A DNA stretch of 64,000 nt. It comes from Ensifer adhaerens (GTDB lineage Bacteria; Pseudomonadota; Alphaproteobacteria; Rhizobiales; Rhizobiaceae). The stretch spans positions 1,426,001-1,490,000 of the forward strand of contig NZ_CP118610.1 of assembly GCF_028993555.1 (NCBI RefSeq), read 5' to 3'. Positions within the stretch are counted from its first letter, which is position 1. Each line of letters begins with the position of its first letter. The translations under genes were made by a program, and so were the position numbers. The notes beneath the pieces are model-generated. The model searched no databases and was not told the DNA's origin. It saw nothing but the letters and a program-made list of their open reading frames with translations. This document shows positions 1-64,000 of the stretch, piece after piece.

Positions 1-1
1 G

Positions 2-625
2 CCGGTGAAGTTCGAGCGCGAGCATCCGCTTGACCCGAAGCAGTTCCAGTATCTCGAAGGGTGCGTGCGCAAGGAGAAACCCTACGAGGTGCCGACCTTC
101 GCCGAAAACAACGACAGCCCGCTGATCTACATCTCCTTCGGCTCGCTCGGCGCGGGCGATACCGACCTTCTGAAGCGACTGATCACGACGATCGGCAAGC
201 TGCCCTATCGCGCGCTCGTCAATGTCGGCGACTACAAGGACCAGTACGAGAACCTGCCGGGCAACATCATCGTTGAAAGCTGGTTCCCGCAGCCTTCGGT
301 GATCCCCCAGGTCGACGCCGTCATCCACCATGGTGGCAACAACTCGTTCACCGAGTGCCTCTATTTCGGCAAGCCGGCGATCATCATGCCCTATGTCTGG
401 GACGGTCACGACAACGCCACCCGCGTCGACGAGACCGGCCACGGCTTCAAGATGCCGCGCTATGACTGGACCGACGCCGACCTTGCCGCCAAGCTCGACG
501 CCTGCATCAACGATCCGGCGATGAAGACGAAGCTCGCCGCCAGCAGTGCCCACATGCAGGCCCGAAGCGGGCCGAAGAAGGCGGCAGCAATCCTCGATGA
601 GCTGGTGAAGACGGGGGACCCATGA
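2..625 (+). CDS. UGT-type glycosyltransferase, C-terminal part (partial at window edge)
   Basis: The reading frame is open at the left edge, so the true start lies outside the window; only about 207 C-terminal residues are seen. The segment is the nucleotide-sugar binding half of a GT-B, family-1 (MGT/UGT-like) glycosyltransferase. It has the YISFGS strand-loop and, further on, WFPQPSVIPQ followed by the donor-binding run HHGGNNSFTE and GKPAIIMPYVWDGHDNA, which matches the HxGG...T/S-E and P...DQ-N core of UGTs. Such enzymes move a sugar from a UDP or dTDP donor to a small lipophilic acceptor in the cytoplasm; the acceptor cannot be told here. The next gene on the same strand is a cupin 100 bases on, so the two may be cotranscribed. 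No sign of damage in the visible part. Confidence 0.85.
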   Translation, partial: PVKFEREHPLDPKQFQYLEGCVRKEKPYEVPTFAENNDSPLIYISFGSLGAGDTDLLKRLITTIGKLPYRALVNVGDYKDQYENLPGNIIVESWFPQPSVIPQVDAVIHHGGNNSFTECLYFGKPAIIMPYVWDGHDNATRVDETGHGFKMPRYDWTDADLAAKLDACINDPAMKTKLAASSAHMQARSGPKKAAAILDELVKTGDP

Positions 626-725
626 TGGCTGAGGAACCCCGCTTGTCGGCGTCCGCTTCGCACCGCTCTCCCCGACCGGGAGAAGGTGGCCCGGAGGAAC
701 GGATGGCGGCATTCGCACGAAAAGG

Positions 726-1097
726 ATGAATAAGTTGACAGAGAACTTCAAATCGACCGCGCCCCACATCCACGGTGCCACCACCTATTCCGACCTGGTG
801 GACTGGGGAGCCCAGCCCGACAGCCAGGAGGGAAACTCGCACTCCTCCGGCCGGCTCGTCTTCAAGGGACCGAACAACCAGCCCGAAAGCGGCATCTGGG
901 TCTGCACGCCCGGCCGTTGGCGGCTTTCCATCCCGCGCGACGAGTTCTGCCACTTCGTTGCGGGCAGGGCTCTCTATCGCTCCGACGACGGCGAGGTGAT
1001 CGAGGTTGAGCCCGGCACGGTGGTTATGTTTCCCGGTGGCTGGACGGGGGAATGCACCGTCATCGAGACGATGCGCAACGTCTACATGCTCGTTTGA
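726..1097 (+). CDS. Cupin-domain protein (EutQ/DUF861-like), first of a pair
   Basis: A 123-residue single-domain cupin. The conserved core DEFCHFVAGR, the acidic turn, VEPGTVVMFPGGWTGE and a C-terminal hydrophobic strand are typical of the small Cupin_3 family related to EutQ and ureidoglycine aminohydrolase domains. The start at 726 gives a normal length; the preceding GAAAAGGATGA holds a plausible ribosome binding site. The exact reaction is unknown; small cupins of this type act as isomerases, decarboxylases or binding proteins. The gene at 1333 encodes a clear paralogue (shared DLVDWG, CTPG, RDEFCHF, GECTV and a terminal VYM), so the pair looks like an old tandem duplication. Confidence 0.85.
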   Translation: MNKLTENFKSTAPHIHGATTYSDLVDWGAQPDSQEGNSHSSGRLVFKGPNNQPESGIWVCTPGRWRLSIPRDEFCHFVAGRALYRSDDGEVIEVEPGTVVMFPGGWTGECTVIETMRNVYMLV

Positions 1098-1106
1098 GGT
1101 GAAACC

Positions 1107-1277
1107 ATGGCGACGCCTTGTCGGCCGGATACCGCCGCTGTCGCGATCAACGACCGGGTCCAGGCGTCACTCGAACACAATCGGCGGATGCGCGGCAAAG
1201 CGAACTCGGTCTCGTCTGATGCCGCCGTGGTCATTGCCACCGGCTGGACCGGCACTTCCATCATACCAGAACCCTGA
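1107..1277 (+). CDS. Short hypothetical ORF between the two cupin genes
   Basis: A 56-codon frame starts 10 bases after the first cupin stop and is preceded by GAGGTGAAA at good spacing. The product has no domain that I recognise; it is too short to be a complete enzyme and could be the surviving N-terminus of a gene that was lost between the duplicated cupins. The alternative is that it is not translated and that the Shine-Dalgarno-like motif is chance. Confidence 0.3.
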   Translation: MATPCRPDTAAVAINDRVQASLEHNRRMRGKANSVSSDAAVVIATGWTGTSIIPEP

Positions 1278-1332
1278 CCGAGGCTCGTGTGAGCCGCGGC
1301 GATCGACGCACAAGGACAAAGGAAACACCATC

Positions 1333-1680
1333 ATGCCGATTACCCCCTTCATGAAGAAGCCGCTCGAGCAGACCGACCTCGTCGACTGGGGCGTCATCCC
1401 GACGATGATCGAGGGAGAGAGCCGCACCTCCGGCAAGGTCATCCACAAAGGGCCGAGCGGGGCGTCGGAATGCGGGCTGTGGGTATGCACGCCGGGCAAA
1501 TGGTTCTGCCACGTCACCCGCGATGAGTTCTGCCACTTCCTCGAGGGCCGTTGCACCTACGTTCACGAGAGTGGCGAAGTCATCGAGATCACTCCTGACA
1601 CGGCCGCCTTCTTCCCGCAGGACTGGAAGGGCGAGTGCACCGTCCACGAGACGATCAAGAAGGTCTACATGATCCGATGA
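1333..1680 (+). CDS. Cupin-domain protein (EutQ/DUF861-like), second of a pair
   Basis: A 115-residue single-domain cupin, paralogous to the product of the gene at 726. The core RDEFCHFLEGR, ITPDTAAFFPQDWKGE and a terminal hydrophobic strand define the beta barrel. A longer open frame runs upstream, but the ATG at 1333 follows AAGGACAAAGGAAA and matches the paralogue's length, so it is chosen. The second conserved motif has Asp-Trp-Lys where the paralogue has Gly-Trp-Thr, so the two barrels may differ in the active site. Function unknown; the downstream aldehyde dehydrogenase and saccharopine-dehydrogenase-like genes suggest a shared catabolic or modifying pathway, which is inference. Confidence 0.85.
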   Translation: MPITPFMKKPLEQTDLVDWGVIPTMIEGESRTSGKVIHKGPSGASECGLWVCTPGKWFCHVTRDEFCHFLEGRCTYVHESGEVIEITPDTAAFFPQDWKGECTVHETIKKVYMIR

Positions 1681-1700
1681 GCCGGGGGAGGCCAGTGAGA

Positions 1701-1806
1701 CTAGAGAATCCCGCTCTCAAGTGGAATCACTGGAAGCGGAAAGATGCTCTGGAATCAAAGTGCTAGGGCGTCCTTAGTGCGTTCATATGAACGTACGGCG
1801 CTCTAG
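1701..1806 (+). repeat. Rhizobial palindromic intergenic repeat (RIME-like), full copy
   Basis: About 106 bases beginning CTAG and ending CTCTAG. The left half carries a segment (around 1715-1765) that closely matches 42615-42663 in this window, including the shared run CAAAGTGCTAG. The right half contains the perfect palindrome GTTCATATGAAC inside GCG/CGC arms. Two palindromic halves in a unit of about 100 bp between genes is the layout of rhizobial intergenic mosaic elements. It lies between the second cupin and the aldehyde dehydrogenase. Confidence 0.7.
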
Positions 1807-1961
1807 AAGGCCTGCCGCCGAGGCGCTCGCGTCAGTCAATCCTTGCCACTCATTTACCTGCGGGAGAGAGCCAGGAGAAGGGGCATGACCCGAAACGCAG
1901 CCGCCCCAAAGAACAAATCGAAGATGGATCCAACCCGTCACCGACAGAGAGAGGAACCCCG

Positions 1962-3467
1962 ATGTTCAACCCAGCCGAGCCGGTGTTCTACCGGCATCCG
2001 GAATATGTGCCGGCAAGAGGTAGTCACCATCCGGTGATCGACCCCGCGCGGCTGACGGAGGTCGGGCGGTTTGCCATTACCACGACTGACGAGATGGACG
2101 CCACGCTCGATGTGGCGACTGCCGCTCAGCGCGACTGGAAGAAGCTCGACGCCAAGGCGCGCGCGACCGTGTTGCACCGGATCGCCAATCGCATCGAGGC
2201 GACCAACATGCGCCGCTGCGCCGAATTGATGTCGCGCGAGATGGGCAAGCCCTATCCGGAAGCGATCGGCGAAGTGGCGAACTGCGCCGGTGCATTCCGC
2301 TATTTTGCCGAGATGGCGCGCGACGAGGCCGGCAAGGTCGCCGGCACAACGCAAGCCGGCTCGTTCCAGCACGCCCGCTACGAGCCGCTGGGCCTGAGTG
2401 TCCATATCATGCCCTTTAACTTCCCGATCCTCCTGATGTGCTGGACGGTCGCAGCGTCGCTTGCCGCCGGCAACGGCTGCATCATCAAGCCCGCGCCGGC
2501 GACGACGCTATCGACGCTCGAATTCATGCAGGTCTTCGAGGCTCTGCCCGCGGGCTTGATCGCCTGCCTGCCGGGCGACGTGGCGCTGGGCGAAGCGCTG
2601 GTCGCCTCGCCCAAGACCCATGCGATCGCCTTTACCGGCTCGGTCGCCGCCGGCAAGGCGGTGGCGATGGCGGCCGCCGGTCACATGAAGCCGGCCGTAA
2701 TCGAGGCGGGCGGCTCCGACCCGATGATCATTACCGCGAACGCACCGCTCGACGTCGCCGCAGCCGGCGCCGTCACTGCGGCGTTCCACATGTCCGGTCA
2801 GGTCTGCACCTCCGCCGAGCGCTTCTTCGTCGTCGGAAGCGTGCACGATGCCTTCGTGGAAAAGTTTGCGGCTGAGGCGAAGCGCCTTCGTATCGGCAAC
2901 GGGCTGAGCAAGGCCGAGATCGGCCCTCTCGTTTCGGAGACGGCGCGCAACAAGGTCATCCGGCTGGTCGAGGACGCCAAGGCCAAGGGTGCCACCGTCG
3001 TTATCGGCGGGAAAGTCCCGGACAGTGAGCCGGTCGGCTGGTTCTACGAGCCGACGATTCTCACCGGCTGCACCCCTGACATGGCGATCATGCGGGAAGA
3101 ATGCTTCGGCCCGGTCGCCGCGATGATGACCGTGAAGGACTTCGACGAAGCGATCGAGAGGGCGAACGACAGCGAGTTCGGCCTCGGCGCTTCGATCTTC
3201 ACCAACTCCCTTGAAGAGGCGATGGAGGCGGCCGACCGGCTGGAAGCCGGCATGGTCTGGGTCAACAATCCACTGATCGACAACGACGCACTGCCCTTCG
3301 GCGGCTGGAAAAAGTCCGGACTGGGGCGTGAACTGTCGAAGCTCGGCCTCGACGCGTTCCGCCGCTCGAAGATGGTCATCATCGACCATAAGCCGGTCAT
3401 TCAGGGCTGGTGGTATCCCTATCCGGACGAATGGTTCTACGAGTCCGAGGGGCGCAAGCACGCTTGA
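1962..3467 (+). CDS. NAD(P)-dependent aldehyde dehydrogenase, succinate-semialdehyde type
   Basis: A 501-residue cytoplasmic enzyme of the aldehyde dehydrogenase superfamily. Seen in order: the coenzyme fold with IMPFNFP and KPAPAT, the FTGS glycine turn, the general base Glu in IEAGGSDP, the nucleophile Cys in GQVCTSAERF, and the C-terminal FGPV and PFGGWKKSGLGRE motifs. All catalytic residues are present and the length is normal. The overall pattern is closest to succinate-semialdehyde dehydrogenases, but the substrate cannot be fixed from sequence alone. The start is preceded by AGAGAGAGGAA. The gene is followed after 24 bases by the saccharopine-dehydrogenase-like gene, so both are probably one transcript. 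Confidence 0.9.
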   Translation: MFNPAEPVFYRHPEYVPARGSHHPVIDPARLTEVGRFAITTTDEMDATLDVATAAQRDWKKLDAKARATVLHRIANRIEATNMRRCAELMSREMGKPYPEAIGEVANCAGAFRYFAEMARDEAGKVAGTTQAGSFQHARYEPLGLSVHIMPFNFPILLMCWTVAASLAAGNGCIIKPAPATTLSTLEFMQVFEALPAGLIACLPGDVALGEALVASPKTHAIAFTGSVAAGKAVAMAAAGHMKPAVIEAGGSDPMIITANAPLDVAAAGAVTAAFHMSGQVCTSAERFFVVGSVHDAFVEKFAAEAKRLRIGNGLSKAEIGPLVSETARNKVIRLVEDAKAKGATVVIGGKVPDSEPVGWFYEPTILTGCTPDMAIMREECFGPVAAMMTVKDFDEAIERANDSEFGLGASIFTNSLEEAMEAADRLEAGMVWVNNPLIDNDALPFGGWKKSGLGRELSKLGLDAFRRSKMVIIDHKPVIQGWWYPYPDEWFYESEGRKHA

Positions 3468-3491
3468 GGTCCGATCTCAAAAGGAAAGAAC

Positions 3492-4688
3492 ATGATTATC
3501 ACTCTTCTCGGCGGCGCGGGTTTCATGGGCGCGGGCATCGTACGTGACCTCGTCTCCGATCGCGCCATCATCGACATCACCAAGATCCGCCTTTGCGACG
3601 CCGCGCGCGAAAAGATGGAAGCGCTCAAGGACGAGCTCGGCGACCCGCGCATCGAGCTCGTCGACCTCGACGTTGCCGATCCGGCCACGCTTTCCGCCGC
3701 GATCATCGGTGCGAACCTCTGCATCAACTGCGTTCCGACGCTGCTCGGCTTCCAGATGACAATCTTCGAGGCAGCACTCGCCGCAAGAGTGTCCTATGTC
3801 GACCTCGGCGGACTTGGAACCTACACGGTCAAGCAACTGGTCGAGCATGAGCGTTTCAAGGCGGCCGGTGTCACCGCCGTCATCGGTGTCGGTGCCGACC
3901 CCGGCATGTCGAACGTCATCTGCCGTGCGGTAGCCGACGAACTGGACGAGATCGACAAGATCAATCTCTATTGGGCGGCCGAGCTGACGGGCGAAGAGAA
4001 TCCGGTACTGGTTCCCCCTTACAGCGTTTCGACGGTGCTTGCCGAATACGCCCATCCGAGCACGCAGTTCTATGACGGCGGCCACGTGGAATGCCCCCCG
4101 ATGAGCGGCCGCGAATTTCTGGACCTGCCGGATCCGTGGGGACGCTGCGAATTCATGCATTCGCCGCATTCCGAGCAGCTCACCGTTCCGCTCGCCGACG
4201 GCATCCGCGAGAAGGGCATCAAGGAATTCTCCTGGAAACTGCACCTGCCGCACCGAGAGCATGAAGCCTGGGTCGGGCTTGTGAAGGCCGGTTTCGGCGA
4301 TTTCAACGATCCGGTGGAAATCGGCGGCGTCAGCGTCCGGCCGCTCGATGTGCTGAACAAGGTGATCGAGCGCAACATCCGAAGGAACGCTGAAAAAATC
4401 CCCGCTCAGGAAAGCCACGAGATCCATTTCGCCATCGGCATGGGCCGCAAGAGCGGCAAGCCGGCCACTGTGCGTGTCGAAGTGACCGTCTCGCCGGACC
4501 CGATGTACGGCCCATATGTCGACGCCTGCACCTCGATGAACGCCTCAATCGCCGCGCAGTTGATCCTGAAACACCCGAGGAAGCCGGGCGTCTACGCGCC
4601 GGAGGCCTACTTCGACGTGGCGACCTACTTCCCCGAGTTGGAGAAGCGCAAGTTCCGGATCTCGAAGACGAGTTGTTTTATTTCCTGA
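3492..4688 (+). CDS. Saccharopine dehydrogenase-like NAD(P)-dependent oxidoreductase
   Basis: A 398-residue protein with an N-terminal Rossmann fold (LLGGAGFMGAGIVRDL), a CINCVPTLLG strand-turn and GVGADPGMSNV, the signature stretch of the saccharopine dehydrogenase/LYS9 family. Members form or cleave secondary amines between an amino acid and an oxo acid or semialdehyde. Pairing with the aldehyde dehydrogenase just upstream would fit conversion of a semialdehyde, for example in lysine or polyamine catabolism, but this is inference. The AAGGAAAG before the ATG at 3492 supports the start. The gene ends 5 bases before the stop of the convergent MocR gene. Confidence 0.85.
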   Translation: MIITLLGGAGFMGAGIVRDLVSDRAIIDITKIRLCDAAREKMEALKDELGDPRIELVDLDVADPATLSAAIIGANLCINCVPTLLGFQMTIFEAALAARVSYVDLGGLGTYTVKQLVEHERFKAAGVTAVIGVGADPGMSNVICRAVADELDEIDKINLYWAAELTGEENPVLVPPYSVSTVLAEYAHPSTQFYDGGHVECPPMSGREFLDLPDPWGRCEFMHSPHSEQLTVPLADGIREKGIKEFSWKLHLPHREHEAWVGLVKAGFGDFNDPVEIGGVSVRPLDVLNKVIERNIRRNAEKIPAQESHEIHFAIGMGRKSGKPATVRVEVTVSPDPMYGPYVDACTSMNASIAAQLILKHPRKPGVYAPEAYFDVATYFPELEKRKFRISKTSCFIS

Positions 4689-4693
4689 TGACG

Positions 4694-6040
4694 TCACTCC
4701 CATCGCTTCAGCAGCCCTGCCAGAACGGTCAGCGCCTCTGTCAGATCTTCGAACGACGGGCCGCCGAGGCAAAGTCGAATCCCGCTCGCCTGATCGTCTC
4801 TGTCTACCATCATGGTTTCCGGTGGGGTCAATTTGATGCCGGCCGCCGCTGCAGCGAATACGAAACGATCGGCCGTGTCGCGCTGCATTGGTAGCCAGGC
4901 GTTATAGGCGCCGGGATGCCAGATCAGTTCGGCGGTGCCGAGGAGAGAGGCCGCCAGGCTGGATCGACGCCGCGCCTCATGGCGCAGGTCCCGCTGGATC
5001 GATGGGATGATGCCGGCAATCAGCCATTCTTCGACCACGGCGCAGGAGAGGGGCGACGGCGACACAGGCATATCTTGCAGGGTCTCTTCCGCTGCTGCGC
5101 TTAATCCAGCCGGTAGTGCGAGCGCACCGATTTGCAATCCGGGGCCGAGCGACTTGGACATCCCGTTGACATGAAGGACGATTTCTGGAGCCAATGCCGC
5201 CAGCGGAGGTAAGCCAGGCTCGGATGCCGCATAAACGCCGTCTTCGATGATCGATGCGCCCGCCTGACGGCAGATTTCCGCCATTGCCTGCCTTCGCTTT
5301 TCGCCCATCGTGGCGGTTGTTGGATTGTGCAGCGTCGGCGTGAGATAGACTGCCTTGCTGCTGGCTGACGAGGCGCTGTCGAGCGCGTCTGCAAGTGCCT
5401 CGGGCACCATCCCTTCCGCGTCGATCCTGACGCCTTGCATCCGATACCCCTTGCGCCGGGCGAGCGCGATCGCGCCAGGATAGGTGATGCGTTCCGTCAG
5501 GATCACGCCTTGCGGACCACAGGCGAGGTCGAAGGCCAATGCCAGCGCCTGACGGGCACCGCTGGTCAGCACCAGATGCGACGGATCGACGGTCAGGCCG
5601 AGCGTTTCGAGCCAGCGGGCCAAAACAAGCCGGTGCTCCAGATGTCCGGCGGGCGGGGCGTAAAGATTGAAATGATCCGCATCGATCTTGCGTGCGATCC
5701 CGGTCAGCGTCCGCGCCAAAATGCGGGCGTTGAGCGTTGCGGGCGGGGTATTGGATGAAAGGTCGATCTGCCGATCGTTGCGCGCCTGGCGGATCGCCAC
5801 GAATGTTCCACGGCCCTTGACGCTACGCGTCAGGCCTCTCCGTTCAAGAGCGGCATAGGCTTTCGTCACCGTGCCAAGGCCAATGCCCAGTTTCCACGCA
5901 AGATCGCGGTGCGCGGGAAGACGGTCGCCTCCCATCAGCCGCCCTTCGATGATGTCGTCGGCGAGAGCAAGCACCAGCCGTTCGGTGGCATTCGTCTCGA
6001 CGTTTGCAAGTCGTGGAGCCCAAGGGGATTGCAGGAGCAC
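4694..6040 (-). CDS. MocR-type GntR/aminotransferase-fold transcriptional regulator
   Basis: A 448-residue fusion. Residues about 15-80 form a GntR winged helix (LPAHRDLAWKLGIGLGTVTKAY, then RGLTRSVKGRGTF). The rest is a fold-type-I aminotransferase domain with the PLP-binding Lys in the run NGMSKSLGPG. MocR regulators use PLP as an effector and often control a divergent operon. The best start is a GTG at 6040, with GAGG eight bases upstream. The gene is divergent from the VOC-LysE-PhzF-Nudix-DinB set, and the intergenic region has repeated AGTGT half-sites. Expected role: PLP- or amine-responsive control of that set and of itself; the effector is not known. Confidence 0.9.
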   Translation of the reverse strand: MLLQSPWAPRLANVETNATERLVLALADDIIEGRLMGGDRLPAHRDLAWKLGIGLGTVTKAYAALERRGLTRSVKGRGTFVAIRQARNDRQIDLSSNTPPATLNARILARTLTGIARKIDADHFNLYAPPAGHLEHRLVLARWLETLGLTVDPSHLVLTSGARQALALAFDLACGPQGVILTERITYPGAIALARRKGYRMQGVRIDAEGMVPEALADALDSASSASSKAVYLTPTLHNPTTATMGEKRRQAMAEICRQAGASIIEDGVYAASEPGLPPLAALAPEIVLHVNGMSKSLGPGLQIGALALPAGLSAAAEETLQDMPVSPSPLSCAVVEEWLIAGIIPSIQRDLRHEARRRSSLAASLLGTAELIWHPGAYNAWLPMQRDTADRFVFAAAAAGIKLTPPETMMVDRDDQASGIRLCLGGPSFEDLTEALTVLAGLLKRWE

Positions 6041-6058
6041 GTTCGCAACCTCGATAAA

Positions 6059-6100
6059 AGTGTCACGTTACACTATTTAAATAAACAGAAAGTGTAACAT
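6059..6100. promoter_or_regulatory. Probable MocR operator with three AGTGT half-sites
   Basis: Positions 6059-6074 read AGTGTCACGTTACACT, a palindrome with two mismatched positions. A third half-site, AGTGTAACAT, lies at 6091-6100 and repeats on the plus strand the sequence of the palindrome's lower strand (AGTGTAACGT). The site sits between the MocR start at 6040 and the divergent VOC gene at 6179, in the only AT-rich part of the gap (ATTTAAATAAA). MocR family members typically bind direct repeats with a nearby inverted half-site, so this is a good operator candidate. Binding is inferred. Confidence 0.6.
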
Positions 6101-6178
6101 AGGTTATGACGACGCTGAATGAAATCCACACTTTGAAACAGCCGCCCGGCCGTCATGACGGGGCGCATTGAGGATCTA

Positions 6179-6583
6179 ATGTTCAGCCACGTAACCGTCG
6201 GAACGCGTGATCTTGAGCGGGCGGAACGCTTCTATGACGCCGTGCTCACCCCGCTCGGGCTGAAGCGCCGGGTCGTTACACCAGATGGCGGGCCTGCGGC
6301 ACTCTGCTGGGTGACAGCGCAATCCTCTTTGCCTCGCTTTTATGTCTATAGCCCCTTCAATGGAGAACCGGCGACGGCCGGAAACGGCGGCATGGTCGCC
6401 TTTCTGGCGCCGTCGAAAGAGGCGGTGAGCACGGCCTATGCCGGCGGTGTTGCGCACGGCGGCACGGATGAAGGGGGCCCCGGGCCGCGCCCGCACTACG
6501 GCGACGGCTATTTCGGTGCGTATCTGCGTGACCCCGACGGGAACAAAGTCCACATCGTTCATCGCGGAGACCTCCGGCAATAG
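6179..6583 (+). CDS. VOC-superfamily (glyoxalase/bleomycin-resistance-like) protein
   Basis: A 134-residue protein with two beta-alpha-beta-beta-beta modules of the vicinal-oxygen-chelate fold. SHVTVGTRDLERAERFYDAVLTPLG is the usual first strand and helix, and GAYLRDPDGNKVHIVH is the usual last strand with the metal-side acidic residue. The ATG at 6179 is chosen over an upstream in-frame ATG because TTGAGGA lies at good spacing. Such proteins are metal-dependent lyases, dioxygenases or binding proteins; the substrate is not visible. It is the first gene of the set divergent from the MocR regulator. Confidence 0.85.
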   Translation: MFSHVTVGTRDLERAERFYDAVLTPLGLKRRVVTPDGGPAALCWVTAQSSLPRFYVYSPFNGEPATAGNGGMVAFLAPSKEAVSTAYAGGVAHGGTDEGGPGPRPHYGDGYFGAYLRDPDGNKVHIVHRGDLRQ

Positions 6584-6621
6584 TGCCGGAGAATAGTCTC
6601 TCGTTTCTGGAGATAGTCCGA

Positions 6622-7251
6622 ATGATCGCCAGCCAGATCGCACTCGTCTACGGCACCTACCTCGTCGCCACCGCCAGCCCGGGGCCGAGCAACATGGCGA
6701 TCATGGGAACGGCGATGCGCGACGGCCGTCTGCCCGCCCTCAGCTTGGCGGCGGGCGTTATCACCGGCTCGCTCTTCTGGGCGATCCTGGCGGCGACCGG
6801 CCTGTCCGCCGTGCTGGCCGCCTATGCCCAGGCGCTTTTCGTCATCAAGATCTTTGGCGGTGTCTACCTGCTGTATCTGGCCTTTCGCGCGGGCAGGTCG
6901 GCCTTAAGGCCGGTCTCCGACTTTGCGAGGACGGATGCGGGGCGGGCGAGGCCGCGCTATCGATCGCTCTACCGGCAGGGTCTTCTCATGCATATCGGAA
7001 ACCCTAAGGCCATCATGGCCTGGATAGCGATCATGTCGCTGGGATTTCGTGAGGACGCTCCCGCCGGCATGCTGCCGGCGATCGTTGGCGGTTGCGCCTT
7101 TCTCGGCGTCATTGTGTTCGGCGGCTACGCCGTGCTCTTTTCGACCGCGTCGATGATTACCCTCTACGCCAGATTGCGACGCTGGATCGAAGCTGTGCTC
7201 TCGGCGGTGTTTGCGGCGGCGGGACTTAAACTGCTTGTCTCGCAGAGTTGA
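6622..7251 (+). CDS. LysE/RhtB-family amino-acid exporter
   Basis: A 209-residue integral membrane protein of about six transmembrane segments. The N-terminal region carries TASPGPSNMAIM, the family signature, followed by a glycine-rich second helix (GVITGSLFWAI) and a later KIFGGVYLLYLAFRAGRSAL. Family members export amino acids or related amines by proton exchange. The ATG at 6622 follows CTGGAG at good spacing and gives the normal length; a GTG at 6583 overlapping the previous stop is the alternative. Its place in a MocR-controlled set suggests export of a compound related to the MocR effector, which is inference. Confidence 0.88.
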   Translation: MIASQIALVYGTYLVATASPGPSNMAIMGTAMRDGRLPALSLAAGVITGSLFWAILAATGLSAVLAAYAQALFVIKIFGGVYLLYLAFRAGRSALRPVSDFARTDAGRARPRYRSLYRQGLLMHIGNPKAIMAWIAIMSLGFREDAPAGMLPAIVGGCAFLGVIVFGGYAVLFSTASMITLYARLRRWIEAVLSAVFAAAGLKLLVSQS

Positions 7252-7306
7252 AGTCCCGCCCCTCCGCGCCGCCGTCAACAATTGATCCGAATTCAAAAGC
7301 GATGTC

Positions 7307-8152
7307 ATGACCTTTGCTATCCATATGGTCGATGTGTTCGGCGCCGGGCCGCTTGCCGGCAATCCGCTGGCGGTCGTCATCGGCGCCGACGCTTTGTCGA
7401 CGGACGAAATGCAGCGGTTGACGCGGTGGTTCAACCTTTCCGAGACCGCGTTTTTGCTCCCGCCCACGCATTCGCAGGCTGATTACCGGGTCAGGATTTT
7501 CACGCTGGACCGGGAGATGCCTTTCGCCGGGCATCCGACGCTTGGCAGTTGCCATGCCTGGCTCTCCGTCAACGGCTCGCTAAAAAACGAAGCGGATATC
7601 ATCCAGGAATGCGGCGCCGGTCTGGTCACGATCCGGCGTGCGCATGGACGGCTTTCCTTTGCCGCTCCGCCGCTGATCCGTGCAGGCGCGCCGACGCAGG
7701 GTGAATTGGACGAGGCGCGGCAGCTGTTGGGGATTGAAGCGCACGACATCCTTGATTCCGCCTGGATCGACAACGGACCCGGATGGCTGGGGATCAGGCT
7801 GGCATCGGCGGAGAAAGTGCTTTCGCTTGGTCCGGTCCGCAGCTGGCCCGGCCGGATCGATGTCGGTGTGGTTGGTCCTCATGCAAAAGGCGGCGATACC
7901 GCCTTCGAGGTTCGCGCCTTCTTCAGCGATCATCTGGGTGCCATCGTCGAAGACCCCGTCACCGGAAGCCTCAACGCCTCTCTGGCGCAGTGGCTGTTCG
8001 CCACGGGCATGGTTGAGGAGGACTATGTCGCCGCCCAGGGCACAAGCCTCGGGCGCCATGGCCGCATTCACTTGAGCCGCGATGATGCCGGCCAAATCTG
8101 GGTCGGCGGCGAAACGCGCACGCATGTCGAAGGTCGGCTGCACGGCCTTTGA
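7307..8152 (+). CDS. PhzF-family isomerase
   Basis: A 281-residue protein with the PhzF/diaminopimelate-epimerase-like double barrel. The start VDVFGAGPLAGNPLAVV and FNLSETAFLL are diagnostic, and Glu46 in the latter corresponds to the catalytic acid of PhzF. Residues around DREMPFAGHPTLGSCHAW and EDPVTGSLNASLAQWL are the other family motifs. PhzF itself isomerises a phenazine precursor, but most rhizobial homologues lie outside phenazine clusters and no other phenazine gene is present here, so the substrate is unknown. Confidence 0.88.
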   Translation: MTFAIHMVDVFGAGPLAGNPLAVVIGADALSTDEMQRLTRWFNLSETAFLLPPTHSQADYRVRIFTLDREMPFAGHPTLGSCHAWLSVNGSLKNEADIIQECGAGLVTIRRAHGRLSFAAPPLIRAGAPTQGELDEARQLLGIEAHDILDSAWIDNGPGWLGIRLASAEKVLSLGPVRSWPGRIDVGVVGPHAKGGDTAFEVRAFFSDHLGAIVEDPVTGSLNASLAQWLFATGMVEEDYVAAQGTSLGRHGRIHLSRDDAGQIWVGGETRTHVEGRLHGL

Positions 8153-8179
8153 AAAGACAGATGACAACGAGGTGACTTG

Positions 8180-8782
8180 ATGGATAGCAGTGTTTTCCGC
8201 CCTATCTCCGAACGCGTATTGGCGGACGATTGGGGACGGCTGACCAAGTACGAGTATGACCTTCGGCTGAGGGACGGAAGCTGGCAACGGCAGACCCGCG
8301 AGGCATACGATCGCGGTAACGGGGCGACATGCCTGTTGTACAATCCCGCAAGCGGGCGTGTCCTGCTGACCCGACAGTTCCGGTTGCCGGTTCTTTTGAA
8401 CGGCGGCCTGGAGTCGCTGATAGAAACACCGGCAGGACTGCTTGAAGGCGCGGAACCGGCAGCGCGGATGCGTTCGGAACTGATTGAGGAAACCGGCTAT
8501 GAGGTTTCCGAACTCACACATTTGTTCGACATCTATATGAGCCCGGGATCGGTCACAGAGTACCTGGCATTTTTCTATGGCGAATATGCCGAGAAACACA
8601 AAGTGGGGGCGGGTGGCGGCTCCGCCGACGAGGGGGAAGACATAGACGTCCTGGAAATCGCCTTGCCTGAGGCGATGCAGATGATCAACCGTGGCGAGCT
8701 TCGCGACGCCAAGACGATCATCCTGCTTCAGCATCTTGCCATCCGGCTTTTGCAGGAAAAGCACGGGACACGCTCATCCTGA
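8180..8782 (+). CDS. Nudix hydrolase (NudK/ADP-ribose pyrophosphatase-like)
   Basis: A 200-residue protein with a Nudix box near its middle: GLLEGAEPAA followed by SELIEETGYE. The acidic residues that bind magnesium are present, though the usual Arg at the start of RELxEE is Ser here. The N-terminal beta-rich part (residues 1-55) and the overall length match the GDP-mannose/ADP-ribose pyrophosphatase branch. It would hydrolyse a nucleoside diphosphate-linked compound in the cytoplasm. The ATG at 8180 follows GAGGTGA. It is 27 bases after the PhzF gene, consistent with one operon. Confidence 0.85.
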   Translation: MDSSVFRPISERVLADDWGRLTKYEYDLRLRDGSWQRQTREAYDRGNGATCLLYNPASGRVLLTRQFRLPVLLNGGLESLIETPAGLLEGAEPAARMRSELIEETGYEVSELTHLFDIYMSPGSVTEYLAFFYGEYAEKHKVGAGGGSADEGEDIDVLEIALPEAMQMINRGELRDAKTIILLQHLAIRLLQEKHGTRSS

Positions 8783-8921
8783 CCTCCGGATCTTGTCGAT
8801 CCGGGATCGCTGCCGGTTATGCTCTCACGGCTTGCCCGCAAAACTGTTTTCCGACCCGGCGCGACAGCGCCGGATCAGCCTGATCATTGTTTGAAGATCG
8901 AAAACGCCAAGGAGTTTCAGC

Positions 8922-9473
8922 ATGTCTACTGCCCCGCCCAGCCCGATCCACACACGCACCGCATCGGCGGCAGATACCCTGAAAATGCTGGTGCGCTATA
9001 AAGCCTGGGCGAATGGGCTGACGTTTGGGAGCATGATGGCGCTGCCGGAGGGTGAAGCCCTTCGGCAGAGGCCGACACGGTTCGGAAACATGGTGCATAC
9101 GCTGAACCATGTTTATGTGGTGGACGACATCTTCAGACATCATCTGCAGGGAAAGAAACACAGCTACACCGCGCGCAACACCGACCTTTCGCCCGCAATT
9201 GGCGATCTGTGGGAGGCGGTTCAGGAAATGGACCGCTGGTACAGCGATCTTGTCGACACCTGGTCGGACGAGGACCTCGCGAAAGCCGTTCATTTCGAGT
9301 TTGTCGGCGGAGGGGAAGGCGTTATGACCCGCGAGCAGATCGTGCTGCATGTCGTCAACCATGGCACCTATCACCGCGGCTTTGTCGGCGACCTGATGTA
9401 TCAGGTGCCTTTTACGCCACCGTCAAACGATCTTCCGGTCTTCATCAGGGATCATTATTGCAACGCTCGGTGA
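8922..9473 (+). CDS. DinB-family putative metal-dependent protein
   Basis: A 183-residue protein with the four-helix DinB/YfiT fold. The first helix contains YKAWANGL, the second helix supplies a His (TLNHVYVVDDIFRHHL) and the last long helix supplies HVVNHGTYHRGFVGDLM, giving the three His ligands seen in this family. Members include thiol-S-transferases and proteins of unknown function. The start at 8922 follows AAGGAG. It is separated from the Nudix gene by about 140 bases that include a CCGGATC/GATCCGG hairpin (8786-8804), so it may have its own promoter. Confidence 0.85.
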   Translation: MSTAPPSPIHTRTASAADTLKMLVRYKAWANGLTFGSMMALPEGEALRQRPTRFGNMVHTLNHVYVVDDIFRHHLQGKKHSYTARNTDLSPAIGDLWEAVQEMDRWYSDLVDTWSDEDLAKAVHFEFVGGGEGVMTREQIVLHVVNHGTYHRGFVGDLMYQVPFTPPSNDLPVFIRDHYCNAR

Positions 9474-9516
9474 GCGCACGCCAGCCGCGGATCGCGGGCA
9501 AGTGCCTTTTTGTTTG

Positions 9517-9814
9517 CTTGCCGGCCTCATCGCCTATGACAAGGCCACGATCGGCGAGGTCGTGTCGCGGCTGATTGCCAAGGGATTGCTGATCCACCGT
9601 AAGCAGCGCGGACCGGCGTTCCCGTGAGTTGCATATCACCGAAGCGGGTTCCAATCAGCTTGCGAAGATGATTCCCGGGGTTCAGCGAGTCCAGCAACAG
9701 CTTCTGGCGGCGCTGACCGAGCCGGAACAGGCCCAGTTCCTGGAACTGCTCAAGAAAGTGACGCAAAGCGTGAACGAAAGGAGCCGGGCGCTGTTGCGGA
9801 CCCAGGACAGCTAG
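9517..9814 (+). pseudogene. MarR-family regulator remnant, truncated and frameshifted
   Basis: The frame from 9517 reads LAGLIAYDKATIGEVVSRLI then AKGLL, the recognition-helix region of a MarR winged helix, and then hits a stop after a frame slip near 9611. In the next frame the sequence continues DRRSRELHITEAG, the conserved wing of MarR proteins, followed by the dimerisation helix (QRVQQQLLAALTEPEQAQF) and a stop at 9814. The N-terminal dimerisation helices are missing. A single-base indel plus 5' loss makes it non-functional. It follows the DinB gene on the same strand. Confidence 0.75.
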
Positions 9815-10020
9815 CGACCACACGCTGTAGTAACAACATTCTAATTCGGCATGGGCATGAGTGGTGTGCTGGAAGGCCTCATCGAGGCGGCTGCATCCGC
9901 CGCGCCAAGTAGATGTAGGCCAGCGCGATCCCAGGAAAAGTTTTGGGCGGTTTTTCCGTCCTGAATTGCGCAATTCCAGGGAGTTGGGTCAATTCAATGT
10001 TTCAGAGACCCGTACCGTTC

Positions 10021-10194
10021 TCAAAACAGTCGCAACCCTTTCAGGCTCACGTGACCGTCCTTGCCGATGATGATGTGATCGTGCACGGCGATCCCCAAAG
10101 GCTTCGCTGTTTCGACGATCAGCTTGGTCATGTCGATATCGGCGCGCGATGGGGTCGGATCGCCTGATGGATGGTTGTGGAGCACTCTGTCCAT
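10021..10194 (-). pseudogene. radC: radC 3' fragment (C-terminal JAB/MPN domain end)
   Basis: The minus strand reads [20 protein letters not shown] and continues through [17 protein letters not shown] to a stop at 10021, the highly conserved C-terminus of RadC, with the JAB-domain HNHPSGD metal motif intact. Sequence similarity to RadC begins at about 10190; beyond that the frame leads into unrelated DNA. The matching N-terminal fragment lies at 11538-11774. About 110 residues of the middle of RadC, including the helix-hairpin-helix part, are missing, so the gene is dead. Confidence 0.85.
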
Positions 10195-11514
10195 GAGTGT
10201 ATCCATACGATTCGAGTGACGTTCAAATGGTGCCGGAAAGTGGGGTGAGTCTTGTGGTCGGAGAATCAAGCGGCCTCAGCTTTTTCAGCTTGATCCCTCT
10301 CTCCTGCTTGGTCGTTGTGCCATGCGGCACATCACCATATTCTTCTGATCCCACATGGGATGTGGATGCGAAGCGTTCTCGCTTTTCTTTCCAAAATCGC
10401 ATGATGTATCAAGTGGAACAGTCGGGCGAGTGTAAGTGCCTTCGACCAACGTTTGTGAAGTTCTTGCGAAGGTGTCGTTACGGTTGCTTCGTTGAATTGG
10501 CCGGCACCTTTCGGCAAGGTGTCACCGACCATTTGGCGCGATTCCCGCGCGAAGGACCGATTGTTTGCCGATGAAGACGAGCCTCGACCACTTGCCCGAA
10601 GCCAAGCGGCGCCAACTCGCCCGGGCGCTCGAAATCCTGCGCGAGGAGTTTGAGGACGCGCTGGCTGGGGGCGAGGCCGATTTCAAGAAGAAAGGGCGCA
10701 TCCTCAAGGTCATTCTGTTCGGCAGTTACGGCCGCGGCGACTGGGTCGATGAACCACACACTGGCAAGGGCTATCGTTCCGACTACGACCTGTTGGTGAT
10801 TGTCAACAATCGCAAGCTGACGGACTTTACCAGATACTGGAACAACGCTGCCGACCGGCTTTTGAACGACCGGGAGCTGAAGGGCATCCAGGTGTCGTTC
10901 ATCGTGCATTCGCGCCGAGAGGTGAACACGGAAATCAAGCGCGGGCATGGCTTCTTCTGCGACATCCGCAGCCAAGGCATCGTCCTCTACGAGCTCGACA
11001 GCGAACCGCTGGCTGAACCGCAACCGATGTCTGTGGCGGAGCAGTTGAAGGTCGCGCAAAGTCACTATGAGAGCCGCTTCCCCCACGCAGAAGGGTTCGT
11101 CATAGGCGCTGAGTTTCATTGGAAGGGCGGACGTCCCAACCATGCCGCTTTCGAACTGCATCAAGCAATCGAGCACGCTTACTCAACCGTGCTTCTTGTG
11201 CTGAAGAACTACGGCCCACCGTCTCACAACTTGCGCTTTTTGCGTGGGGTTGCAGAGGGTCTCGATCGTCGTCTCGTCGAGGCCTGGCCGCATGGCCAGC
11301 AACGCTACGTTGCCTGGTTCAACACGATCAACGACGCCTATGTGAAGGCGCGTTACTCCATGCACTATCAGATTAGTGATGAAGCGTTGTCCTTTTTGGT
11401 GGAGCGCACCCAGGTTCTTCATGCTTTGGTCAAAACGGTCTGCGAAGATTATCTGGCCGGGCTGACCGGCGAAAACCGAAGGTAAGTTGCGATCTGGAGC
11501 CTTCAAATACACTC
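10195..11514. mobile_element. Segment inserted in, and replacing the middle of, radC
   Basis: About 1.3 kb separates the two radC fragments. Its only substantial gene is the nucleotidyltransferase-HEPN fusion. Both ends, read inward, carry GAGTGTAT (plus strand near 10194, minus strand near 11514), a possible short terminal inverted repeat, though eight bases could be chance. There is no transposase or recombinase in the segment. The first 350 bases (10200-10560) hold nothing that I can support as a gene. Confidence 0.55.
10565..11485 (+). CDS. Fused nucleotidyltransferase (MNT-type) and HEPN-domain protein
   Basis: A 306-residue two-domain protein. Residues 48-85 form a minimal nucleotidyltransferase: [10 protein letters not shown], then [11 protein letters not shown], with the two metal-binding Asp residues. 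Residues from about 130 on form an all-helical HEPN domain with [30 protein letters not shown] and, near residue 265, ARYSMHYQ, close to the R-x4-6-H RNase motif. Separate MNT and HEPN proteins act as antitoxin and toxin, with the transferase AMPylating the HEPN RNase; here both are in one chain. GAAGGA at 10551 favours the TTG at 10565; the ATG at 10571 is the alternative. It replaces the middle of radC. Confidence 0.85.
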
Positions 11515-11537
11515 GTGCAGACGCGGATTGATGCCTT

Positions 11538-11774
11538 GAAACGGTCAATGAGCGCCTTGGCGATCGGCGTGGTATCCTTGCGCGGGATCAGCAGCATTTC
11601 CAGGATTTCATAGTCCGCGAGCACGGCGTCGCCATGCTCGCGGTAGCGCGCCCGCAGCCGATCACGATGGCCGTGATAATGCGCTTCGGGTGCCGGTGCC
11701 TTCTTGGCCGCCGGTCCGCTGTCCAACTGCAATTGTGGAAAGAACGTCCTCTCGTCCGCCGATGGCGCTTTCAT
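11538..11774 (-). pseudogene. radC: radC 5' fragment (N-terminal part)
   Basis: The minus strand from the ATG at 11774 encodes an N-terminus with [20 protein letters not shown] and then [20 protein letters not shown] to ALIDRF, the conserved start of RadC. After this the frame runs on into non-RadC residues. RadC normally has a longer LLxxxIPRRDT stretch, so a few residues may also have been lost here. The fragment starts 27 bases after the map stop, so radC was the last gene of a sfsA-map-radC operon before it was broken. Confidence 0.85.
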
Positions 11775-11801
11775 CGCCGTCAGGGGAGATCGGACGCTTC
11801 T

Positions 11802-12641
11802 TCATGCGGCGCCGGCGTTGTTGAGGCCCGGCTTGAACAGGCCGGCCGGCGACAGCGTGAAGATCTCGCAGCCATCGGCGGTCACGCCGACCGTGTGCTC
11901 GTACTGGGCCGAAAGCGACCGGTCACGGGTAACGGCGGTCCAGCCGTCCGCGAGCACTTTCACGTGTGGGCGCCCGAGATTGATCATCGGCTCGATGGTG
12001 AAGATCATGCCCTCGCGCAATTCCGGGCCTTCATTGGCGCGACCGTAGTGCAGGATGTTCGGTGCGTCGTGGAAGAGTTTGCCGACGCCGTGACCGCAGA
12101 AGTCGCGCACGACCGAGCAGCGTTCCGCTTCCGCGTAGGTCTGGATCGCCTCGCCGATGGCGCCGGTGCGGGCGCCAGGGCGTACGGCGGCAATGCCGCG
12201 CATCAGGCTCTCATGGGTCACATCGAGCAGCCGCTCGGCCGCGCGCTTGATCTCGCCCACCGGATACATGCGGCTGGAATCGCCGTGCCAGCCATCAACG
12301 ACATAGGTGACGTCGATATTGACGATGTCGCCGTCGCGCAGCGGCTTGTCGTTCGGAATCCCGTGACAGACCACGTGATTGATCGAGGTGCAGGAGGACT
12401 TCGTGTAGCCACGGTAGTTCAGCGTCGCGGGCAGGGCGCCATTGTCCATGCCGAACTCGAACACGAAGCGGTCGATCTCGTCGGTCGTCACACCGGGCTG
12501 CACGCGCGAGACCAGTTCGTCGAGGCAGCGCGCGGTCACCTGGCAGGCCTTGCGCATGCCCTCAAAACCTTCCGGTCCGTAGAGCCGGATGACGCCGGTG
12601 TTTTTATAGGGGGCGGACCCTGCCTCGATGTAAGTCACCAT
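11802..12641 (-). CDS. map: Type I methionine aminopeptidase
   Basis: A 279-residue cytoplasmic metallopeptidase that removes the initiator Met from nascent proteins. The pita-bread fold motifs are all present: CTSINHVVCHGIP, the first Asp pair in GDIVNIDVTYVVDGWHGDSSRM, the His in FCGHGVGKLFHDAPNI, and the two Glu ligands in FTIEPM and YEHTVGVT. Length is that of proteobacterial MAP with a short N-terminal extension. It lies 31 bases downstream of sfsA and just upstream of the radC remnant, probably one operon. Confidence 0.95.
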   Translation of the reverse strand: MVTYIEAGSAPYKNTGVIRLYGPEGFEGMRKACQVTARCLDELVSRVQPGVTTDEIDRFVFEFGMDNGALPATLNYRGYTKSSCTSINHVVCHGIPNDKPLRDGDIVNIDVTYVVDGWHGDSSRMYPVGEIKRAAERLLDVTHESLMRGIAAVRPGARTGAIGEAIQTYAEAERCSVVRDFCGHGVGKLFHDAPNILHYGRANEGPELREGMIFTIEPMINLGRPHVKVLADGWTAVTRDRSLSAQYEHTVGVTADGCEIFTLSPAGLFKPGLNNAGAA

Positions 12642-12672
12642 TCCAAAGCCTTCATTTGTTCCAAGTCGGATT

Positions 12673-13392
12673 TCATAGAGCAGCGAGGGCGCCTTCGTCC
12701 ACTGCCATCAACCCGGTCGGACGGATTTGCGTCGGCGATACCTGACATTTGATCGCGTAGGCCTCGACCCCACGCGCCATGGCGCGATCAAAGGCTTGCG
12801 CGTAGGCCGGATCGAAATCGCGGCAGATTCTTAAGCGTTCGCAGTCGCCGCGCTGCACGAGATAGATCATGACGGCACGGTGACCAGCTTCGACCATGTC
12901 GCCGAGCTCGTCGAGATGTTTAGCGCCGCGTTCCGTCGGGCTATCCGGAAACTCCGCTAGACGCGGCGTGCGGCTGAAATGCACGTTCTTCACCTCGACA
13001 TAAGCAAGGCCGCGATCGGGGTCGCTGAGCAGGATATCGATCCGCGAATTGCGGCCGTATCTCTGTTCCCGGGCGAAGCCTTGATAGGTGTGGAGATCGG
13101 AGACGAGCCCCAGCCGAATGGCCTCTTCTGCGAGCCGGTTGGGCAAACCGGTGTTTATCCCGACCAGAGTGCCGTCGGCTTCGACGATTTCGAGCATGTG
13201 ACGGTATTTCCGTGTCGGGCTGTCATGTTCCGACATCCAGATGCGCGAGCCGGGCGTCGTCAGGCCACGCATCGAGCCCGTATTCGGGCAGGATCCGGTC
13301 AGAGCTGCGCCGTCGGGCAGGATCGCATCGAAAAGAAAGCGCTTGTAGCGCTGCACGAGAGTTGCCTGTGCGAGCGGCGGGTCGAAGATCAA
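12673..13392 (-). CDS. sfsA: SfsA-family DNA-binding/nuclease-fold protein
   Basis: A 239-residue protein recognised as SfsA from the N-terminal [19 protein letters not shown], the [12 protein letters not shown] and [11 protein letters not shown] restriction-endonuclease-like core (Asp...Glu-x-Lys), and [13 protein letters not shown]. SfsA was first described as stimulating maltose metabolism in E. coli; its biochemical role is still unclear, and the active-site residues suggest nucleic-acid binding or cleavage. The start is a TTG at 13392 preceded by AGGAA. First gene of the sfsA-map-radC group. Confidence 0.92.
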
Positions 13393-13411
13393 GATTGTTC
13401 CTGCAGCTGTT

Positions 13412-15262
13412 TCATGCCCGCGCGCGAACGTAGGAGCCTGGCGCTTCCTCGAGCGAGTTCAGCGGTCCACCGGCTTTACGGGCCGGAACGCGCCTCTTGT
13501 CGAGCTTCTCGATCCATTGGTGCCAATGCGGCCACCAGGATCCGGGCGTTTCTTTCGCGTCCTTGAACCAGTCGTCAAAATCGCCCTTGGGCGCGCCGCC
13601 GGTCCAGAACTGGTACTTGCCCTTATCCGGCGGGTTGACGACACCGGCAATGTGGCCGGAGCCGGAAAGCACATAGGTGACCTTGCCGCCAAAGGAAGAG
13701 CTGCCCAGGAACACCGAGCGCGGCGGGGCGATGTGGTCTTCCTTGGTGGCGAGATTGTAGATCGGGACCTTGACGTCGCCGAGCGACACCTGCCGTCCCG
13801 CCAGCATCATCTCGCCCTTCGAGAGCTTGTTCTCGAGGTAGCAATTGCGAAGGTAGAAGGAGTGGTTGGCGGCCGGCATCCTTGTCGAATCGGAATTCCA
13901 GTAGAGCAGGTCGAAGGGCAGGGGATCCTGCCCCTTGAGGTAGTTGTTGACGAAGTAGGGCCAGATCAGTTCGGAGGCGCGCAGCATGTTGAAGGCGGTC
14001 GCCATCTTCGAGCCGTCGAGATAGCCCGTCACGCTCATGTTCTGCTCAATCTGGCGAATCTGGTCCTCGTCGACGAAGACCTTGAGGTCGCCGGCATGGG
14101 TGAAATCGACCTGTGTCGTGAAGAGTGTTGCCGAGCGGATGCGATCGTCGCCTTCGGCGGCATGCAGTGCGAGGGTCGCAGCAAGCAAGGTACCGCCGAC
14201 GCAATAACCGATGGCGTTGACCTCACGCTCGCCGGTCGCCTGCTCGACGGTATCGAGCGCAAAGCCGATGCCTTCGCGGGCATAGGCTTCCCAGTCCTTC
14301 GTCGCATGCCGTTCATCGGGGTTCACCCAGGAGATGACGAACACCGTATGGCCCTGGTCGACTGCCCATTTGATGAAGGATTTCTGCGGGTTCAGATCGA
14401 GCACGTAGAACTTGTTGATCCATGGCGGGCAGATCAGCAAAGGCCGCTTCAATACGGTCTCCGTCGTCGCCTCATACTGCAGCACCTGGCAGACATCGCT
14501 TTGGGCGATGACCTTGCCGGGCGTGATCGCGATATTCTCGCCGATCGCGAACTTGCTGGTGTCGGTCTGCCTGAGCTTGAGGTCGCCGCGGCCGGCGGCC
14601 ACGTCCTCGGCAAACATCTGCATGCCCTTGACGAGGTTGGCTCCGTTCGATGCGACGGTTTCCCGATAGAGTTGCGGATTGGTGGTGACGAAATTCGTGG
14701 GTGAGAGCGCGCTCGAAACCTGGCGAACGTAGAAGGCCGCCTTGTGTTTGGTGTGGTCGTCGAGCCCTTCGGCGTCCTCGACCATGCGCTCGGCCCAATC
14801 CGAGGTGACGAAATAGGCCTGCCGGATGAAGTCGAAGAACGGGTTCTTCACCCAATCCTCGTCCGTAAAGCGCTTGTCGTTACGCTGGAGGGCGGCAGGC
14901 GCCGCTGTGCCGACGTCGCCGGACATGCGGTGGAGCGTTCGCGACCAGATCTCGAAGAAGCTGCCCATCAGGTGCGTCTGCGCTTCAAGCGTGCGGCGCG
15001 GATCGGAAAGCCAGTATTCGGAGACCTTGGAGAGCGTTTTCACCATGTCGGTGACCGGCTCGGCGAAGACGTCGGATTTCTGCCCCGATTCACGCGGAGC
15101 CAGCCAAGCGGATGCCGCCTTGCCGAGTTGCTCCATGGCGCGGGCGAGGTTGACGGCGAGGCTTTCCGGGTCCTTGACGATGTAAGGTTCGACGGATTTG
15201 GGGTCGAATCCCGCGAAGCCGTCCTTGCCAGTGGTGCCTTCCGCATTCCTCTCTGCTGTCAC
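13412..15262 (-). CDS. phaC: Class I poly(3-hydroxyalkanoate) synthase
   Basis: A 616-residue enzyme that polymerises 3-hydroxyacyl-CoA on the surface of PHA granules. The lipase-like box [10 protein letters not shown] carries the catalytic Cys; the Asp lies in [10 protein letters not shown] and the His in [12 protein letters not shown]. Other family motifs are [31 protein letters not shown] and the PaeAMQLG-like N-terminal region. Length fits class I synthases, which work without a second subunit. The start is a GTG at 15262, with GGAAG upstream. It is divergent from a small lipoprotein gene; no other pha gene is present here. Confidence 0.95.
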
Positions 15263-15370
15263 CCGGCTTCCTCCACAGCATCTTGTTTGTTTTGTATTTT
15301 TACATTCTGCCCGAAAATGATTACAAGGGCTAGCGCATCGTCGCGCGTCAAAACAGAGGTCGTCTTTAGT

Positions 15371-15679
15371 ATGCTTGCCGTCGGAAAACAGCGTCCCATC
15401 ACCTGGCTTGCCGGGATCGTTCTGCTAGGCGCGCTTGCTGGCTGCAACAGCCAGAAGACAAACTTCGAGAACTATCCTTCGGTCTATGGTCAGAAGCCGG
15501 CCGCGACGACGCAGATGACCAATGAGGAAGCGGCCGACATGCAGGCGCGCCTGACGTCGCTTGGCGCCGCCCGCAAGTCCGGCGCGATCTCCGAAGCTGA
15601 ATATCAGCGTCGTCTGAAGGAAATGCGCGCGCTCGCCGAACAGCACGGTACTGACACGCTGAAAGAGATCCAGAATTAG
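15371..15679 (+). CDS. Small lipoprotein with a SHOCT-like C-terminus
   Basis: A 102-residue product. Residues 1-25 are a signal peptide ending in the lipobox LAGC, so the mature protein should be acylated on Cys25 and anchored in a membrane. The C-terminal half (RKSGAISEAEYQRRLKEM) resembles the short oligomerisation SHOCT motif. No enzymatic domain is seen. It is divergent from phaC; the 108-base gap must hold both promoters. A longer upstream open frame exists but is antisense to phaC, so the ATG at 15371 is taken. Confidence 0.8.
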   Translation: MLAVGKQRPITWLAGIVLLGALAGCNSQKTNFENYPSVYGQKPAATTQMTNEEAADMQARLTSLGAARKSGAISEAEYQRRLKEMRALAEQHGTDTLKEIQN

Positions 15680-15805
15680 CGCTTGCCTTTCCGGTGATTT
15701 GGACGCAAAGCGTTCAATGGCCGCAAGGACGGCCGTTCACCACAGCGCACGGTTTCGCGAAGGCTTGAGCCGCTGGCGGGAGCGTGCGCCAAACGAGGTT
15801 TGGAG

Positions 15806-17023
15806 ATGGAAGAGTTTCACAAAGTCCGGCGTTTGCCGCCCTATGTTTTCGAACAGGTCAACCGTTTGAAAGCAAGCGCGCGAGCGGCCGGTGCTGACAT
15901 CATCGACCTCGGCATGGGCAATCCGGATCTTCCCACACCACAGTCGATTGTCGACAAGCTCTGCGAGGCCGTTCAGGACCCGCGCACGCATCGTTATTCG
16001 TCGTCGAAGGGCATTCCCGGGCTGCGTCGTGCCCAGGCCGCCTATTACGCCCGTCGCTTCGGCGTCAAGTTGAACCCGGATACGCAGGTCGTCGCCACCC
16101 TTGGTTCCAAGGAAGGCTTTGCCAACATGGCCCAGGCGATCACGGCGCCCGGTGACGTGATCCTGTGCCCGAACCCCACCTATCCGATCCACGCCTTTGG
16201 TTTCCTGATGGCCGGCGGCGTCATCCGCTCGATCTCGGTCGAACCGGACGAGACCTTCTTCGGGCCGCTGGAGCGCGCCGTTCGCCACTCGATCCCGAAG
16301 CCTTTGGCGCTGATCCTCAACTATCCGTCGAACCCGACGGCGCAGGTAGCGACGCTCGATTTCTACAAGGACGTGATCGCGTTTGCGAAGAAGCACGACA
16401 TCATCGTGTTGTCGGATCTCGCCTATTCGGAAATCTACTTCAACGACGCACCGCCGCCGTCAGTTCTGGAAGTACCGGGCGCGATCGACTGCACGGTCGA
16501 GTTCACCTCGATGTCGAAGACCTTCTCGATGCCGGGCTGGCGCATGGGTTTTGCCGTCGGTAACGAGCGGCTGATTGCAGCGCTGACACGGGTGAAGTCC
16601 TACCTCGACTACGGCGCGTTTACGCCGATCCAGGTGGCCGCCACCCAGGCACTGAACGGCGACGGCAGCGACATTGCCGAAGTGCGCAACATCTACAAGC
16701 GCCGCCGCGACGTGATGGTCGAGAGCTTCGGCAAGGCCGGCTTCGAAGTGCCGCCGCCGGCAGCGACGATGTTTGCCTGGGCGAAGATCCCCGAGAAGTT
16801 CCGTCATCTCGGTTCGCTCGAGTTCTCGAAGCTCCTCGTCGAGAAGGCTGACGTCGCGGTTGCTCCGGGCATCGGCTTCGGCGAACAGGGCGACGACTAT
16901 GTTCGTCTGGCCCTCGTCGAGAACGAGCACCGCATCCGCCAGGCGGCGCGCAACATCAAGAAGTTCCTGTCGACCGCCGACGAGACGATGCACAACGTCA
17001 TCTCGCTCAACGCGCACAGGTGA
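15806..17023 (+). CDS. Class I/II aminotransferase (AlaC/LL-DAP aminotransferase-like)
   Basis: A 405-residue PLP enzyme. The N-terminal RLPPYVF and DLGMGNPDLPTP, the YPSNPTAQVAT loop, the PLP Lys in TSMSKTFSMPGWRMGF and a late Arg region are those of fold-type-I aminotransferases close to alanine transaminase AlaC and diaminopimelate aminotransferases. It moves an amino group between an amino acid and 2-oxoglutarate or pyruvate; which one is not certain. It lies just upstream of hom on the same strand, and both relate to aspartate-family amino acids, though a 145-base gap with a palindromic repeat separates them. Confidence 0.88.
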   Translation: MEEFHKVRRLPPYVFEQVNRLKASARAAGADIIDLGMGNPDLPTPQSIVDKLCEAVQDPRTHRYSSSKGIPGLRRAQAAYYARRFGVKLNPDTQVVATLGSKEGFANMAQAITAPGDVILCPNPTYPIHAFGFLMAGGVIRSISVEPDETFFGPLERAVRHSIPKPLALILNYPSNPTAQVATLDFYKDVIAFAKKHDIIVLSDLAYSEIYFNDAPPPSVLEVPGAIDCTVEFTSMSKTFSMPGWRMGFAVGNERLIAALTRVKSYLDYGAFTPIQVAATQALNGDGSDIAEVRNIYKRRRDVMVESFGKAGFEVPPPAATMFAWAKIPEKFRHLGSLEFSKLLVEKADVAVAPGIGFGEQGDDYVRLALVENEHRIRQAARNIKKFLSTADETMHNVISLNAHR

Positions 17024-17024
17024 T

Positions 17025-17076
17025 TGGAGCGGGATGAGGAAAAGTGTCTTCGGTTTTCCGCCCGCATCCCGCTTAA
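17025..17076 (+). repeat. Rhizobial palindromic repeat between the aminotransferase gene and hom
   Basis: The stretch pairs AGCGGGATG (17028-17036) with CATCCCGCT (17065-17073), and an inner GGAAAA with TTTTCC. The motif of AGCGGGATGAGGAAAA facing TTTTCCGCCCGCATCCCGCT is a common intergenic palindrome of rhizobial genomes. It could stop transcription after the aminotransferase gene or stabilise its transcript. Confidence 0.65.
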
Positions 17077-17168
17077 CAAATGATTCAAGACGGGAGGCGC
17101 GCCACCAGTGCGCCTCCTTCCACAACGGCACCGCGGTTCTCGCGGGTTCGCCCTCTACATGTTAGGAA

Positions 17169-18497
17169 ATGGCTATGGCAGATGCCCTCAAAATCGGCAT
17201 TGCGGGCTTGGGTACCGTCGGTGCCTCGCTCGTGCGAATCCTCCAGGATCGTCACGAGATGCTTGCGACAACGTGCGGGCGGGCAATCGAGACCACGGCC
17301 GTTACCGCGCGCGACCGTAACAGGGATCGCGGCGTCGATCTTTCGAAGGTCAGCTGGTTCGATGATGCCATTTCGCTGGCGCGGGGCGCCGATATCGACG
17401 TCTTCGTCGAACTGATGGGCGGCTCGGGCGATCCGGCCTATTCGGCCGTCAAGGCGGCGCTTGAGCGCGGCATTCATGTTGTGACCGCCAACAAGGCGCT
17501 GCTGGCCGCCCATGGCATCGAACTCGCCAAGATCGCCGAGGAGAAGGGCGCGCTGCTCAACTACGAAGCGGCAGTTGCCGGCGGTATTCCGGTTATCAAG
17601 GCTCTGCGCGAGTCCATGACCGGCAACACGATCTCGCGTGTCTACGGGATCATGAACGGCACCTGCAACTACATCCTGACGAAGATGGAGAAGGAAGAGC
17701 TTTCCTTCGAAGCCTGCCTCAAGGAAGCGCAGCGCCTCGGTTATGCCGAAGCGGATCCGGCCTTCGACATCGAAGGCAACGACACCGCGCACAAGCTGTC
17801 GATCCTGACGAGCCTCGCCTTCGGCACGGCGATTGCGGCCGACGACATCTATCTCGAAGGCATCACCAACATTTCGATCGACGACATCCATGCGGCCGCC
17901 GACCTCGGTTACCGCATCAAGCTCCTGGGCGTCGCGCAGCGCACCGAGAGTGGTATCGAACAGCGCGTCCACCCGACGATGGTGCCCTATGATTCCGTCA
18001 TTGCGCAGGTCGATGGCGTGACCAATGCGGTTGCGATCGAATCCGACATTCTCGGTGAATTGCTGATGGTCGGCCCCGGTGCCGGCGGCAACGCAACGGC
18101 CTCGGCGGTTCTCGGCGATATCGCCGACATTGCCAAGAGCCGGCCTGGCGCCCAGCACGTCCCGGCCTTCGGCCGCCCGACGCATGCGCTGTTGCCTTAC
18201 AAGCGTGCCCAGATCCAGAGCCACGAGGGCGGCTACTTCATTCGGCTGAAGGTGGTCGATCGCACTGGCGTTTTCGCAAACATCGCGACGCGCATGGCCG
18301 ACAACGGCATCTCGCTGGAATCGATCATGCAGCATTCCAAGCACCTGATGGAATCGGGTGAGCCGCAGACGATCATTCTGGTGACACACGCAACGTCGGA
18401 GCATTCCGTTCGCGATGCCATCAAGGCGATCAAGGGCGAGGGGTATCTCGTCGGCGAACCGCAGGTCATCCGCATCGAACGTCCGAAGGCGAACTGA
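17169..18497 (+). CDS. hom: Homoserine dehydrogenase
   Basis: A 442-residue NAD(P)-dependent enzyme reducing aspartate semialdehyde to homoserine on the way to threonine and methionine. The Rossmann motif GIAGLGTVGASLVRIL is at the N-terminus; VTANKALLAAHG, the MNGTCNYILTKM turn and the catalytic stretch LGYAEADPAFDIEGNDTAHK follow. The last 80 residues form an ACT domain (RLKVVDRTGVFANIATRMAD), so feedback control by threonine is expected. The ATG at 17169 follows AGGAA. The gene ends at a strong terminator, and recJ comes next. Confidence 0.95.
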   Translation: MAMADALKIGIAGLGTVGASLVRILQDRHEMLATTCGRAIETTAVTARDRNRDRGVDLSKVSWFDDAISLARGADIDVFVELMGGSGDPAYSAVKAALERGIHVVTANKALLAAHGIELAKIAEEKGALLNYEAAVAGGIPVIKALRESMTGNTISRVYGIMNGTCNYILTKMEKEELSFEACLKEAQRLGYAEADPAFDIEGNDTAHKLSILTSLAFGTAIAADDIYLEGITNISIDDIHAAADLGYRIKLLGVAQRTESGIEQRVHPTMVPYDSVIAQVDGVTNAVAIESDILGELLMVGPGAGGNATASAVLGDIADIAKSRPGAQHVPAFGRPTHALLPYKRAQIQSHEGGYFIRLKVVDRTGVFANIATRMADNGISLESIMQHSKHLMESGEPQTIILVTHATSEHSVRDAIKAIKGEGYLVGEPQVIRIERPKAN

Positions 18498-18563
18498 GGA
18501 CGGGCAGAGGCCTCAGGCCGCAAGGCACGGCACCCGTAGCGTTGGACTGCCATCGATAGATTG

Positions 18564-18602
18564 AAAGCCTCGCCGTGCAAGCACGCCGGCGAGGCTTTCT
18601 TG
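18564..18602 (+). terminator. Intrinsic terminator after hom
   Basis: AAAGCCTCGCCG (18564-18575) pairs perfectly with CGGCGAGGCTTT (18587-18598), followed by CTTG. A 12-bp perfect stem just downstream of hom and with T residues on the 3' arm is a good factor-independent terminator. Confidence 0.8.
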
Positions 18603-18729
18603 TTTGGCATTGGGGAGTGAAGCCGATAAGGCCGTGAAACGCGGATCTCTGTGTATGCCGTTCCAAAAACGGTCACGATTGTCGGGGTTATGCGCTAAGA
18701 AACGTTAAGCGCAGGCGGGTGGGACGAGC

Positions 18730-20532
18730 ATGGAAGAATTGGTGGATCCGGTACAGCGGGCCTTTCTCGGCGTCGAGCAGTCGATCAGCGGCCAGCGCTG
18801 GGTGTCGCGGCTTGATCAGGCGGGCCAGAACCGGGCACTCGCCATCAGCCAGATCCACGGCTATTCCGATCTGCTCGGTCGCGTGCTTGCCGGCCGCGGC
18901 GTCGTGCTCGACGATGCCGCAAGCTTCCTCGATCCGACGCTGCGCTCACTGATGCCGGATCCGGATACGCTGACCGATTGCCGCAAGGCCGCTGATCGCC
19001 TGGCGGCCGCCATCAAGCGGCGTGAAAAGGTCGTTGTCTTCGGTGACTACGACGTCGATGGTGCTGCCTCGTCGGCCCTTATGGCCCGCTTCCTCCGTCA
19101 CTTCGGCATCGACGCGGAGATCTATATTCCCGATCGGATTTTCGAGGGCTACGGGCCGAATCCGACGGCGATCGAACAACTGGTCGACAATGGCGCGGAT
19201 CTCATCGTGACCGTCGACTGCGGCTCGACGAGCCATGAGGCGCTTGCCGTGGCGGCGCAACGCGAGGTCGATGTCGTCGTCATCGACCACCACCAGGTTG
19301 GCTCTGCGCTGCCGGTCTGCCATGCGCTCGTCAATCCCAACAGGGAAGACGATCTTTCAGGGCAGGGACATCTCTGTGCTGCCGGCGTCGTTTATCTCGT
19401 TCTGGTCAACACCTTGCGCGTTCTGCGCAATGCCGGCGATGGCCGTGTTGCATCCTTCGATCTGCTGGCCCAGCTCGATCTGGTGGCGCTTGCCACCGTC
19501 TGTGACGTCGTGCCGCTCAAGGGGCTCAATCGGGCCTATGTCGTCAAAGGACTGATTGCTGCACGGCATATGGGCAATGTCGGGCTCGCGGCGTTGCTGC
19601 GGAAGGCAGCGATCGGCGGCCCGGTCACGCCCTATCACCTGGGATTTCTGGTGGGGCCGCGAATCAACGCCGGTGGCCGCATCGGCGATGCAGCGCTCGG
19701 CAGCCGGCTTCTGGCCATGGACGATGCCGGAGCGGCGGAAAAGATCGCCGCACAGCTTGATGAACTCAACCGCGAGCGGCAGGCCATGGAAGCCGCCATG
19801 CTGGCCGAGGCCGAGGCTGAGGTCCTTGCGGAGTACGGCACGGGCGAGGGCGCCTCGGTGATCGTCACGGCGCGTGAGAACTGGCATCCCGGCATCGTCG
19901 GTCTGCTCGCCGCTCGCATCAAGGAGAAGTTCCGCCGCCCGACCTTTGCCATCGCCTTCGACCCGAACGGGCGCGGCACCGGCTCTGGCCGTTCGATCAA
20001 TGGCTTTGATATGGGCAAGATGGTCCGCGCCGCGGCCGATGGGGGCCTTCTGATCAAAGGCGGCGGTCATGCGATGGCTGCTGGCCTGACAGTCGAGCGC
20101 ACGAAGCTCGGCAAGCTCCGGCAATTCTTCGAGGAACGTGCCGAAGTGGCAGTGCGCGACCTCGTCGCCATCCAGACGCTCAAGGTCGATGGCGCGCTCG
20201 CCGCCTCCGGTGCGACGCTGGAACTCATCGATCTCCTGGAGCAGGCCGGCCCCTACGGCTCGGCCCACCCGCAGCCGGTCTTTGCCTTCCCGCAGCATCG
20301 ACTGCGCGACAGCCGGCAAGTGGGCGCCAACCACATCAAGGTGACGCTGGAGGGCCAGGACGGCAGCCGGCTCGACGGCATCGCGTTCCGGGCAACGGAG
20401 ACGCCGCTCGGCGATTTCCTGCTCGCGAGCCGCGGGGCGTCCATTCACGTCGCAGGCTCGGTCTCGGCGGATTTGTGGCAAGGGCAGCGCCGGGTGCAGC
20501 TTCGCGTCACGGATGCAGCGAGGGCGTTTTGA
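18730..20532 (+). CDS. recJ: Single-strand-specific 5'-3' exonuclease RecJ
   Basis: A 600-residue DHH-family exonuclease working in recombination and mismatch repair. The DHH domain carries FGDYDVDGAASSALM, TVDCGSTSHEAL and VIDHHQVG; the DHHA1 domain has ARENWHPGIVGLLA, FAIAFDPNGRGTGSGRS and KGGGHAMAAGL; the last 130 residues form the OB-like nucleic-acid binding domain (ANHIKVTLEGQDG). All metal ligands are present and length is normal. The start at 18730 follows GGGTGGGACGAG. In related rhizobia glpX lies between hom and recJ; it is absent here. Confidence 0.95.
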   Translation: MEELVDPVQRAFLGVEQSISGQRWVSRLDQAGQNRALAISQIHGYSDLLGRVLAGRGVVLDDAASFLDPTLRSLMPDPDTLTDCRKAADRLAAAIKRREKVVVFGDYDVDGAASSALMARFLRHFGIDAEIYIPDRIFEGYGPNPTAIEQLVDNGADLIVTVDCGSTSHEALAVAAQREVDVVVIDHHQVGSALPVCHALVNPNREDDLSGQGHLCAAGVVYLVLVNTLRVLRNAGDGRVASFDLLAQLDLVALATVCDVVPLKGLNRAYVVKGLIAARHMGNVGLAALLRKAAIGGPVTPYHLGFLVGPRINAGGRIGDAALGSRLLAMDDAGAAEKIAAQLDELNRERQAMEAAMLAEAEAEVLAEYGTGEGASVIVTARENWHPGIVGLLAARIKEKFRRPTFAIAFDPNGRGTGSGRSINGFDMGKMVRAAADGGLLIKGGGHAMAAGLTVERTKLGKLRQFFEERAEVAVRDLVAIQTLKVDGALAASGATLELIDLLEQAGPYGSAHPQPVFAFPQHRLRDSRQVGANHIKVTLEGQDGSRLDGIAFRATETPLGDFLLASRGASIHVAGSVSADLWQGQRRVQLRVTDAARAF

Positions 20533-20702
20533 TACGCGCGTTCGCGCCGACATGGATTCCGGCGCATTGGCGATTGGCGTTGCCTCAACCATCCGTGCAC
20601 TATCACTGATTTCACGGTGATGGCCGAGACAAGCACACATTGCACCCGTGGATGCAGGGGTGGTAGCATGGCCGCTTCGACGAGGCGTTTAGGGGGAGTT
20701 CG

Positions 20703-20930
20703 TTGCTGACCGTCAAATCCAGATTGGCGATAATACTGGCTGTTTTAGTGTTTGTGCCCACAGCTTGGTCGTACCTGGAAAATAATGATCCCTGCACAAC
20801 CGAGTACTGCGTGTGGATCGCCGGTTTTGGGTTTTTGGCCGTATGTGCGGCGCTTGGGCTTTTTGCGCTGTATCACGCCCTGGTAATCCTGGAAGGGCTC
20901 TGGATGTCGTTCCTGCACCGCCATGACTAG
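20703..20930 (+). CDS. Small two-helix membrane protein, hypothetical
   Basis: A 75-residue product with a hydrophobic segment at residues 8-23, a short loop with two Cys (CTTEYC) and a second hydrophobic segment at residues 38-65, so two membrane passes with the Cys loop between them. The likely start is a TTG at 20703 with GGGGGAG five bases upstream. No family is recognised. The good Shine-Dalgarno and the clean hydrophobic pattern support a real gene. Confidence 0.55.
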   Translation: MLTVKSRLAIILAVLVFVPTAWSYLENNDPCTTEYCVWIAGFGFLAVCAALGLFALYHALVILEGLWMSFLHRHD

Positions 20931-21037
20931 GCATGACCGTCTTGGCTCTTACGGTGTTTTCGTCCAGGTGACGTACGCAAATCCCTTGAGAACGTTGGTT
21001 GGCTGACCGCGCTTGCTTCTGCTGGCCTTGGGGATCT

Positions 21038-21112
21038 TGGCACGCCCAACGGGACTCGAACCCGTGTTACCGCCGTGAGAGGGCGGCGTCCTGACCGCTA
21101 GACGATGGGCGC
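21038..21112 (-). tRNA. tRNA-Glu (CUC)
   Basis: On the minus strand the 75-base sequence folds as a full cloverleaf. The acceptor GCGCCCA pairs with TGGGCGT, the anticodon stem CCGCC/GGCGG encloses CTCTCAC, which gives anticodon CUC, the T arm is ACGGGTTCGAGTCCCGT, and CCA is encoded. The first acceptor pair is G-U. Confidence 0.93.
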
Positions 21113-21317
21113 CCATGCTTCTCGCTGATGATTTGCAATGCAGTCTTGCGACCGTGCACAGTTTATCTGCGGATATTATGCTCTTTCAGCGCAAACCACG
21201 AGATAAATTCAACCGCATCGCTCCGGCGATAGGATCGCGGGATTCGATCGAAAGTGAGCCGCAGGCGCTAATTGCTGTGTAGCGATATTGGAAATGTGGG
21301 AGAGAAATTCAACACAG

Positions 21318-21392
21318 TGGCACGCCCTAGGGGAGTCGAACCCCTCTTCCCAGAATGAAAATCTGGTGTCCTAACCGATAGACGAAGGGCGC
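21318..21392 (-). tRNA. tRNA-Glu (UUC), copy 1
   Basis: On the minus strand: acceptor GCGCCCT/AGGGCGT, anticodon stem CCAGA/TCTGG around TTTTCAT giving UUC, T arm GAGGGGTTCGACTCCCCT, and encoded CCA. It is identical in the tRNA body to the copies at 21592 and 21866. Confidence 0.95.
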
Positions 21393-21591
21393 ACTAGCTG
21401 TGTGGGCGCCTTATAGCCAGCGACTCTGGATACCGCAAGCGCCAATCTCAGGATTTTTGTGCTTTTCCTGTTAAAAACAGCGAGAAAAATTCGACGCGCG
21501 GCAGGCCGGAATCGGAGGTGCGTCCGAGACAGAAAATCACTGTTTCAGATGAGGAAAATGACGATTTGTGTGGGGGAGAAATTCAACACAG

Positions 21592-21666
21592 TGGCACGCC
21601 CTAGGGGAGTCGAACCCCTCTTCCCAGAATGAAAATCTGGTGTCCTAACCGATAGACGAAGGGCGC
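21592..21666 (-). tRNA. tRNA-Glu (UUC), copy 2
   Basis: Same cloverleaf and anticodon UUC as the copy at 21318, minus strand, CCA encoded; middle member of the 274-bp tandem array. Confidence 0.95.
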
Positions 21667-21865
21667 ACTCGCTGTGTGGGCGCCTTATAGCCAGCGACTC
21701 TGGATACCGCAAGCGCCAATCTCAGGATTTTTGTGCTTTTCCTGTTAAAAACAGCGAGAAAAATTCGACGCGCGACAGGCCGGAATCGGAGATGTGTCCG
21801 AGACAGAAAATCACTGTTTCAGATGAGGAAAATGGCGATTTGTGTGAGGGAGAAATTCAACACAG

Positions 21866-21940
21866 TGGCACGCCCTAGGGGAGTCGAACCCCTCTTCCCA
21901 GAATGAAAATCTGGTGTCCTAACCGATAGACGAAGGGCGC
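21866..21940 (-). tRNA. tRNA-Glu (UUC), copy 3
   Basis: Same cloverleaf and anticodon UUC as the copy at 21318, minus strand, CCA encoded. As transcription runs leftward, this copy is the promoter-proximal one if the array is cotranscribed. Confidence 0.95.
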
Positions 21941-22076
21941 ACTCGCTGTGTGGGCGCCTTATAGCCAGAGGATTTCAGAACCGCAAGCGGCAAATTTCAT
22001 ATTTCTGTAAAAATTCCACAGTCGCGGGCCGGAGGGCACCTTGCGTGGAATAACTCATGGAAACAAGCGGTTGGCT

Positions 22077-23450
22077 TCAGCCTTTGCCGCGCCGGCAGCG
22101 CCAGTTCCAATCCCGCTGCGTGCCGATGTCGATATGGACCGACTCCGTGTGGCAATAGGTGCCGACGCCGCCGCGGCCGGGAACGCTGCGCAGGAATTCG
22201 GCAAGATCCCACTTGCTGACGCCCTGGACCTGAATGTCTGCTGCCTCGCAGCGCGTATGCAGCGACTGCTTCGCGCGGTTGACCTTGATCGGTCTGAGGC
22301 CGGAGGTCACCATGACCTGTTTGCCGTAATGTGATTCCACCTTCTTCAGCATCTGCATGAGCTCGGGCTTGAAGCAACCGGCATCGACCTTTTCCGTCTG
22401 AAGAATCAGTCCGCTCGGTGCCAGCCGCGCCAGGCCCGAAAGGGATGCAACCTGCACCGGCGCGCTGTCGTCGTCGTCGCCGAGATGCTCTTCGTGCTCG
22501 AAATTGTAGAGCGAATTCAGTTTGACGCCCGGAAGCGTGTAGGCGAGGGATGCTGTCTGCGGCTGGCTGGCGTTGCTGGTGGTAATCGTCTTCTTTTCCG
22601 CCGGCTGCGCAGCGCGCAGCGCTTCCTGCTGTTTCTCCTTGCGTTTCCCGGCAAAGAGCGTTGCGAGTGTCCAGGTTTTCGGCGCTTCCTGGTCGCCGTT
22701 GCTTTCCTTTGCCTCCGCGGTCGCCTGCATCGGTCCTGCGATTGCCACTTCCGTCGCGGCTGGCGCAACCTCCGCGTTGGCCACGGCCTGAAGTGCAGCC
22801 GAATTTTCACTGCCGGTGGCAGCCTCGGCGCTGAGCGGTACGGGGACGGCGTCCGGCGCCGGAGTGGGAGCGTAGGCGGTGACCGCCGTGTCTGCCGGCT
22901 GAGCGGTGGTCTCTTTGGCGGCACCCTGTTGCGGCGTCATGATCGGCCGAGGCTGTCGCTGAGTGCCGCTGAACAGGCTGTTGGTGGTCGCGTTCATGGC
23001 GGGCTGGCCGGCCGGCAGCGGCACGGCACCATTGGCCTGCGGCTGGGTGTTCGGCGTGCCCTGCGTCGCTACGGCCTGTCCATAGATGCTGGAAGAGGCG
23101 GCGCGCAGGCCTGTGGTCTGCATCGTCAGGGACTGGGCCTGGGTGGGGTCCTGCGCCGTGGCAGCCTGCTGCGCTTGCGGATCGCTGCCCATGGCGGCCA
23201 CCTGCGCATCCCGGACCGGGCCCTGCCCAGCCGATTGTGCCGCCTGGGCTGCGGTCTGCCCCTCAAGGTCCAGCCCGGTGGTCACGTCGTTGTCGGCAAC
23301 GGCCGACACGCAGCCGCTGAGCGCCAGGAGTGAAACGGATAAGGCAGCGGCCCGCGCAATGGCAGCGAGCACTGCACCCTTTGTACCCGGATGTTGCAAC
23401 GTCCTATCCCCGCTCTCCGTGCATGATCGGCGAAGCCCCCGCCTTCTCAT
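22077..23450 (-). CDS. Lipoprotein with C-terminal M15-type peptidase domain
   Basis: A 457-residue product. Residues 26-47 are a hydrophobic signal ending in the lipobox LSGC, so it is probably a membrane lipoprotein. Residues 48-330 are low-complexity, rich in Ala, Gln and Pro. The last 110 residues form a peptidase M15A-like domain: SHYGKQVMVTSGLRP, then RCEAADIQV and CHTESVHIDIG, giving the His/Asp/His zinc-site pattern of D-Ala-D-Ala peptidases. The expected site of action is cell-wall peptidoglycan in the periplasm. Activity is not proven, since some family members are binding proteins only. Confidence 0.8.
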   Translation of the reverse strand: MRRRGLRRSCTESGDRTLQHPGTKGAVLAAIARAAALSVSLLALSGCVSAVADNDVTTGLDLEGQTAAQAAQSAGQGPVRDAQVAAMGSDPQAQQAATAQDPTQAQSLTMQTTGLRAASSSIYGQAVATQGTPNTQPQANGAVPLPAGQPAMNATTNSLFSGTQRQPRPIMTPQQGAAKETTAQPADTAVTAYAPTPAPDAVPVPLSAEAATGSENSAALQAVANAEVAPAATEVAIAGPMQATAEAKESNGDQEAPKTWTLATLFAGKRKEKQQEALRAAQPAEKKTITTSNASQPQTASLAYTLPGVKLNSLYNFEHEEHLGDDDDSAPVQVASLSGLARLAPSGLILQTEKVDAGCFKPELMQMLKKVESHYGKQVMVTSGLRPIKVNRAKQSLHTRCEAADIQVQGVSKWDLAEFLRSVPGRGGVGTYCHTESVHIDIGTQRDWNWRCRRGKG

Positions 23451-23676
23451 GCATTAAGTCTCAGTTCCGAAACATCGCTCAGAACAAACAAACTCATGTT
23501 TCTCGCGGCGATCCGAATGAACGCCACGGGAAAAGATCAGGCCAAGTACAAAGGGGGTCGTCGCCACGAGACATCGCGGATAGGACCCGGTATCAACGTT
23601 TCGCGCGAAAAAATACTCAACGACACGCGATTTGTAAACCGGCGCTAACCTTGAGCCCGCATGTTGCACACATGCA

Positions 23677-23700
23677 AAGGCCCGGATCGACCGGGCCTTA
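23677..23700. terminator. Hairpin between the M15 lipoprotein gene and gloA
   Basis: AAGGCCCGG (23677-23685), loop ATCGA, CCGGGCCTT (23691-23699). A 9-bp perfect stem 100 bases downstream of the gloA stop; on the minus strand it would end the gloA transcript. Confidence 0.5.
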
Positions 23701-23796
23701 GATCATTCATAGCTGCTGCTGATCGGCGACTCGGCCATGCCAGCCGGTGAGACCGGCCACATAGGGGTATCCTCGCCAGTCAGAATTGCGCGGGGC

Positions 23797-24237
23797 TTAC
23801 CATGCGCCGGTATTGGCCATCGAAGCCCAGGGCTCCTGCGCCGGACGGTTCTCGCCCTTCTGCAGGATTTCGATCGAAATGCCATCTGGGGAGCGTACGA
23901 AGGCCATATGGCCGTCGCGCGGCGGGCGGTTGATGGTGACGCCATTGTCCATCAGGTGCTGGCAGAAACCGTAGATATCGTCGACCTCATAGGCAAGGTG
24001 GCCGAAATTGCGCCCGCCCGTATAGTCTTCCGTATCCCAGTTGTAGGTGAGTTCGAGGCAGGGTGAGAGCTCCCCGCGGGCGCGATCGATGTCGCCGGGG
24101 GCGGCGAGGAAAACCAGCGTGAAGCGGCCTTTCTCGTTCTCGTAACGGCGGATTTCGGTCAGGCCGAAAAGCGTGCAGTAGAAGTTCAAGGCCTCGTCCA
24201 AATTCTTGACGCGAACCATCGTGTGCAGATAGCGCAT
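23797..24237 (-). CDS. gloA: Glyoxalase I (lactoylglutathione lyase)
   Basis: A 146-residue metalloenzyme that converts the methylglyoxal-glutathione hemithioacetal to S-lactoylglutathione. MRYLHTMVRVKNLDEALNFY gives the N-terminal His ligand; LELTYNWDTEDYTGGRNFGHLAYEVDDI has the Glu and His ligands and the glutathione loop; FVRSPDGISIEIL gives the last Glu. The length matches small bacterial GloA. The ATG at 24237 is preferred over an in-frame codon 60 bases upstream because the protein then begins exactly like other GloA. Cytoplasmic. Confidence 0.95.
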   Translation of the reverse strand: MRYLHTMVRVKNLDEALNFYCTLFGLTEIRRYENEKGRFTLVFLAAPGDIDRARGELSPCLELTYNWDTEDYTGGRNFGHLAYEVDDIYGFCQHLMDNGVTINRPPRDGHMAFVRSPDGISIEILQKGENRPAQEPWASMANTGAW

Positions 24238-24433
24238 TGCAATGTCCCTGTTTTGCAGAAGATGGCGTATACTGAGCTGCCAGCAAGCCAGAGGCAAGGC
24301 AGCGTCCGCATATTAGATCTCGGCCAAAATATGCCGAGGGTCTTGCGTATCCGCGGCGGGACGATGTTATTCTGGTCAATAAGAATCAGTTAACCGTATT
24401 GGTAGTTGCGCGTAAACGAGGGGCTGGGAGAGA

Positions 24434-25012
24434 ATGGCGGATAGGACATCTTCAAAAGACGTCATGCATGGTGACGACTTTGGCAGTGACGCTCTCGACC
24501 TCATCGAAATCACGGGCGTGATCAAATGGTTCGACGTCGCCAAGGGCTTCGGGTTCATCGTGCCTGACAACGGCATGCAGGACGTGCTGGTCCACGTGAC
24601 CTGCCTTCGGCGCGACGGTTACCAGACGGTTCTTGAGGGCGCGCGGGTCGTGGCTCTGATTCAGAAGCGGGATCGCGGCTACCAGGCGTTCCGCATCCTG
24701 TCCATGGATCAGTCGACCGCGGTACACCCGTCTCAGCTTCCCCCGGTGCGCACCCACGTGCAGGTGACGCCGACCAGCGGTCTTGAACGGGTCCTGGTCA
24801 AGTGGTTCAACCGCACCAAGGGCTTCGGCTTCCTGACACGCGGCGAAGGGACCGAGGACATCTTTGTTCATATGGAGACCCTGCGGCGCTTCGGTCTCAC
24901 CGAGCTTCGTCCCGGACAGGTTGTCCTGGTGCGCTTTGGCGATGGCGAAAAGGGCTTGATGGCTGCCGAAATCCATCCGGACGGCCCGTCGCCGACAAGC
25001 CGGTCGCACTGA
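24434..25012 (+). CDS. Double cold-shock-domain protein
   Basis: A 192-residue protein with two cold-shock domains: residues about 27-90 (GVIKWFDVAKGFGFIVPDN, VLVHVTCLRRDG) and about 117-180 (VLVKWFNRTKGFGFLTRGEG, IFVHMETLRRFG). Each has the aromatic KGFGF (RNP1) and the hydrophobic-V-H (RNP2) motifs that bind single-stranded nucleic acid. Double-domain CspA-like proteins of this size are typical of alphaproteobacteria. A role as an RNA chaperone in stress or stationary phase is inferred. Its stop overlaps the start of the next gene (TGATG). Confidence 0.92.
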   Translation: MADRTSSKDVMHGDDFGSDALDLIEITGVIKWFDVAKGFGFIVPDNGMQDVLVHVTCLRRDGYQTVLEGARVVALIQKRDRGYQAFRILSMDQSTAVHPSQLPPVRTHVQVTPTSGLERVLVKWFNRTKGFGFLTRGEGTEDIFVHMETLRRFGLTELRPGQVVLVRFGDGEKGLMAAEIHPDGPSPTSRSH

Positions 25013-25491
25013 TGCTTGCGGCACGAAACCTTTCCGGAAAAAGCGCCCTGTTGGCGCTTTTTTTGTTGTTCGTCTTCACCATTGTCGCTTTGGCCGAGGT
25101 CGAGTTCACCAAGGACAAGATGCGGATTGTGACCGCCGACGGGAAGGTGCACGAATTGACCGTCGAGCTCGCGGTCGATCCCGACCAGCGCGAGCAGGGG
25201 CTGATGTTCCGCAAGTCGATGGCACCGGATCACGGCATGCTGTTCGATTTCGGTGAGACACGCCGCGTGATGATGTGGATGAAGAACACCTATCTTCCGC
25301 TCGACATGCTGTTCATCGACAACAGGGGCGTCGTGCGGACGATCCGCGAGGATGCCGTCCCATTTTCCGAAGCGATCATTGATTCCGGTGAACCGGTCGC
25401 CTTCGTGCTCGAGCTCAATGCCGGCACCGTCAAACGCCTTGCTATTCGGGCCGGAGATCGTCTTGAAGGCGCTCGATTCCCGGGGCGATGA
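25012..25491 (+). CDS. DUF192-family exported protein
   Basis: A 159-residue product. Residues 9-29 are a strongly hydrophobic signal peptide (LLALFLLFVFTIVALA), so the mature 130-residue domain is periplasmic. The core LAVDPDQREQGLMFRKSM, GMLFDFGETRRVMMWMKNTYLPLDMLFID and VLELNAGTVKRLAI are diagnostic for DUF192, whose function is not known. The ATG overlaps the stop of the cold-shock gene, suggesting translational coupling. A perfect terminator hairpin lies within the signal-peptide codons. Confidence 0.85.
   Translation: MLAARNLSGKSALLALFLLFVFTIVALAEVEFTKDKMRIVTADGKVHELTVELAVDPDQREQGLMFRKSMAPDHGMLFDFGETRRVMMWMKNTYLPLDMLFIDNRGVVRTIREDAVPFSEAIIDSGEPVAFVLELNAGTVKRLAIRAGDRLEGARFPGR
25038..25064 (+). 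terminator. Terminator-like hairpin inside the DUF192 signal-peptide codons
   Basis: AAAAAGCGCC (25038-25047), loop CTGTT, GGCGCTTTTT (25053-25062) and further T residues: a perfect 10-bp stem with a U tract, 26 bases after the stop of the cold-shock gene. It is both a textbook intrinsic terminator and coding sequence for residues 9-18 of the next gene. Confidence 0.65.
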
Positions 25492-25676
25492 TCCCCGGGG
25501 GTGATGATCACAAATCGACAGCTGGCATCCGTTGGCCTTGTAGTTCGAGGATCAGCGCCTAAATCACCTGTATCGAGACGAATCGATCCTTTCGATGACG
25601 ACGGCAAAGCCTTTTGGGCAGACTTAAACTTAATAAGTTGCTAATGTTCTGCCGAAGGCGACAGGAGGCATCTGTG

Positions 25677-26324
25677 ATGATCCGGAGTGTGCTTTTTGCG
25701 ATCGTGGCGGCCTCTGCGTTCACACAAACAGCGATGGCGGCAGACCTGACGCCGGCGCTGGAGCCAGCGCCGGTTGTCGAAACGCCGCCGGTTTTCGTAT
25801 GGACCGGCGGTTATGTCGGCCTTCAGGGCGGCGGCGGCTGGCTGAAGGGCGATTTCAGCGCGCCCGGCGGTAGCGGTTCTGAAGATTTCAATGGCGGCCT
25901 GCTCGGTGCCTTTGCCGGTTTCAATTATCAACAGGGTGATTGGGTTTACGGCATCGAGGGTGATGTCAACTACAACTGGAACGACAAGAGATTCGATGTA
26001 GGCGGCACGTCCGCTGACGTCGGTACCGATGTCTCCGGCGCAATTCGCGGGCGTGTCGGCTACGTGCTGAACGACAAGGCGCTGCTCTACGGGGCAGGGG
26101 GGTGGGCGGTCACGCGGGGCTTCGTTGACGTGCCCGGAGCGTCGAAGGAGAAAGAGACCTTCAACGGTTGGACGATTGGCGCTGGTGTCGACTACTCGTT
26201 TACGGACAACGTCTTCGGACGCGCCGAGTATCGCTACAACGACTATGGCGACAAGGACGTCGGCGGCGTCAACGTTGATCTCGACCAGCAGCAGTTCACC
26301 ATCGGCGTCGGTGTGAAGTTCTGA
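25677..26324 (+). CDS. Outer-membrane beta-barrel protein (Omp25/RopB-like)
   Basis: A 215-residue product with a signal peptide of about 21 residues ending in AMA, then FVWTGGYVGLQGGGGW, a characteristic first strand of the rhizobial/Brucella Omp25-Omp31 family. Alternating strands follow (FAGFNYQQGDWVYGIEGDV, IRGRVGYVLNDKALLYGAGGWAV, FGRAEYRYNDYG) and the protein ends in Phe (GVGVKF), as needed for barrel assembly. It should form an eight-stranded barrel in the outer membrane. AGGAGG upstream supports the ATG at 25677. Confidence 0.9.
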   Translation: MIRSVLFAIVAASAFTQTAMAADLTPALEPAPVVETPPVFVWTGGYVGLQGGGGWLKGDFSAPGGSGSEDFNGGLLGAFAGFNYQQGDWVYGIEGDVNYNWNDKRFDVGGTSADVGTDVSGAIRGRVGYVLNDKALLYGAGGWAVTRGFVDVPGASKEKETFNGWTIGAGVDYSFTDNVFGRAEYRYNDYGDKDVGGVNVDLDQQQFTIGVGVKF

Positions 26325-26379
26325 CCGATGTTTCCGAGACGAGGAAGCGCCGACGTGTCGCTGGCGCTTCTCGAAGCGT

Positions 26380-27021
26380 TCATGCCGGTTGCAAAATTCC
26401 GCCTGCGCGATCGGCGATTTCGGCTCGATCGCCTTCGTCCGACAGATCGAGAGCCGCACGCAGCCCGTCCCGGATGGGCCGTTGCAACGCCTTGCGTGAG
26501 CCAGACTGCAGCGTAAGCCGTCCTGCTTCTTCAAGCCGGCCTAGCCTGTTGCGCGACAGTCCGAGTTCCGTCGACAGCAGGCGATCGGCGCGCACGCGGA
26601 TCGGCATCGGCACCTCAAGGACGATCTTAATATGGGTGCAGATGTCCCCTGGCCGAGCGACGACGCGCCTTGTCACATGGCAATCGGCGAATTCTTCGAT
26701 CCTGTCGGTGCTTCGGCGCAGTCCCTCGACGTCGAACGAGACCCGGCGAATCCAGTGTGGGTCGTTGTTCTGAAGCGCATCGAGCGTTTGTGGCGCAATG
26801 TCGCGGACATTCTGCCGCTCGAAGATCGGGCGATTCCAGGTGTCGTCGCAATCGGCGCAGCGATAGATCAGCCAGGCATCGAGTCGCCGGCCGTTGGCAT
26901 TCAGCCGCGTCTTGCCGCTGCACTCGAAGGGGCGCGCTCCGCGGCAGCGGCTGCAGGCAAGCCAGGGGCGGGGCGCGGTTTGTGGTTCAATGGTCCACAG
27001 GACCGTCAATGTATGAGACAT
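26380..27021 (-). CDS. DUF1062-family protein with zinc-ribbon-like N-terminus
   Basis: A 213-residue product. Near the N-terminus ACSRCRGARPF and, 30 residues later, IYRCADCDDTW give two CxxC pairs able to bind zinc. RRVSFDVEGLRRSTDRI and RADRLLSTELGLSRNRLGRL are typical of DUF1062, whose function is not established; the latter part looks like an RNA- or DNA-binding S4-like segment. The ATG at 27021 follows GGAAG; an in-frame ATG at 27051 has no clear ribosome site. Convergent with the outer-membrane protein gene. Confidence 0.8.
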   Translation of the reverse strand: MSHTLTVLWTIEPQTAPRPWLACSRCRGARPFECSGKTRLNANGRRLDAWLIYRCADCDDTWNRPIFERQNVRDIAPQTLDALQNNDPHWIRRVSFDVEGLRRSTDRIEEFADCHVTRRVVARPGDICTHIKIVLEVPMPIRVRADRLLSTELGLSRNRLGRLEEAGRLTLQSGSRKALQRPIRDGLRAALDLSDEGDRAEIADRAGGILQPA

Positions 27022-27429
27022 GTCGTCTGGTTCTTCCAAAAGGAAGTCCATCGAGACGACGGTTTGAGTACCCGTTCCGGGGACGCGGTCTGGCAGCGTT
27101 TGTAGGTGATGGTTCCGCCCGGTGGTGTAGCACCGGGCTTGAGATCGGCAATGCCATTCCGGTCTCGAACCGTCACCTCGACGAACGCGTGAAATATCAA
27201 TCCGATAGCGTCGAGCGCTACCGGGCGTACGGGGTGAAACTAGCGAGACCGGATTTTACAAAGGCAAAGCGAAACTCCAGGAGAGACAGCGCGATTGTGG
27301 CTGCGCGTGCGTTCTACAACGTCGTGCGTTCCGCGCGAAGTGCGGAGTTGTCACACATACGCGTCATGGTAGCTTTTTGCTCGCATAGGTGAAATTTTGC
27401 CACAGGCAATTTCTCTCAATAGGAGTAGT
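27022..27429. other. Intergenic region between the DUF1062 gene and a short ORF
   Basis: About 400 bases with no supported gene. It holds a GCCCGGTG/CACCGGGC hairpin at 27117-27138 and an AT-rich segment near 27365-27420 that could be a plus-strand promoter. Confidence 0.4.
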
Positions 27430-27543
27430 ATGAGGCATTACACCTCCAATCTGGAGCGGCTTTTCCATCGGGAAGGCCGCTACTTTTTTGGAAGGTGTAG
27501 CCGATCCTTCTCAGCCGGCCCGGCCGAAACGCAACTCCGTTGA
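27430..27543 (+). CDS. Possible 37-residue peptide ORF containing a terminator-like hairpin
   Basis: The ATG at 27430 is preceded by AATAGGAGTAGT, a strong ribosome binding site. The 37-codon frame contains a hairpin (27455-27480, AGCGGC..GCCGCT) followed by ACTTTTTT, so a leader-like arrangement is possible. It ends within the 3' end of the convergent GGDEF gene. No homology is recognised. It could also be simply the terminator of a plus-strand small RNA. Confidence 0.3.
   Translation: MRHYTSNLERLFHREGRYFFGRCSRSFSAGPAETQLR
27455..27489 (+). terminator. Intrinsic terminator (plus strand)
   Basis: AGCGGCTTTTCC pairs, with G-U pairs, with GGGAAGGCCGCT around a short loop and is followed by ACTTTTTTGG. 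It would stop transcripts coming from the AT-rich promoter-like region near 27400. Confidence 0.55.
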
Positions 27544-28695
27544 TGTTGAAGCAGGTGCAGTCGCTGAGGAAAATGACATGACGCGGTTGCGACCGCTGCT
27601 CTTGGCCTGATAGAGCGCCGCGTCTGCCCTGTTGAACAGGTCCTCCCACGAACTTTCGTCGCCGCCGGCTGCAAGGCCCATGCTGACACTGAGTGCCACG
27701 CGTTGCCCGTTGCCTGTCACCACGAGTTCTTCGACGGAGCGGCGCAGCCGCTCGGCGATGACAAGCGCCTGCGCTTCGCTGGTCTGCGGCAGATAGAGGC
27801 CAAACTCTTCTCCGCCAAGACGGGCAAAGCAATCGCCCTTTCTGAGATTTTTCTTCATCAGGTCGGCAAAGGCGATCAGTGCCTGGTCGCCGGCCTGGTG
27901 GCCGTAGCGATCGTTGATGCGTTTGAAGAAGTCCAGATCCATGACGACGAGGCAGTCGCCATGCCAGTCCGATCCAGGCAGTTGCGTGAGAAACCAGCGT
28001 CGGTTGCGCGCGCCGGTCAAGGCATCGGTGTCGGCCGAACATCTGAGTTCGGCTTCGGCCCTCTCCTTGACGAGGACGAGCGCAAAGAGGGCGATCGCGA
28101 AGTGGCAGATGATCGAGAGGAAGAAGGCGTAGGTGGTGGTGATCGGTATGATTCCCGGCTTTACAAGGCCGATCACCACGGCAAGGCAGAGGCTGGCACC
28201 GACGGTCATGGCCGCCGCAAACAGCGCGCGTACCGGCAGTGGCTCCCTGTTGCGATCGGCGATGACGGCAAGGGCGGCCGCCGCCAGGAAAGCAAAGGCG
28301 GTGGCATTGAACACGCTGGCGCGGATGTAGTTGACCACATGGAAATGCGTGGCAAGGCCGATTGTCGCGCCCGCGGCCGGTATCGATAGCGCCAGCCAGT
28401 CCGCCTTGCGTCGGCGGCCAGCGCTCAAGCGGCGCACGCCGATCCAGAACAGCGCATAGCCGCCGATACCGAGCGTGAAACTCGAAAGCGTCCACAGATA
28501 GGTCGGCAGCAGCTGCTGTTCGCCGTAGCCGGCGAGCGTCGACGCAAGAGCCAGGAAGAAGAATCCGCTCGCGAGAATCCCAAGCCCTTCATCCCGCGGC
28601 GATTGCCAACGGGCATAAAGAAAGCAGAACGCGCCGACGAGGAACGACGATTTATGAAGCAGCAGAACGGTTGCGAGATCGAGTTGGGCGGTCAT
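27511..28695 (-). CDS. Membrane-anchored GGDEF protein, probable diguanylate cyclase
   Basis: A 394-residue product. Residues 1-215 hold about six to seven transmembrane segments. The C-terminal GGDEF domain has DTDALTGARNRRWF, VVMDLDFFKRINDRYGHQAGD and RLGGEEFGLYL, with the active GGEEF form, and an RxxD inhibitory site (RKGD) five residues before it. It should therefore make cyclic di-GMP with product feedback inhibition. No EAL domain is present. The ATG at 28695 gives a start directly before the first helix; a longer N-terminal frame exists but is less likely. Confidence 0.88.
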   Translation of the reverse strand: MTAQLDLATVLLLHKSSFLVGAFCFLYARWQSPRDEGLGILASGFFFLALASTLAGYGEQQLLPTYLWTLSSFTLGIGGYALFWIGVRRLSAGRRRKADWLALSIPAAGATIGLATHFHVVNYIRASVFNATAFAFLAAAALAVIADRNREPLPVRALFAAAMTVGASLCLAVVIGLVKPGIIPITTTYAFFLSIICHFAIALFALVLVKERAEAELRCSADTDALTGARNRRWFLTQLPGSDWHGDCLVVMDLDFFKRINDRYGHQAGDQALIAFADLMKKNLRKGDCFARLGGEEFGLYLPQTSEAQALVIAERLRRSVEELVVTGNGQRVALSVSMGLAAGGDESSWEDLFNRADAALYQAKSSGRNRVMSFSSATAPASTSTELRFGRAG

Positions 28696-28939
28696 GGGAT
28701 AGTGCTCGGGCGGGCTCGGGAGGCTGGCGCGGTGCGGTTGTGCACCACTTGGCTCTAGCCGCAATGGATTTAGCGATTACTAAACTCGAATGACAAACCG
28801 ACACTTTTGTCCCATTTCGGGACATTTCTGCCAGCGACGGATCGCGAGTGGAGCGAAGCCAGGATTTCGTCAGTGTGGACGGCGAAGAAATAGATGTTGC
28901 AGCCCAAGGGCGAAGCGTGTATCTCCGGCGCCGTTGGCA

Positions 28940-29016
<77 letters not shown>

Positions 29017-29266
29017 TCGTAACGCCCGAGGCGGCGTTCTTGATTTCCCAGCGTCTTTTCCCTTCGTCAGGTATCGTCGCGCCGCGCTCATTGAGCTCGG
29101 ACTGCGCGCCCTGCCGGAGAAGCTTGCGCCCCGCGCAAGCGTGTTGCTGAAAAGCCGAATTTATCCGGCCAAAAGTCATTCCGTTTTAGATCATTCTGCG
29201 TTATGGGAAGACGGAATGCTGGTGCCCGTGAATGTTGCCAGCGAAAGTATGGAGCCGTTCGAAACC

Positions 29267-29572
29267 ATGTCCGCAAAGATCTATCGTCCAGCAAAGACCG
29301 CCATGCAGTCTGGCAAGGCCAAGACGAACCTGTGGGTGCTGGAGTTTGATCAGGAAAAGCCGCGCACCATCGACCCGATCATGGGCTACACCAGCTCCGG
29401 CGACATGAAGCAGCAACTGCGGCTAACGTTCGAAAACGCCGAGCAGGCCATTGCCTATGCCGAGCGCAACGGCATCGAGTATCGCGTGATCGCCCCGAAG
29501 GAAGCGACGCGCAAGAGCGTGTCCTATCCGGACAATTTCCGTTTCAACCGGATGCAGCCCTGGACCCACTAG
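29267..29572 (+). CDS. NDUFS4-like (ETC complex I accessory) protein
   Basis: A 101-residue protein matching the bacterial form of the 18-kDa accessory subunit of respiratory complex I. MSAKIYRPAKTAMQSGKAKT at the N-terminus, then WVLEFDQEKPRTIDPIMGYTSS and the C-terminal PDNFRFNRMQPWTH are the conserved stretches. In alphaproteobacteria it associates with NADH:ubiquinone oxidoreductase at the cytoplasmic face. A longer open frame extends upstream through the tRNA-Pro region, so the ATG at 29267, with GGAG upstream, is taken as the start. Confidence 0.9.
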   Translation: MSAKIYRPAKTAMQSGKAKTNLWVLEFDQEKPRTIDPIMGYTSSGDMKQQLRLTFENAEQAIAYAERNGIEYRVIAPKEATRKSVSYPDNFRFNRMQPWTH

Positions 29573-29608
29573 GTCCTCCGGTCGCATTCGTCGGGCGCAG
29601 CCCGGGAC

Positions 29609-29685
29609 GGCCCCTTAGCTCAGTTGGATAGAGCACCTGCCTTCTAAGCAGGTTGTCGCAGGTTCGAATCCTGCAGGGGTCGCCA
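29609..29685 (+). tRNA. tRNA-Arg (UCU), island attachment site
   Basis: A 77-base cloverleaf: acceptor GGCCCCT/AGGGGTC, anticodon stem CCTGC/GCAGG around CTTCTAA giving UCU, T arm GCAGGTTCGAATCCTGC, and encoded CCA. Its last 17 bases are repeated at 37514-37530. Confidence 0.95.
29669..29685 (+). repeat. attL-type direct repeat (3' end of tRNA-Arg)
   Basis: TCCTGCAGGGGTCGCCA, the 3' end of tRNA-Arg(UCU), recurs exactly at 37514-37530 in the same orientation. Downstream of both copies the similarity goes on in weaker form (TATCTGTTTCT at 29699 and 37540, then AGAAATT). Confidence 0.85.
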
Positions 29686-29693
29686 TCAATTTT

Positions 29694-29885
29694 CTAAGTA
29701 TCTGTTTCTAAATCAGAAATTCTGCTCAATCCCTCACCAAGATCAGAGTGAGGGATTAGGATGTTCACGTTCAGTTTCTCCGCACCCGAAACTGCAAGCC
29801 GCTTCTTGTCGGCATTGCGGGTGTAATGGTTAGCCATCGAATCGCTCCGCCACCCGAACCGCGCCTTCAGTTCGCAAGTGGAGAC
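29694..29885 (-). pseudogene. Tyrosine recombinase C-terminal remnant
   Basis: Minus-strand translation gives ELKARFGWRSDSMANHYT then RNADKKRLAVSGAEKL and a stop at 29694, 8 bases from the tRNA. The pattern FGW...YT...A..KRLA..A..KL is the end of phage-type integrases, and the Tyr of HYT is the expected nucleophile. An in-frame stop lies just upstream (near 29887), so only about 63 residues survive. Confidence 0.7.
29728..29757 (-). terminator. Hairpin within the integrase remnant
   Basis: AATCCCTCAC (29728-29737) pairs with GTGAGGGATT (29748-29757), a perfect 10-bp stem. It could have acted as a terminator at the island edge. Confidence 0.4.
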
Positions 29886-29961
29886 TCATACTCTCCATAA
29901 GCCGGTAAACCGGGGGCCGGAGGGGTCTAGCCACCTCTCCGGTTCCCCAGAATGTAGAAAA

Positions 29962-30087
29962 AGCGCTGCGGCGTTCGGCAACTGGTTTGCCGACGTCTGC
30001 GTAGAGGCTGGTGTCGATGGAAGAGCCCACGGCCTTCGCAAGACGCTTGCCCAGGTCCTTGCCGAGAGCGGCAACAGCAGTGCCGAT
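29962..30087 (+). pseudogene. Second tyrosine recombinase fragment, opposite strand
   Basis: The plus strand encodes SAAAFGNWFADVCVEAGV followed by DGRAHGLRKTLAQVLAESG. The HGLRK box II motif, with the catalytic His and Arg, and the preceding FGNWF helix are typical of rhizobial island integrases. Neither the N-terminal arm nor the Tyr region is in frame. Since the neighbouring fragment at 29694 lies on the other strand, the two cannot come from one simple gene without an inversion. Confidence 0.65.
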
Positions 30088-30167
30088 CCGGACTTGGAAG
30101 CTGAGCTTGAGGCTCATGGGTTGCTCCTAGTCCTGCCGAAGCGGGATTCTTCGGTAATCTTGTAAAA

Positions 30168-30206
30168 GTAAAGCCGCCCGATTTGTCACCGGGCGGCTTT
30201 TCCTGT
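30168..30206. terminator. Bidirectional terminator downstream of the Thr-rich protein gene
   Basis: AAGCCGCCCG (30171-30180) pairs with CGGGCGGCTT (30190-30199), flanked by A residues on the left and T residues on the right. It lies 35 bases beyond the stop of the minus-strand gene at 30239. Confidence 0.7.
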
Positions 30207-30238
30207 CTGGGGCGACCACGGTCGCGACACTTGAAAGT

Positions 30239-30571
30239 TTATTGCGCAGGCGCTGTAGTCGAAGGTTGCGTCGTAGACGGCTGAGTAGTCGGGGTCGTTG
30301 TTGATGGCTCAGACGTTGACGGCGCCGTTGTCGACGGCTCGGTAGTTGAAGGCTTCGACGTTGTCGGTGTCGTGGTTGTGGTGGACGGCGCCGTTGTCGT
30401 TGGCTCTGTCGTCGTGGACGGGGTTGTCGACGGCTGCGAGGTTGCTGGCTCAGTCGTGGTCGCCGGAGTTGTCGCAGTTTCTGTGGTCGCTTCCTTCTTC
30501 GGCATCAGGAAGACGACGCCAAGGATCACTACCACGGCAGCAATGATTGCAATGAGGGTATTTCGGCTCAT
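30239..30571 (-). CDS. Membrane-anchored Thr/Ser/Pro-repeat protein
   Basis: A 110-residue product. Residues 5-24 are a single transmembrane anchor (LIAIIAAVVVILGVVFLM), and everything after residue 30 is a low-complexity repeat of Thr, Ser, Pro and Glu in units such as PSTTEPSTTAPST. The tail should be outside the cytoplasmic membrane and disordered. Proteins of this build occur as small rhizobial hypotheticals; no function is known. AAAGGAGTG lies just before the ATG. It has its own terminator at 30168. Confidence 0.75.
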   Translation of the reverse strand: MSRNTLIAIIAAVVVILGVVFLMPKKEATTETATTPATTTEPATSQPSTTPSTTTEPTTTAPSTTTTTPTTSKPSTTEPSTTAPSTSEPSTTTPTTQPSTTQPSTTAPAQ

Positions 30572-30695
30572 GCTTCACTCCTTTTGGATGCATCCGAGGA
30601 GTGAATTCTACCACGCCAACCAAAACCGGAGATGAACAGGCAAGCGGGGCGAGGTCAGTGACATGCGACTCAAGGCCCGCCGTAGCGTGCGACAC

Positions 30696-30821
30696 TCACT
30701 TCTTTTTGAGCGTGCTCTCGCTGTTCTTTACCTGCGAGCCCGGGGCTGGTGCCGTTTTCTCGACCTTGTCCTTCTTCGGCTTGCGCGTCTCTTTGTTGCT
30801 TCGAACCTGACCTTTAGCCAT
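30696..30821 (-). CDS. Very small basic protein (41 residues), hypothetical
   Basis: The frame from the ATG at 30821 gives MAKGQVRSNKETRKPKK, then Lys-rich, Ala/Pro-rich and a terminal KKK. Small basic proteins beginning MAKGQ-R/K-SNKE are, to my memory, conserved in many proteobacteria without a known role. CAGAGGAG seven to ten bases upstream gives a strong start. Divergent from the 41-residue membrane ORF at 30844. Confidence 0.6.
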   Translation of the reverse strand: MAKGQVRSNKETRKPKKDKVEKTAPAPGSQVKNSESTLKKK

Positions 30822-30843
30822 CACCCCTAAACTCCTCTGGTTG

Positions 30844-30969
30844 ATGGACGAGCAATACTGCTTTCAGCCCACTATCCAAGGGTACGCCCAGCCCGCCCGG
30901 TTTGTCACCATCCTCGGCGGCCTTGCTTGGCTCGTCTACTTCATCATCTACCACGTCCAGATCGTCTGA
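30844..30969 (+). CDS. Small single-pass membrane protein (41 residues)
   Basis: The frame starts MDEQYCFQPTIQGYA and continues into the hydrophobic RFVTILGGLAWLVYFIIYHV, one transmembrane segment ending at the C-terminus. The stop overlaps the next ATG (TGATG at 30967-30971), so coupling with a second ORF is likely. No family recognised. Confidence 0.5.
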   Translation: MDEQYCFQPTIQGYAQPARFVTILGGLAWLVYFIIYHVQIV

Positions 30970-31193
30970 TGACCATCATCGACCTGCAGAAGGTAAAGGC
31001 AGACCGCGAGGCGCCCCAGAGTGCCCGTTGTCAGGCGAGATGCGCAGAAAGGCGTGCACACGTAGCTGACGCCAGCGTCGTTTGGCAGCGTACACATGAC
31101 ACTGTCATGTGTTCTTGGTTGTACGTGGCGTTGTCATGGTACTCTTCCGTGACAACATGCTCTGCGCCGCATTCGAGGCATTTCTGCCGGTAA
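30969..31193 (+). pseudogene. ORF with a real-looking N-terminus but disordered rest
   Basis: The start overlaps the previous stop. The first 17 residues (MTIIDLQKVKADREAPQ) look like the start of a known type of small rhizobial hypothetical protein; after that the residues are Cys/Arg/Ser-rich and look non-coding, and an antisense ORF with zinc-ribbon features occupies the same DNA. The likeliest reading is that the gene was cut by a rearrangement at about 31020. Confidence 0.35.
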
Positions 31194-31207
31194 TGTTCAG
31201 TCCGCAA
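31031..31207 (-). CDS. Possible 58-residue zinc-ribbon protein with TTG start
   Basis: The minus-strand frame has QKCLECGAEHVVTEEYHDNA and, 25 residues later, VSCVRCQTTL: two CxxC knuckles as in a zinc ribbon. The only usable start is a TTG at 31207, preceded by GACGGAGAG at good spacing. Upstream of that is an in-frame stop at 31226, so the protein would be complete. It overlaps the plus-strand ORF at 30969; the CxxC spacing favours this one. Confidence 0.45.
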   Translation of the reverse strand: MRTEHYRQKCLECGAEHVVTEEYHDNATYNQEHMTVSCVRCQTTLASATCARLSAHLA

Positions 31208-31554
31208 GCCCGCTCTCCGTCAGTTTCGCTCAGGCATTTCAGACGCGCGGCAACCAATCCCAGCGGCGCTCACGTGAGCGACAGAATCAGACCGGTTTCG
31301 TCAGAATAGAACACTTCCGCAACGGCCTTTGCAGCGCCGGTATCAGATAGTTCCAGATACATGCCATCGCGCTGTACGTACGCCTACTTCGATGGCTTCC
31401 AAGCTCGGTCTCCCTCTGGCTTTACCGCTGATATTGCCAATATCTTCCGTCATCAGTGAAAGGAACCGGCCTCAGTCTCGACGCCGATCGAATGCGTTGC
31501 TGATCCCGCATGCCTAAATAGGGAGCCGGACCTAAGGCCCGGTTCCCCGACGTC
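31208..31554. other. Intergenic stretch with a 30-residue minus-strand ORF
   Basis: About 345 bases with no convincing gene. A minus-strand frame at 31270-31362 reads MYLELSDTGAAKAVAEVFYS and ends soon after; it looks like the N-terminal part of a protein and may be a remnant. A GGAGCCGGACC/GGCCCGGTTCC hairpin is at 31519-31545, downstream of nothing obvious on the plus strand and just after the stop of the minus-strand gene at 31555. Confidence 0.35.
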
Positions 31555-31875
31555 TCAGTTTCTCGAGCTCGACGCGCGCCTTTTCAGCACCACGACCAGT
31601 AAGGCTGCAGCCATAAGGGTACCAAGGGTAGCTCCTACGCTGCCAACGAGCATCAGGGTGTAGAATTCGAAGGGATTTTCGTTGGCCGTCAATATGACGG
31701 CCCCACGCCTGCTGACCTCGCCTGTAATGAGCGCATGAATGACCCCATAGAGCGCCCCAGGGCCGATTGACGCCGCACCGATCGCAATGAGGGTTTTGTG
31801 GAGCCGTCCTCCGTCGAGAAGACGCTCACCAAGCTCTTGGAGTTTATCCAGCCGCCGTTTCGTTGTTTCAGGCAT
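31555..31875 (-). CDS. Hypothetical two-helix membrane protein
   Basis: A 106-residue product with an N-terminal amphipathic helix (KRRLDKLQELGERLLDGG), one hydrophobic segment at residues 27-50 (TLIAIGAASIGPGALYGVIHAL) and another at residues 72-97, then a basic tail. GGGGAAG upstream of the ATG supports the start. No family recognised. It follows the caspase-like gene on the same strand with a 60-base gap. Confidence 0.55.
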   Translation of the reverse strand: MPETTKRRLDKLQELGERLLDGGRLHKTLIAIGAASIGPGALYGVIHALITGEVSRRGAVILTANENPFEFYTLMLVGSVGATLGTLMAAALLVVVLKRRASSSRN

Positions 31876-31935
31876 TCAGAACACTTCCCCGATGTCTCAA
31901 CTTTTGCCCTCAGAAGAGGGTAGAGGTTGCGACGT

Positions 31936-32574
31936 CTAGTCCCGAGTCAGCGCCTCTACCAGCCGTTGCTTGTTGACGAACTCGATAAAGGCTCTCTTCT
32001 GTTCGGCCCCACCATAGAACTGAAAACTGTTGTGACCGGAGGCCGCCCGCATCAGTTCCACACAAGTAGCCGGCAGTTTCAGCTTAAACAGGTTGTGGTA
32101 GAAAACGGTGTAGGCAACCAGAGCGTCGTCCCACGGTATGTTTTCGGTGCTGCCAAGGGTCGCATACAGCGGCTTTCGGTGCTCCTCGGTATACATCGAC
32201 ATCCGAGCAGCCGCAGCACCTCCACACGTCGAGAGTGTTACGAACACTCCCCATTCAAGTCCGTTGTTCAAGGGGGTTAGGATCCCGAGTAGGTATTCCC
32301 AGTCGATCATCGTCCCGTCTGTAAGGCAAATCCCCTGGTCGTTGCCGTGCATGCTGAGGTGGACAATTGGCGTGCCGAGGCGACCGATCGCCTGACGCAA
32401 AGGCGAAGCTTCGTCTGACAAGTCAAATGCTCTGACAAACTGCTCTTCGTTTACCGCCAGAAAGTAATCATGTCGCGTGTTCGATAGCTTGAAGGTCTCA
32501 CATAGTGACCGCCCCTCGGTGCGCCCGTCGGATAGATCGCGCGGACTCGGGGACTCGACGATGTCGAATGGTGG
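31936..32574 (-). pseudogene. Caspase/CHAT-like protein lacking a start codon
   Basis: An open frame of 212 codons runs from a stop at 32577 to the stop at 31936. In it are FDIVESPSPRDLSDGRTEGR, then PIVHLSMHGNDQGICL and GVFVTLSTCGGAAAARM. The His-Gly and Ser-Thr-Cys-Gly pairs at this spacing are the catalytic dyad of caspase-like (clan CD/CHAT) folds, and VAYTVFYHNLF and LMRAASG follow as in related bacterial proteins. No ATG, GTG or TTG occurs in the first 51 codons; the first TTG is at 32421, inside the domain. So the 5' end is missing or an unusual start is used. Confidence 0.6.
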
Positions 32575-33071
32575 CTAGGGGCAGAAATGCTCGTAAGATT
32601 TGGGGGTAGGGTGGACCCCAGAGCGCAGCAGTGCTGGCGGGTCGCGCTCTGGGATCACTAGCGCCAAAGGAATGGCGCTCAACTAGGAATGGCAGCGCCG
32701 ATCGGATTCTGCAACGCGGCTAGGACCTTTGCCGGAGCGCGTAAGACCTAGGTCTGACGTGGTTTCCCCGAGGCTGATTAGCGCTTCAGCTTCCCGACCT
32801 TGATCGTGTTGCGGTCGCTGTTCCGGCATGTCCCGCAGCGGGTGGAAGGTGGGCAACCGAGGCGGTGATCGCTAGTGCCGCATGGTCTCCGAGGCAACCT
32901 CAATGTATCGGCCGATCGACCAGAGCCCTCCCATGTGGGAGGGCCTTTTTCTTCCGGACTGGCCAGGGTTCAACCACCGTGCAACAGAAGATTGCGTCCT
33001 GAGATTGAAATTCTGCTTCAATTGCTTTTTGATAGCAGAGGCGATCATTGCTCCATAGCCTGGAGACTTTA
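32575..33071. other. Intergenic region with two hairpins
   Basis: Nearly 500 bases without a firm gene. There is a CCCAGAGCG/CGCTCTGGG hairpin at 32617-32653. A minus-strand frame ending at about 32780 reads CPPSTRCGTCRNSDRNTI then KVGKLKR; it has clustered Cys residues but no clear start, so it is only a possible gene end. A perfect terminator follows at 32925. Confidence 0.35.
32925..32951 (+). terminator. Strong intrinsic terminator
   Basis: GCCCTCCCA (32925-32933) and TGGGAGGGC (32936-32944), a perfect 9-bp stem with a very short loop, followed by CTTTTTCTT. No plus-strand gene lies directly before it, so it may end a small RNA starting after 32700, or the hairpin may act for leftward transcription. 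Confidence 0.6.
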
Positions 33072-33473
33072 ATGGATATGACTACCCCCAGCGGGCAGCT
33101 TTCTGGCCTGTCCTTCTTGGTGTTCTGGGTGTTGCTGGCGATCCTGCTCTTTAGCGGCGTGCGTCAGGGGTTGAGTGCAGGGCCAAAGGACGATGCTCGG
33201 TCGAGCGCGCAGGATCGTTCTGTTGGACGCATAGATCGGTATCTGTTGGAAAACGACAGAGAGCGTCGAGCCGCGGTGCTGGCTGTCGAGGCCAAAGCCA
33301 GATCCTATTTCGCGCGCCGCATAGGTAAAATCCATCTGGCAGCGCTGGCCTTCTTCGCCGTGACGACATTGCTTCTGACGCTCTGGAATCTGCATGAGGC
33401 CAAGATGCACCGGGCATCTCAAATCCAACTCATTCACCTGCTGCTACGCGATGTGGCCGAGCCCACCGCCTAG
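33072..33473 (+). CDS. Hypothetical protein with two transmembrane helices
   Basis: A 133-residue product with a transmembrane segment at residues 15-32 (LSFLVFWVLLAILLFSGV), a charged middle of about 60 residues with RIDRYLLENDRERRAAVLAVEA, and a second segment at about 92-110 (LAALAFFAVTTLLLTLW). GGAG upstream favours the ATG at 33072 over one 24 bases before. Convergent with the next gene; the two stops are 5 bases apart. No family recognised. Confidence 0.6.
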   Translation: MDMTTPSGQLSGLSFLVFWVLLAILLFSGVRQGLSAGPKDDARSSAQDRSVGRIDRYLLENDRERRAAVLAVEAKARSYFARRIGKIHLAALAFFAVTTLLLTLWNLHEAKMHRASQIQLIHLLLRDVAEPTA

Positions 33474-33478
33474 AGACT

Positions 33479-33796
33479 TCATTCGCCAAGTGTGACGATC
33501 ATCGTCAAAATTGCCAGAAACGACAGGAACGTGACGGCCATCGAGGTGGACCAAGCCCTTCGCAACGATCTAAAGCGATCGTCGACCAAAACCGAAGTTC
33601 CACGGCTGAACTTTCGCCCCATCTTCTCGCCCCGGCTCAACTCCCTTTCGTCCACGGGATTGATCAGCGCTTTCGTCCGCGCCAGGATGACAATGTTGCA
33701 CACCACGCAGCTGATAAACCCGCATAAAAAGGCCGCGCCGGCGCCCCAGAAAGCGATCTGCGCGAGGATGCTGTGATCTTCTGGCCTGAATGCCAC
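33479..33796 (-). CDS. Hypothetical protein with two transmembrane helices
   Basis: A 105-residue product. Hydrophobic segments are at residues 12-40 (AQIAFWGAGAAFLCGFISCV) and 86-103 (MAVTFLSFLAILTMIVTL), with a basic loop between them that includes GEKMGRKFSRG. CTTGAGAGGG precedes the ATG at a usable distance. It pairs in convergent fashion with the gene at 33072 that has the same two-helix build, but I see no sequence relation between the two. Confidence 0.55.
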   Translation of the reverse strand: MAFRPEDHSILAQIAFWGAGAAFLCGFISCVVCNIVILARTKALINPVDERELSRGEKMGRKFSRGTSVLVDDRFRSLRRAWSTSMAVTFLSFLAILTMIVTLGE

Positions 33797-33886
33797 ATTG
33801 CCCTCTCAAGGTTGATCCATGCCAGTCTTGAAATTGAGCCGCGTAGTCAACTCGTGAAGCTGGAGCGGCGGCGCCACCGCCGTGTT

Positions 33887-34117
33887 TTATGGAATGTCGA
33901 TCCCTCTGCGCTGCAATTCTTGCTCTGCAAGATCGGCATATAGCTGCCGCGGCAAAGGTCCCTTCCATGTCAAAGAAGGTCGCGGCGCGTTCGTCTCTTT
34001 GATGTAGATGTTGCGTACTTGTGCATCGGTCGCTTGTCGGAGGAATTGCATAAACTTGTCACGCTCTTGCCGGGTTATGCGAGTGTCCCCTCTAACATGG
34101 GGCAGGTTTCTGCTCAT
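33887..34117 (-). CDS. Hypothetical 76-residue soluble protein
   Basis: The product has a helical start (RITRQERDKFMQFLRQATDA), a central stretch with PRPSLTWKGPLPRQLYADLA, and a C-terminus EQELQRRGIDIP. The charged, helix-favouring composition and regular codon use suggest a real gene. The ATG at 34117 is preceded by weak ribosome-site sequence. No family recognised. Confidence 0.5.
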   Translation of the reverse strand: MSRNLPHVRGDTRITRQERDKFMQFLRQATDAQVRNIYIKETNAPRPSLTWKGPLPRQLYADLAEQELQRRGIDIP

Positions 34118-34634
34118 GCGAGTGTCCGTTCTTCGTTATGATAGGGCGGGGAGGCAACCGTGAGGATTTAAGATCGCACAGCGCACGTTTAAGTCAATGG
34201 TAAAGTAGGCAAACAAAAAAGGCCGGACTGAATCCGACCTTCCAACAACCGGTAGCGGGTGGTTTCTCCGATGAGCCTATTGAAACCCATTAGGGCGTAT
34301 CAAGCTTTGTCGTCGCTTGACGCGGGCCAGACGCTACCGGCAAAAAGCATTATACGCCTCCCATCTCTCATTGCCAAACTCTTTCAACTCGAAAGCCTCC
34401 CTACAGCGGGAAAACGCTCGGGTGCGCCTTTGCCTATGTCTTGATGCAGGCGCCATGCTGGACAGCGGAAATCGGCCTCCTGAGGAGAGGATTGTCGTAG
34501 CGAAGGACGAAGCGGGCCGAACCAAGGGCGTTGATTTCGGACTTCGAAAACTCCCCCGAATTCGGGTTAGTTTTCCCGCGACCGCCCTGATTACCCTCTG
34601 GCTGCAGAGCCCCCGCCGCAGCCCTCTGCCCTAC
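34118..34634. other. Gene-poor stretch inside the island
   Basis: About 515 bases with only short open frames on both strands, none with a good ribosome site or recognisable product. An imperfect AAGGCCGGA/TCCGACCTT hairpin is at about 34219-34242, near the 5' side of the gene at 33887. Confidence 0.4.
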
Positions 34635-34967
34635 TCAGCCACGGATAACCCAAACCCCTAGCACAAGTAAGACAAGTGGCGGGCCCAGCAGCAGCGCACC
34701 GAAAAGCAAGGCTGCCATCTGCACTTCCCTGCCAACTAGAATTCGGCTCCTAATCTCGTCTGGCACGGTAGATGCTTCGCCCACGGATGCGGCTTCCTTT
34801 TCAGCCTTCCAGCCGTCTGTGACCACCGCCCAGCCATGGAGGTAGATGGAGCCCTCATTCGTGCCGGCTCGCCCTCGTCCTTCAACGTCCACATAGAAGG
34901 CCAGTATCAGCACCCAAAGTACTGAGGCGATCAGCCATATTCGAAAGAGGCCACGTCGGATATTCAT
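34635..34967 (-). CDS. Hypothetical two-helix membrane protein
   Basis: A 110-residue product. The N-terminus MNIRRGLFRIWLIASVLWVL and following residues form a first membrane segment; a second is at residues 84-107 (ALLFGALLLGPPLVLLVLGVW). Between them is a soluble loop with GSIYLHGWAVVTDGW. The RRGLFRIW start with a TM helix is a widespread layout of small proteobacterial hypothetical proteins. The ATG at 34967 is preferred to one at 35000, which would add 11 unlike residues. Confidence 0.6.
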   Translation of the reverse strand: MNIRRGLFRIWLIASVLWVLILAFYVDVEGRGRAGTNEGSIYLHGWAVVTDGWKAEKEAASVGEASTVPDEIRSRILVGREVQMAALLFGALLLGPPLVLLVLGVWVIRG

Positions 34968-35080
34968 CTTGCCGCACCACCTAGCAAGCAAGGATATCAC
35001 CGCGCTGGCCCGTCCGCACGCAAAGACCTAAGCGCCTGAATTTTCTCGCACTTGGAGCTGCCCCCAAATTTGGGGAGAAG

Positions 35081-35533
35081 TCAGTACTCTCCACTAGGCT
35101 TAAAGAATACGTGGCCACTAAGGCCGGCGACTTTCCCGTCCTCTGTTCGGTGCCAAGTGAGCCTGGCGTCCGTCGGGAACGCGCACCCTTTTTGGAGAAA
35201 CTGGGCTAGACGAGCGCTCAAGGCGTTTGAACAGGGTGAAACCACCTTGAAGCCCATTGATTGAAGGTCTCGTTCCATTACGTCCGCATCGCTGCCGGCC
35301 GGAAACCGCGTCTGCAAGCGTCTCGTGAGCTCCGGCGAGAAGGCCTGTTTCTTCCCTTCGGAAAGACCGCACCCGGGACTCCATACATTCCCTTCTTCGA
35401 CGGACGATAAATCCAGCAGTAGTGGGGGCAGGGGGCGATCGCACTCCCCGATCAGCGTGACCAGACCGGTAAAGCCGGCAAGGCAGGCAACGCAGGTAGC
35501 GATCAGGCCAAGTGCAGCAGCGGAACGATTCAT
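35081..35533 (-). CDS. Hypothetical exported or membrane-anchored protein
   Basis: A 150-residue product with an N-terminal hydrophobic segment (AALGLIATCVACLAGFTGLVTL) followed by a soluble domain of about 120 residues that has four Cys, at positions that could form two disulfides if it is periplasmic (CDRP, GCGL, PCSN, GCAF). Residues GRLQT.. and DLQSMGFKVVSPC suggest a mixed alpha/beta domain. No family recognised. The gap to the gene at 34635 is about 110 bases. Confidence 0.55.
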   Translation of the reverse strand: MNRSAAALGLIATCVACLAGFTGLVTLIGECDRPLPPLLLDLSSVEEGNVWSPGCGLSEGKKQAFSPELTRRLQTRFPAGSDADVMERDLQSMGFKVVSPCSNALSARLAQFLQKGCAFPTDARLTWHRTEDGKVAGLSGHVFFKPSGEY

Positions 35534-35669
35534 TCATTGCCCCTACGCATTGCAACCAATACGTCGAAGCGTCGCACAGTGCACGTACCAGTCAAGGATT
35601 ATCGTAGCGCCCGATCGGGCTATTGAAAAGGTTACAGATTTCTGTCGCGCTCGTTGCTAATCTAGCGAC

Positions 35670-35834
35670 ATGCGTGGCTTACTGCTCTCAATTGTTGTGC
35701 TGAGTGGCCTCCTGGCGGTCGACTGGATCGCATCCGAGGGGCGCTATAGCAGCGCGGTTTGGCGCGGAGCGAATGAAGAAAGCCAATACGTCCGATATCG
35801 GGTGCAAGATTTGGTCGATAGGATTGGCCTGTAG
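35670..35834 (+). CDS. Small exported or anchored protein (54 residues)
   Basis: The frame gives MRGLLLSIVVLSGLLAVDWI, a signal or anchor helix, and then a polar tail that includes RGANEESQYVRYRVQDLVDR. The regular amino-acid composition supports coding, although the ribosome site is weak. It is convergent with the coiled-coil gene at 35855. No family recognised. Confidence 0.45.
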   Translation: MRGLLLSIVVLSGLLAVDWIASEGRYSSAVWRGANEESQYVRYRVQDLVDRIGL

Positions 35835-35854
35835 TGCGGCGCATCCATGACAAT

Positions 35855-36055
35855 CTATTGGGACAGCAACAAACTGCTTTGGGATTGGCTGCTCTCGATC
35901 TCGAAAATCTCGCGCTTCAGACGCGCAATGTGCTCGTACGAATACTGCGCATCCTCCAACAGCATATAGGCTTGGTCTTCCGCATATTTCGCATGGCGGC
36001 GATGAGTGTCGATCTGCGCCAGCTTTTGTTTGATCCGAGGATCGTCCCTGTGCAT
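35855..36055 (-). CDS. Hypothetical coiled-coil protein (66 residues)
   Basis: The product begins MHRDDPRIKQKLAQIDTHRR and goes on as one long charged helix (YMLLEDAQYSYEHIARLKREIFEI), ending in a Ser/Gln-rich tail. The ATG at 36055 has the perfect AGGAGG site five bases upstream and is chosen over an ATG at 36100. It may be a small oligomeric helical protein; no function known. Confidence 0.6.
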   Translation of the reverse strand: MHRDDPRIKQKLAQIDTHRRHAKYAEDQAYMLLEDAQYSYEHIARLKREIFEIESSQSQSSLLLSQ

Positions 36056-36326
36056 TCCAGCCTCCTGGAAAGCCCCGCCTAAGCTGGGTTTGATCTTCAA
36101 GGCTAAAATAGCAATTGCGGAAATTCAGCGCCAGTTGCTCACGTGAGCTACGCCAAAGGCAGGAGCAATCGGGCGGTATGACCTCTCAGTTACTCCCATT
36201 TCGTTTCTCTCCTCTCGTTTAACCCTTACGGCCAAGACAAGACAATGCATGGCACTGCGATACCTCGATTGGGCGACAAGACGCAAATCCTTGTAACATG
36301 ATAACAATAACGCTTTGGAGCGTATC

Positions 36327-37331
36327 ATGTTCTCTGTGCGTGGGGCCGCATTCATCGCGCTTTGTGTCGCGTCTTACATCCCGATTCCGGTCCATGCCGC
36401 CGAGCCCGTCGGCCAGGCAGTGCAAATCCGGACGGCAGTGAGCGGCGCTCGTGGCCCGATCGCGGTCAAGGACCCGGTCTACAAGGACGAACGGATCTCG
36501 ACATCGAAATCCGGCCTCGGCCAGTTCGTCTTTCAGGATGGCACCAAGCTGGCCGTCGGCTGGGGCTCCTCCGTCGTCATCGACAAGTTCGTCTACGATG
36601 ATCAGAAGTCGGTGAAGAAGCTGACGATCATGGCTGCCAAGGGCACCTTCCGCTGGATCAGCGGCAAGTCCGGGCACTCCGCCTATCAGATCGTCACGCC
36701 GGCCGGCACGATCGGTGTTCGTGGCACCGCCTTCGATTTTTATGTCGGCCGCGACGGCACCACCGCCGTCGTGCTGCTCAGCGGCGCCGCAAGCTTCTGT
36801 GGCGCCGGCGGCTGCCGGCAATTGACACAGCGTTGCGACTGCGTCGTCGCCAAGCCCGGCGGCGGCATCAGCGACCCGGCGCGAGTTAGCCGTGGCACGC
36901 TGAAATCACTTGGCAATGCTCAGGCCCTTCCTTTCCTCTCCGGTGGGCAACGACTGTCGGGAGCGTTGGGCTGGGCGGGGGGTGGTTGCAGCCTTGCGGC
37001 GGCGATCCAAGAGGACCTCGAGCGCCAACCGCAGACTGTGCAACCCCGCGCCGTCGAAGAGCAACCTCCCGAGGAAAAGCCGCAGAAACCCGACAAGAAG
37101 CCAGACAAGCCACACAAGCCGGACAAGAAGCCAGATAAGCCCGACAAAAAGCCAGACAAGCCCGACAAAAAGCCTGAGAAGCCTGCGAAAGAAGAGGGGT
37201 ACCGCAATCGCCACTGGGAGACGAAACACCCAGGCATACGTGGCGAGGATGCCAATCATAAGGATGTCCGCGAACACGCCAACGACCATCAAAATAAGGG
37301 GAACAAAGGAAACAAGCATCATAACGACTGA
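36327..37331 (+). CDS. Exported FecR-domain protein with Lys/Pro/Asp-repeat tail
   Basis: A 334-residue product. A signal peptide of about 24 residues ends in VHA. Residues 30-165 form a FecR domain (RISTSKSGLGQFVFQDGTKL, WGSSVVIDKFV, VTPAGTIGVRGTAFDFYVG). Residues 165-250 contain several Cys (CGAGGCRQLTQRCDC). Residues 255-295 are near-perfect KPDKKPDKP repeats, followed by a His/Lys/Asn-rich tail. FecR proteins usually pass a signal from a TonB receptor to an ECF sigma factor; here there is no membrane helix and no such partner. GGAG eight bases upstream supports the ATG at 36327. It is the last gene before the right att repeat. Confidence 0.8.
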   Translation: MFSVRGAAFIALCVASYIPIPVHAAEPVGQAVQIRTAVSGARGPIAVKDPVYKDERISTSKSGLGQFVFQDGTKLAVGWGSSVVIDKFVYDDQKSVKKLTIMAAKGTFRWISGKSGHSAYQIVTPAGTIGVRGTAFDFYVGRDGTTAVVLLSGAASFCGAGGCRQLTQRCDCVVAKPGGGISDPARVSRGTLKSLGNAQALPFLSGGQRLSGALGWAGGGCSLAAAIQEDLERQPQTVQPRAVEEQPPEEKPQKPDKKPDKPHKPDKKPDKPDKKPDKPDKKPEKPAKEEGYRNRHWETKHPGIRGEDANHKDVREHANDHQNKGNKGNKHHND

Positions 37332-37513
37332 GGTCGCTGCGGGGGGCGATGAATGAACGCAATAGGGGTTACTCACGCACCGTGATCGACCTAGGATGCG
37401 TGGAGCGGTGAGGGACGCGTCTAAAATTTCGCAAATGAATCAAAGGGAATTAATCACCCCTCACTTTTCCCGGTAAGTGTTGATTTCGTTGATGAAATAG
37501 CCGTTTCTAGCAT

Positions 37514-37530
37514 TCCTGCAGGGGTCGCCA
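37514..37530 (+). repeat. attR-type direct repeat
   Basis: TCCTGCAGGGGTCGCCA, identical to the last 17 bases of tRNA-Arg(UCU) at 29669-29685. The rest of the tRNA is absent here, so this is a displaced tRNA end rather than a second gene. Confidence 0.85.
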
Positions 37531-37594
37531 AGTTTTTAACTATCTGTTTCTTCGATAGAAATTGTGGATCGTGCCGTGAGGTACGCAGGGCGAC

Positions 37595-38404
37595 TTAAGT
37601 GCCTCGTGTCAGGGCGTCCACGAACTTGACCACCTCGCTTACTGTGTTGTCATTCCAGATGTCGTTGTGACCGGAGTGTTCGTCGATCCGCATCTGTTTG
37701 GGTTCAGGCGCGATGTGATAGAGCGCCTCGCCCGAGGACAGCGGAATGCTATCGTCCAATCGTCCGTGAATGAACAGCTTCGGTTGCTTTACCGTCGCTA
37801 TCTGGAGGTCGGAACGGAAGGGATCCTTGAGGAGGAGCGCCACCGGCAGGAGTGGATACCGTGCCTCGGCGACCGACAGCACCGACAGATATGGGGAGAT
37901 AAGGATCACGCCGGAAGCTGGTCTTTGTGCCGCGGTGTTCACGGCGATGCCGGTGCCGAGCGAGCGGCCGAGCACAACGATGCCGCGATTGATGCGGGGC
38001 GTCAGCCAGTCAAACGCCGCGATGCCGTCAGTCAGCAAGCCGTCCTCGCTTGGCGAGCCGGTCGATCCCGGATAGCCGCGATAGGAAATCGCGAGCAATC
38101 CGATGCCCCGTGCCGCCAATGCCTGTGCGAGAAACCCATAGTTGTCGAGCCGATCTCCATTTCCAAAAAAGAGCAGGACACCGGGTTTGCCGGGCTTACC
38201 TTGACTATAAAGCCCGTGCAGCGTTTCACCATCCGGCGTTTTGACCGAGACGTTGTCGCCCCAACTTGCCAGGTTCGGTGCGGCCGTGGGCGTGGCCCCG
38301 GGATAGAGCAGGGTGCGCTGCGAGAAATAGACGAGGCCAAGAACAACAAGATAGGTCAGGACCGCTGCAAGCGGAAGGATCAGAAGAAGTTTTGTGGTGC
38401 TCAT
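37595..38404 (-). CDS. Alpha/beta hydrolase, membrane-anchored
   Basis: A 269-residue product with an N-terminal anchor helix (LLLILPLAAVLTYLVVLGLV). The hydrolase fold follows: LLFFGNGDRLDNYGF (oxyanion loop), SYRGYPGSTGSPSEDG, the nucleophile elbow GRSLGTG, the acid in IHGRLDDSIPL, and the catalytic His in EHSGHNDIW. This matches the BAAT/FSH1-like family of small serine hydrolases with a GxSxG elbow. The substrate is unknown. The ATG at 38404 starts just before the anchor; an earlier in-frame ATG is less likely. First gene to the right of the island. Confidence 0.85.
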   Translation of the reverse strand: MSTTKLLLILPLAAVLTYLVVLGLVYFSQRTLLYPGATPTAAPNLASWGDNVSVKTPDGETLHGLYSQGKPGKPGVLLFFGNGDRLDNYGFLAQALAARGIGLLAISYRGYPGSTGSPSEDGLLTDGIAAFDWLTPRINRGIVVLGRSLGTGIAVNTAAQRPASGVILISPYLSVLSVAEARYPLLPVALLLKDPFRSDLQIATVKQPKLFIHGRLDDSIPLSSGEALYHIAPEPKQMRIDEHSGHNDIWNDNTVSEVVKFVDALTRGT

Positions 38405-38862
38405 GGCGCCATTTCCGATCCTAGGAGATAACCGTATTCCATAAAGCATGGATGTCCATAGAAATATTCTGAGAATATTGGGAATTGGCAATGCGTTCTA
38501 GCGTAGACGGCGGATCGTCCGGAGCCGCTGGCGAATATATTCACCAACATCCGGCAGAAATAATGATTGATCCACGCCCGTGCCGATCGGAGACTTCGGC
38601 GCGGAGAGATTGGACGGCGATAAATATAGACAATCCGATCGACAATGTATCCGGTGGTTGGCTGCTGTCCTTCTTATGCGACGGCACGTAAAAAAACGGG
38701 CCGGTGGATGGCTCCAACCGGCCCGTTCCGGCAAAAGGCGGAAAGGGGAACGTCTCTGCGCGGGGCTGCAGCGCCGCGCGTAGGGAGATCGATACGGTCT
38801 GATAATGCCCGAACGCCATTTCCGGAATTGACATTTATCGCTCAAAATTTGACATTTCCCGC
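38405..38862. other. Intergenic region with a terminator-like hairpin
   Basis: About 450 bases. AACGGGCCGGT (38695-38705) pairs with ACCGGCCCGTT (38717-38727). On the minus strand this is followed by TTTTTTT, so it would end a leftward transcript, yet there is no clear gene on that strand between it and the regulator at 38863. Other open frames here look random. Confidence 0.5.
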
Positions 38863-39843
38863 ATGCCTTCCGATGGACGTCCACAATCTGTGATCGAAGT
38901 TTCCGTCGTCATCCTGCCGGAGTCGTCGATCATGTCGCTCGCCTCGGTGCTGGATCCGATGCGTGCCGCCAACCGCATCTCGGGGCGCGATGTTTTTCGC
39001 TGGCGGCTGCTTTCGGCGGATGGAAAGCCTGTGACGTTGACCTGCGGGGTGCCGATCGCGGTCGATGGTAGGTTTGCCCAGCCGCTCGCAGGCGACGCGC
39101 TGCTGGTGATCGGTGGCTTCAATCTCGACCGGCATGTGGGGAAAAAATTCATCGGATTCCTGCAAGAATGCTCCCGGCACTTCGATATCGTCGCCGGCAT
39201 CGAATCAGGCTGCTGGCTGTTGGGGCGTACCGGCCTGCTCAACGGCCGGCGGGCGACTGCCCACTGGGAGGAGCTCGAAGATTTCAGCCAGGCCTTTCCG
39301 GCCCTGACCGTGCTTGGTGACCGATTCGTCGCCGACGGCAAGTTCTGGACATCGGGCGGTGCGTCACCGACCTTCGACATGATGCTCCATTGGATCACGC
39401 AGAGGCTGGGTTCGGCGCTTGCGCTCGATGTCGCCAGCATCTTCGTCTACGACCAGACGCACAGCGCGACCGATGTTCAGCCGTTCGTTTCGCTCGGGCG
39501 CATCGAGACGCGCGATCCGGAACTCGCCGAGGCGATTCGATTGATGGAGCGCACCCTGGAGCGTCCGTTGACAATCGCGGCTTTGACGAAGCGGCTGTCG
39601 GTTTCGCAGCGCAAGCTGGAGTTGCTGTTTGCACGAGGGCTATCGACCAGCCCCGGCGCCTATTATCTCCGCCTTCGCCTCCAGGTCGCACACCGTCTGG
39701 TGCGCGATTCCGGCAGCCCGATCCGCGAGATCGCGCTTCGCTGCGGTTTCGATAGCCTGTCGGCTTTCTCGCGTGCCTACAGCCGCGAATATGGCGTGAG
39801 CCCGCTGAAAATGCGTTCGGCGCGGCGAGCGGCTGTGGTGTGA
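38863..39843 (+). CDS. GlxA-type AraC-family transcriptional regulator with DJ-1/PfpI domain
   Basis: A 326-residue regulator. Residues 8-190 form a class I glutamine-amidotransferase-like (DJ-1/PfpI) ligand domain with DALLVIGGFNLDRH and ESGCWLLGRTGLLNGRRATAHW. Residues 215-320 are a tandem helix-turn-helix AraC domain (TIAALTKRLSVSQRKLELLF, then IREIALRCGFDSLSAFSRAY). This layout is that of GbdR, CdhR and ArgR, which respond to quaternary amines or arginine and often control their catabolism. No target operon is adjacent: the neighbours are unrelated small genes, so the ligand is open. Confidence 0.9.
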   Translation: MPSDGRPQSVIEVSVVILPESSIMSLASVLDPMRAANRISGRDVFRWRLLSADGKPVTLTCGVPIAVDGRFAQPLAGDALLVIGGFNLDRHVGKKFIGFLQECSRHFDIVAGIESGCWLLGRTGLLNGRRATAHWEELEDFSQAFPALTVLGDRFVADGKFWTSGGASPTFDMMLHWITQRLGSALALDVASIFVYDQTHSATDVQPFVSLGRIETRDPELAEAIRLMERTLERPLTIAALTKRLSVSQRKLELLFARGLSTSPGAYYLRLRLQVAHRLVRDSGSPIREIALRCGFDSLSAFSRAYSREYGVSPLKMRSARRAAVV

Positions 39844-39903
39844 GCGGATTTCCCCACGCTGGCGAATGCCGAGCGCGCCTGGACATCAGATCAGGATAGG
39901 AGG

Positions 39904-40167
39904 TCAGTGAACCGTTTGCGGCGGTTCGTCGGTAAACGCCTGGATGCCGTCTCGCTGAACGGTCGCAATGAACTCCTCAAAGGCTTCGCGATCGGTGGGG
40001 AAGGGTTCTTCCCACGTGGTGGAGAAACCTTCCTCATCGATCACCTCGAGGACCCAATCGCGGTTCGAGCCCGCTGGCCGATAAATGCGCAATTCGACAA
40101 CGACGCCGTCGTCACTGAACTGGCCGGAAAATTCTGAATACTCGTACGTCTGCTCTTCGTCAGTCAT
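39904..40167 (-). CDS. Hypothetical acidic protein (87 residues)
   Basis: A soluble, very acidic product with EYSEFSGQFSDDGVVVELRI, then NRDWVLEVIDEEGFSTTWEE and EAFEEFIATVQRDGIQAF. It looks like a small conserved alpha+beta protein of rhizobia. No catalytic motif. The gene is convergent with the AraC regulator and followed by no other minus-strand gene. Confidence 0.7.
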   Translation of the reverse strand: MTDEEQTYEYSEFSGQFSDDGVVVELRIYRPAGSNRDWVLEVIDEEGFSTTWEEPFPTDREAFEEFIATVQRDGIQAFTDEPPQTVH

Positions 40168-40457
40168 TTCTGTAGTGTAACACGCTTGTTTGAAGACGTC
40201 TCATTCTGTTCGGCAGCGACCGCTGCTCGGGCGTTCGACGGTGTCAGCCGTCACCGTCTTGTACTTGGCGGCATCTCCCATTCCGATGGTTCGAAGGCAT
40301 CGAGAGTGCCGGCATGCCTTGGCCTCATCCAAACGGAGCGACCACCCAGGCGCGCTACGCGCGGCGGCTGGGTAGTTGGCGATGGGAAGGCCCTTTGGCG
40401 AGCGTCGAAGCTACGGAGCGTCGAAATTGACACCCCGTCCGCTCCGAATGCGATATG

Positions 40458-40712
40458 TTAGCGGCAGCGTGCCTCGTATCGCCGTCCGTAGCGATCGCGA
40501 TAGATGCAATAGCCTTCGCGCTCTTGCGAACGACCGATCAGGTTGCCTATGACGCCACCGGCAACAGCGCCGATTGCCGCGCCGCCCCAGCTATCGCTCA
40601 CAGCGCCGCCGATGATGGCGCCGGTGCCGGCGCCGATTGCCGTCCCTTTCTCGGTCTGCGTGCAGGACGCAAGCGTACCGATCACCCCAATCGCAATGAC
40701 AAGCTTTTTCAT
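40458..40712 (-). CDS. Small glycine-zipper lipoprotein
   Basis: An 84-residue product. A signal peptide ends in the lipobox LASC at residue 16. Then comes a glycine-zipper segment (GTAIGAGTGAIIGGAVSDSW, GGAAIGAVAGGVIGNLIG), which should insert in or associate with a membrane, and a short basic C-terminus with two Cys (YCIYRDRYGRRYEARC). Similar to the rickettsial 17-kDa antigen/YMGG family. GGGGGA precedes the ATG at 40712; an in-frame upstream codon is less likely. Confidence 0.85.
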   Translation of the reverse strand: MKKLVIAIGVIGTLASCTQTEKGTAIGAGTGAIIGGAVSDSWGGAAIGAVAGGVIGNLIGRSQEREGYCIYRDRYGRRYEARCR

Positions 40713-40956
40713 GCTTTCCCCCTTTGCTGATACAAACCTGCGGGTTTCACCACGTTGCAACCACGGCATGAGAGCTCAGCATCTACGCAACGCGTCAAAT
40801 TGTCGAGAGCGGCTCTTCTCAACAGCGATGTTTGGCGATCACGCAACCGATCGCTCGCGACCGATGGCGCGAAGTCCCCTAACGCGCGTGGGGCAGCTAT
40901 TCATCGCAGGTTCAGGCTGATTCGCCCAAAGTCATCGGCAGATAGGAGGAGTTACG

Positions 40957-41295
40957 ATGAAAAAGCTCTTATCCGCCTTCGCAGCGATTGGCCTGGCTGC
41001 ATCTTTTGCTCTGCCGCTAAGCGCGGCTCCGATTTTCGTGCCGAAACCCGAACAGTCGCAGGCCGTCACTGTCGAACAGGTTAACCACCGCAGCCATCGT
41101 CATTGGCATGCAGATCGCCGGTGGGACCGCCGATGGGATCGGCGGTACGCTTGGCGTTCATGCGGTTACTACGGCAGGTGCTATCCGCGCCAGTACGGGT
41201 ACTACGACGGCTACCGTGATCGCGACTACTATGGTTACGGTGACCAGTACCGCTACCAGCGTCGATCTGGCGTCACGGTCTACTTCGATTTCTAG
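40957..41295 (+). CDS. Small exported Arg/Tyr-rich protein
   Basis: A 112-residue product with a signal peptide of 23 residues ending in LSAA. The mature part is rich in His, Arg, Tyr, Trp and Gly (HRHWHADRRWDRRWDRRYAW, GYYGRCYPRQYGYYDGY) and ends in Phe after VTVYFDF. It resembles the exported BA14K-like rhizobial and brucella proteins; two Cys may pair. GGAGGAG lies just before the start. Function unknown. Confidence 0.8.
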   Translation: MKKLLSAFAAIGLAASFALPLSAAPIFVPKPEQSQAVTVEQVNHRSHRHWHADRRWDRRWDRRYAWRSCGYYGRCYPRQYGYYDGYRDRDYYGYGDQYRYQRRSGVTVYFDF

Positions 41296-41519
41296 TACTG
41301 CGCCCTGACCGACCTCTGAAGCAGGTCGACGAGAGCTGCCGCCTGAGTTCAAGGCCGGCTAGTACGACCTGCTTTTCTGATCACCAAAGTGCTTGCTGTG
41401 ATGCCTGGCAGTTTGCTCTTCACAGGTTCGCGGCGCGCGACTTTTGCAGCGGATGTGTCACGCGGCGACTCACTAAGTTACTGCGCTCTTTAAATCTGTC
41501 GTTGGCTGCTTGGAATTCG

Positions 41520-41595
41520 TGGTGAGCGCGCAGGGATTCGAACCCTGGACCTACTGATTAAAAGTCAGTTGCTCTACCGGCTGAGCTACGCGCTC
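41520..41595 (-). tRNA. tRNA-Lys (UUU)
   Basis: On the minus strand a 76-base cloverleaf: acceptor GAGCGCG/CGCGCTC, anticodon stem ACTGA/TCAGT around CTTTTAA giving UUU, T arm CCAGGGTTCGAATCCCTG, and encoded CCA. Confidence 0.95.
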
Positions 41596-41768
41596 CCTGG
41601 CCGCGGCCGTGAAACCCGGCGGAAGTGGGCGGACATATGCACGCGTGTTTCCTGTCGGTCAACCGAAAAATTGCCGGTTTTGTGAAGAAACGGTGCATGG
41701 CGCAATGATCGCCAAAAGGTGATTGGTATCATCATGATCCTGCGGCTAAGGAATGGCCCAAATGCCGC

Positions 41769-42533
41769 ATGCCGGAGTTCTTGCCGTTGTCGATCGCCGA
41801 TATTTCCATCTGGACCGCCATTCTTGCCGGCGCCCTCTCGTTCCTTTCGCCCTGCGTTCTGCCTCTCGTTCCGCCCTATCTTTGTTACATGGCCGGCGTT
41901 TCGGTCGATCAGTTCCGCAGCGGTGATGCGGCGACGATCGGCAGCACAAGGCGCGCGGTTCTGCCGGCAGCACTGTTGTTTACGCTCGGCTTTGCGACGG
42001 TGTTCGTGGCGCTTGGGGCAGGGGCCTCGTCGATCGGCATGCTGCTCCGGCAACACATGGATCTGCTGTCGCGCGTCGGCGGCGTGATCATCATCATCAT
42101 GGGCCTGCATTTCCTCGGCGTGTTCAAGATTGGCCTGCTGGCGCGTGAGGCGCGCTTTCAGGGCGGCGGCAAGCCGGCGACGCTCTCTGGCGCCTATATC
42201 ATGGGGCTGGCCTTCGCCTTCGGCTGGACGCCCTGCATCGGTCCGGTGCTCGGCACAATCCTAGGCGTCGCCGCCGCGCGCGACACGGTGTCCGACGGCG
42301 CCATGCTGCTGGCCGTCTACTCGCTCGGGCTTGCCATTCCGTTCTGGATCGCCGCTGGTTTTTCCGGCGCCTTCATGCGCTTCCTGTTGCGCTTCCGTCG
42401 CCACCTCGGCCTGGTAGAGAAGCTGATGGGCGGCCTGCTGGTGCTGGCAGGTCTCGCTTTTCTCTTCGGTTTCATCAGTTCCGTCGCCATCTGGTTCCAG
42501 ACGACCTTCCCGATCCTGATGAAAATCGGCTAG
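41769..42533 (+). CDS. ccdA: Cytochrome c biogenesis membrane protein, CcdA family
   Basis: A 254-residue six-helix membrane protein. The thiol-transfer Cys pair is clear: SPCVLPLVPPYLCYMAG in the first helix and FGWTPCIGPVLG in the fourth. CcdA passes electrons from cytoplasmic thioredoxin across the membrane to periplasmic apocytochrome or thiol-disulfide proteins. The two internal halves are visible from these repeated motifs. The start at 41769 gives an N-terminus just before the first helix. The tRNA-Lys lies 170 bases upstream; no other cytochrome maturation gene is nearby. Confidence 0.9.
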   Translation: MPEFLPLSIADISIWTAILAGALSFLSPCVLPLVPPYLCYMAGVSVDQFRSGDAATIGSTRRAVLPAALLFTLGFATVFVALGAGASSIGMLLRQHMDLLSRVGGVIIIIMGLHFLGVFKIGLLAREARFQGGGKPATLSGAYIMGLAFAFGWTPCIGPVLGTILGVAAARDTVSDGAMLLAVYSLGLAIPFWIAAGFSGAFMRFLLRFRRHLGLVEKLMGGLLVLAGLAFLFGFISSVAIWFQTTFPILMKIG

Positions 42534-42600
42534 GGCATTGCCTCGTATTTCGGAATCACTTTTCGCCTGGACCGGCCTAATCGTCCGGCCGGTTCGTGGG

Positions 42601-42672
42601 CTAGTGCATTCCGCTTCAAGCGGAATCGCTTGAAGCGGAAAGACGTTCTGGAAACAAAGTGCTAGAGCGCCG
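42601..42672 (+). repeat. Rhizobial palindromic intergenic repeat (RIME-like), left half only
   Basis: Begins CTAGTGCATT and includes TTCCGCTTCAAGCGGAA, a perfect palindrome, then a run matching the repeat at 1701 through CAAAGTGCTAGAGCG. The right palindromic half seen at 1770-1806 is missing here. It lies between ccdA and the AEC transporter gene. Confidence 0.7.
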
Positions 42673-42722
42673 TTCGAAGGCTTGGCGTCGGCGTGGGCGA
42701 AGTCAAAGTCGCGAGGGGAAAG

Positions 42723-43685
42723 ATGACGGAAATCGCGGGTCTGGTGCTGCCGTTCTTCGGCCTGATCTTTCTCGGCTACCTGACGGCGCGTTTTGTCCAT
42801 CATCCCGGCGAGGCGATGGGTTGGCTCAACACCTTCATCATCTATCTCGCTCTGCCGGCACTCTTCTTCAAGCTCGTCTCGCGCACGCCGATCGAACAGT
42901 TGGCGCGCGCCGACTTCATCCTGACGACGGTCGGCGCGACCTATATCGTGTTTTCGCTAATCTTCCTCATCGGCGTCTATATCAGGCGTAACTCCATTGC
43001 CGAGGCGACGATCCAGGGCTTTGGCGCTGCCTACGGCAACATCGGCTACATGGGGCCCGGCCTTGCGCTGCTGGCGCTCGGTGACGCCGCCGCTGTTCCG
43101 GTGGCATTGATCTTCAGCTTCGAGAACGCCGCCCATTTTGCCGTCGCGCCGGCGATGATGGCGATATCGGGCGGCAGGCAGGAAAAACCGCTGGTGCTTG
43201 CTGTAAGCGTTGCGCACAAGATCATCCTGCACCCGTTCATCCTTGCGACGCTTGCCGGCGTCCTCGCCGCCTTCTTCGCGGTGCAGCCGCCGGTGCCGGT
43301 TCAGCGGCTGATCGATTATCTCGCGCAATGCGCAGCACCCTGCGCGCTCTTTGCCATGGGCGTGACACTGGCGCTGCGGCCCATCAAGCGCATTCCCGTC
43401 GAGATCGGCTACATCGTTCCGGCGAAGCTGCTACTGCATCCGCTGGTCATGTTCACGGCGATGAGCCTGACGGGAAATTACGATCCGATCTGGGTGCAGA
43501 CCGCAGTGCTGCTCGCCGCACTGCCGACGGCAACGAACGTCTTCGTCATCGGCCACCAGTATGGCGTATGGCAGGAGCGGGCCTCGGCAACGATCCTGAT
43601 CACCACGACGCTTTCGGTCGCGACTGTCACCGGCCTGCTTTACCTGATCCGTTCAGGCGCTCTTCCGCCCGATCTTTTCCCGTAG
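42723..43685 (+). CDS. AEC-family (auxin efflux carrier-like) transporter
   Basis: A 320-residue ten-helix membrane protein. LVLPFFGLIFLGYLTARFV and FIIYLALPALFFKLV form the first helices, and GNIGYMGPGLALLALGD, CALFAMGVTLAL and AALPTATNVFVIGHQYGV are the conserved crossover motifs. Bacterial members export organic acids such as malate. GAGGGGAA before the ATG at 42723 favours it over an earlier GTG. The last 33 bases overlap the convergent UbiH-type gene. Confidence 0.88.
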   Translation: MTEIAGLVLPFFGLIFLGYLTARFVHHPGEAMGWLNTFIIYLALPALFFKLVSRTPIEQLARADFILTTVGATYIVFSLIFLIGVYIRRNSIAEATIQGFGAAYGNIGYMGPGLALLALGDAAAVPVALIFSFENAAHFAVAPAMMAISGGRQEKPLVLAVSVAHKIILHPFILATLAGVLAAFFAVQPPVPVQRLIDYLAQCAAPCALFAMGVTLALRPIKRIPVEIGYIVPAKLLLHPLVMFTAMSLTGNYDPIWVQTAVLLAALPTATNVFVIGHQYGVWQERASATILITTTLSVATVTGLLYLIRSGALPPDLFP

Positions 43686-44864
43686 GCCGTCCTTCAGGGC
43701 GTTGAGCGCGCTGCCGGGGTGGACGCCTTCGCGCATCAGCAGGCTGCGGAGCGGCCCGACGGCGGAAAGTACATGGAGCCCCAGCGCGCGCAGAGCCTGA
43801 ACCGGCAGGAAGCCGGAAAGCAGCGAGCGATTGAGCAGATCGACACTTGCCGTGCGGCTGATGATGTCGGGCCGTCGACGGCTGTCGAAGCGATCGCCGA
43901 TATCGCCTGCAAGCGCCTCTCCGTTAGCCGTACCGATGAGATCAACGAGCGTCATCACGTCGCGCAGGCTGAGGTTGAGGCCTTGGGCACCGATCGGCGG
44001 AAAGGCGTGGGCCGCTTCGCCGAGAAGCACGACGCGGCCCTTGCCGAAGCGTTGCGCGGTCATGCCCGAGAGCGGGAAGGATTGCGGCGTGCCTTCGACC
44101 GTCACCTTGCCGAGAATGGATTGCATCCGGTCCTCGACAGCGCGGGAGAGGGCAGCGAGCTCCAGCGTCAGCGTTTGCGCGGCATCATCGGGTTTGCGCA
44201 CCCACACGAGGCTTGAGCGGTTGCCGGGCAGGGGAACCTGGGTGAAGGGGCCGCTTTCCGTGTGGAATTCGGTCGAGATGTTCTGGTGCGGCAGCTCGTG
44301 TGCAAAGTTCAGAACGACCGCCGTCTGCGGATAGGACCAGGTGCTGACGGAGATCTTTGCAGCTTCGCGCACGGGCGAGCGACGACCGTCGGCACCAACA
44401 AGGAGATGCGCGCTGCATTGGCTGCCGTTCGCAAGCTCGATCGTTGCGACGCCATCCGAAAGCTCGAAGCCGATTGCGGAGGCGGTGATGCGGGTCAGCG
44501 TCGGGCTCGCTTCTGCCCGCTGGCGGAGAATGTCGATGAAAGGTGCGTTCGGAATGTTGTAGCCGAAGGCGTCGAGCCCGACTTCGGAGGCGCGGAAATT
44601 GACCGGTGGCGCACGCAACAGCCGGTTGGTTCCGTCGAGAATGCGCATGGTCGAGAGCGGTGCCGTCAGCGGCTCGACCATTTCCCACAGGCTGAGCTTT
44701 TTGAGATACTCGATCGATTGGTCCATCAGCGCCGTCGTGCGTCCGTCGGCGACCGCCGGCTCCGGACCGATCAAGGCTACGCGGTAACCGGCGTCGGCAA
44801 GCGCGATGGCCGCGAGCGATCCCGCGAGACCTGCACCGATGATGGCGATGTCGTAGTGATCCAT
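43653..44864 (-). CDS. UbiH/UbiF-family FAD-dependent monooxygenase (ubiquinone biosynthesis)
   Basis: A 403-residue flavoprotein hydroxylase. The FAD fingerprint IIGAGLAGSLAAIALADAGY is at the N-terminus, the second motif LLVGADGRRSPVRE is mid-protein, and GRVVLLGEAAHAFPPIGAQGLNLSLRD carries the GD-like motif of the ribose-binding site, with Glu for Asp. These belong to the Coq6/UbiH group that hydroxylates the benzenoid ring of ubiquinone precursors with O2 and NAD(P)H. Which ring position is used cannot be told. The 3' end overlaps the convergent AEC transporter gene by 33 bases. Confidence 0.88.
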   Translation of the reverse strand: MDHYDIAIIGAGLAGSLAAIALADAGYRVALIGPEPAVADGRTTALMDQSIEYLKKLSLWEMVEPLTAPLSTMRILDGTNRLLRAPPVNFRASEVGLDAFGYNIPNAPFIDILRQRAEASPTLTRITASAIGFELSDGVATIELANGSQCSAHLLVGADGRRSPVREAAKISVSTWSYPQTAVVLNFAHELPHQNISTEFHTESGPFTQVPLPGNRSSLVWVRKPDDAAQTLTLELAALSRAVEDRMQSILGKVTVEGTPQSFPLSGMTAQRFGKGRVVLLGEAAHAFPPIGAQGLNLSLRDVMTLVDLIGTANGEALAGDIGDRFDSRRRPDIISRTASVDLLNRSLLSGFLPVQALRALGLHVLSAVGPLRSLLMREGVHPGSALNALKDGLREKIGRKSA

Positions 44865-45139
44865 GATGCAACCAACCTTTCACGCACGCTGTGAGGCGTC
44901 TTGGTCCAGCCTCGATCATACCTCTAGTCGCGGGCGAGAGCGAAATAAATGGGTAGAATCAGCGCAGAAGCAATTTGCAAGTGTCCACAGGACAATGGGG
45001 CTGCAGGAAGCGACCGAGCTTGAATTTTAGTGGCGATGCGTTGCAAAGGGTGCATATTACGCGCAATGCGCCGCAGAGCGGTTGATGCGGGCTTCCAGGT
45101 CCGTACGGGGAAATAGCTAGGGGTAGGCGGCGTCCGCAG

Positions 45140-45865
45140 ATGAAGTTCTTTAACTACAGACGAGTTCCCTACGCCGAGATCCGCGCCTTCTCCGTGCACA
45201 TCTTGACCGCTTCGGGATCGTTTCTTGCCTTCCTCGGCGTGGTCGCTGCGGCCGAGCATCGCTTCGTCGATATGTTCTGGTGGCTGGGCCTGGCGCTGCT
45301 CGTCGATGGCATCGATGGGCCGATTGCCCGCAAGGTCCGGGTCAAGGAAGTATTGCCCAACTGGTCGGGCGACACGCTCGACAACGTCATCGACTACGTG
45401 ACCTACGTCCTGCTACCGGCGTTCGCACTCTATCAGAGCGGCATGATCGGCGAGCCCTGGTCCTTTGTGGCGGCGGGGGCGATCGTGGTGTCGAGCGCCA
45501 TCTACTATGCCGACATGGGCATGAAGACGGACGAGTATTTCTTCTCCGGCTTCCCCGTCGTTTGGAACATGGTGGTCTTCACGCTGTTCGTCATCCAGGC
45601 AAGCGAAGTGACGGCGTCGGTCGTCGTCTTCGTCTCCGTGGTGCTCACCTTCCTGCCGATCAATTTCCTTCACCCGGTCCGCGTCCAGCGTTTGCGGCCG
45701 CTGAACCTTGGCATCTTCCTCGTCTGGTCGGCGCTCGGCGTTTACGCGCTGCTCTTGCATTTTGCGACACCGGCCTGGGTCGTGACCGGCTTCGTGGTGA
45801 CGGGCATCTATCTCTACGTGATTGGCTTCGTGCTGCAGATTTTTCCAAGTCTCGGCCGGAAATAG
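45140..45865 (+). CDS. pcs: Phosphatidylcholine synthase
   Basis: A 241-residue membrane enzyme that condenses choline with CDP-diacylglycerol to make phosphatidylcholine, a route found in rhizobia and a few other bacteria. The CDP-alcohol phosphatidyltransferase motif DG-x2-AR-x8-G-x3-D-x3-D is present with a typical longer insert: DGIDGPIARKV then WSGDTLDNVIDYV. About seven to eight membrane helices follow. Its neighbours do not relate to lipids; the qor-like gene follows after 9 bases and is probably cotranscribed. Confidence 0.95.
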   Translation: MKFFNYRRVPYAEIRAFSVHILTASGSFLAFLGVVAAAEHRFVDMFWWLGLALLVDGIDGPIARKVRVKEVLPNWSGDTLDNVIDYVTYVLLPAFALYQSGMIGEPWSFVAAGAIVVSSAIYYADMGMKTDEYFFSGFPVVWNMVVFTLFVIQASEVTASVVVFVSVVLTFLPINFLHPVRVQRLRPLNLGIFLVWSALGVYALLLHFATPAWVVTGFVVTGIYLYVIGFVLQIFPSLGRK

Positions 45866-45874
45866 GAGCAGGCA

Positions 45875-46852
45875 ATGGCACAGGCGATTGTGGTACGCGA
45901 ACTCGGTGGACCGGAGGTCCTGAAACTCGAAGGCGTCACGCTCTCGCCGCCGGGACCGGGCGAGGTGCAAATCCGCCAGGTCGCCGTTGGTCTCAACTTC
46001 ATCGACGTCTATTTCCGCACCGGCCTCTATAAGTCCGCTTCAGGCCTACCTTTCGTGCCGGGCAAGGAGGGTGCGGGCATTGTCACAGCGGTCGGTGATG
46101 GCGTCAGCCTCTTCGCCATTGGTGATCGTGTCGCCTATGCCTCAGCGGACGGCGCCTATGCCAGCGAACGCAATGTCGATGCCTCGCAGCTCGTCAAGGT
46201 GCCGGACGGTATCAGCCTCGAGACAGCAGCTGCGATGATGCTGAAAGGCATGACGGCACAATATCTGCTCAACCAGACCTATCAGGTCGGCCCCGACACG
46301 ACGATCCTCTTCCATGCCGCTGCCGGCGGCGTCGGCCTGATCGCTGGCCAATGGGCCAAGGCACTTGGTGCAACGGTCATCGGTACCACGGGCTCGCAGG
46401 ACAAGATCGATCTGGCGCTGGCGCACGGCTACGACCACGTGATCAACTACCGCACCGACAGTTTCGTGGCGCGTGTGAAGGAATTGACCGATGGCCGCGG
46501 CGTCGATGTCGTCTATGATTCCGTCGGGCGCGACACTTATCCGGCGTCGCTGGACTGCTTGAAGCCGCGCGGCCTGTGGGTCAGCTTCGGCAATTCGTCC
46601 GGCCCGGTGGACGCCTTCAGCATCGGCATCCTGGCGCAGAAGGGCTCGCTGTTCGCGACCCGTCCGACACTCTTCGGTTACGTTGCGACGCGGCCTGCGC
46701 TGGAAGCGTGTGCAAATTCCCTGTTTGATATTGTGCAAAGCAACAAAGTGCGTATCAATATAAATCAGACTTATCCGCTCGCCGATGCAGGGCGGGCGCA
46801 TACGGATCTCGAGACAAGAAAAACAAGTGGAACAACACTGCTGATTCCGTGA
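45875..46852 (+). CDS. Quinone oxidoreductase (zinc-free MDR family)
   Basis: A 325-residue NADPH:quinone oxidoreductase. The N-terminal GroES-like half has GGPEVLKLEGV and LNFIDVYFRTGLY, and the Rossmann half has HAAAGGVGLIAGQWAKALGA and GVDVVYDSVGRDTY. The zinc ligands of alcohol dehydrogenases are lacking, as expected for Qor. It reduces quinones or enals in the cytoplasm. AGGAGCAGGCA precedes the ATG. The gene is 9 bases after pcs. Confidence 0.92.
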   Translation: MAQAIVVRELGGPEVLKLEGVTLSPPGPGEVQIRQVAVGLNFIDVYFRTGLYKSASGLPFVPGKEGAGIVTAVGDGVSLFAIGDRVAYASADGAYASERNVDASQLVKVPDGISLETAAAMMLKGMTAQYLLNQTYQVGPDTTILFHAAAGGVGLIAGQWAKALGATVIGTTGSQDKIDLALAHGYDHVINYRTDSFVARVKELTDGRGVDVVYDSVGRDTYPASLDCLKPRGLWVSFGNSSGPVDAFSIGILAQKGSLFATRPTLFGYVATRPALEACANSLFDIVQSNKVRININQTYPLADAGRAHTDLETRKTSGTTLLIP

Positions 46853-46900
46853 TCGAAGCCTTAAGGCGGACGCGGATCAACAGAGGGGAAAGAGGGCAGC

Positions 46901-48475
46901 GTGCCTGTTGAGGGAGTAGCGGCGAACGGTCACCTATTGGCTGTGAGCAACCTGACGAAATTGTTTGGCAGCTTTGCAGCCTGCAATGGGATCAATCTGC
47001 AGATTGAACAGGGCGAGATCCACGCCCTTCTCGGCGAAAACGGTGCCGGAAAATCGACCCTGGTGAAGATGTTGTTCGGCGTATTGGCGCCGACGGCCGG
47101 TGAGATCGTCTGGCAGGGCCAGAGCGTGCGCATCGCCAACCCCGCCGCCGCGCGCAAGCTCGGCATCGGCATGGTTTTCCAGCATTTCTCGCTGTTCGAG
47201 GCACTGACCGTCGCCGAAAACATTGCACTTTCGATGGATGCAAACATCTCGCTCGCCAAGGTGGCCGAGGAGGCTTCGCGCCTCTCGCATGCCTATGGCC
47301 TGCCGCTCGATCCGAAGGCGCATGTGGCAGACCTCTCGGTTGGCGAGCGTCAGCGGATCGAGATCGTGCGTGCGCTGCTGCAGAACCCGCGCCTCATCAT
47401 CCTCGACGAGCCGACCTCGGTGCTCACGCCGCAGGAAGCTGACCGTTTGTTCGAAACGCTCTACAAGCTCAAGGCCGAAGGCCGCTCGGTTCTCTACATC
47501 AGCCACCGCCTCGAGGAGGTTCAGCGCATCTGCGATCGCGCAACGGTGCTGCGTCACGGCAAGGTGACCGGAGCCTGCGACCCGAAGGCGGAGACCCCGT
47601 CGTCGCTGGCGCGCATGATGGTGGGCAGCGATGTCGCGGCCGTCACAGCGGAAGGCACGAGTGCAAAGGGTGCGGTGCAATTGGAGGCGCGTCACCTGAC
47701 GGTCCCGGCACGCACGCCCTTTGCCGTTTCGCTGAAGAACATCTGTCTCAAGGTTCATGCTGGCGAAGTGCTGGCGATTGCCGGTGTCGCCGGCAATGGC
47801 CAGGGCGAACTCTTCGATGCACTGTCGGGCGAGTATCCGGTCGCTGACGACACTGCCGTTCAGATTCGCCAAAGGCCCGTCGGCAGCAGGAACATCAACG
47901 CGCGCCGCCTGATGGGCGCCGGCTTCGTTCCGGAAGAGCGCCACGGTCATGCCGCCGTGTCGGCACTGCCGCTCTCGGACAATCTCGTGCTTGCCCGCAG
48001 CCGCTCGGACGCCAAGGCATTTCTCGGCGGCGGGTTCCTCAAGATCATCCGCCGGGATGCGGTGGCGAGCGCCACGAAGCGCATTTCCGAGGCGATGGAC
48101 GTGCGCAAGAGCGGTGAAGATCCGCCGGCGGGCTCTCTGTCTGGCGGCAACCTGCAGAAGTTCATCGTCGGCCGTGAGCTTGACCGACAGCCGAGCGTGC
48201 TGGTGGTCAATCAGCCGACCTGGGGTGTGGATGCAGGCGCCGCCAGCCGTATCCGCCAGGCACTCGTCGATCTCGCCAAGTCGGGCTCGGCCGTTCTCGT
48301 CATTAGCCAGGATCTCGACGAGATTTTCGAGGTGGCGACCGAAATCGCAGTCATCAGTGATGGAAAGCTCTCTGATCCCTATCCGGCCAAGGAGCTTTCG
48401 CGCGAAAAGATCGGCCTCCTGATGGGTGGCATGTACGGCAAGACGGAAGGCACGGAGGCCGCACATGCGCATTGA
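46901..48475 (+). CDS. ABC transporter ATP-binding protein, BMP/nucleoside importer (double ATPase)
   Basis: A 524-residue protein with two ABC domains in tandem. The first has Walker A GENGAGKST, the signature LSVGERQRIEI, Walker B LIILDEPTSVL. The second has the altered P-loop GVAGNGQGE, the signature SGGNLQKFIVGREL and LVVNQPTWGVD, where Glu of Walker B is replaced. This two-domain layout with a degenerate second site is that of YufO/NupA and sugar-type importers. The start is a GTG at 46901. It overlaps the first permease gene by 11 bases and forms an operon with both permeases and the binding protein. Confidence 0.92.
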   Translation: MPVEGVAANGHLLAVSNLTKLFGSFAACNGINLQIEQGEIHALLGENGAGKSTLVKMLFGVLAPTAGEIVWQGQSVRIANPAAARKLGIGMVFQHFSLFEALTVAENIALSMDANISLAKVAEEASRLSHAYGLPLDPKAHVADLSVGERQRIEIVRALLQNPRLIILDEPTSVLTPQEADRLFETLYKLKAEGRSVLYISHRLEEVQRICDRATVLRHGKVTGACDPKAETPSSLARMMVGSDVAAVTAEGTSAKGAVQLEARHLTVPARTPFAVSLKNICLKVHAGEVLAIAGVAGNGQGELFDALSGEYPVADDTAVQIRQRPVGSRNINARRLMGAGFVPEERHGHAAVSALPLSDNLVLARSRSDAKAFLGGGFLKIIRRDAVASATKRISEAMDVRKSGEDPPAGSLSGGNLQKFIVGRELDRQPSVLVVNQPTWGVDAGAASRIRQALVDLAKSGSAVLVISQDLDEIFEVATEIAVISDGKLSDPYPAKELSREKIGLLMGGMYGKTEGTEAAHAH

Positions 48476-49559
48476 ACTGGAAAAGCGCGCCAAGGTCTCG
48501 ACGCTGTTTTCGGTCCTGTCGCCGTTCATCGCCTTCCTGCTGACGATCGTCTTCGGCGGCATCATGTTTGCGCTGCTCGGCAAGAACCCGATGACGGCGC
48601 TCTACAGCTTCTTCGTCGAACCCTTGAGCGAGGTCTGGTCGCTGCACGAACTGGCGATCAAGGCGGCACCCCTGATCCTCATCGGCGTCGGGCTTTCGGT
48701 CTGCTTCCGTTCGAACAACTGGAACATCGGTGCCGAGGGCCAGTTCATCATGGGCGCGATTGCCGGCTCGATCCTGCCGGTGGTCTTCTATGACTGGCAG
48801 TCGCCGCTGGTGCTGCCGCTGATGATGCTGATGGGCATGCTCGGCGGCGCGCTCTTTGCGGCCATCCCTGCCTTTCTCAAGGCGCATATGAACACCAACG
48901 AGATCCTGACGAGCCTGATGCTGGTCTATGTCGCCCAGCTCTTTCTCGACTGGCTGGTGCGTGGCCCCTGGCGCAATCCGGGCGGCATGAACTTTCCGGA
49001 GACGCGCACCTTCGCCGTGGATGCGATCCTGCCGGAGATGATCGCCTCGGGACGGACCCATTGGGGCTTCGCCTTCGCGATCATCGCGGCGGTCCTCGTG
49101 TGGTTCATGATGCGCTACACGCTGAAGGGCTTCGAGATCTCCGTTCTTGGCCAGTCGGAGCGGGCAGGGCGCTTTGCCGGTTTTTCGTCGCGCAAGATGA
49201 TCTGGTTCTCGATGCTGCTGTCGGGGGCCTTTGCCGGTCTTGCTGGCATTTCCGAGGTTAGCGGCGCGATCCAGCAGCTGCGCCCGGTCATTTCGCCCGG
49301 TTACGGCTTCACCGCCATCATCGTCGCCTTTCTCGGCCGCCTCAATCCGCTCGGCATTGTCGCTGCCGGCCTGGTGCTTGCCTTGACGTATCTCGGCGGC
49401 GAGGCGGCGCAGCTATCGATCGGCGTTTCCGAGAAGGTCACGCGTGTCTTCCAGGGCCTGTTGCTCTTCTTCGTGCTCTCCTGCGACACGCTCATCCATT
49501 ATCGCATCAAGCTGGTCTTCGACCGGTTGACCGCGACAAACACCGAGGGGAGCCGCTGA
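48465..49559 (+). CDS. ABC transporter permease 1, BMP/nucleoside importer
   Basis: A 364-residue permease of the BPD_transp_2 family with about eight to ten membrane helices. FRSNNWNIGAEGQFIMGA is the conserved loop, and SGAFAGLAGISEVSG with GFTAIIVAFLGRLNPLGI are the other family motifs. It forms the channel with the second permease. The ATG at 48465 lies inside the end of the ATPase gene and has ACGGAGG upstream, so coupling is likely. An upstream in-frame ATG at 48426 is rejected for lack of a ribosome site. Confidence 0.92.
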   Translation: MRIELEKRAKVSTLFSVLSPFIAFLLTIVFGGIMFALLGKNPMTALYSFFVEPLSEVWSLHELAIKAAPLILIGVGLSVCFRSNNWNIGAEGQFIMGAIAGSILPVVFYDWQSPLVLPLMMLMGMLGGALFAAIPAFLKAHMNTNEILTSLMLVYVAQLFLDWLVRGPWRNPGGMNFPETRTFAVDAILPEMIASGRTHWGFAFAIIAAVLVWFMMRYTLKGFEISVLGQSERAGRFAGFSSRKMIWFSMLLSGAFAGLAGISEVSGAIQQLRPVISPGYGFTAIIVAFLGRLNPLGIVAAGLVLALTYLGGEAAQLSIGVSEKVTRVFQGLLLFFVLSCDTLIHYRIKLVFDRLTATNTEGSR

Positions 49560-50479
49560 TGGGTATCGTCGAAGCGATCCTCTTGAGCGTCATCACCGCC
49601 GCGACCCCGCTGGTTCTCGCTGCCATCGGCGAACTGGTGACCGAACGGTCAGGCGTGCTCAATCTTGGCGTCGAAGGCATGATGATCATGGGTGCGGTCT
49701 CCGCCTTCGCGATCACCCAGATTACCGGCTCCCCCTATCTGGGCATGCTTGCAGGTGTTGCGTGTGGCGCGATTTTCTCGCAGCTCTTCGCCTTCCTGAC
49801 GTTGACGCTCGTGGCAAACCAGGTGGCGACGGGCCTTGCCCTGACGCTGCTCGGGATCGGCGTCTCCGGCATGATGGGCGAGAGTTTCCTCGGCCTCCAG
49901 GGCATCAAGCTGCAGCCGATCGCGATACCGCTTCTGGCGGATATCCCCTATATCGGGCCGCTTCTCTTCCGGCAGGACATTATCTTCTATCTGTCGATAG
50001 CGGTTGTCGCCGGCGTGCACTGGTTCCTGTTCCGCAGCCGCGCCGGCCTGAAGCTGCGCGCCGTCGGTGACAGCCACGCTTCCGCGCACGCGCTCGGCGT
50101 CAACGTCATCCGCACACGCTATCTCGCCGTCATGTTCGGCGGCGCTTGCGCCGGCCTCGCCGGTGCACAGCTGTCGCTCGTCTATACGCCGCAATGGGTG
50201 GAAAACATGTCGGCGGGGCGCGGCTGGATCGCGCTGGCGCTGGTGGTCTTCTCTTCCTGGCGGCCCTGGCGGCTGGCGGCCGGCGGCTACCTCTTCGGCG
50301 CGGTTTCGATCAGCCAGCTGCATGCGCAGGCCTTCGGCCTGGGTATCCCCTCACAACTCCTTTCATCGCTTCCCTACGTGGCGACGATCGTCGTCCTCAT
50401 TCTCATTTCGCACAACCGGCGCATGACCTTGATCAATACACCGGCATCGCTCGGCAAGCCGTTCGTGCCGGACCGGTGA
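49559..50479 (+). CDS. ABC transporter permease 2, BMP/nucleoside importer
   Basis: A 306-residue permease of the same family with eight to nine membrane helices. ERSGVLNLGVEGMMIMGAV is the conserved loop matched by NWNIGAEGQFIMG in permease 1, and GGACAGLAGAQLSLVYTPQW and FSSWRPWRLAAGGYLFGA follow. The start overlaps the stop of permease 1 (TGATG). Together the two proteins form the heterodimeric membrane part. Confidence 0.92.
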   Translation: MGIVEAILLSVITAATPLVLAAIGELVTERSGVLNLGVEGMMIMGAVSAFAITQITGSPYLGMLAGVACGAIFSQLFAFLTLTLVANQVATGLALTLLGIGVSGMMGESFLGLQGIKLQPIAIPLLADIPYIGPLLFRQDIIFYLSIAVVAGVHWFLFRSRAGLKLRAVGDSHASAHALGVNVIRTRYLAVMFGGACAGLAGAQLSLVYTPQWVENMSAGRGWIALALVVFSSWRPWRLAAGGYLFGAVSISQLHAQAFGLGIPSQLLSSLPYVATIVVLILISHNRRMTLINTPASLGKPFVPDR

Positions 50480-50527
50480 TTTCAAGTATTTCAGACAAAC
50501 GTTTCTCAAACCGACAGGGGTAAAAAA

Positions 50528-51598
50528 ATGAAGAAACTACTGCTCGCTCTCGCAAGCACCGCGGCGGTGATCGGCTTCGCCACGGGTGCCAGCGCTCAGG
50601 AAAAGGCCAAGATCTGCTTCGTCTACGTCGGTGCCAAGACCGATGGCGGCTGGACCCAGGCGCACGACATCGGCCGCCAGGAACTGGAAAAGGCGCTCGG
50701 CGACAAGATCGAGACCCAGTATCTCGAAAGCGTTCCGGAAGGCCCGGATGCGGAACGTGCGATCGAGCGTCTGGCACGCTCGGGCTGCGGCCTGATCTTC
50801 ACCACGTCCTTCGGCTTCATGGATGCGACCATCAAGATCGCGCAGAAATTCCCGGACGTGAAGTTCGAACACGCCACGGGCTACAAGACCGCGCCGAACG
50901 TCGCGACCTACAACAGCCGCTTCTATGAAGGCCGTTACATCCAGGGCCAGATCGCCGCGAAGATGTCGCAGAAGGGCGTCGCCGGCTACATCGCTTCCTT
51001 CCCGATTCCGGAAGTGGTGATGGGCATCAACTCCTTCGTCATCGGCGCGCGCTCGGTGAACCCGGACTTCAAGATCAAGGTCGTGTGGGCAAACACCTGG
51101 TTCGATCCGGGCAAGGAAGCTGACGCCGCCAAGGCACTGGTTGACCAGGGCGTCGACATCCTGACGCAGCACACGGACACGACGGCGCCGATGCAGGTTG
51201 CCGCCGAGCGTGGCATCAAGGCCTTCGGCCAGGCTTCCGATATGATCAAGGCCGGCCCGCAGACGCAGCTGACGGCGATCGTCGACACCTGGGGCGCCTA
51301 CTACATCAAGCGCACTCAGGCATTCCTCGACGGCAAGTGGGAAACCACCTCGAGCTGGGATGGTCTGAAGGACGGCATCCTGACGATGGCGCCCTACACC
51401 AACATGCCTGATGACGTGAAGAAGATGGCCGAGGAAACCGAAGCCAAGATCAAGTCGGGCGAGCTGAAGCCCTTCACCGGCCCGCTGAAGAAGCAGGACG
51501 GTAGCGAGTGGCTCGCTGCCGGTGCAACGTCTGACGACGGCACCCTGCTCGGCATGAACTTCTACGTCGAGGGCGTCGACGACCAGCTGCCGAAGTAA
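50528..51598 (+). CDS. BMP-family substrate-binding lipoprotein-like protein
   Basis: A 356-residue periplasmic binding protein with a 23-residue signal peptide ending in ASA. The BMP family features are KICFVYVGAKTDGGWTQAHD, LIFTTSFGFMDATIKIAQKF, YNSRFYEGRYIQGQIAA and the later TQHTDTTAPMQVAAERGIKA. There is no Cys at the cleavage site, so it is soluble rather than a lipoprotein. Related proteins bind purine nucleosides or bases, which is the likeliest substrate here. The gene ends the importer operon and is followed by a strong terminator at 51627. Confidence 0.92.
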   Translation: MKKLLLALASTAAVIGFATGASAQEKAKICFVYVGAKTDGGWTQAHDIGRQELEKALGDKIETQYLESVPEGPDAERAIERLARSGCGLIFTTSFGFMDATIKIAQKFPDVKFEHATGYKTAPNVATYNSRFYEGRYIQGQIAAKMSQKGVAGYIASFPIPEVVMGINSFVIGARSVNPDFKIKVVWANTWFDPGKEADAAKALVDQGVDILTQHTDTTAPMQVAAERGIKAFGQASDMIKAGPQTQLTAIVDTWGAYYIKRTQAFLDGKWETTSSWDGLKDGILTMAPYTNMPDDVKKMAEETEAKIKSGELKPFTGPLKKQDGSEWLAAGATSDDGTLLGMNFYVEGVDDQLPK

Positions 51599-51626
51599 GC
51601 CGTCGCGCAGAGATGAAGATAAGCAG

Positions 51627-51655
51627 ACCCCGCCCTCACGGCGGGGTTTGTTCTT
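51627..51655 (+). terminator. Terminator of the BMP importer operon
   Basis: ACCCCGCC (51627-51634), loop CTCAC, GGCGGGGT (51640-51647) and then TTGTTCTTTT: an 8-bp perfect stem 28 bases after the binding-protein stop. Confidence 0.85.
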
Positions 51656-51865
51656 TTGAGGATGGCGTCAAGAAAGACGGTGTGACCACGGCCGGCGAGC
51701 GTGGCCAGCGCCGATTTCGCTTGTTTTTCCGGGGGCTTTCCGGAATCGATCGATCAAACTACACTCGTTTGCGCAAGTTTGAGGCAAGCGGACGGCGGTG
51801 CTTCCCGGCATCGATATCCGCGCGTCGCGCAGGAATCAGGCAGGGGAGTGCCTGGAGGAGATGGA

Positions 51866-52609
51866 TTGAACAGGAGTTTGCTGGAAACCGTTGTGTCCGG
51901 CTCGCGCAAACGCACGAGCCATGCGCATGTCGTCGATCAGCTCGGAAAGGCGATCATATCCGGCGAGTTCCCGGTGGGCTCCATTCTTCCAGGAGATCCG
52001 GAACTCGCGGCGCGCTTCAAGGTGTCGCGGACGGTGCTGCGCGAGGCGATGAAGACGCTTGCCGCCAAGGGCCTGGTCGTGCCTCGGGCCCGCATCGGTA
52101 CGCGCGTCACGCCGCGCAACGACTGGAACCTGTTCGACAGCGATATCCTGACCTGGCATTTTGAGTGCGGGGTAGACGAAGATTTCCTGTATCACCTCAG
52201 CGAAGTGCGCCTCGCTTTCGAGCCGCATGCGGCAGCACTTGCCGCACGAAACGCTTCGGAAGCAGAGATCAGCCGCATGATGCGCCTTGCCGTCGCCATG
52301 GGCGAGGAGGGGCACACGGCGGAGAGCCTTGCCGTGGCGGATCTGAAATTTCATCTCGCGGTCGCCGAAGCCTCCGGTAATCCGTTCATGCGAACGGTCG
52401 GCGGGCTGATCGAAGCGGCGTTGGTTGGCGTCTTCAAGCTGAGTTCGCCGGTCGCCGAAAGGGGCGGGATCGACGAGGTCGCCCGCAACCATATCCGCAT
52501 CGTCGAGGAGATCGGCCGGCGTGATGAAGTCGGTGCACGGCTCGCGATGGAGAATGTCATCAAGATCGGCCGCGAGCGGGTCCGCAGCGCCTTGCATAGT
52601 CGCGCCTGA
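51866..52609 (+). CDS. FadR-subfamily GntR transcriptional regulator
   Basis: A 247-residue regulator. Residues 15-85 are a GntR winged helix (HVVDQLGKAIISGEFPVGS, then LAARFKVSRTVLREAMKTLA). Residues 100-240 are an all-helical FCD ligand domain with metal-site residues in FEPHAAALAA, DLKFHLAVAEASGNPFM and VARNHIRIVEEI. The NDWNLFDSDILTW linker is typical of sugar-acid regulators such as DgoR. The start is a TTG at 51866 with GGAGGAG upstream; this gives the normal length. It follows the importer operon on the same strand, but a terminator lies between them. Confidence 0.88.
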   Translation: MNRSLLETVVSGSRKRTSHAHVVDQLGKAIISGEFPVGSILPGDPELAARFKVSRTVLREAMKTLAAKGLVVPRARIGTRVTPRNDWNLFDSDILTWHFECGVDEDFLYHLSEVRLAFEPHAAALAARNASEAEISRMMRLAVAMGEEGHTAESLAVADLKFHLAVAEASGNPFMRTVGGLIEAALVGVFKLSSPVAERGGIDEVARNHIRIVEEIGRRDEVGARLAMENVIKIGRERVRSALHSRA

Positions 52610-52776
52610 TCCCTCCGACTTCGCGGGATTGTTCGAAATCCCGCTATGGATGATCTCCAATGTTCAGCCGATCGCATAGATTTCAATGCTTGCGCTTGCT
52701 CAGATCGCCCGCTGGCCTTATCTGGTGATTGGTCGTTCCCAGCGGAGCGGCTTTCGTCAACGGTGACCTGGAGACC

Positions 52777-54069
52777 ATGTCCGAGTTTTTTGTCATTTTC
52801 GTCCTGCTTTTGATCAATGCATTTTTTGCTCTCTCGGAAATGGCAATCGTCTCGGCAAGCAAGCCAATGCTTCGCCAGATGGCAAAACAGGGAAACGCCC
52901 GCGCTGAAGTTGCGCTGCGGCTGGCGGAGGATCCGGGCAAGTTCCTGTCCACGGTTCAGGTCGGCATCACGCTGGTCGGCACGCTGGCCGGCGCCTATGG
53001 TGGCGCGACCATCGCTGCCAAGATCGCACCGATCCTCGATGAAATCGCCTGGATCCATCCCTACGGAAACACGGTCGCCGTGGCGCTTGTCGTCACGCTG
53101 ATTACGTTCCTGTCGGTCGTCATCGGCGAACTGATCCCGAAGCAATTGGCACTGAAGAATTCCGAAGCCCTGGCGATGTTCGTGGCAAGGCCGATGCTGT
53201 TCCTGTCGCGGATCACTGCTCCGATCGTCTATCTCTTCGAAACGGCCGCATCGGTCGCCATGCGCCTTCTCGGTATGCGCCCCGACGATCCCGACCATGT
53301 GACGGAAGAGGAAGTTCAGGCGATCATGGCCGAGGGTGTCGAGAGCGGCGCCATCGAGAAATCGGAACATGAGATGCTCAGGCGTATCATCCGGCTCGGT
53401 GACCGCAACGTGAAGTCGATCATGACGCACCGGACCGAGGTGAGCTTCATCGACGTCAACGACAGCCTGGAGACCGTCGGCCGCAAGATCGACCAGTTCG
53501 GCCATTCGCGCTATCCGGTGGTCGATGGACCGAGCGGTGATGTGCTCGGCGCTGTTCTGGCGAAGGAGGTGCTGAACGCTCCGACCTCCGGACCGTTCGA
53601 CGTGCGCAAGTACATCAAGGAAATCCACACCTTGCCGGAGACGGCGTCGTGCCTGAAGGCGTTGGAAGCCTTCAAGTCGTCGAGCATCAACATGGCAATG
53701 ATCGTCGACGAGTATGGCAGCACCGAGGGTATCATCACCATCGCCGACATCCTCGAGGCGATCGTCGGCGTTCTGCCGTCGAACTATGACGACATCGAGC
53801 ACGCGCTGATTCGCCAGCGTGAAGATGGCAGCTATCTCGTCGACGGCCGCACGCCGATCGACGAGATCCATCTGACGATCGGCATCGAAGGCATCGATGC
53901 CGATGGCAACTTCGAGACGATTGCCGGCTTCCTGGTGCAGCAACTGCGCAAGACGCCGGAAGAGGGTGACATCGCCATCGCGCATGGCTACCGGTTCGAG
54001 GTGATCGACATGGATGCACGCCGGATCGACAAGATTCTGGTCAGCCGAAGCGACGAAGCCGCCAACTGA
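52777..54069 (+). CDS. CorC/HlyC-type membrane protein with CNNM and CBS domains
   Basis: A 430-residue protein. Residues 1-190 hold the CNNM/DUF21 domain with four hydrophobic segments (FFVIFVLLLINAFFALSEMAIVS is the signature). A CBS pair follows (VKSIMTHRTEVSFIDVNDSL, YPVVDGPSGDVLGAVL, then NMAMIVDEYGSTEGIITIAD), and the last 90 residues are a CorC_HlyC domain (YLVDGRTPIDEIHL). Proteins of this build are linked to magnesium, cobalt or sodium transport and also to stress tolerance. The ATG at 52777 is chosen because the membrane domain begins directly there. Confidence 0.88.
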   Translation: MSEFFVIFVLLLINAFFALSEMAIVSASKPMLRQMAKQGNARAEVALRLAEDPGKFLSTVQVGITLVGTLAGAYGGATIAAKIAPILDEIAWIHPYGNTVAVALVVTLITFLSVVIGELIPKQLALKNSEALAMFVARPMLFLSRITAPIVYLFETAASVAMRLLGMRPDDPDHVTEEEVQAIMAEGVESGAIEKSEHEMLRRIIRLGDRNVKSIMTHRTEVSFIDVNDSLETVGRKIDQFGHSRYPVVDGPSGDVLGAVLAKEVLNAPTSGPFDVRKYIKEIHTLPETASCLKALEAFKSSSINMAMIVDEYGSTEGIITIADILEAIVGVLPSNYDDIEHALIRQREDGSYLVDGRTPIDEIHLTIGIEGIDADGNFETIAGFLVQQLRKTPEEGDIAIAHGYRFEVIDMDARRIDKILVSRSDEAAN

Positions 54070-54391
54070 TCCAGTTCAAGGTGATGTCGCGGGGTCGGGG
54101 GACGCGTTTTCTCCGGCTCGAGGCGATGGCGTCACCGTGGACTGGCCGGCCGGCCGCCCAAAAGCAAAAGGCCGGGCTAACCCGACCTTTCTCCAGATCA
54201 CCGCGGGTCCGCTAGTGCATCCGTAGTCGGACGTCCTCGGCGGTGATCAAGTAGCTCCCCTTGTACAGCGCTTTCATGTCGGCGCCATGACATGGTCCAC
54301 GGCTTGCACGCAGAAACAAGCTCGTCCAGGCAAGGGGCAGCTGTGGTTCGCCTGCCAATCCGGGCTCGCCCGCTGAGTGGAGTTTCTTGCT
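54070..54391. other. Intergenic region between the CorC-type gene and moeA
   Basis: About 320 bases. A hairpin AAGGCCGGG/CCCGACCTT is at about 54169-54190 with a T-rich 3' side, probably the terminator of the CorC-type gene. Downstream of the moeA stop the same minus-strand frame stays open for about 57 codons and contains MKALYKGSYLITAEDVRLRM before a stop at 54212; I cannot assign it. In related genomes lexA follows moeA, but no lexA sequence is seen here. Confidence 0.4.
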
Positions 54392-55603
54392 TCAGCGAAG
54401 CCTGAGGATGTCGCAGGATGCACCCAGGGGCGATCCTGCCGCGTGCGGCCGGCGCACGATCAGACAGTCGGACTGCGCGAAGACCTTCATCATCGACGAA
54501 TCCTGCCGTGAGAAGGGATGCGCAACGAGGCTCCCGTCGTCGTCTCTGGTGAGACGCGCGCGCACATAGTCCTGCCTGATGTCATTGGCCGGCAGCGGGC
54601 TCGCAAGTCGCGCGGTTGCCATACGCGCGCGGGACGGCAATCGTGCGAGTTTGCGTGTCAGCGGCTCCAGGAACAGCAGTGCGCACACGAGGCTCGAGAC
54701 GGGATTGCCGGGGAGGCCGAGTACGGTCGTACCTCCAAGCTTGCCCACCATCAGCGGCTTTCCCGGCCGCATGGCGATGCGCCAGAAATCGAGCGTCATG
54801 CCGCAGGAAAGGAGCGTTGCCTGAACCAGGTCATGGTCTCCGACCGACGCGCCGCCGAGCGTGACAATCACGTCGACATCGGCGGCCTGAGCCCGCGCGA
54901 TCTGGGCGGCGATGGCCTGCTGGTCGTCTGCGACAATGCCGAGATCGAGGACCTCCGCACCATTGTCGCGCGCGATTGCTCCGACGCCGAAGCTGTTCGA
55001 GGCGATGATCTGGTCCGGTCCCGGCTTGCTGCCGGGAGCCATGAGCTCGTCGCCGGTCGCAAGGATTGCGACCTTCGGCCGCTTGAAAACGGGGAGATTC
55101 GCGTGGTTCATGCCCGCGGCCAGCGTCAGTCGTCCGGCATCGAGCAGGTCACCAGCCGATAGCGCCTTTTCGTCCCGCGCAAAGTCCTGTCCGGCCAAGC
55201 GGATATGGCGGCCCTTGCCGGGCACGAACTTGGTGCGAATCCGGTCTTCCGCCAGGCGCTCGGTGTCTTCCTGGATGATCACGGTGTCGGCACCGGCGGG
55301 CAGGGGCGCTCCGGTGAAGATGCGCACCGCCTGTCCGCGCTCCACCTCTCCCTTGAAACCATGGCCGGCAGCGGATTGGCCGATCACGGCAAGTTCCGCG
55401 CCAATGGTCTCGATATCCTGATGGCGAACCGCATAGCCGTCCATCGCCGAATTGTCGAAGGCGGGATGGGTAACAAGGGCCGAGATATCCTCGGCAAGGA
55501 CGCGGCCGACAGCGTCGTGAAGACCGACATGCTCTGTCAGAGGCCTCGGGGTTGCGCTGCCAAGAATTCGGTCGAGCGCATCTTCGACGGACAGCAGCGA
55601 CAT
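54392..55603 (-). CDS. moeA: Molybdopterin molybdenumtransferase MoeA
   Basis: A 403-residue enzyme inserting molybdate into adenylylated molybdopterin. The N-terminal half has HPAFDNSAMDGYAVR, then VRIFTGAPLPAGADTVI. The MPT-binding central domain has ILATGDELMAPGSKPGPDQI and VTLGGASVGDHDLV with FWRIAMRPGKPLM. The protein ends with the small beta domain. It starts 4 bases after the moaC stop, with GAGG inside the moaC end, so the genes are coupled; moaC, moeA, trpC and trpD share one run. Confidence 0.95.
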   Translation of the reverse strand: MSLLSVEDALDRILGSATPRPLTEHVGLHDAVGRVLAEDISALVTHPAFDNSAMDGYAVRHQDIETIGAELAVIGQSAAGHGFKGEVERGQAVRIFTGAPLPAGADTVIIQEDTERLAEDRIRTKFVPGKGRHIRLAGQDFARDEKALSAGDLLDAGRLTLAAGMNHANLPVFKRPKVAILATGDELMAPGSKPGPDQIIASNSFGVGAIARDNGAEVLDLGIVADDQQAIAAQIARAQAADVDVIVTLGGASVGDHDLVQATLLSCGMTLDFWRIAMRPGKPLMVGKLGGTTVLGLPGNPVSSLVCALLFLEPLTRKLARLPSRARMATARLASPLPANDIRQDYVRARLTRDDDGSLVAHPFSRQDSSMMKVFAQSDCLIVRRPHAAGSPLGASCDILRLR

Positions 55604-55607
55604 GACC

Positions 55608-56096
55608 TCAGTTCCCTTCGCGCCGAAAGTCGCCGGAGCGGCCGCCGGACTTGCTGACGACCTGGATCCCGCCGATCTCCATTTCGCGATCCGCGGCCTT
55701 CGCCATATCGTAGACCGTAAGGCACGCGACGCTCACAGCCGTCAGCGCTTCCATTTCGACGCCGGTGCGACCGGTGAGCTTGGCGAGCGCCTCGACACGG
55801 AGACCGGGAAGCGTTGGATCGGGCGTGATGTCGACGGTAACCTTCGTCAGCATCAGCGGGTGGCAGAGCGGAATGAGATTGGCGGTCTGCTTGGCGGCCA
55901 TGATGCCGGCGAGCCGCGCCGTGCCGATGACATCACCCTTCTTCGCATCGCCTTCGAGAATGAGCGTCAGCGTTTCCGACTTCATGCGCACATGACCCTC
56001 GGCGACGGCAATGCGCACCGTTTCTGCCTTGTCGCCGACATCGACCATGTTCGCTTCGCCGCTGCCACCAAGATGTGTGAGCGTCGGCTTACCCAT
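55608..56096 (-). CDS. moaC: Cyclic pyranopterin monophosphate synthase MoaC
   Basis: A 162-residue protein that, with MoaA, turns GTP into cyclic pyranopterin monophosphate. [20 protein letters not shown] at the N-terminus, then [20 protein letters not shown] with the key His and [20 protein letters not shown] and [13 protein letters not shown] are the conserved motifs. The ATG at 56096 overlaps the trpC stop (TGATG); a longer in-frame extension lies over trpC and is rejected. No moaA gene is in the window. Confidence 0.95.
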
Positions 56097-56911
56097 CACT
56101 CGGCCGCCAGCGTGCTTGCAGTGCCGGTCAGCAAGGTGCGCGTGGCGGATTCGACATCGCTCTTGCGCATCAGGCTTTCGCCGACGAGGAAGGTGGTGAT
56201 GCCGCTCTTTTCCAGGCGCTGGCAATCCTCATGGGTGAAAATTCCGCTTTCGCCGACCAGCAGCCGGTCGGAAGGGACCATGCTCGCCAGCTGCTCGGAG
56301 ACAGCGAGGTCCACCTCGAAGGTGCGCAAATTGCGGTTGTTGATGCCGACTAGCGGGGAGGCGAGCTTGAGCGCCCGTTCCATTTCCTCGGCGTCGTGCA
56401 CCTCGATCAGCACATCCATGCCTAGCTCGAAGGCCGCCTCTTCAAGCCGGCGGGCATCGTCATCGCTGAGTGACGCCATGATCAGCAGGATGCAATCCGC
56501 GCCCCAGGCCCGAGCCTCGAACACCTGGTAGCTGTCGAACATGAAGTCCTTGCGAAGGGCAGGCAAAGCGCAGGCCGCGCGGGCGGCTTCCAGGAAGACG
56601 GGCGCGCCTTGAAAGCTCGGCGCATCCGTCAGCACCGAGAGACAGGCGGCACCACCCGCTTCATAGGCCGTGGCGAGCGCCGGCGGGTCGAAGTCCGGGC
56701 GAATGAGCCCTTTGGACGGACTTGCCTTCTTGATCTCTGCGATCAGCCCGAATGTACCGGCGGCCTTGCGCGCGGCGAGCGCGGCATGAAAGCCACGCGG
56801 CGCAGACTGTTCGGCGATACGCGCCTTGAGTTCGGAAAGCGGCGTCTGTGCTTTCGCAGCCGCGATCTCGTCGCGCTTGTAGGCTTCGATCTTGCGCAGG
56901 ATATCCGTCAT
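56096..56911 (-). CDS. trpC: Indole-3-glycerol phosphate synthase
   Basis: A 271-residue TIM-barrel enzyme that forms indole-3-glycerol phosphate from CdRP in tryptophan synthesis. [21 protein letters not shown] has the catalytic Lys, [21 protein letters not shown] the second Lys and Glu region, and [15 protein letters not shown] and [13 protein letters not shown] the phosphate-binding part. It is not fused to trpF. It lies 16 bases after trpD, and its stop overlaps the moaC start. Confidence 0.95.
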
Positions 56912-56927
56912 CGTTGCCGATCCTTCC

Positions 56928-57941
56928 TCAGGCCGCGTTCGAAACGCTGATCAGGCGCTGCAGCGCCATCTTGGCGCCGCCGCTCGAAAGCGACTGGCGG
57001 GCGAGCGCCATGCCCTCGCCGAGGTCCTTTGCCCGTCCGGCTATCATCAGAGATGCCGCAGCATTGGCAAGGGAAATGTCCCGGTAGGCGTTCTCGGCGC
57101 CATCGAGCACAGCCTGCAGCGCAACGGCATTGTGCGCGCCGTCGCCACCCTTCAGTGCATCGAGCGTCACGGTCTGAAGGCCGAAATCGGCCGGCGTCAG
57201 CGTGAAAGTCGAGATCTTGCCGTCTTCGAGGGCGGCGACCTGCGTCGTCCCGGTCGTGGTTATCTCGTCGAGGCCCTCGCCGTGAACGACCCAGACATTT
57301 TTGGAGCCGAGATCGCGCAACACCTCGGCGAGGGGCTGTACCCACTGCGGCGCATACACACCGACCAACTGTCGCTTGACGCCCGCCGGATTGGAGAGCG
57401 GGCCGAGCAAGTTGAAGATCGTGCGTGTGCCAAGCTCCACACGCGTGGGGCCGACATGGCGCATTGCCGAATGATGCTGTTGTGCGAACATGAAGCCGAC
57501 GCCGGCCTCGCGAATGCACTGCGAGATCGCCTCCGGGCCGATGTCGAGCTTGACGCCGAGGCACGAGAGCGCGTCGGCGGTGCCCGACTTCGAGCTCAGC
57601 GCGCGGTTGCCGTGCTTGGCGACGGGTACGCCGGCACCGGCGACGATGAGCGAAGCGAGCGTCGAGATGTTGTAGGTACCGGCGCCGTCGCCGCCGGTTC
57701 CGACGATGTCGACGGCGTCAGCAGGTGCATCCACCGGCAGCATGCGGGCACGCATGGCGCCGACCGCTCCGACGATCTCGTCGACCGTTTCGCCGCGCAC
57801 GCGCAGTGCCATCAGGAAGCCACCGATCTGTGAAGGCGTCGCTGCCCCCGACATGATGATTTCGAATGCGGCACGCGCGTCTTCGCGGTTCAGCGCCTCA
57901 CGGGCGGCCACCTTGGCGACGAATGGCTTCAGATCACTCAT
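56928..57941 (-). CDS. trpD: Anthranilate phosphoribosyltransferase
   Basis: A 337-residue enzyme that joins PRPP and anthranilate. [20 protein letters not shown] is the PRPP loop, [20 protein letters not shown] the anthranilate site, and [28 protein letters not shown] the conserved hinge and helix. It is not fused to a trpG glutaminase. It starts 18 bases after the stop of the PpiD-like gene. Confidence 0.95.
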
Positions 57942-57959
57942 CAGTTGTTTCCTCGAAGC

Positions 57960-59852
57960 CTATCGTTGCGCAATTGCGGTTTCGCCGAGCGTCTGGTTGA
58001 TCGTCACGCCGTAGGCGGCCTGCAGCGTGGCGACCATCTGGTCGACAATATCTTCGCCGCTGAGGCGGGCCAGAGCCTCGATCTGACGGCTATCGTCCTG
58101 CAGGGCGTCCGTCGGCCCGCTATCCTCGACGGCCGTCACCTGCAAGAGCACCTGTCCCTCGCCACCGATGCCGGCAGCGTTGGTGACAAAGCCGTTCGGG
58201 CCCGAGAAAGCAGCGACGACGGCGGCCGGGCTGAGGGCGGCGTCCGAAGTGGAGCGCATCAGGCCGGACTTCGTTTCGACGGTAAGGCCGAGTTCATTGG
58301 CAATGTCGGCAAGCTTGGCACCCTGCTCGAGACGCTGCTTCAGCTCACCCGCCTTCTTGGCAAGCGCTGCGCGCTGCTGTTCGGCCATCCAGTCGGCGCC
58401 GATTTCGTCGCGAGCCTCGTCCAGCGTACGATCACGCGCGGGGGTAACTTCGTCGAGGTCGAACCAGACATAGCCGTCGCGGCCGACATTGACGGGCAGC
58501 GTTTCTGCGCCGACATCCGCCTTGAAGACTTCCTGCAGAAGGGCTGCCTGCTCCGGCAGACCGGCAACGTCGTCGCCGTTCTTGTCCTTGCCGGTTGCAT
58601 CGATCGCATCGATTGTCACCAGCTTCAGCTTGAGCTGGTCGGCCACTTCCTTGATCGGAGCCCCGGAAGCGCGCTCGTCCTCGATCTTGTCGTGAAGGCG
58701 CATGACTTCCTCGCTCGCCGCGGAAAGCGCGATGTCCTTGCGCAGCTCTTCCTTGACTTCGTCGAAGCTGCGTACCGCTTCCGGCCGGATATTCGTCACG
58801 CGGAGAATGACCGGGCCGAAGGCGCCGTCGACAACCGGGGATACGCCGCCGTCTGCGGCAAGCGCGAAGGCCGCTTCGGCGACCTTGGCATCAGGTACGC
58901 GATCCTTGGTGAACTCGCCGAGAAGGACGTCGGCCGACGTCTTGCCTTCGGCCTTCACCAGATCATCGAAGCTTGTGCCGGAGGAGAGCTTGGCTGCTGC
59001 GGCGTCGGCCGCTGCGCGCGACGGGAAGGTGAGCTGCTCGATGGTCCGCGTCGCAACGGTGCGGAAGCTCTCCTTGCGCCGGTCATACTCGGCGCGCATC
59101 TCATCGTCCGTCACTGTTGCAGTGTCGGCGACGTCGACCGGCTCGAGCTTTACATAGCTGACCTTACGATATTCGGGGGCGCGGTAGTTCGCCTTGCGGG
59201 CATCGTACCAAGGCGTCAGCACGTCGTCGCCCGGTGCCTTCACAGCATCGATATTTGCGTTCGAGAGCAGCAGGTAGTCGACCGTCCGCTTTTCGTGGCG
59301 GTAGGCGCCGATCGCGTCGGTCAGAACCTTGGGAGCGGCATAGCCGTCCGAGAGCGCGTCGACGATTTGCGAGCGGATCGCCGTCTGGCTCTGGCTGTTG
59401 ATGTAGTCCTGTTCGCGCAGGCCGGCGTTGCGCAGGACGCTCGAGAACGTCAGACGGTCGAACTGGCCATTGACGCTGTGGAACGCCGGATCGTCGGCGA
59501 TCAGCTTGGCCAGCCGGTCCTGCGACAGGCCAAGGTTCATGTCGTCGGCCAGCTGATCGAGAGCAGCACCTGCGACAACCTGCGAATAGACCCGCTGTTC
59601 GATGCCGAAGGCGCGTGCCTGTTGCGGCGTCAGCCGCGTGCCGAGTTGGCGGGAGGCCTGAGCCAGCATGGTTTCATAGCTGAGCCGGAACTCCGGCGCC
59701 TTGACCTTGACGTCGCCGACGACCACCACCGCATCCGATTGGTTCGTCATTGTCAGCGATGAGCCGCCCCACACCATGAACGACAGCACGAGAATGACTA
59801 GCAGGCCTTTGACAACCCAGGTCTGGGCGGCAGTTCTCAGGAATTCGAGCAT
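57960..59852 (-). CDS. PpiD-like membrane-anchored peptidyl-prolyl isomerase
   Basis: A 630-residue protein anchored by an N-terminal transmembrane helix (WVVKGLLVILVLSFMVWG); the rest is periplasmic. Residues 40-200 form a SurA N-terminal-like chaperone domain with several long helices. Residues 250-370 hold a parvulin-like (PPIC/rotamase) domain (TFPSRAAADAAAAKLSSGTS, ALAADGGVSPVVDGAFGPVI), although the domain is degenerate. It is expected to assist the folding of exported proteins. The gene leads the run to trpD; its 5' end faces the Na/Pi transporter gene. Confidence 0.88.
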   Translation of the reverse strand: MLEFLRTAAQTWVVKGLLVILVLSFMVWGGSSLTMTNQSDAVVVVGDVKVKAPEFRLSYETMLAQASRQLGTRLTPQQARAFGIEQRVYSQVVAGAALDQLADDMNLGLSQDRLAKLIADDPAFHSVNGQFDRLTFSSVLRNAGLREQDYINSQSQTAIRSQIVDALSDGYAAPKVLTDAIGAYRHEKRTVDYLLLSNANIDAVKAPGDDVLTPWYDARKANYRAPEYRKVSYVKLEPVDVADTATVTDDEMRAEYDRRKESFRTVATRTIEQLTFPSRAAADAAAAKLSSGTSFDDLVKAEGKTSADVLLGEFTKDRVPDAKVAEAAFALAADGGVSPVVDGAFGPVILRVTNIRPEAVRSFDEVKEELRKDIALSAASEEVMRLHDKIEDERASGAPIKEVADQLKLKLVTIDAIDATGKDKNGDDVAGLPEQAALLQEVFKADVGAETLPVNVGRDGYVWFDLDEVTPARDRTLDEARDEIGADWMAEQQRAALAKKAGELKQRLEQGAKLADIANELGLTVETKSGLMRSTSDAALSPAAVVAAFSGPNGFVTNAAGIGGEGQVLLQVTAVEDSGPTDALQDDSRQIEALARLSGEDIVDQMVATLQAAYGVTINQTLGETAIAQR

Positions 59853-60201
59853 GGGGGCAGAAACCTCGTTGCAATGCGGCGGCCATTGGCCAAACGAATT
59901 CGTTCCTTAAAACAAACGAAACAGGAAATGAAGGGTCGTTTGCCGCAAATTGCGCGCACTCACGGGATCGTTGGTCGATCCCGATCGCCCGGTTTTCAGC
60001 GCTTGCCACCGTGCGCATTGCAGCGTGCGCGTGAGATGGCCGGTCGGCCGGCGGCCCATTGGGCGCGCGCAGCACAATCCGTGTCGGATTCATTAGCCGG
60101 CAATCGAAATTTATCTGTCAGATTGTGTCGAATAAGCCTTGGAACTGTGGTTCTGTTGCAAGGCAAGGGGCGATTCTGAAGACCCCACAGGAAGGCATGC
60201 C

Positions 60202-61848
60202 ATGCAGTCGACAATCGTGATGGTCAATCTTTTTGGAGCAGTCGCACTGCTGCTCTTCGGCCTGTCGCTCGTCAAGGATGGCGTGACACGCGCCTTCGGT
60301 GCGCGCTTGCGCACCGGCCTCGCACAAGGAACCAACGGGGCTGTGCGCTCTTTCGCGACCGGGCTTGTCGCGACGCTGGCCCTGCAGAGTTCGACGGCCA
60401 CCGCCTTGATGACCGCTTCCTTCGTGGAGAAGGGGCTCGTGCGTTCGCGCATGGCGCAGATCGTTCTGCTCGGCGCCAATGTCGGGACGGCCATGACTGC
60501 CTGGATCGTCGCGACCGGCATCGAGTGGCTGTCGCCGCTGGTGATCCTCGTCGGCGTGGTTTTGCACCGCGCCAGCCGCTCGAACGCCCGCCAGGGTCTC
60601 GGGGCGGCCCTTGTCGGCATCGGCCTCATGCTGCTGTCGTTGCACCTGCTGGGCTCGGCGACCGAGCCGATGCGTGATTCTCCGGCGCTCGCCGCCTTTC
60701 TCGGCATGCTCGACAGTGCCTGGCCCGTCGCGCTCCTCATATCTGCCGGGCTTGCCTTTGCTTCGTCCTCCAGCCTGGCCGTCGTCATGCTGGTGCTGTC
60801 ACTTTCGTCCGCGGGCATTCTCACGGTGGGGCTGACGGTGGCGCTCGTGCTTGGCGCCAATCTCGGAGGAGCGATCCCGCCAGTCATGGCGACCTTGGCT
60901 TCAGCCCCGTCCGCGCGCCGTGTCACTCTCGGCAATCTCGCCATTCGCGCAGTCGGCTGCCTGATCGCGCTGCCGCTGACGAGCATGAGCGTCGAATTTC
61001 TGCAGAGCCTGCCGCTGCCGCGCCAGAACCTGCCGGTTGATATCCATCTCGCCTTCAATCTCGCCGTCGCGATCCTCGCCTGGCCTTTTGCCGGCTTGTT
61101 GTCGCAACTGATGGTCCGCTTCGTTCCCGACACGGAGACGGAAGAGAGCGGGCCGCGCTATCTCGATGAAAATGCCCTGCATACGCCGGTCATGGCGCTT
61201 TCCGGAGCGACCCGGGAGGTACTGCGGGTGGGCGATCTCGTCGAAACGATGCTGATGCGCGCGGCCAACGCTTTCGAGAACAACGATCTGTCGGAAATTC
61301 GCGACATCGCCAAGTTCGAGAAGCAGGTCGACCAGCTGCAGCAGGAAGTGAAGATCTTTCTGTCTCGGCTCGGGCGCGATGGCTTGAGCCAGGAAGATGG
61401 CCGGCGCTCGATCGTCATCATCGACTACGCCATCAACCTCGAACATATGGGCGATATCATCGAGAAGGGCCTTTGCGAGGAGATCGGCAAGAAGGTCAAC
61501 AACGGTCTGAAGTTCTCGGAGGAGGGCTATCAGGAGCTGAAAAGCCTGTTCAATCTTACGATCGACAATCTTCGCGTTGCCCAATCCATTTTCGTCAGCC
61601 GCAATGCCGATCTCGCCCGGCAGCTCATCGAGGTGAAGGTGAGCGTTCGCCACATGGAGAAGCGTTCGGCCGAGCGGCATATCGAGCGGTTGCGCGACGG
61701 GCTGGTCCAGAGCCTGCAGACCAGCTCGCTGCATCTCGACATGTTGCGGGATCTCAAGCGCGTCAACGCGCATATCGCGTCCGTCGCCTATCCGATCCTC
61801 GAGGAGAACGGGCTCTTGACCGAGAGCCGTTTGCGGCCCGAGGCCTAG
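60202..61848 (+). CDS. Na/Pi cotransporter-family protein with PhoU-like C-terminus
   Basis: A 548-residue membrane protein. The N-terminal part has two repeats of the NaPi-II family: GLVATLALQSSTATALMTAS and LAFASSSSLAVVMLVLSLSS, with the QSST signature in the first. About nine membrane helices run to residue 310. The C-terminal 200 residues form two PhoU-like helix bundles (LVETMLMRAANAFENNDLSE, VDQLQQEVKIFLSRLG, VIIDYAINLEHMGDIIEKGL). The protein probably moves phosphate with sodium, or regulates this. AGGAAGG precedes the ATG at 60202; an upstream in-frame extension is rejected. Confidence 0.88.
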   Translation: MQSTIVMVNLFGAVALLLFGLSLVKDGVTRAFGARLRTGLAQGTNGAVRSFATGLVATLALQSSTATALMTASFVEKGLVRSRMAQIVLLGANVGTAMTAWIVATGIEWLSPLVILVGVVLHRASRSNARQGLGAALVGIGLMLLSLHLLGSATEPMRDSPALAAFLGMLDSAWPVALLISAGLAFASSSSLAVVMLVLSLSSAGILTVGLTVALVLGANLGGAIPPVMATLASAPSARRVTLGNLAIRAVGCLIALPLTSMSVEFLQSLPLPRQNLPVDIHLAFNLAVAILAWPFAGLLSQLMVRFVPDTETEESGPRYLDENALHTPVMALSGATREVLRVGDLVETMLMRAANAFENNDLSEIRDIAKFEKQVDQLQQEVKIFLSRLGRDGLSQEDGRRSIVIIDYAINLEHMGDIIEKGLCEEIGKKVNNGLKFSEEGYQELKSLFNLTIDNLRVAQSIFVSRNADLARQLIEVKVSVRHMEKRSAERHIERLRDGLVQSLQTSSLHLDMLRDLKRVNAHIASVAYPILEENGLLTESRLRPEA

Positions 61849-61858
61849 CCGTCAAATC

Positions 61859-63622
61859 TCAGGAGCCGGCGGCGGGCGTCACGGCCTTTAGCTCGTTGCG
61901 GATGAAGGCGTCGTAGCATCTCGTCAGCGTCACGCGGCTATGGCCGGGCTCGAGGCTCGGCTGATAGAGCGAAAGCAGCATGCGATTGACGTTGGTGACC
62001 GGACAAGTCGGTACGAGCGCGATGTCGAGTGAACGGATGGCGGTGCGGACATCTTCATCCGGTGCAGGGACGGCGCGGAAAGGATCGGCGCCGATCGCGA
62101 CATGTTTCGGGGCGCGGCGATCCATCAGCCACGGAAACGGATTGGTAAAGTCGATGTTGAGGATCGTCTCGAAACGCACGCCGTTTGCCGCCTCATAAGT
62201 GCGCATCGCATCGATGGCCACATCCACATTCGTCAGCCAACCGGCCTGAAAATCGAAATCGCTGTAAAGCAGGAAGGACGGCAGCTCGCCGGCATCCGCC
62301 AAGGCGTCGAATGCTGGGCGCTGCATTGCATAGACATCACGCAGGCGCTCGGCGCGCAGTGCGAGAATCGGCCGCAGATTGACCGCTCCCATCGTTTTGA
62401 GGTTCCGGCTCTCAAGAGGTACATTGTTGACGGCGCCGATCCAGGCACGAGCGCTCTTTTGAACGACGGCCGTGGCTGGCGGCAGCGCTGCGGCCAGAGC
62501 AAGAACGGCCACTGTGATCGCACGGGGTTTGGATGCGCTGCCGCTCACTTCGTCGACAGCGATTTTCAGCAGCAAAGGCAGCAGAAAGATAAAGGCCTGG
62601 CTGCCAGTGTTCTGGCTTTCGAAAAGAATGCCGGCGAGGACGAAGGCAGCCAGCCAGAGGAACGGCTGGTTGATAACGTCCGCAAGTGCCGACACTGAGG
62701 GTCGCCCACCAAGCTGTCGCAAGCACCGGACGAAGGATGGAAGGTGCACTGCGAAAAGCACCAGCGCGAGCAGTCCGGCCGGAACAAGCAGGCCGGCATT
62801 GAGCGACGCTGCCTGCAGCAGGCGCGGCAACAGGCTGCCGTCATTGAGGGCGAGCAGCGCCAGTATGTCGTCAATGTAGGCAGACACCACGCCCATCGAA
62901 ATCTCGACCAAGCCCAGCACGGCAAAGAACAGCAACGCTGCGGCTATCGCTGATTTTAGAGCGATACGGCCTGCGGCAAACGCCATCAGGCAAAGAACCG
63001 TGCCGGCGACAACGCCCGTGATCTTCACGAAGAAGAGAGAGGCCATCGCCGCTGCAACGACGAACACGAGGACACGGCGGTCGCGAACATGAACCAATGC
63101 CGCTGCCAGCACGTAAAGGAGCTGGCAGACCTGTCGGTTGTAGATGCCGAAGCCGTCGGAGCCGGGATAGGGGTAGAAATCGCCGGTGTTGAACGGCAGC
63201 GCCGAAAAGACCAGGAATGGCAGCAGGAGCGCGTAGGCAAGCCGCGCCGAGCGCCTTTGCACGTCGAAGATGACGAGCGCCATCATCGGCCCGGTGACGA
63301 CAAGCAGACACCAGCTCGCCAGCAACAACGGCTGGCCGTTGGGAAAGGTGCCCTGCAGACCCGTGAACAGGTAATAGCCAAGCGCACCGACCGGCGTGAA
63401 AAAGTCGACGGACGGCACTTGCCCGTCCCGTATGCGATTGGCGGCATCGAGGTAAAGATAGTGATCCCAGAACATCGGGCCGATCGGCTGCGGGATCGTG
63501 ATGGAGAGCAGCAGCGCGAGCACACCAAGAGTGAAAACAAGCAGAAACAGCGGTGAGCGGACGAAAGTGAGGGCCACGCTCACCGGTCGTGCCTGTACAT
63601 CCGGTTCGGTACGGCTATGCAT
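61859..63622 (-). CDS. Large polytopic membrane protein, hypothetical
   Basis: A 587-residue protein with about ten to eleven transmembrane helices in the first 400 residues and a soluble C-terminal part of about 180 residues. FWDHYLYLDAANRIRDGQVP and SVDFFTPVGALGYYLFTGL in the first periplasmic loop, with acidic residues, look like the GT-C type glycosyltransferase layout, but I do not see a definite family. The start is uncertain: ATG at 63622 with GGGGGAG upstream, or a GTG at 63673. It ends 10 bases from the convergent Na/Pi gene. Confidence 0.6.
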   Translation of the reverse strand: MHSRTEPDVQARPVSVALTFVRSPLFLLVFTLGVLALLLSITIPQPIGPMFWDHYLYLDAANRIRDGQVPSVDFFTPVGALGYYLFTGLQGTFPNGQPLLLASWCLLVVTGPMMALVIFDVQRRSARLAYALLLPFLVFSALPFNTGDFYPYPGSDGFGIYNRQVCQLLYVLAAALVHVRDRRVLVFVVAAAMASLFFVKITGVVAGTVLCLMAFAAGRIALKSAIAAALLFFAVLGLVEISMGVVSAYIDDILALLALNDGSLLPRLLQAASLNAGLLVPAGLLALVLFAVHLPSFVRCLRQLGGRPSVSALADVINQPFLWLAAFVLAGILFESQNTGSQAFIFLLPLLLKIAVDEVSGSASKPRAITVAVLALAAALPPATAVVQKSARAWIGAVNNVPLESRNLKTMGAVNLRPILALRAERLRDVYAMQRPAFDALADAGELPSFLLYSDFDFQAGWLTNVDVAIDAMRTYEAANGVRFETILNIDFTNPFPWLMDRRAPKHVAIGADPFRAVPAPDEDVRTAIRSLDIALVPTCPVTNVNRMLLSLYQPSLEPGHSRVTLTRCYDAFIRNELKAVTPAAGS

Positions 63623-63719
63623 CGCTGTTTCGTCTCCCCCTGGGAGCGATGCACCCGCACTGCTTGCTGACACAGGCTCCGCGCCTTCTTATGCCATCAT
63701 CCGGTTTTAAGCCGGTTAA

Positions 63720-64000
<281 letters not shown>

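What the first reader, a model, noticed from the sequence alone, without database searches (positions are those of the whole stretch)
29609..37565. Integrase-less genomic island bounded by repeats of the tRNA-Arg(UCU) 3' end
TCCTGCAGGGGTCGCCA occurs at the end of the tRNA and again at 37514, 7.8 kb apart, in the same orientation. Between them are mostly short, unassigned genes with frequent strand changes; outside them are ordinary chromosomal genes. A weaker shared stretch goes on for about 35 bases past both repeats, so the att core may once have been longer. The absence of an intact integrase suggests an old or helper-dependent element.
Basis: partly seen in the sequence, partly recalled or inferred. 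Interest (0 to 1): 0.8.

Follow-up and report, generated by a model that had tools for sequence, protein, structure and literature searches.

The report
Worn-down prophage at an arginine tRNA
A 7.8-kb stretch inserted at an arginine tRNA gene of an Ensifer-type soil bacterium is most likely the broken-down remains of an old phage, an ordinary kind of scar, though it also carries one copy of a repeated, folded RNA-like element not found in the RNA family library.

Summary
The tRNA-Arg(UCU) 3' end is repeated exactly (17 bp) 7,845 bp downstream. Two of the 15 other genomes of the genus held (one is Ensifer sp. Root278) have a clean empty site joining the tRNA to the alpha/beta-hydrolase gene; none of the 15 has this 7.8 kb there.

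The interpretation needs correction. The island is not integrase-less. Beside the tRNA lie two C-terminal pieces of a tyrosine recombinase, in opposite orientation because about 205 bp (29876-30080) were inverted. An intact 360-aa relative lies 23 bp from the same tRNA gene in another genus of the family, in a 16.4-kb phage-like element bounded by the identical 17-bp core. Several island stretches occur in rhizobial phages or prophages, mostly near or before the terminase genes. Best reading: a decayed prophage relic at a reused tRNA insertion site, a known kind. About 70% of the island could not be traced to phage.

Incidental find: the island carries a ~150-nt element (32611-32759) with 38 covariance-model matches in 12 of 16 genomes of the genus, covarying helices, and no Rfam match. 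Its function is unknown; it may be a new structured RNA.

The parts
29609..29685 (+). tRNA-Arg(TCT), insertion target; intact
   Evidence: ARAGORN; Rfam tRNA
29669..29685 (+). att core copy 1 (attL), TCCTGCAGGGGTCGCCA
29687..29724 (+). extended att similarity beside copy 1 (76% to 37529-37566)
   Evidence: family D4
29712..29882 (-). C-terminal piece of a tyrosine recombinase (WRSD..ANHYTRNADKKRLA), 58% identical to residues 304-360 of the intact G200 integrase; the open frame runs to about 29697
29876..30080 (.). inverted segment (about 205 bp) that splits the recombinase relic; left breakpoint set by the G200 locus, right breakpoint by phage RHph_TM3_3_3 and the G011 prophage
29959..30087 (+). 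second recombinase piece (AHGLRK box), 63% identical to residues 265-307 of the G200 integrase, now in opposite orientation
   Evidence: Pfam PF00589 E 0.053 and PHROG integrase E 0.09 (sub-threshold)
29870..30202 (.). phage regulatory DNA: 29870-29961 and 30081-30163 are contiguous in Rhizobium phage RHph_TM3_3_3 (beside its HTH gene) and, with 30172-30202, lie close together in the G011 prophage
30239..30571 (-). 110-aa Thr-rich protein with an N-terminal hydrophobic stretch; a 72% homologous stretch lies about 1.2 kb before the large terminase gene of an SU10-like prophage in E. sesbaniae
30684..31290 (.). stretch 89% identical to own contig C2:540064-540634, which lies about 0.5 kb from a portal-gene fragment; holds a 41-aa ORF (30696-30821, -; read by eye)
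31467..31934 (.). phage accessory locus: 31520-31557 and 31885-31929 are contiguous in phage phiLM21 before the small terminase gene; here the repeat TTCCCCGAYGTCTCA brackets an extra gene
31555..31875 (-). 106-aa membrane-type protein gene; a homologous gene lies between the antiterminator and terminase genes of the G002 prophage
31936..32571 (-). caspase-like (His/Cys) protein, 5' end lost: no start codon before residue ~51; 54 hits found (one is the window's own), none listed with a Pfam family
32611..32759 (+). copy of a repeated structured element (candidate RNA), model R1 141 bits (a member of the model's own training set)
33072..33473 (+). unassigned membrane-type protein ORF
33479..33796 (-). 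unassigned membrane-type protein ORF
33887..34117 (-). unassigned 76-aa ORF
34155..34510 (.). stretch with relatives elsewhere in the genus; its part 34207-34437 is 94% identical to DNA 0.7 kb from an integrase gene at the E. sesbaniae prophage locus
34635..35000 (-). unassigned 121-aa ORF
35081..35533 (-). unassigned 150-aa ORF
35855..36100 (-). unassigned 81-aa ORF; 35797-36076 is 89% identical to a stretch of G012:C2
36327..37331 (+). FecR-domain protein with a Lys/Pro-rich tail; 36258-37064 is 94% identical to own C1:1818124-1818930 (duplicate of a chromosomal gene)
37514..37530 (+). att core copy 2 (attR)
37529..37566 (+). chromosomal right flank, alike in the empty sites

Best explanation
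The 7.8 kb is the relic of a temperate phage that integrated by a tyrosine recombinase into the 3' end of tRNA-Arg(UCU), rebuilding the tRNA gene and leaving the displaced 17-bp core at 37514 (insertion supported by empty sites and repeats). Most of the phage genome, the N-terminal two thirds of the integrase and all recognisable virion genes were then lost, a ~205-bp inversion split what remained of the integrase, and accessory genes, a duplicated FecR gene and a repeat element stayed or were added (order of events inferred). It can no longer excise by itself (inferred).
For: Empty sites in G008 and G007. Both recombinase pieces match neighbouring parts of one intact 360-aa integrase, which in G200 sits 23 bp from tRNA-Arg(TCT), in an element with D5-type helicase and gpA terminase genes bounded by the identical 17-bp core, 16,358 bp apart. 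Island stretches are contiguous in phages RHph_TM3_3_3 and phiLM21 and occur in prophages of the genus with SU10-type capsid and portal, NusG-like and terminase genes. Island GC is low. 23 of 30 loci of related integrases scanned hold a tRNA gene within about 1.5 kb.
Against: Only about 2.2 of 7.8 kb (28%) was traced to phage or prophage surroundings, and the 34207-34437 part of that only by nearness to an integrase gene. No virion gene remains, and 0 of 6 island proteins tested have a match in the phage collection. The traced pieces resemble at least two phage types (SU10-like and phiLM21-like), so the island may be composite. Of 21 context loci of island stretches (some overlapping), 14 show no ORF like the small phage panel used. 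Each recombinase piece alone is below the Pfam and PHROGs thresholds. None of the 30 related-integrase loci scanned lies at tRNA-Arg(TCT); G200 is the only such case found.
Confidence: 0.76

Rival explanations
1. A non-phage genomic island, mobilised in trans by a helper integrase that recognises the att sites, with small accessory genes as its proper cargo.
For: Direct repeats intact, no intact integrase, mostly unassigned short genes. Other DNA with different cargo occupies the same site in relatives.
Against: It has its own broken integrase of a tRNA-Arg type and carries phage regulatory DNA; several of the stretches traced are phage intergenic regions.
Confidence: 0.12
2. The segment arrived already decayed, by homologous recombination through the conserved flanks from a relative, not by site-specific integration in this lineage.
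For: Advanced decay although the two relatives with the best-matching flanks among those held have empty sites; island stretches have scattered copies in the genus.
Against: No relative with the same island was found; held genomes are one per species, so this is weakly tested.
Confidence: 0.18
3. The island is ancestral and was lost precisely in G007 and G008.
For: Recombination between the 17-bp repeats would also leave a clean site.
Against: 0 of 15 congeners have the island there; losses would be needed in several lineages, and G012 has different DNA at the site.
Confidence: 0.05
4. A phage satellite remnant rather than a prophage remnant, since the G200 relative is only 16.4 kb and has integrase, helicase-primase, terminase, tail-fibre-like and lysis-like ORFs without recognised capsid genes.
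For: Size and gene list of the G200 element (roles of its late ORFs read by eye, not by a search).
Against: The window's phage stretches match full-length phages and virion-gene prophages.
Confidence: 0.08

Closest known systems
   Same: Related integrase (58-63% over the two pieces), same tRNA gene, same 17-bp core, integrase 3' end facing the tRNA
   Different: 16.4 kb, intact integrase, helicase and terminase genes kept; the window has none of these intact
phiLM21 and RHph_TM3_3_3, phages of rhizobia
   Same: Short stretches near or before the terminase genes, 85-96% identical
   Different: The phiLM21 integrase is of another type (no match to the window pieces); no virion genes in the window
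tRNA-integrated phage-related sequences and islands of Sinorhizobium meliloti (PMC11476347, PMC12429752; passages seen)
   Same: Direct repeats at tRNA genes, integrases, many incomplete prophages
   Different: The hot spots named there are tRNA-Thr(GGU), -Asn(GUU), -Lys(CUU); in the passages seen tRNA-Arg(UCU) appears only in the list of tRNA genes

Membership tests
tRNA-targeted integrated element | Direct repeats of the tRNA 3' end on both sides | tested here: met
tRNA-targeted integrated element | Empty site in relatives | tested here: met
   2 of 15 congeners
tRNA-targeted integrated element | Integrase gene at one end | tested here: met
   relic only, split and truncated
tRNA-targeted integrated element | Excision to a circular form | not testable with these tools
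   needs PCR
Prophage (relic) | Phage-specific DNA inside the att sites | tested here: met
   non-coding stretches and one accessory gene
Prophage (relic) | Virion or terminase genes, whole or broken | tested here: not met
   none found among the ORFs scanned and no match of 13 phiLM21/TM3 proteins from around the antiterminator and terminase genes to the island; so 'relic', not 'prophage'
Integrative and conjugative element | Relaxase and conjugation genes | tested here: not met
   no such family among the 10 ORFs scanned
Phage satellite (PICI/P4-like) | Satellite replication and packaging-redirecting genes | tested here: inconclusive
   none among the ORFs scanned with Pfam and PHROGs; no dedicated satellite models were used
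Caspase-like (clan CD) peptidase, ORF 31936-32571 | Catalytic His-Gly and Cys | tested here: met
   H75-G76 and C116 invariant in the window ORF and 25 of its 54 hits; that these are catalytic is recalled, and Pfam gives no caspase-type hit
Rfam-described RNA, element 32611-32759 | Match to a covariance model in Rfam 15 | tested here: not met
   in 29000-43000 at E <= 1 only the two tRNA genes and three sub-threshold matches elsewhere

The most novel reading that the evidence does not exclude
The island carries a copy of an undescribed structured RNA family of the Ensifer/Sinorhizobium genus: ~150 nt, two covarying helices, conserved AGGACCUUUG and GGACYUARGUCC motifs, up to nine copies per genome, one class next to a gene resembling cpdR, spread partly by mobile DNA such as this relic.
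Probability: 0.45. Interest if true: 0.5.

Novelty: new member of a known kind. Interest (0 to 1): 0.34.

Why it matters
It documents tRNA-Arg(UCU) as a repeatedly used insertion site in this genus, ties a broken integrase to an intact one with the same core, and shows how little of a prophage can remain while its att sites stay readable. The structured element inside it, if transcribed, would be a new RNA family that can be tested in laboratory strains.

Tried and rejected
Tried without result: six island proteins against the phage collection (no match); near search of the plasmid collection (2 records, 4-5% of the island each); PADLOC scan of 7 island ORFs (only weak hits of the Thr-rich ORF to PD-T4-6, E 2.7e-4 and 7.9e-3, which I put down to low complexity); Rfam (nothing for the island beyond the tRNA); paper searches on rhizobial intergenic repeats, RNAs and tRNA islands (listings; passages of four papers read). 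What was read says that rhizobial repeats such as RIMEs, Sm-repeats and A/B/C palindromes exist (PMC2573895, PMC2873474, passages), but their sequences were not compared with the element here, so an overlap with a named repeat is not excluded. The phiLM21 integrase as parent was rejected. Considered and not settled: whether 32863-32925 is the 3' end of a small gene (read by eye in L089).

Errors of mine: one helix of the typed structure was shifted by a column, so its figures for that helix are void; one search repeats the count on 32 sequences with the predicted structure. In one search the G004 integrase translation was out of frame and its row was not used. In one search the G011 region (L053) lay on the wrong side of the tRNA; one search fetched the right side, and one search compared all 15 congener stretches with the island. 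On rechecking I lowered the phage-traced share from 30% to 28% and the main confidence from 0.78 to 0.76.
Full report
CHECK OF THE OBSERVATION. The 17-mer TCCTGCAGGGGTCGCCA ends tRNA-Arg(TCT) at 29685 and recurs at 37514-37530 in the same orientation; there is no third match in the window with up to 3 mismatches, and shuffled sequence gives 0.26 matches on average at that tolerance. The weaker similarity beyond both copies is 76% over 38 bases (29687-29724 against 37529-37566), shifted by 3 bases. The stretch between is 56.9% GC against 59.5-63.8% in 82 flanking windows of the same length.

WHERE IT COMES FROM. 

EMPTY SITES. The relatives search covered 61 genomes, 16 of them of this genus, the window's own included. 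In G008 the left flank matches to 29709 and the right flank from 37514, overlapping by 38 bases; G007 is the same. In the alignment the empty sites run from the tRNA through one core into the window's right flank. Of 15 congeners, 2 have this empty site. The island was compared with about 20 kb at the site in all 15 (9.4 kb for G005): none has it. G001 shares only the recombinase relic there (29687-29875 and 30025-30078); G001, G006 and G010 have copies of the repeat element described below, further downstream.

REUSED SITE. A second copy of the core (up to 2 mismatches) in those stretches occurs in 3 of 16 genomes: the window (7,845 bp apart), G004 (15,965 bp) and G013 (1,221 bp). G004 has a 465-aa integrase ORF near its second copy (Pfam PF00589 E 5e-18). 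G012 has a 245-aa recombinase fragment beside the tRNA (PF00589 E 2e-6) and G010 a 41-aa piece of the same type. So different elements have used this tRNA.

THE BROKEN RECOMBINASE. Beside the tRNA are two coding pieces: 29712-29882 on the minus strand and 29959-30087 on the plus strand. They match residues 304-360 (58%) and 265-307 (63%) of one intact protein, a 360-aa integrase of G200, another genus of the family. The plus-strand piece alone scores below threshold for Pfam and PHROGs integrases (E 0.053 and 0.09) and the other gets no hit, so the case rests on the G200 comparison. G200 was one of 2 of 247 genomes of the family sample, the window's own being the other, that matched the minus-strand piece at E <= 1e-8. 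In G200 the integrase gene ends 23 bp from tRNA-Arg(TCT), and the same 17-bp core recurs at C5:133019, 16,358 bp from the copy at 149377. That element has D5_N/DUF5906 and gpA terminase genes; further ORFs look to me like tail-fibre and lysis genes, read by eye. In the window, segment 29876-30080 is inverted: G200 and G001 set the left breakpoint, phage RHph_TM3_3_3 and the G011 prophage set the right one. The N-terminal two thirds of the gene are missing. Related integrases (47 of 297 genomes of the order, E <= 1e-40) are often tRNA-associated: 23 of 30 loci scanned hold a tRNA gene within about 1.5 kb, of many kinds; none of these 30 is at tRNA-Arg(TCT).

PHAGE DNA IN THE ISLAND. (a) 29870-29961 and 30081-30163 are contiguous in RHph_TM3_3_3 (85-86%), beside its HTH gene and tRNA-Met, and in a G011 prophage with SU10-type capsid, portal and terminase genes. 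(b) The Thr-rich ORF 30239-30571 has a 72% relative about 1.2 kb before the large terminase gene of an E. sesbaniae prophage whose terminase and portal ORFs are about 90% identical to the G011 prophage. (c) 30684-31290 is 89% identical to a stretch of the own genome about 0.5 kb from a portal-gene fragment. (d) 31520-31557 and 31885-31929 are contiguous in phiLM21, just before the small terminase gene (92-96%); in the window a 15-bp repeat brackets the extra 106-aa gene, whose relative lies between the NusG-like and terminase genes of the G002 prophage. (e) 34207-34437 is 94% identical to DNA 0.7 kb from an integrase gene at the E. sesbaniae locus, which is weaker evidence. Together these cover 2,226 of 7,845 bp, 28%.

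WHAT IS NOT PHAGE-LIKE. 0 of 6 island proteins searched have a phage match, and none of 13 proteins from around the antiterminator and terminase genes of the two phages matches the island. Of 21 loci that hold relatives of island stretches (some overlap each other), 7 show at least one ORF like the small phage panel, and two of these show virion genes (L232, L235). The FecR gene is a duplicate of a chromosomal gene (94%). The ORF 31936-32571 belongs to an unnamed family (54 hits including the window's own) with an invariant His-Gly and Cys in the window ORF and 25 hits aligned, which I read as caspase-like from memory; the window copy has lost its start.

CONCLUSION ON THE FINDING. Supported by calls: insertion at the tRNA, a broken tRNA-Arg-type integrase, phage-derived stretches. 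Inferred: that one prophage brought most of it, the order of decay, and that it can no longer move. It is a new example of a known kind. S. meliloti papers describe incomplete prophages and islands at tRNA genes (PMC11476347, PMC12429752; passages seen, not whole texts); the hot spots named in the passages seen are Thr(GGU), Asn(GUU) and Lys(CUU) tRNA genes.

THE STRUCTURED ELEMENT. Window 32611-32759 belongs to a repeated intergenic element. A covariance model from 15 copies gives 38 matches at E <= 1e-6 in 12 of 16 genomes of the genus, 9 of them in the own genome (the 15 training copies are among those expected to match), and matches in 5 of 199 genomes of the family sample, three of this genus and two of one other genus, at weak E-values of 8e-7 and 3e-6. 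A search of 30 fetched sources gave 38 matches at E <= 0.001; I realigned 32 with MAFFT, leaving out the three weakest, two short ones (L265, L269) and one truncated one (L087:3069-3185). RNAalifold predicts 21 pairs, 10 with changes on both sides. In the count, 92.9% of cells pair (86.7% in shuffles), 48 cells carry changes on both sides against 19.8 in shuffles (0 of 500 as high), and sliding the partners drops pairing to 27-46%. The structure was derived from these same sequences, and one class of related copies supplies many of the changes, so this is support, not proof. On the 15 copies alone covariation was weak. In 4 of 12 loci looked at, an ORF that I read as cpdR lies nearby (the name is recalled). 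Rfam 15 has no match there. Transcription was not tested.

Noticed in passing
window 32611-32759; loci L243-L274: Repeated ~150-nt intergenic element with covarying helices, 38 matches in 12 of 16 genomes of the genus, no Rfam match.
   Followed up: partly
window 31936-32571: Family of unnamed caspase-like proteins (invariant His-Gly and Cys) with 54 database hits, none listed with a Pfam family; the window copy is 5'-truncated close to where the conserved surroundings of the repeat element begin.
   Followed up: partly
window 36258-37064: FecR-domain gene has two further copies in the own genome (94% and 80% identical); how it reached the island is not known.
   Followed up: no
window 31543-31899: A 15-bp repeat TTCCCCGAYGTCTCA brackets a 106-aa gene at a site that is continuous in phiLM21, suggesting cassette exchange at phage accessory loci.
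   Followed up: partly
L048 (G004): A ~16-kb element with an integrase ORF at the same tRNA carries large ORFs that look helicase-like or nuclease-like (read by eye); possibly defence cargo.
   Followed up: no
window 35540-35601: About 62 bp recur in several genomes of the genus (query 5841-5902); nature unknown.
   Followed up: no
L086 (own contig C2:1096500-1103500): Four copies of the structured element within 2.5 kb, interspersed with short ORFs.
   Followed up: partly
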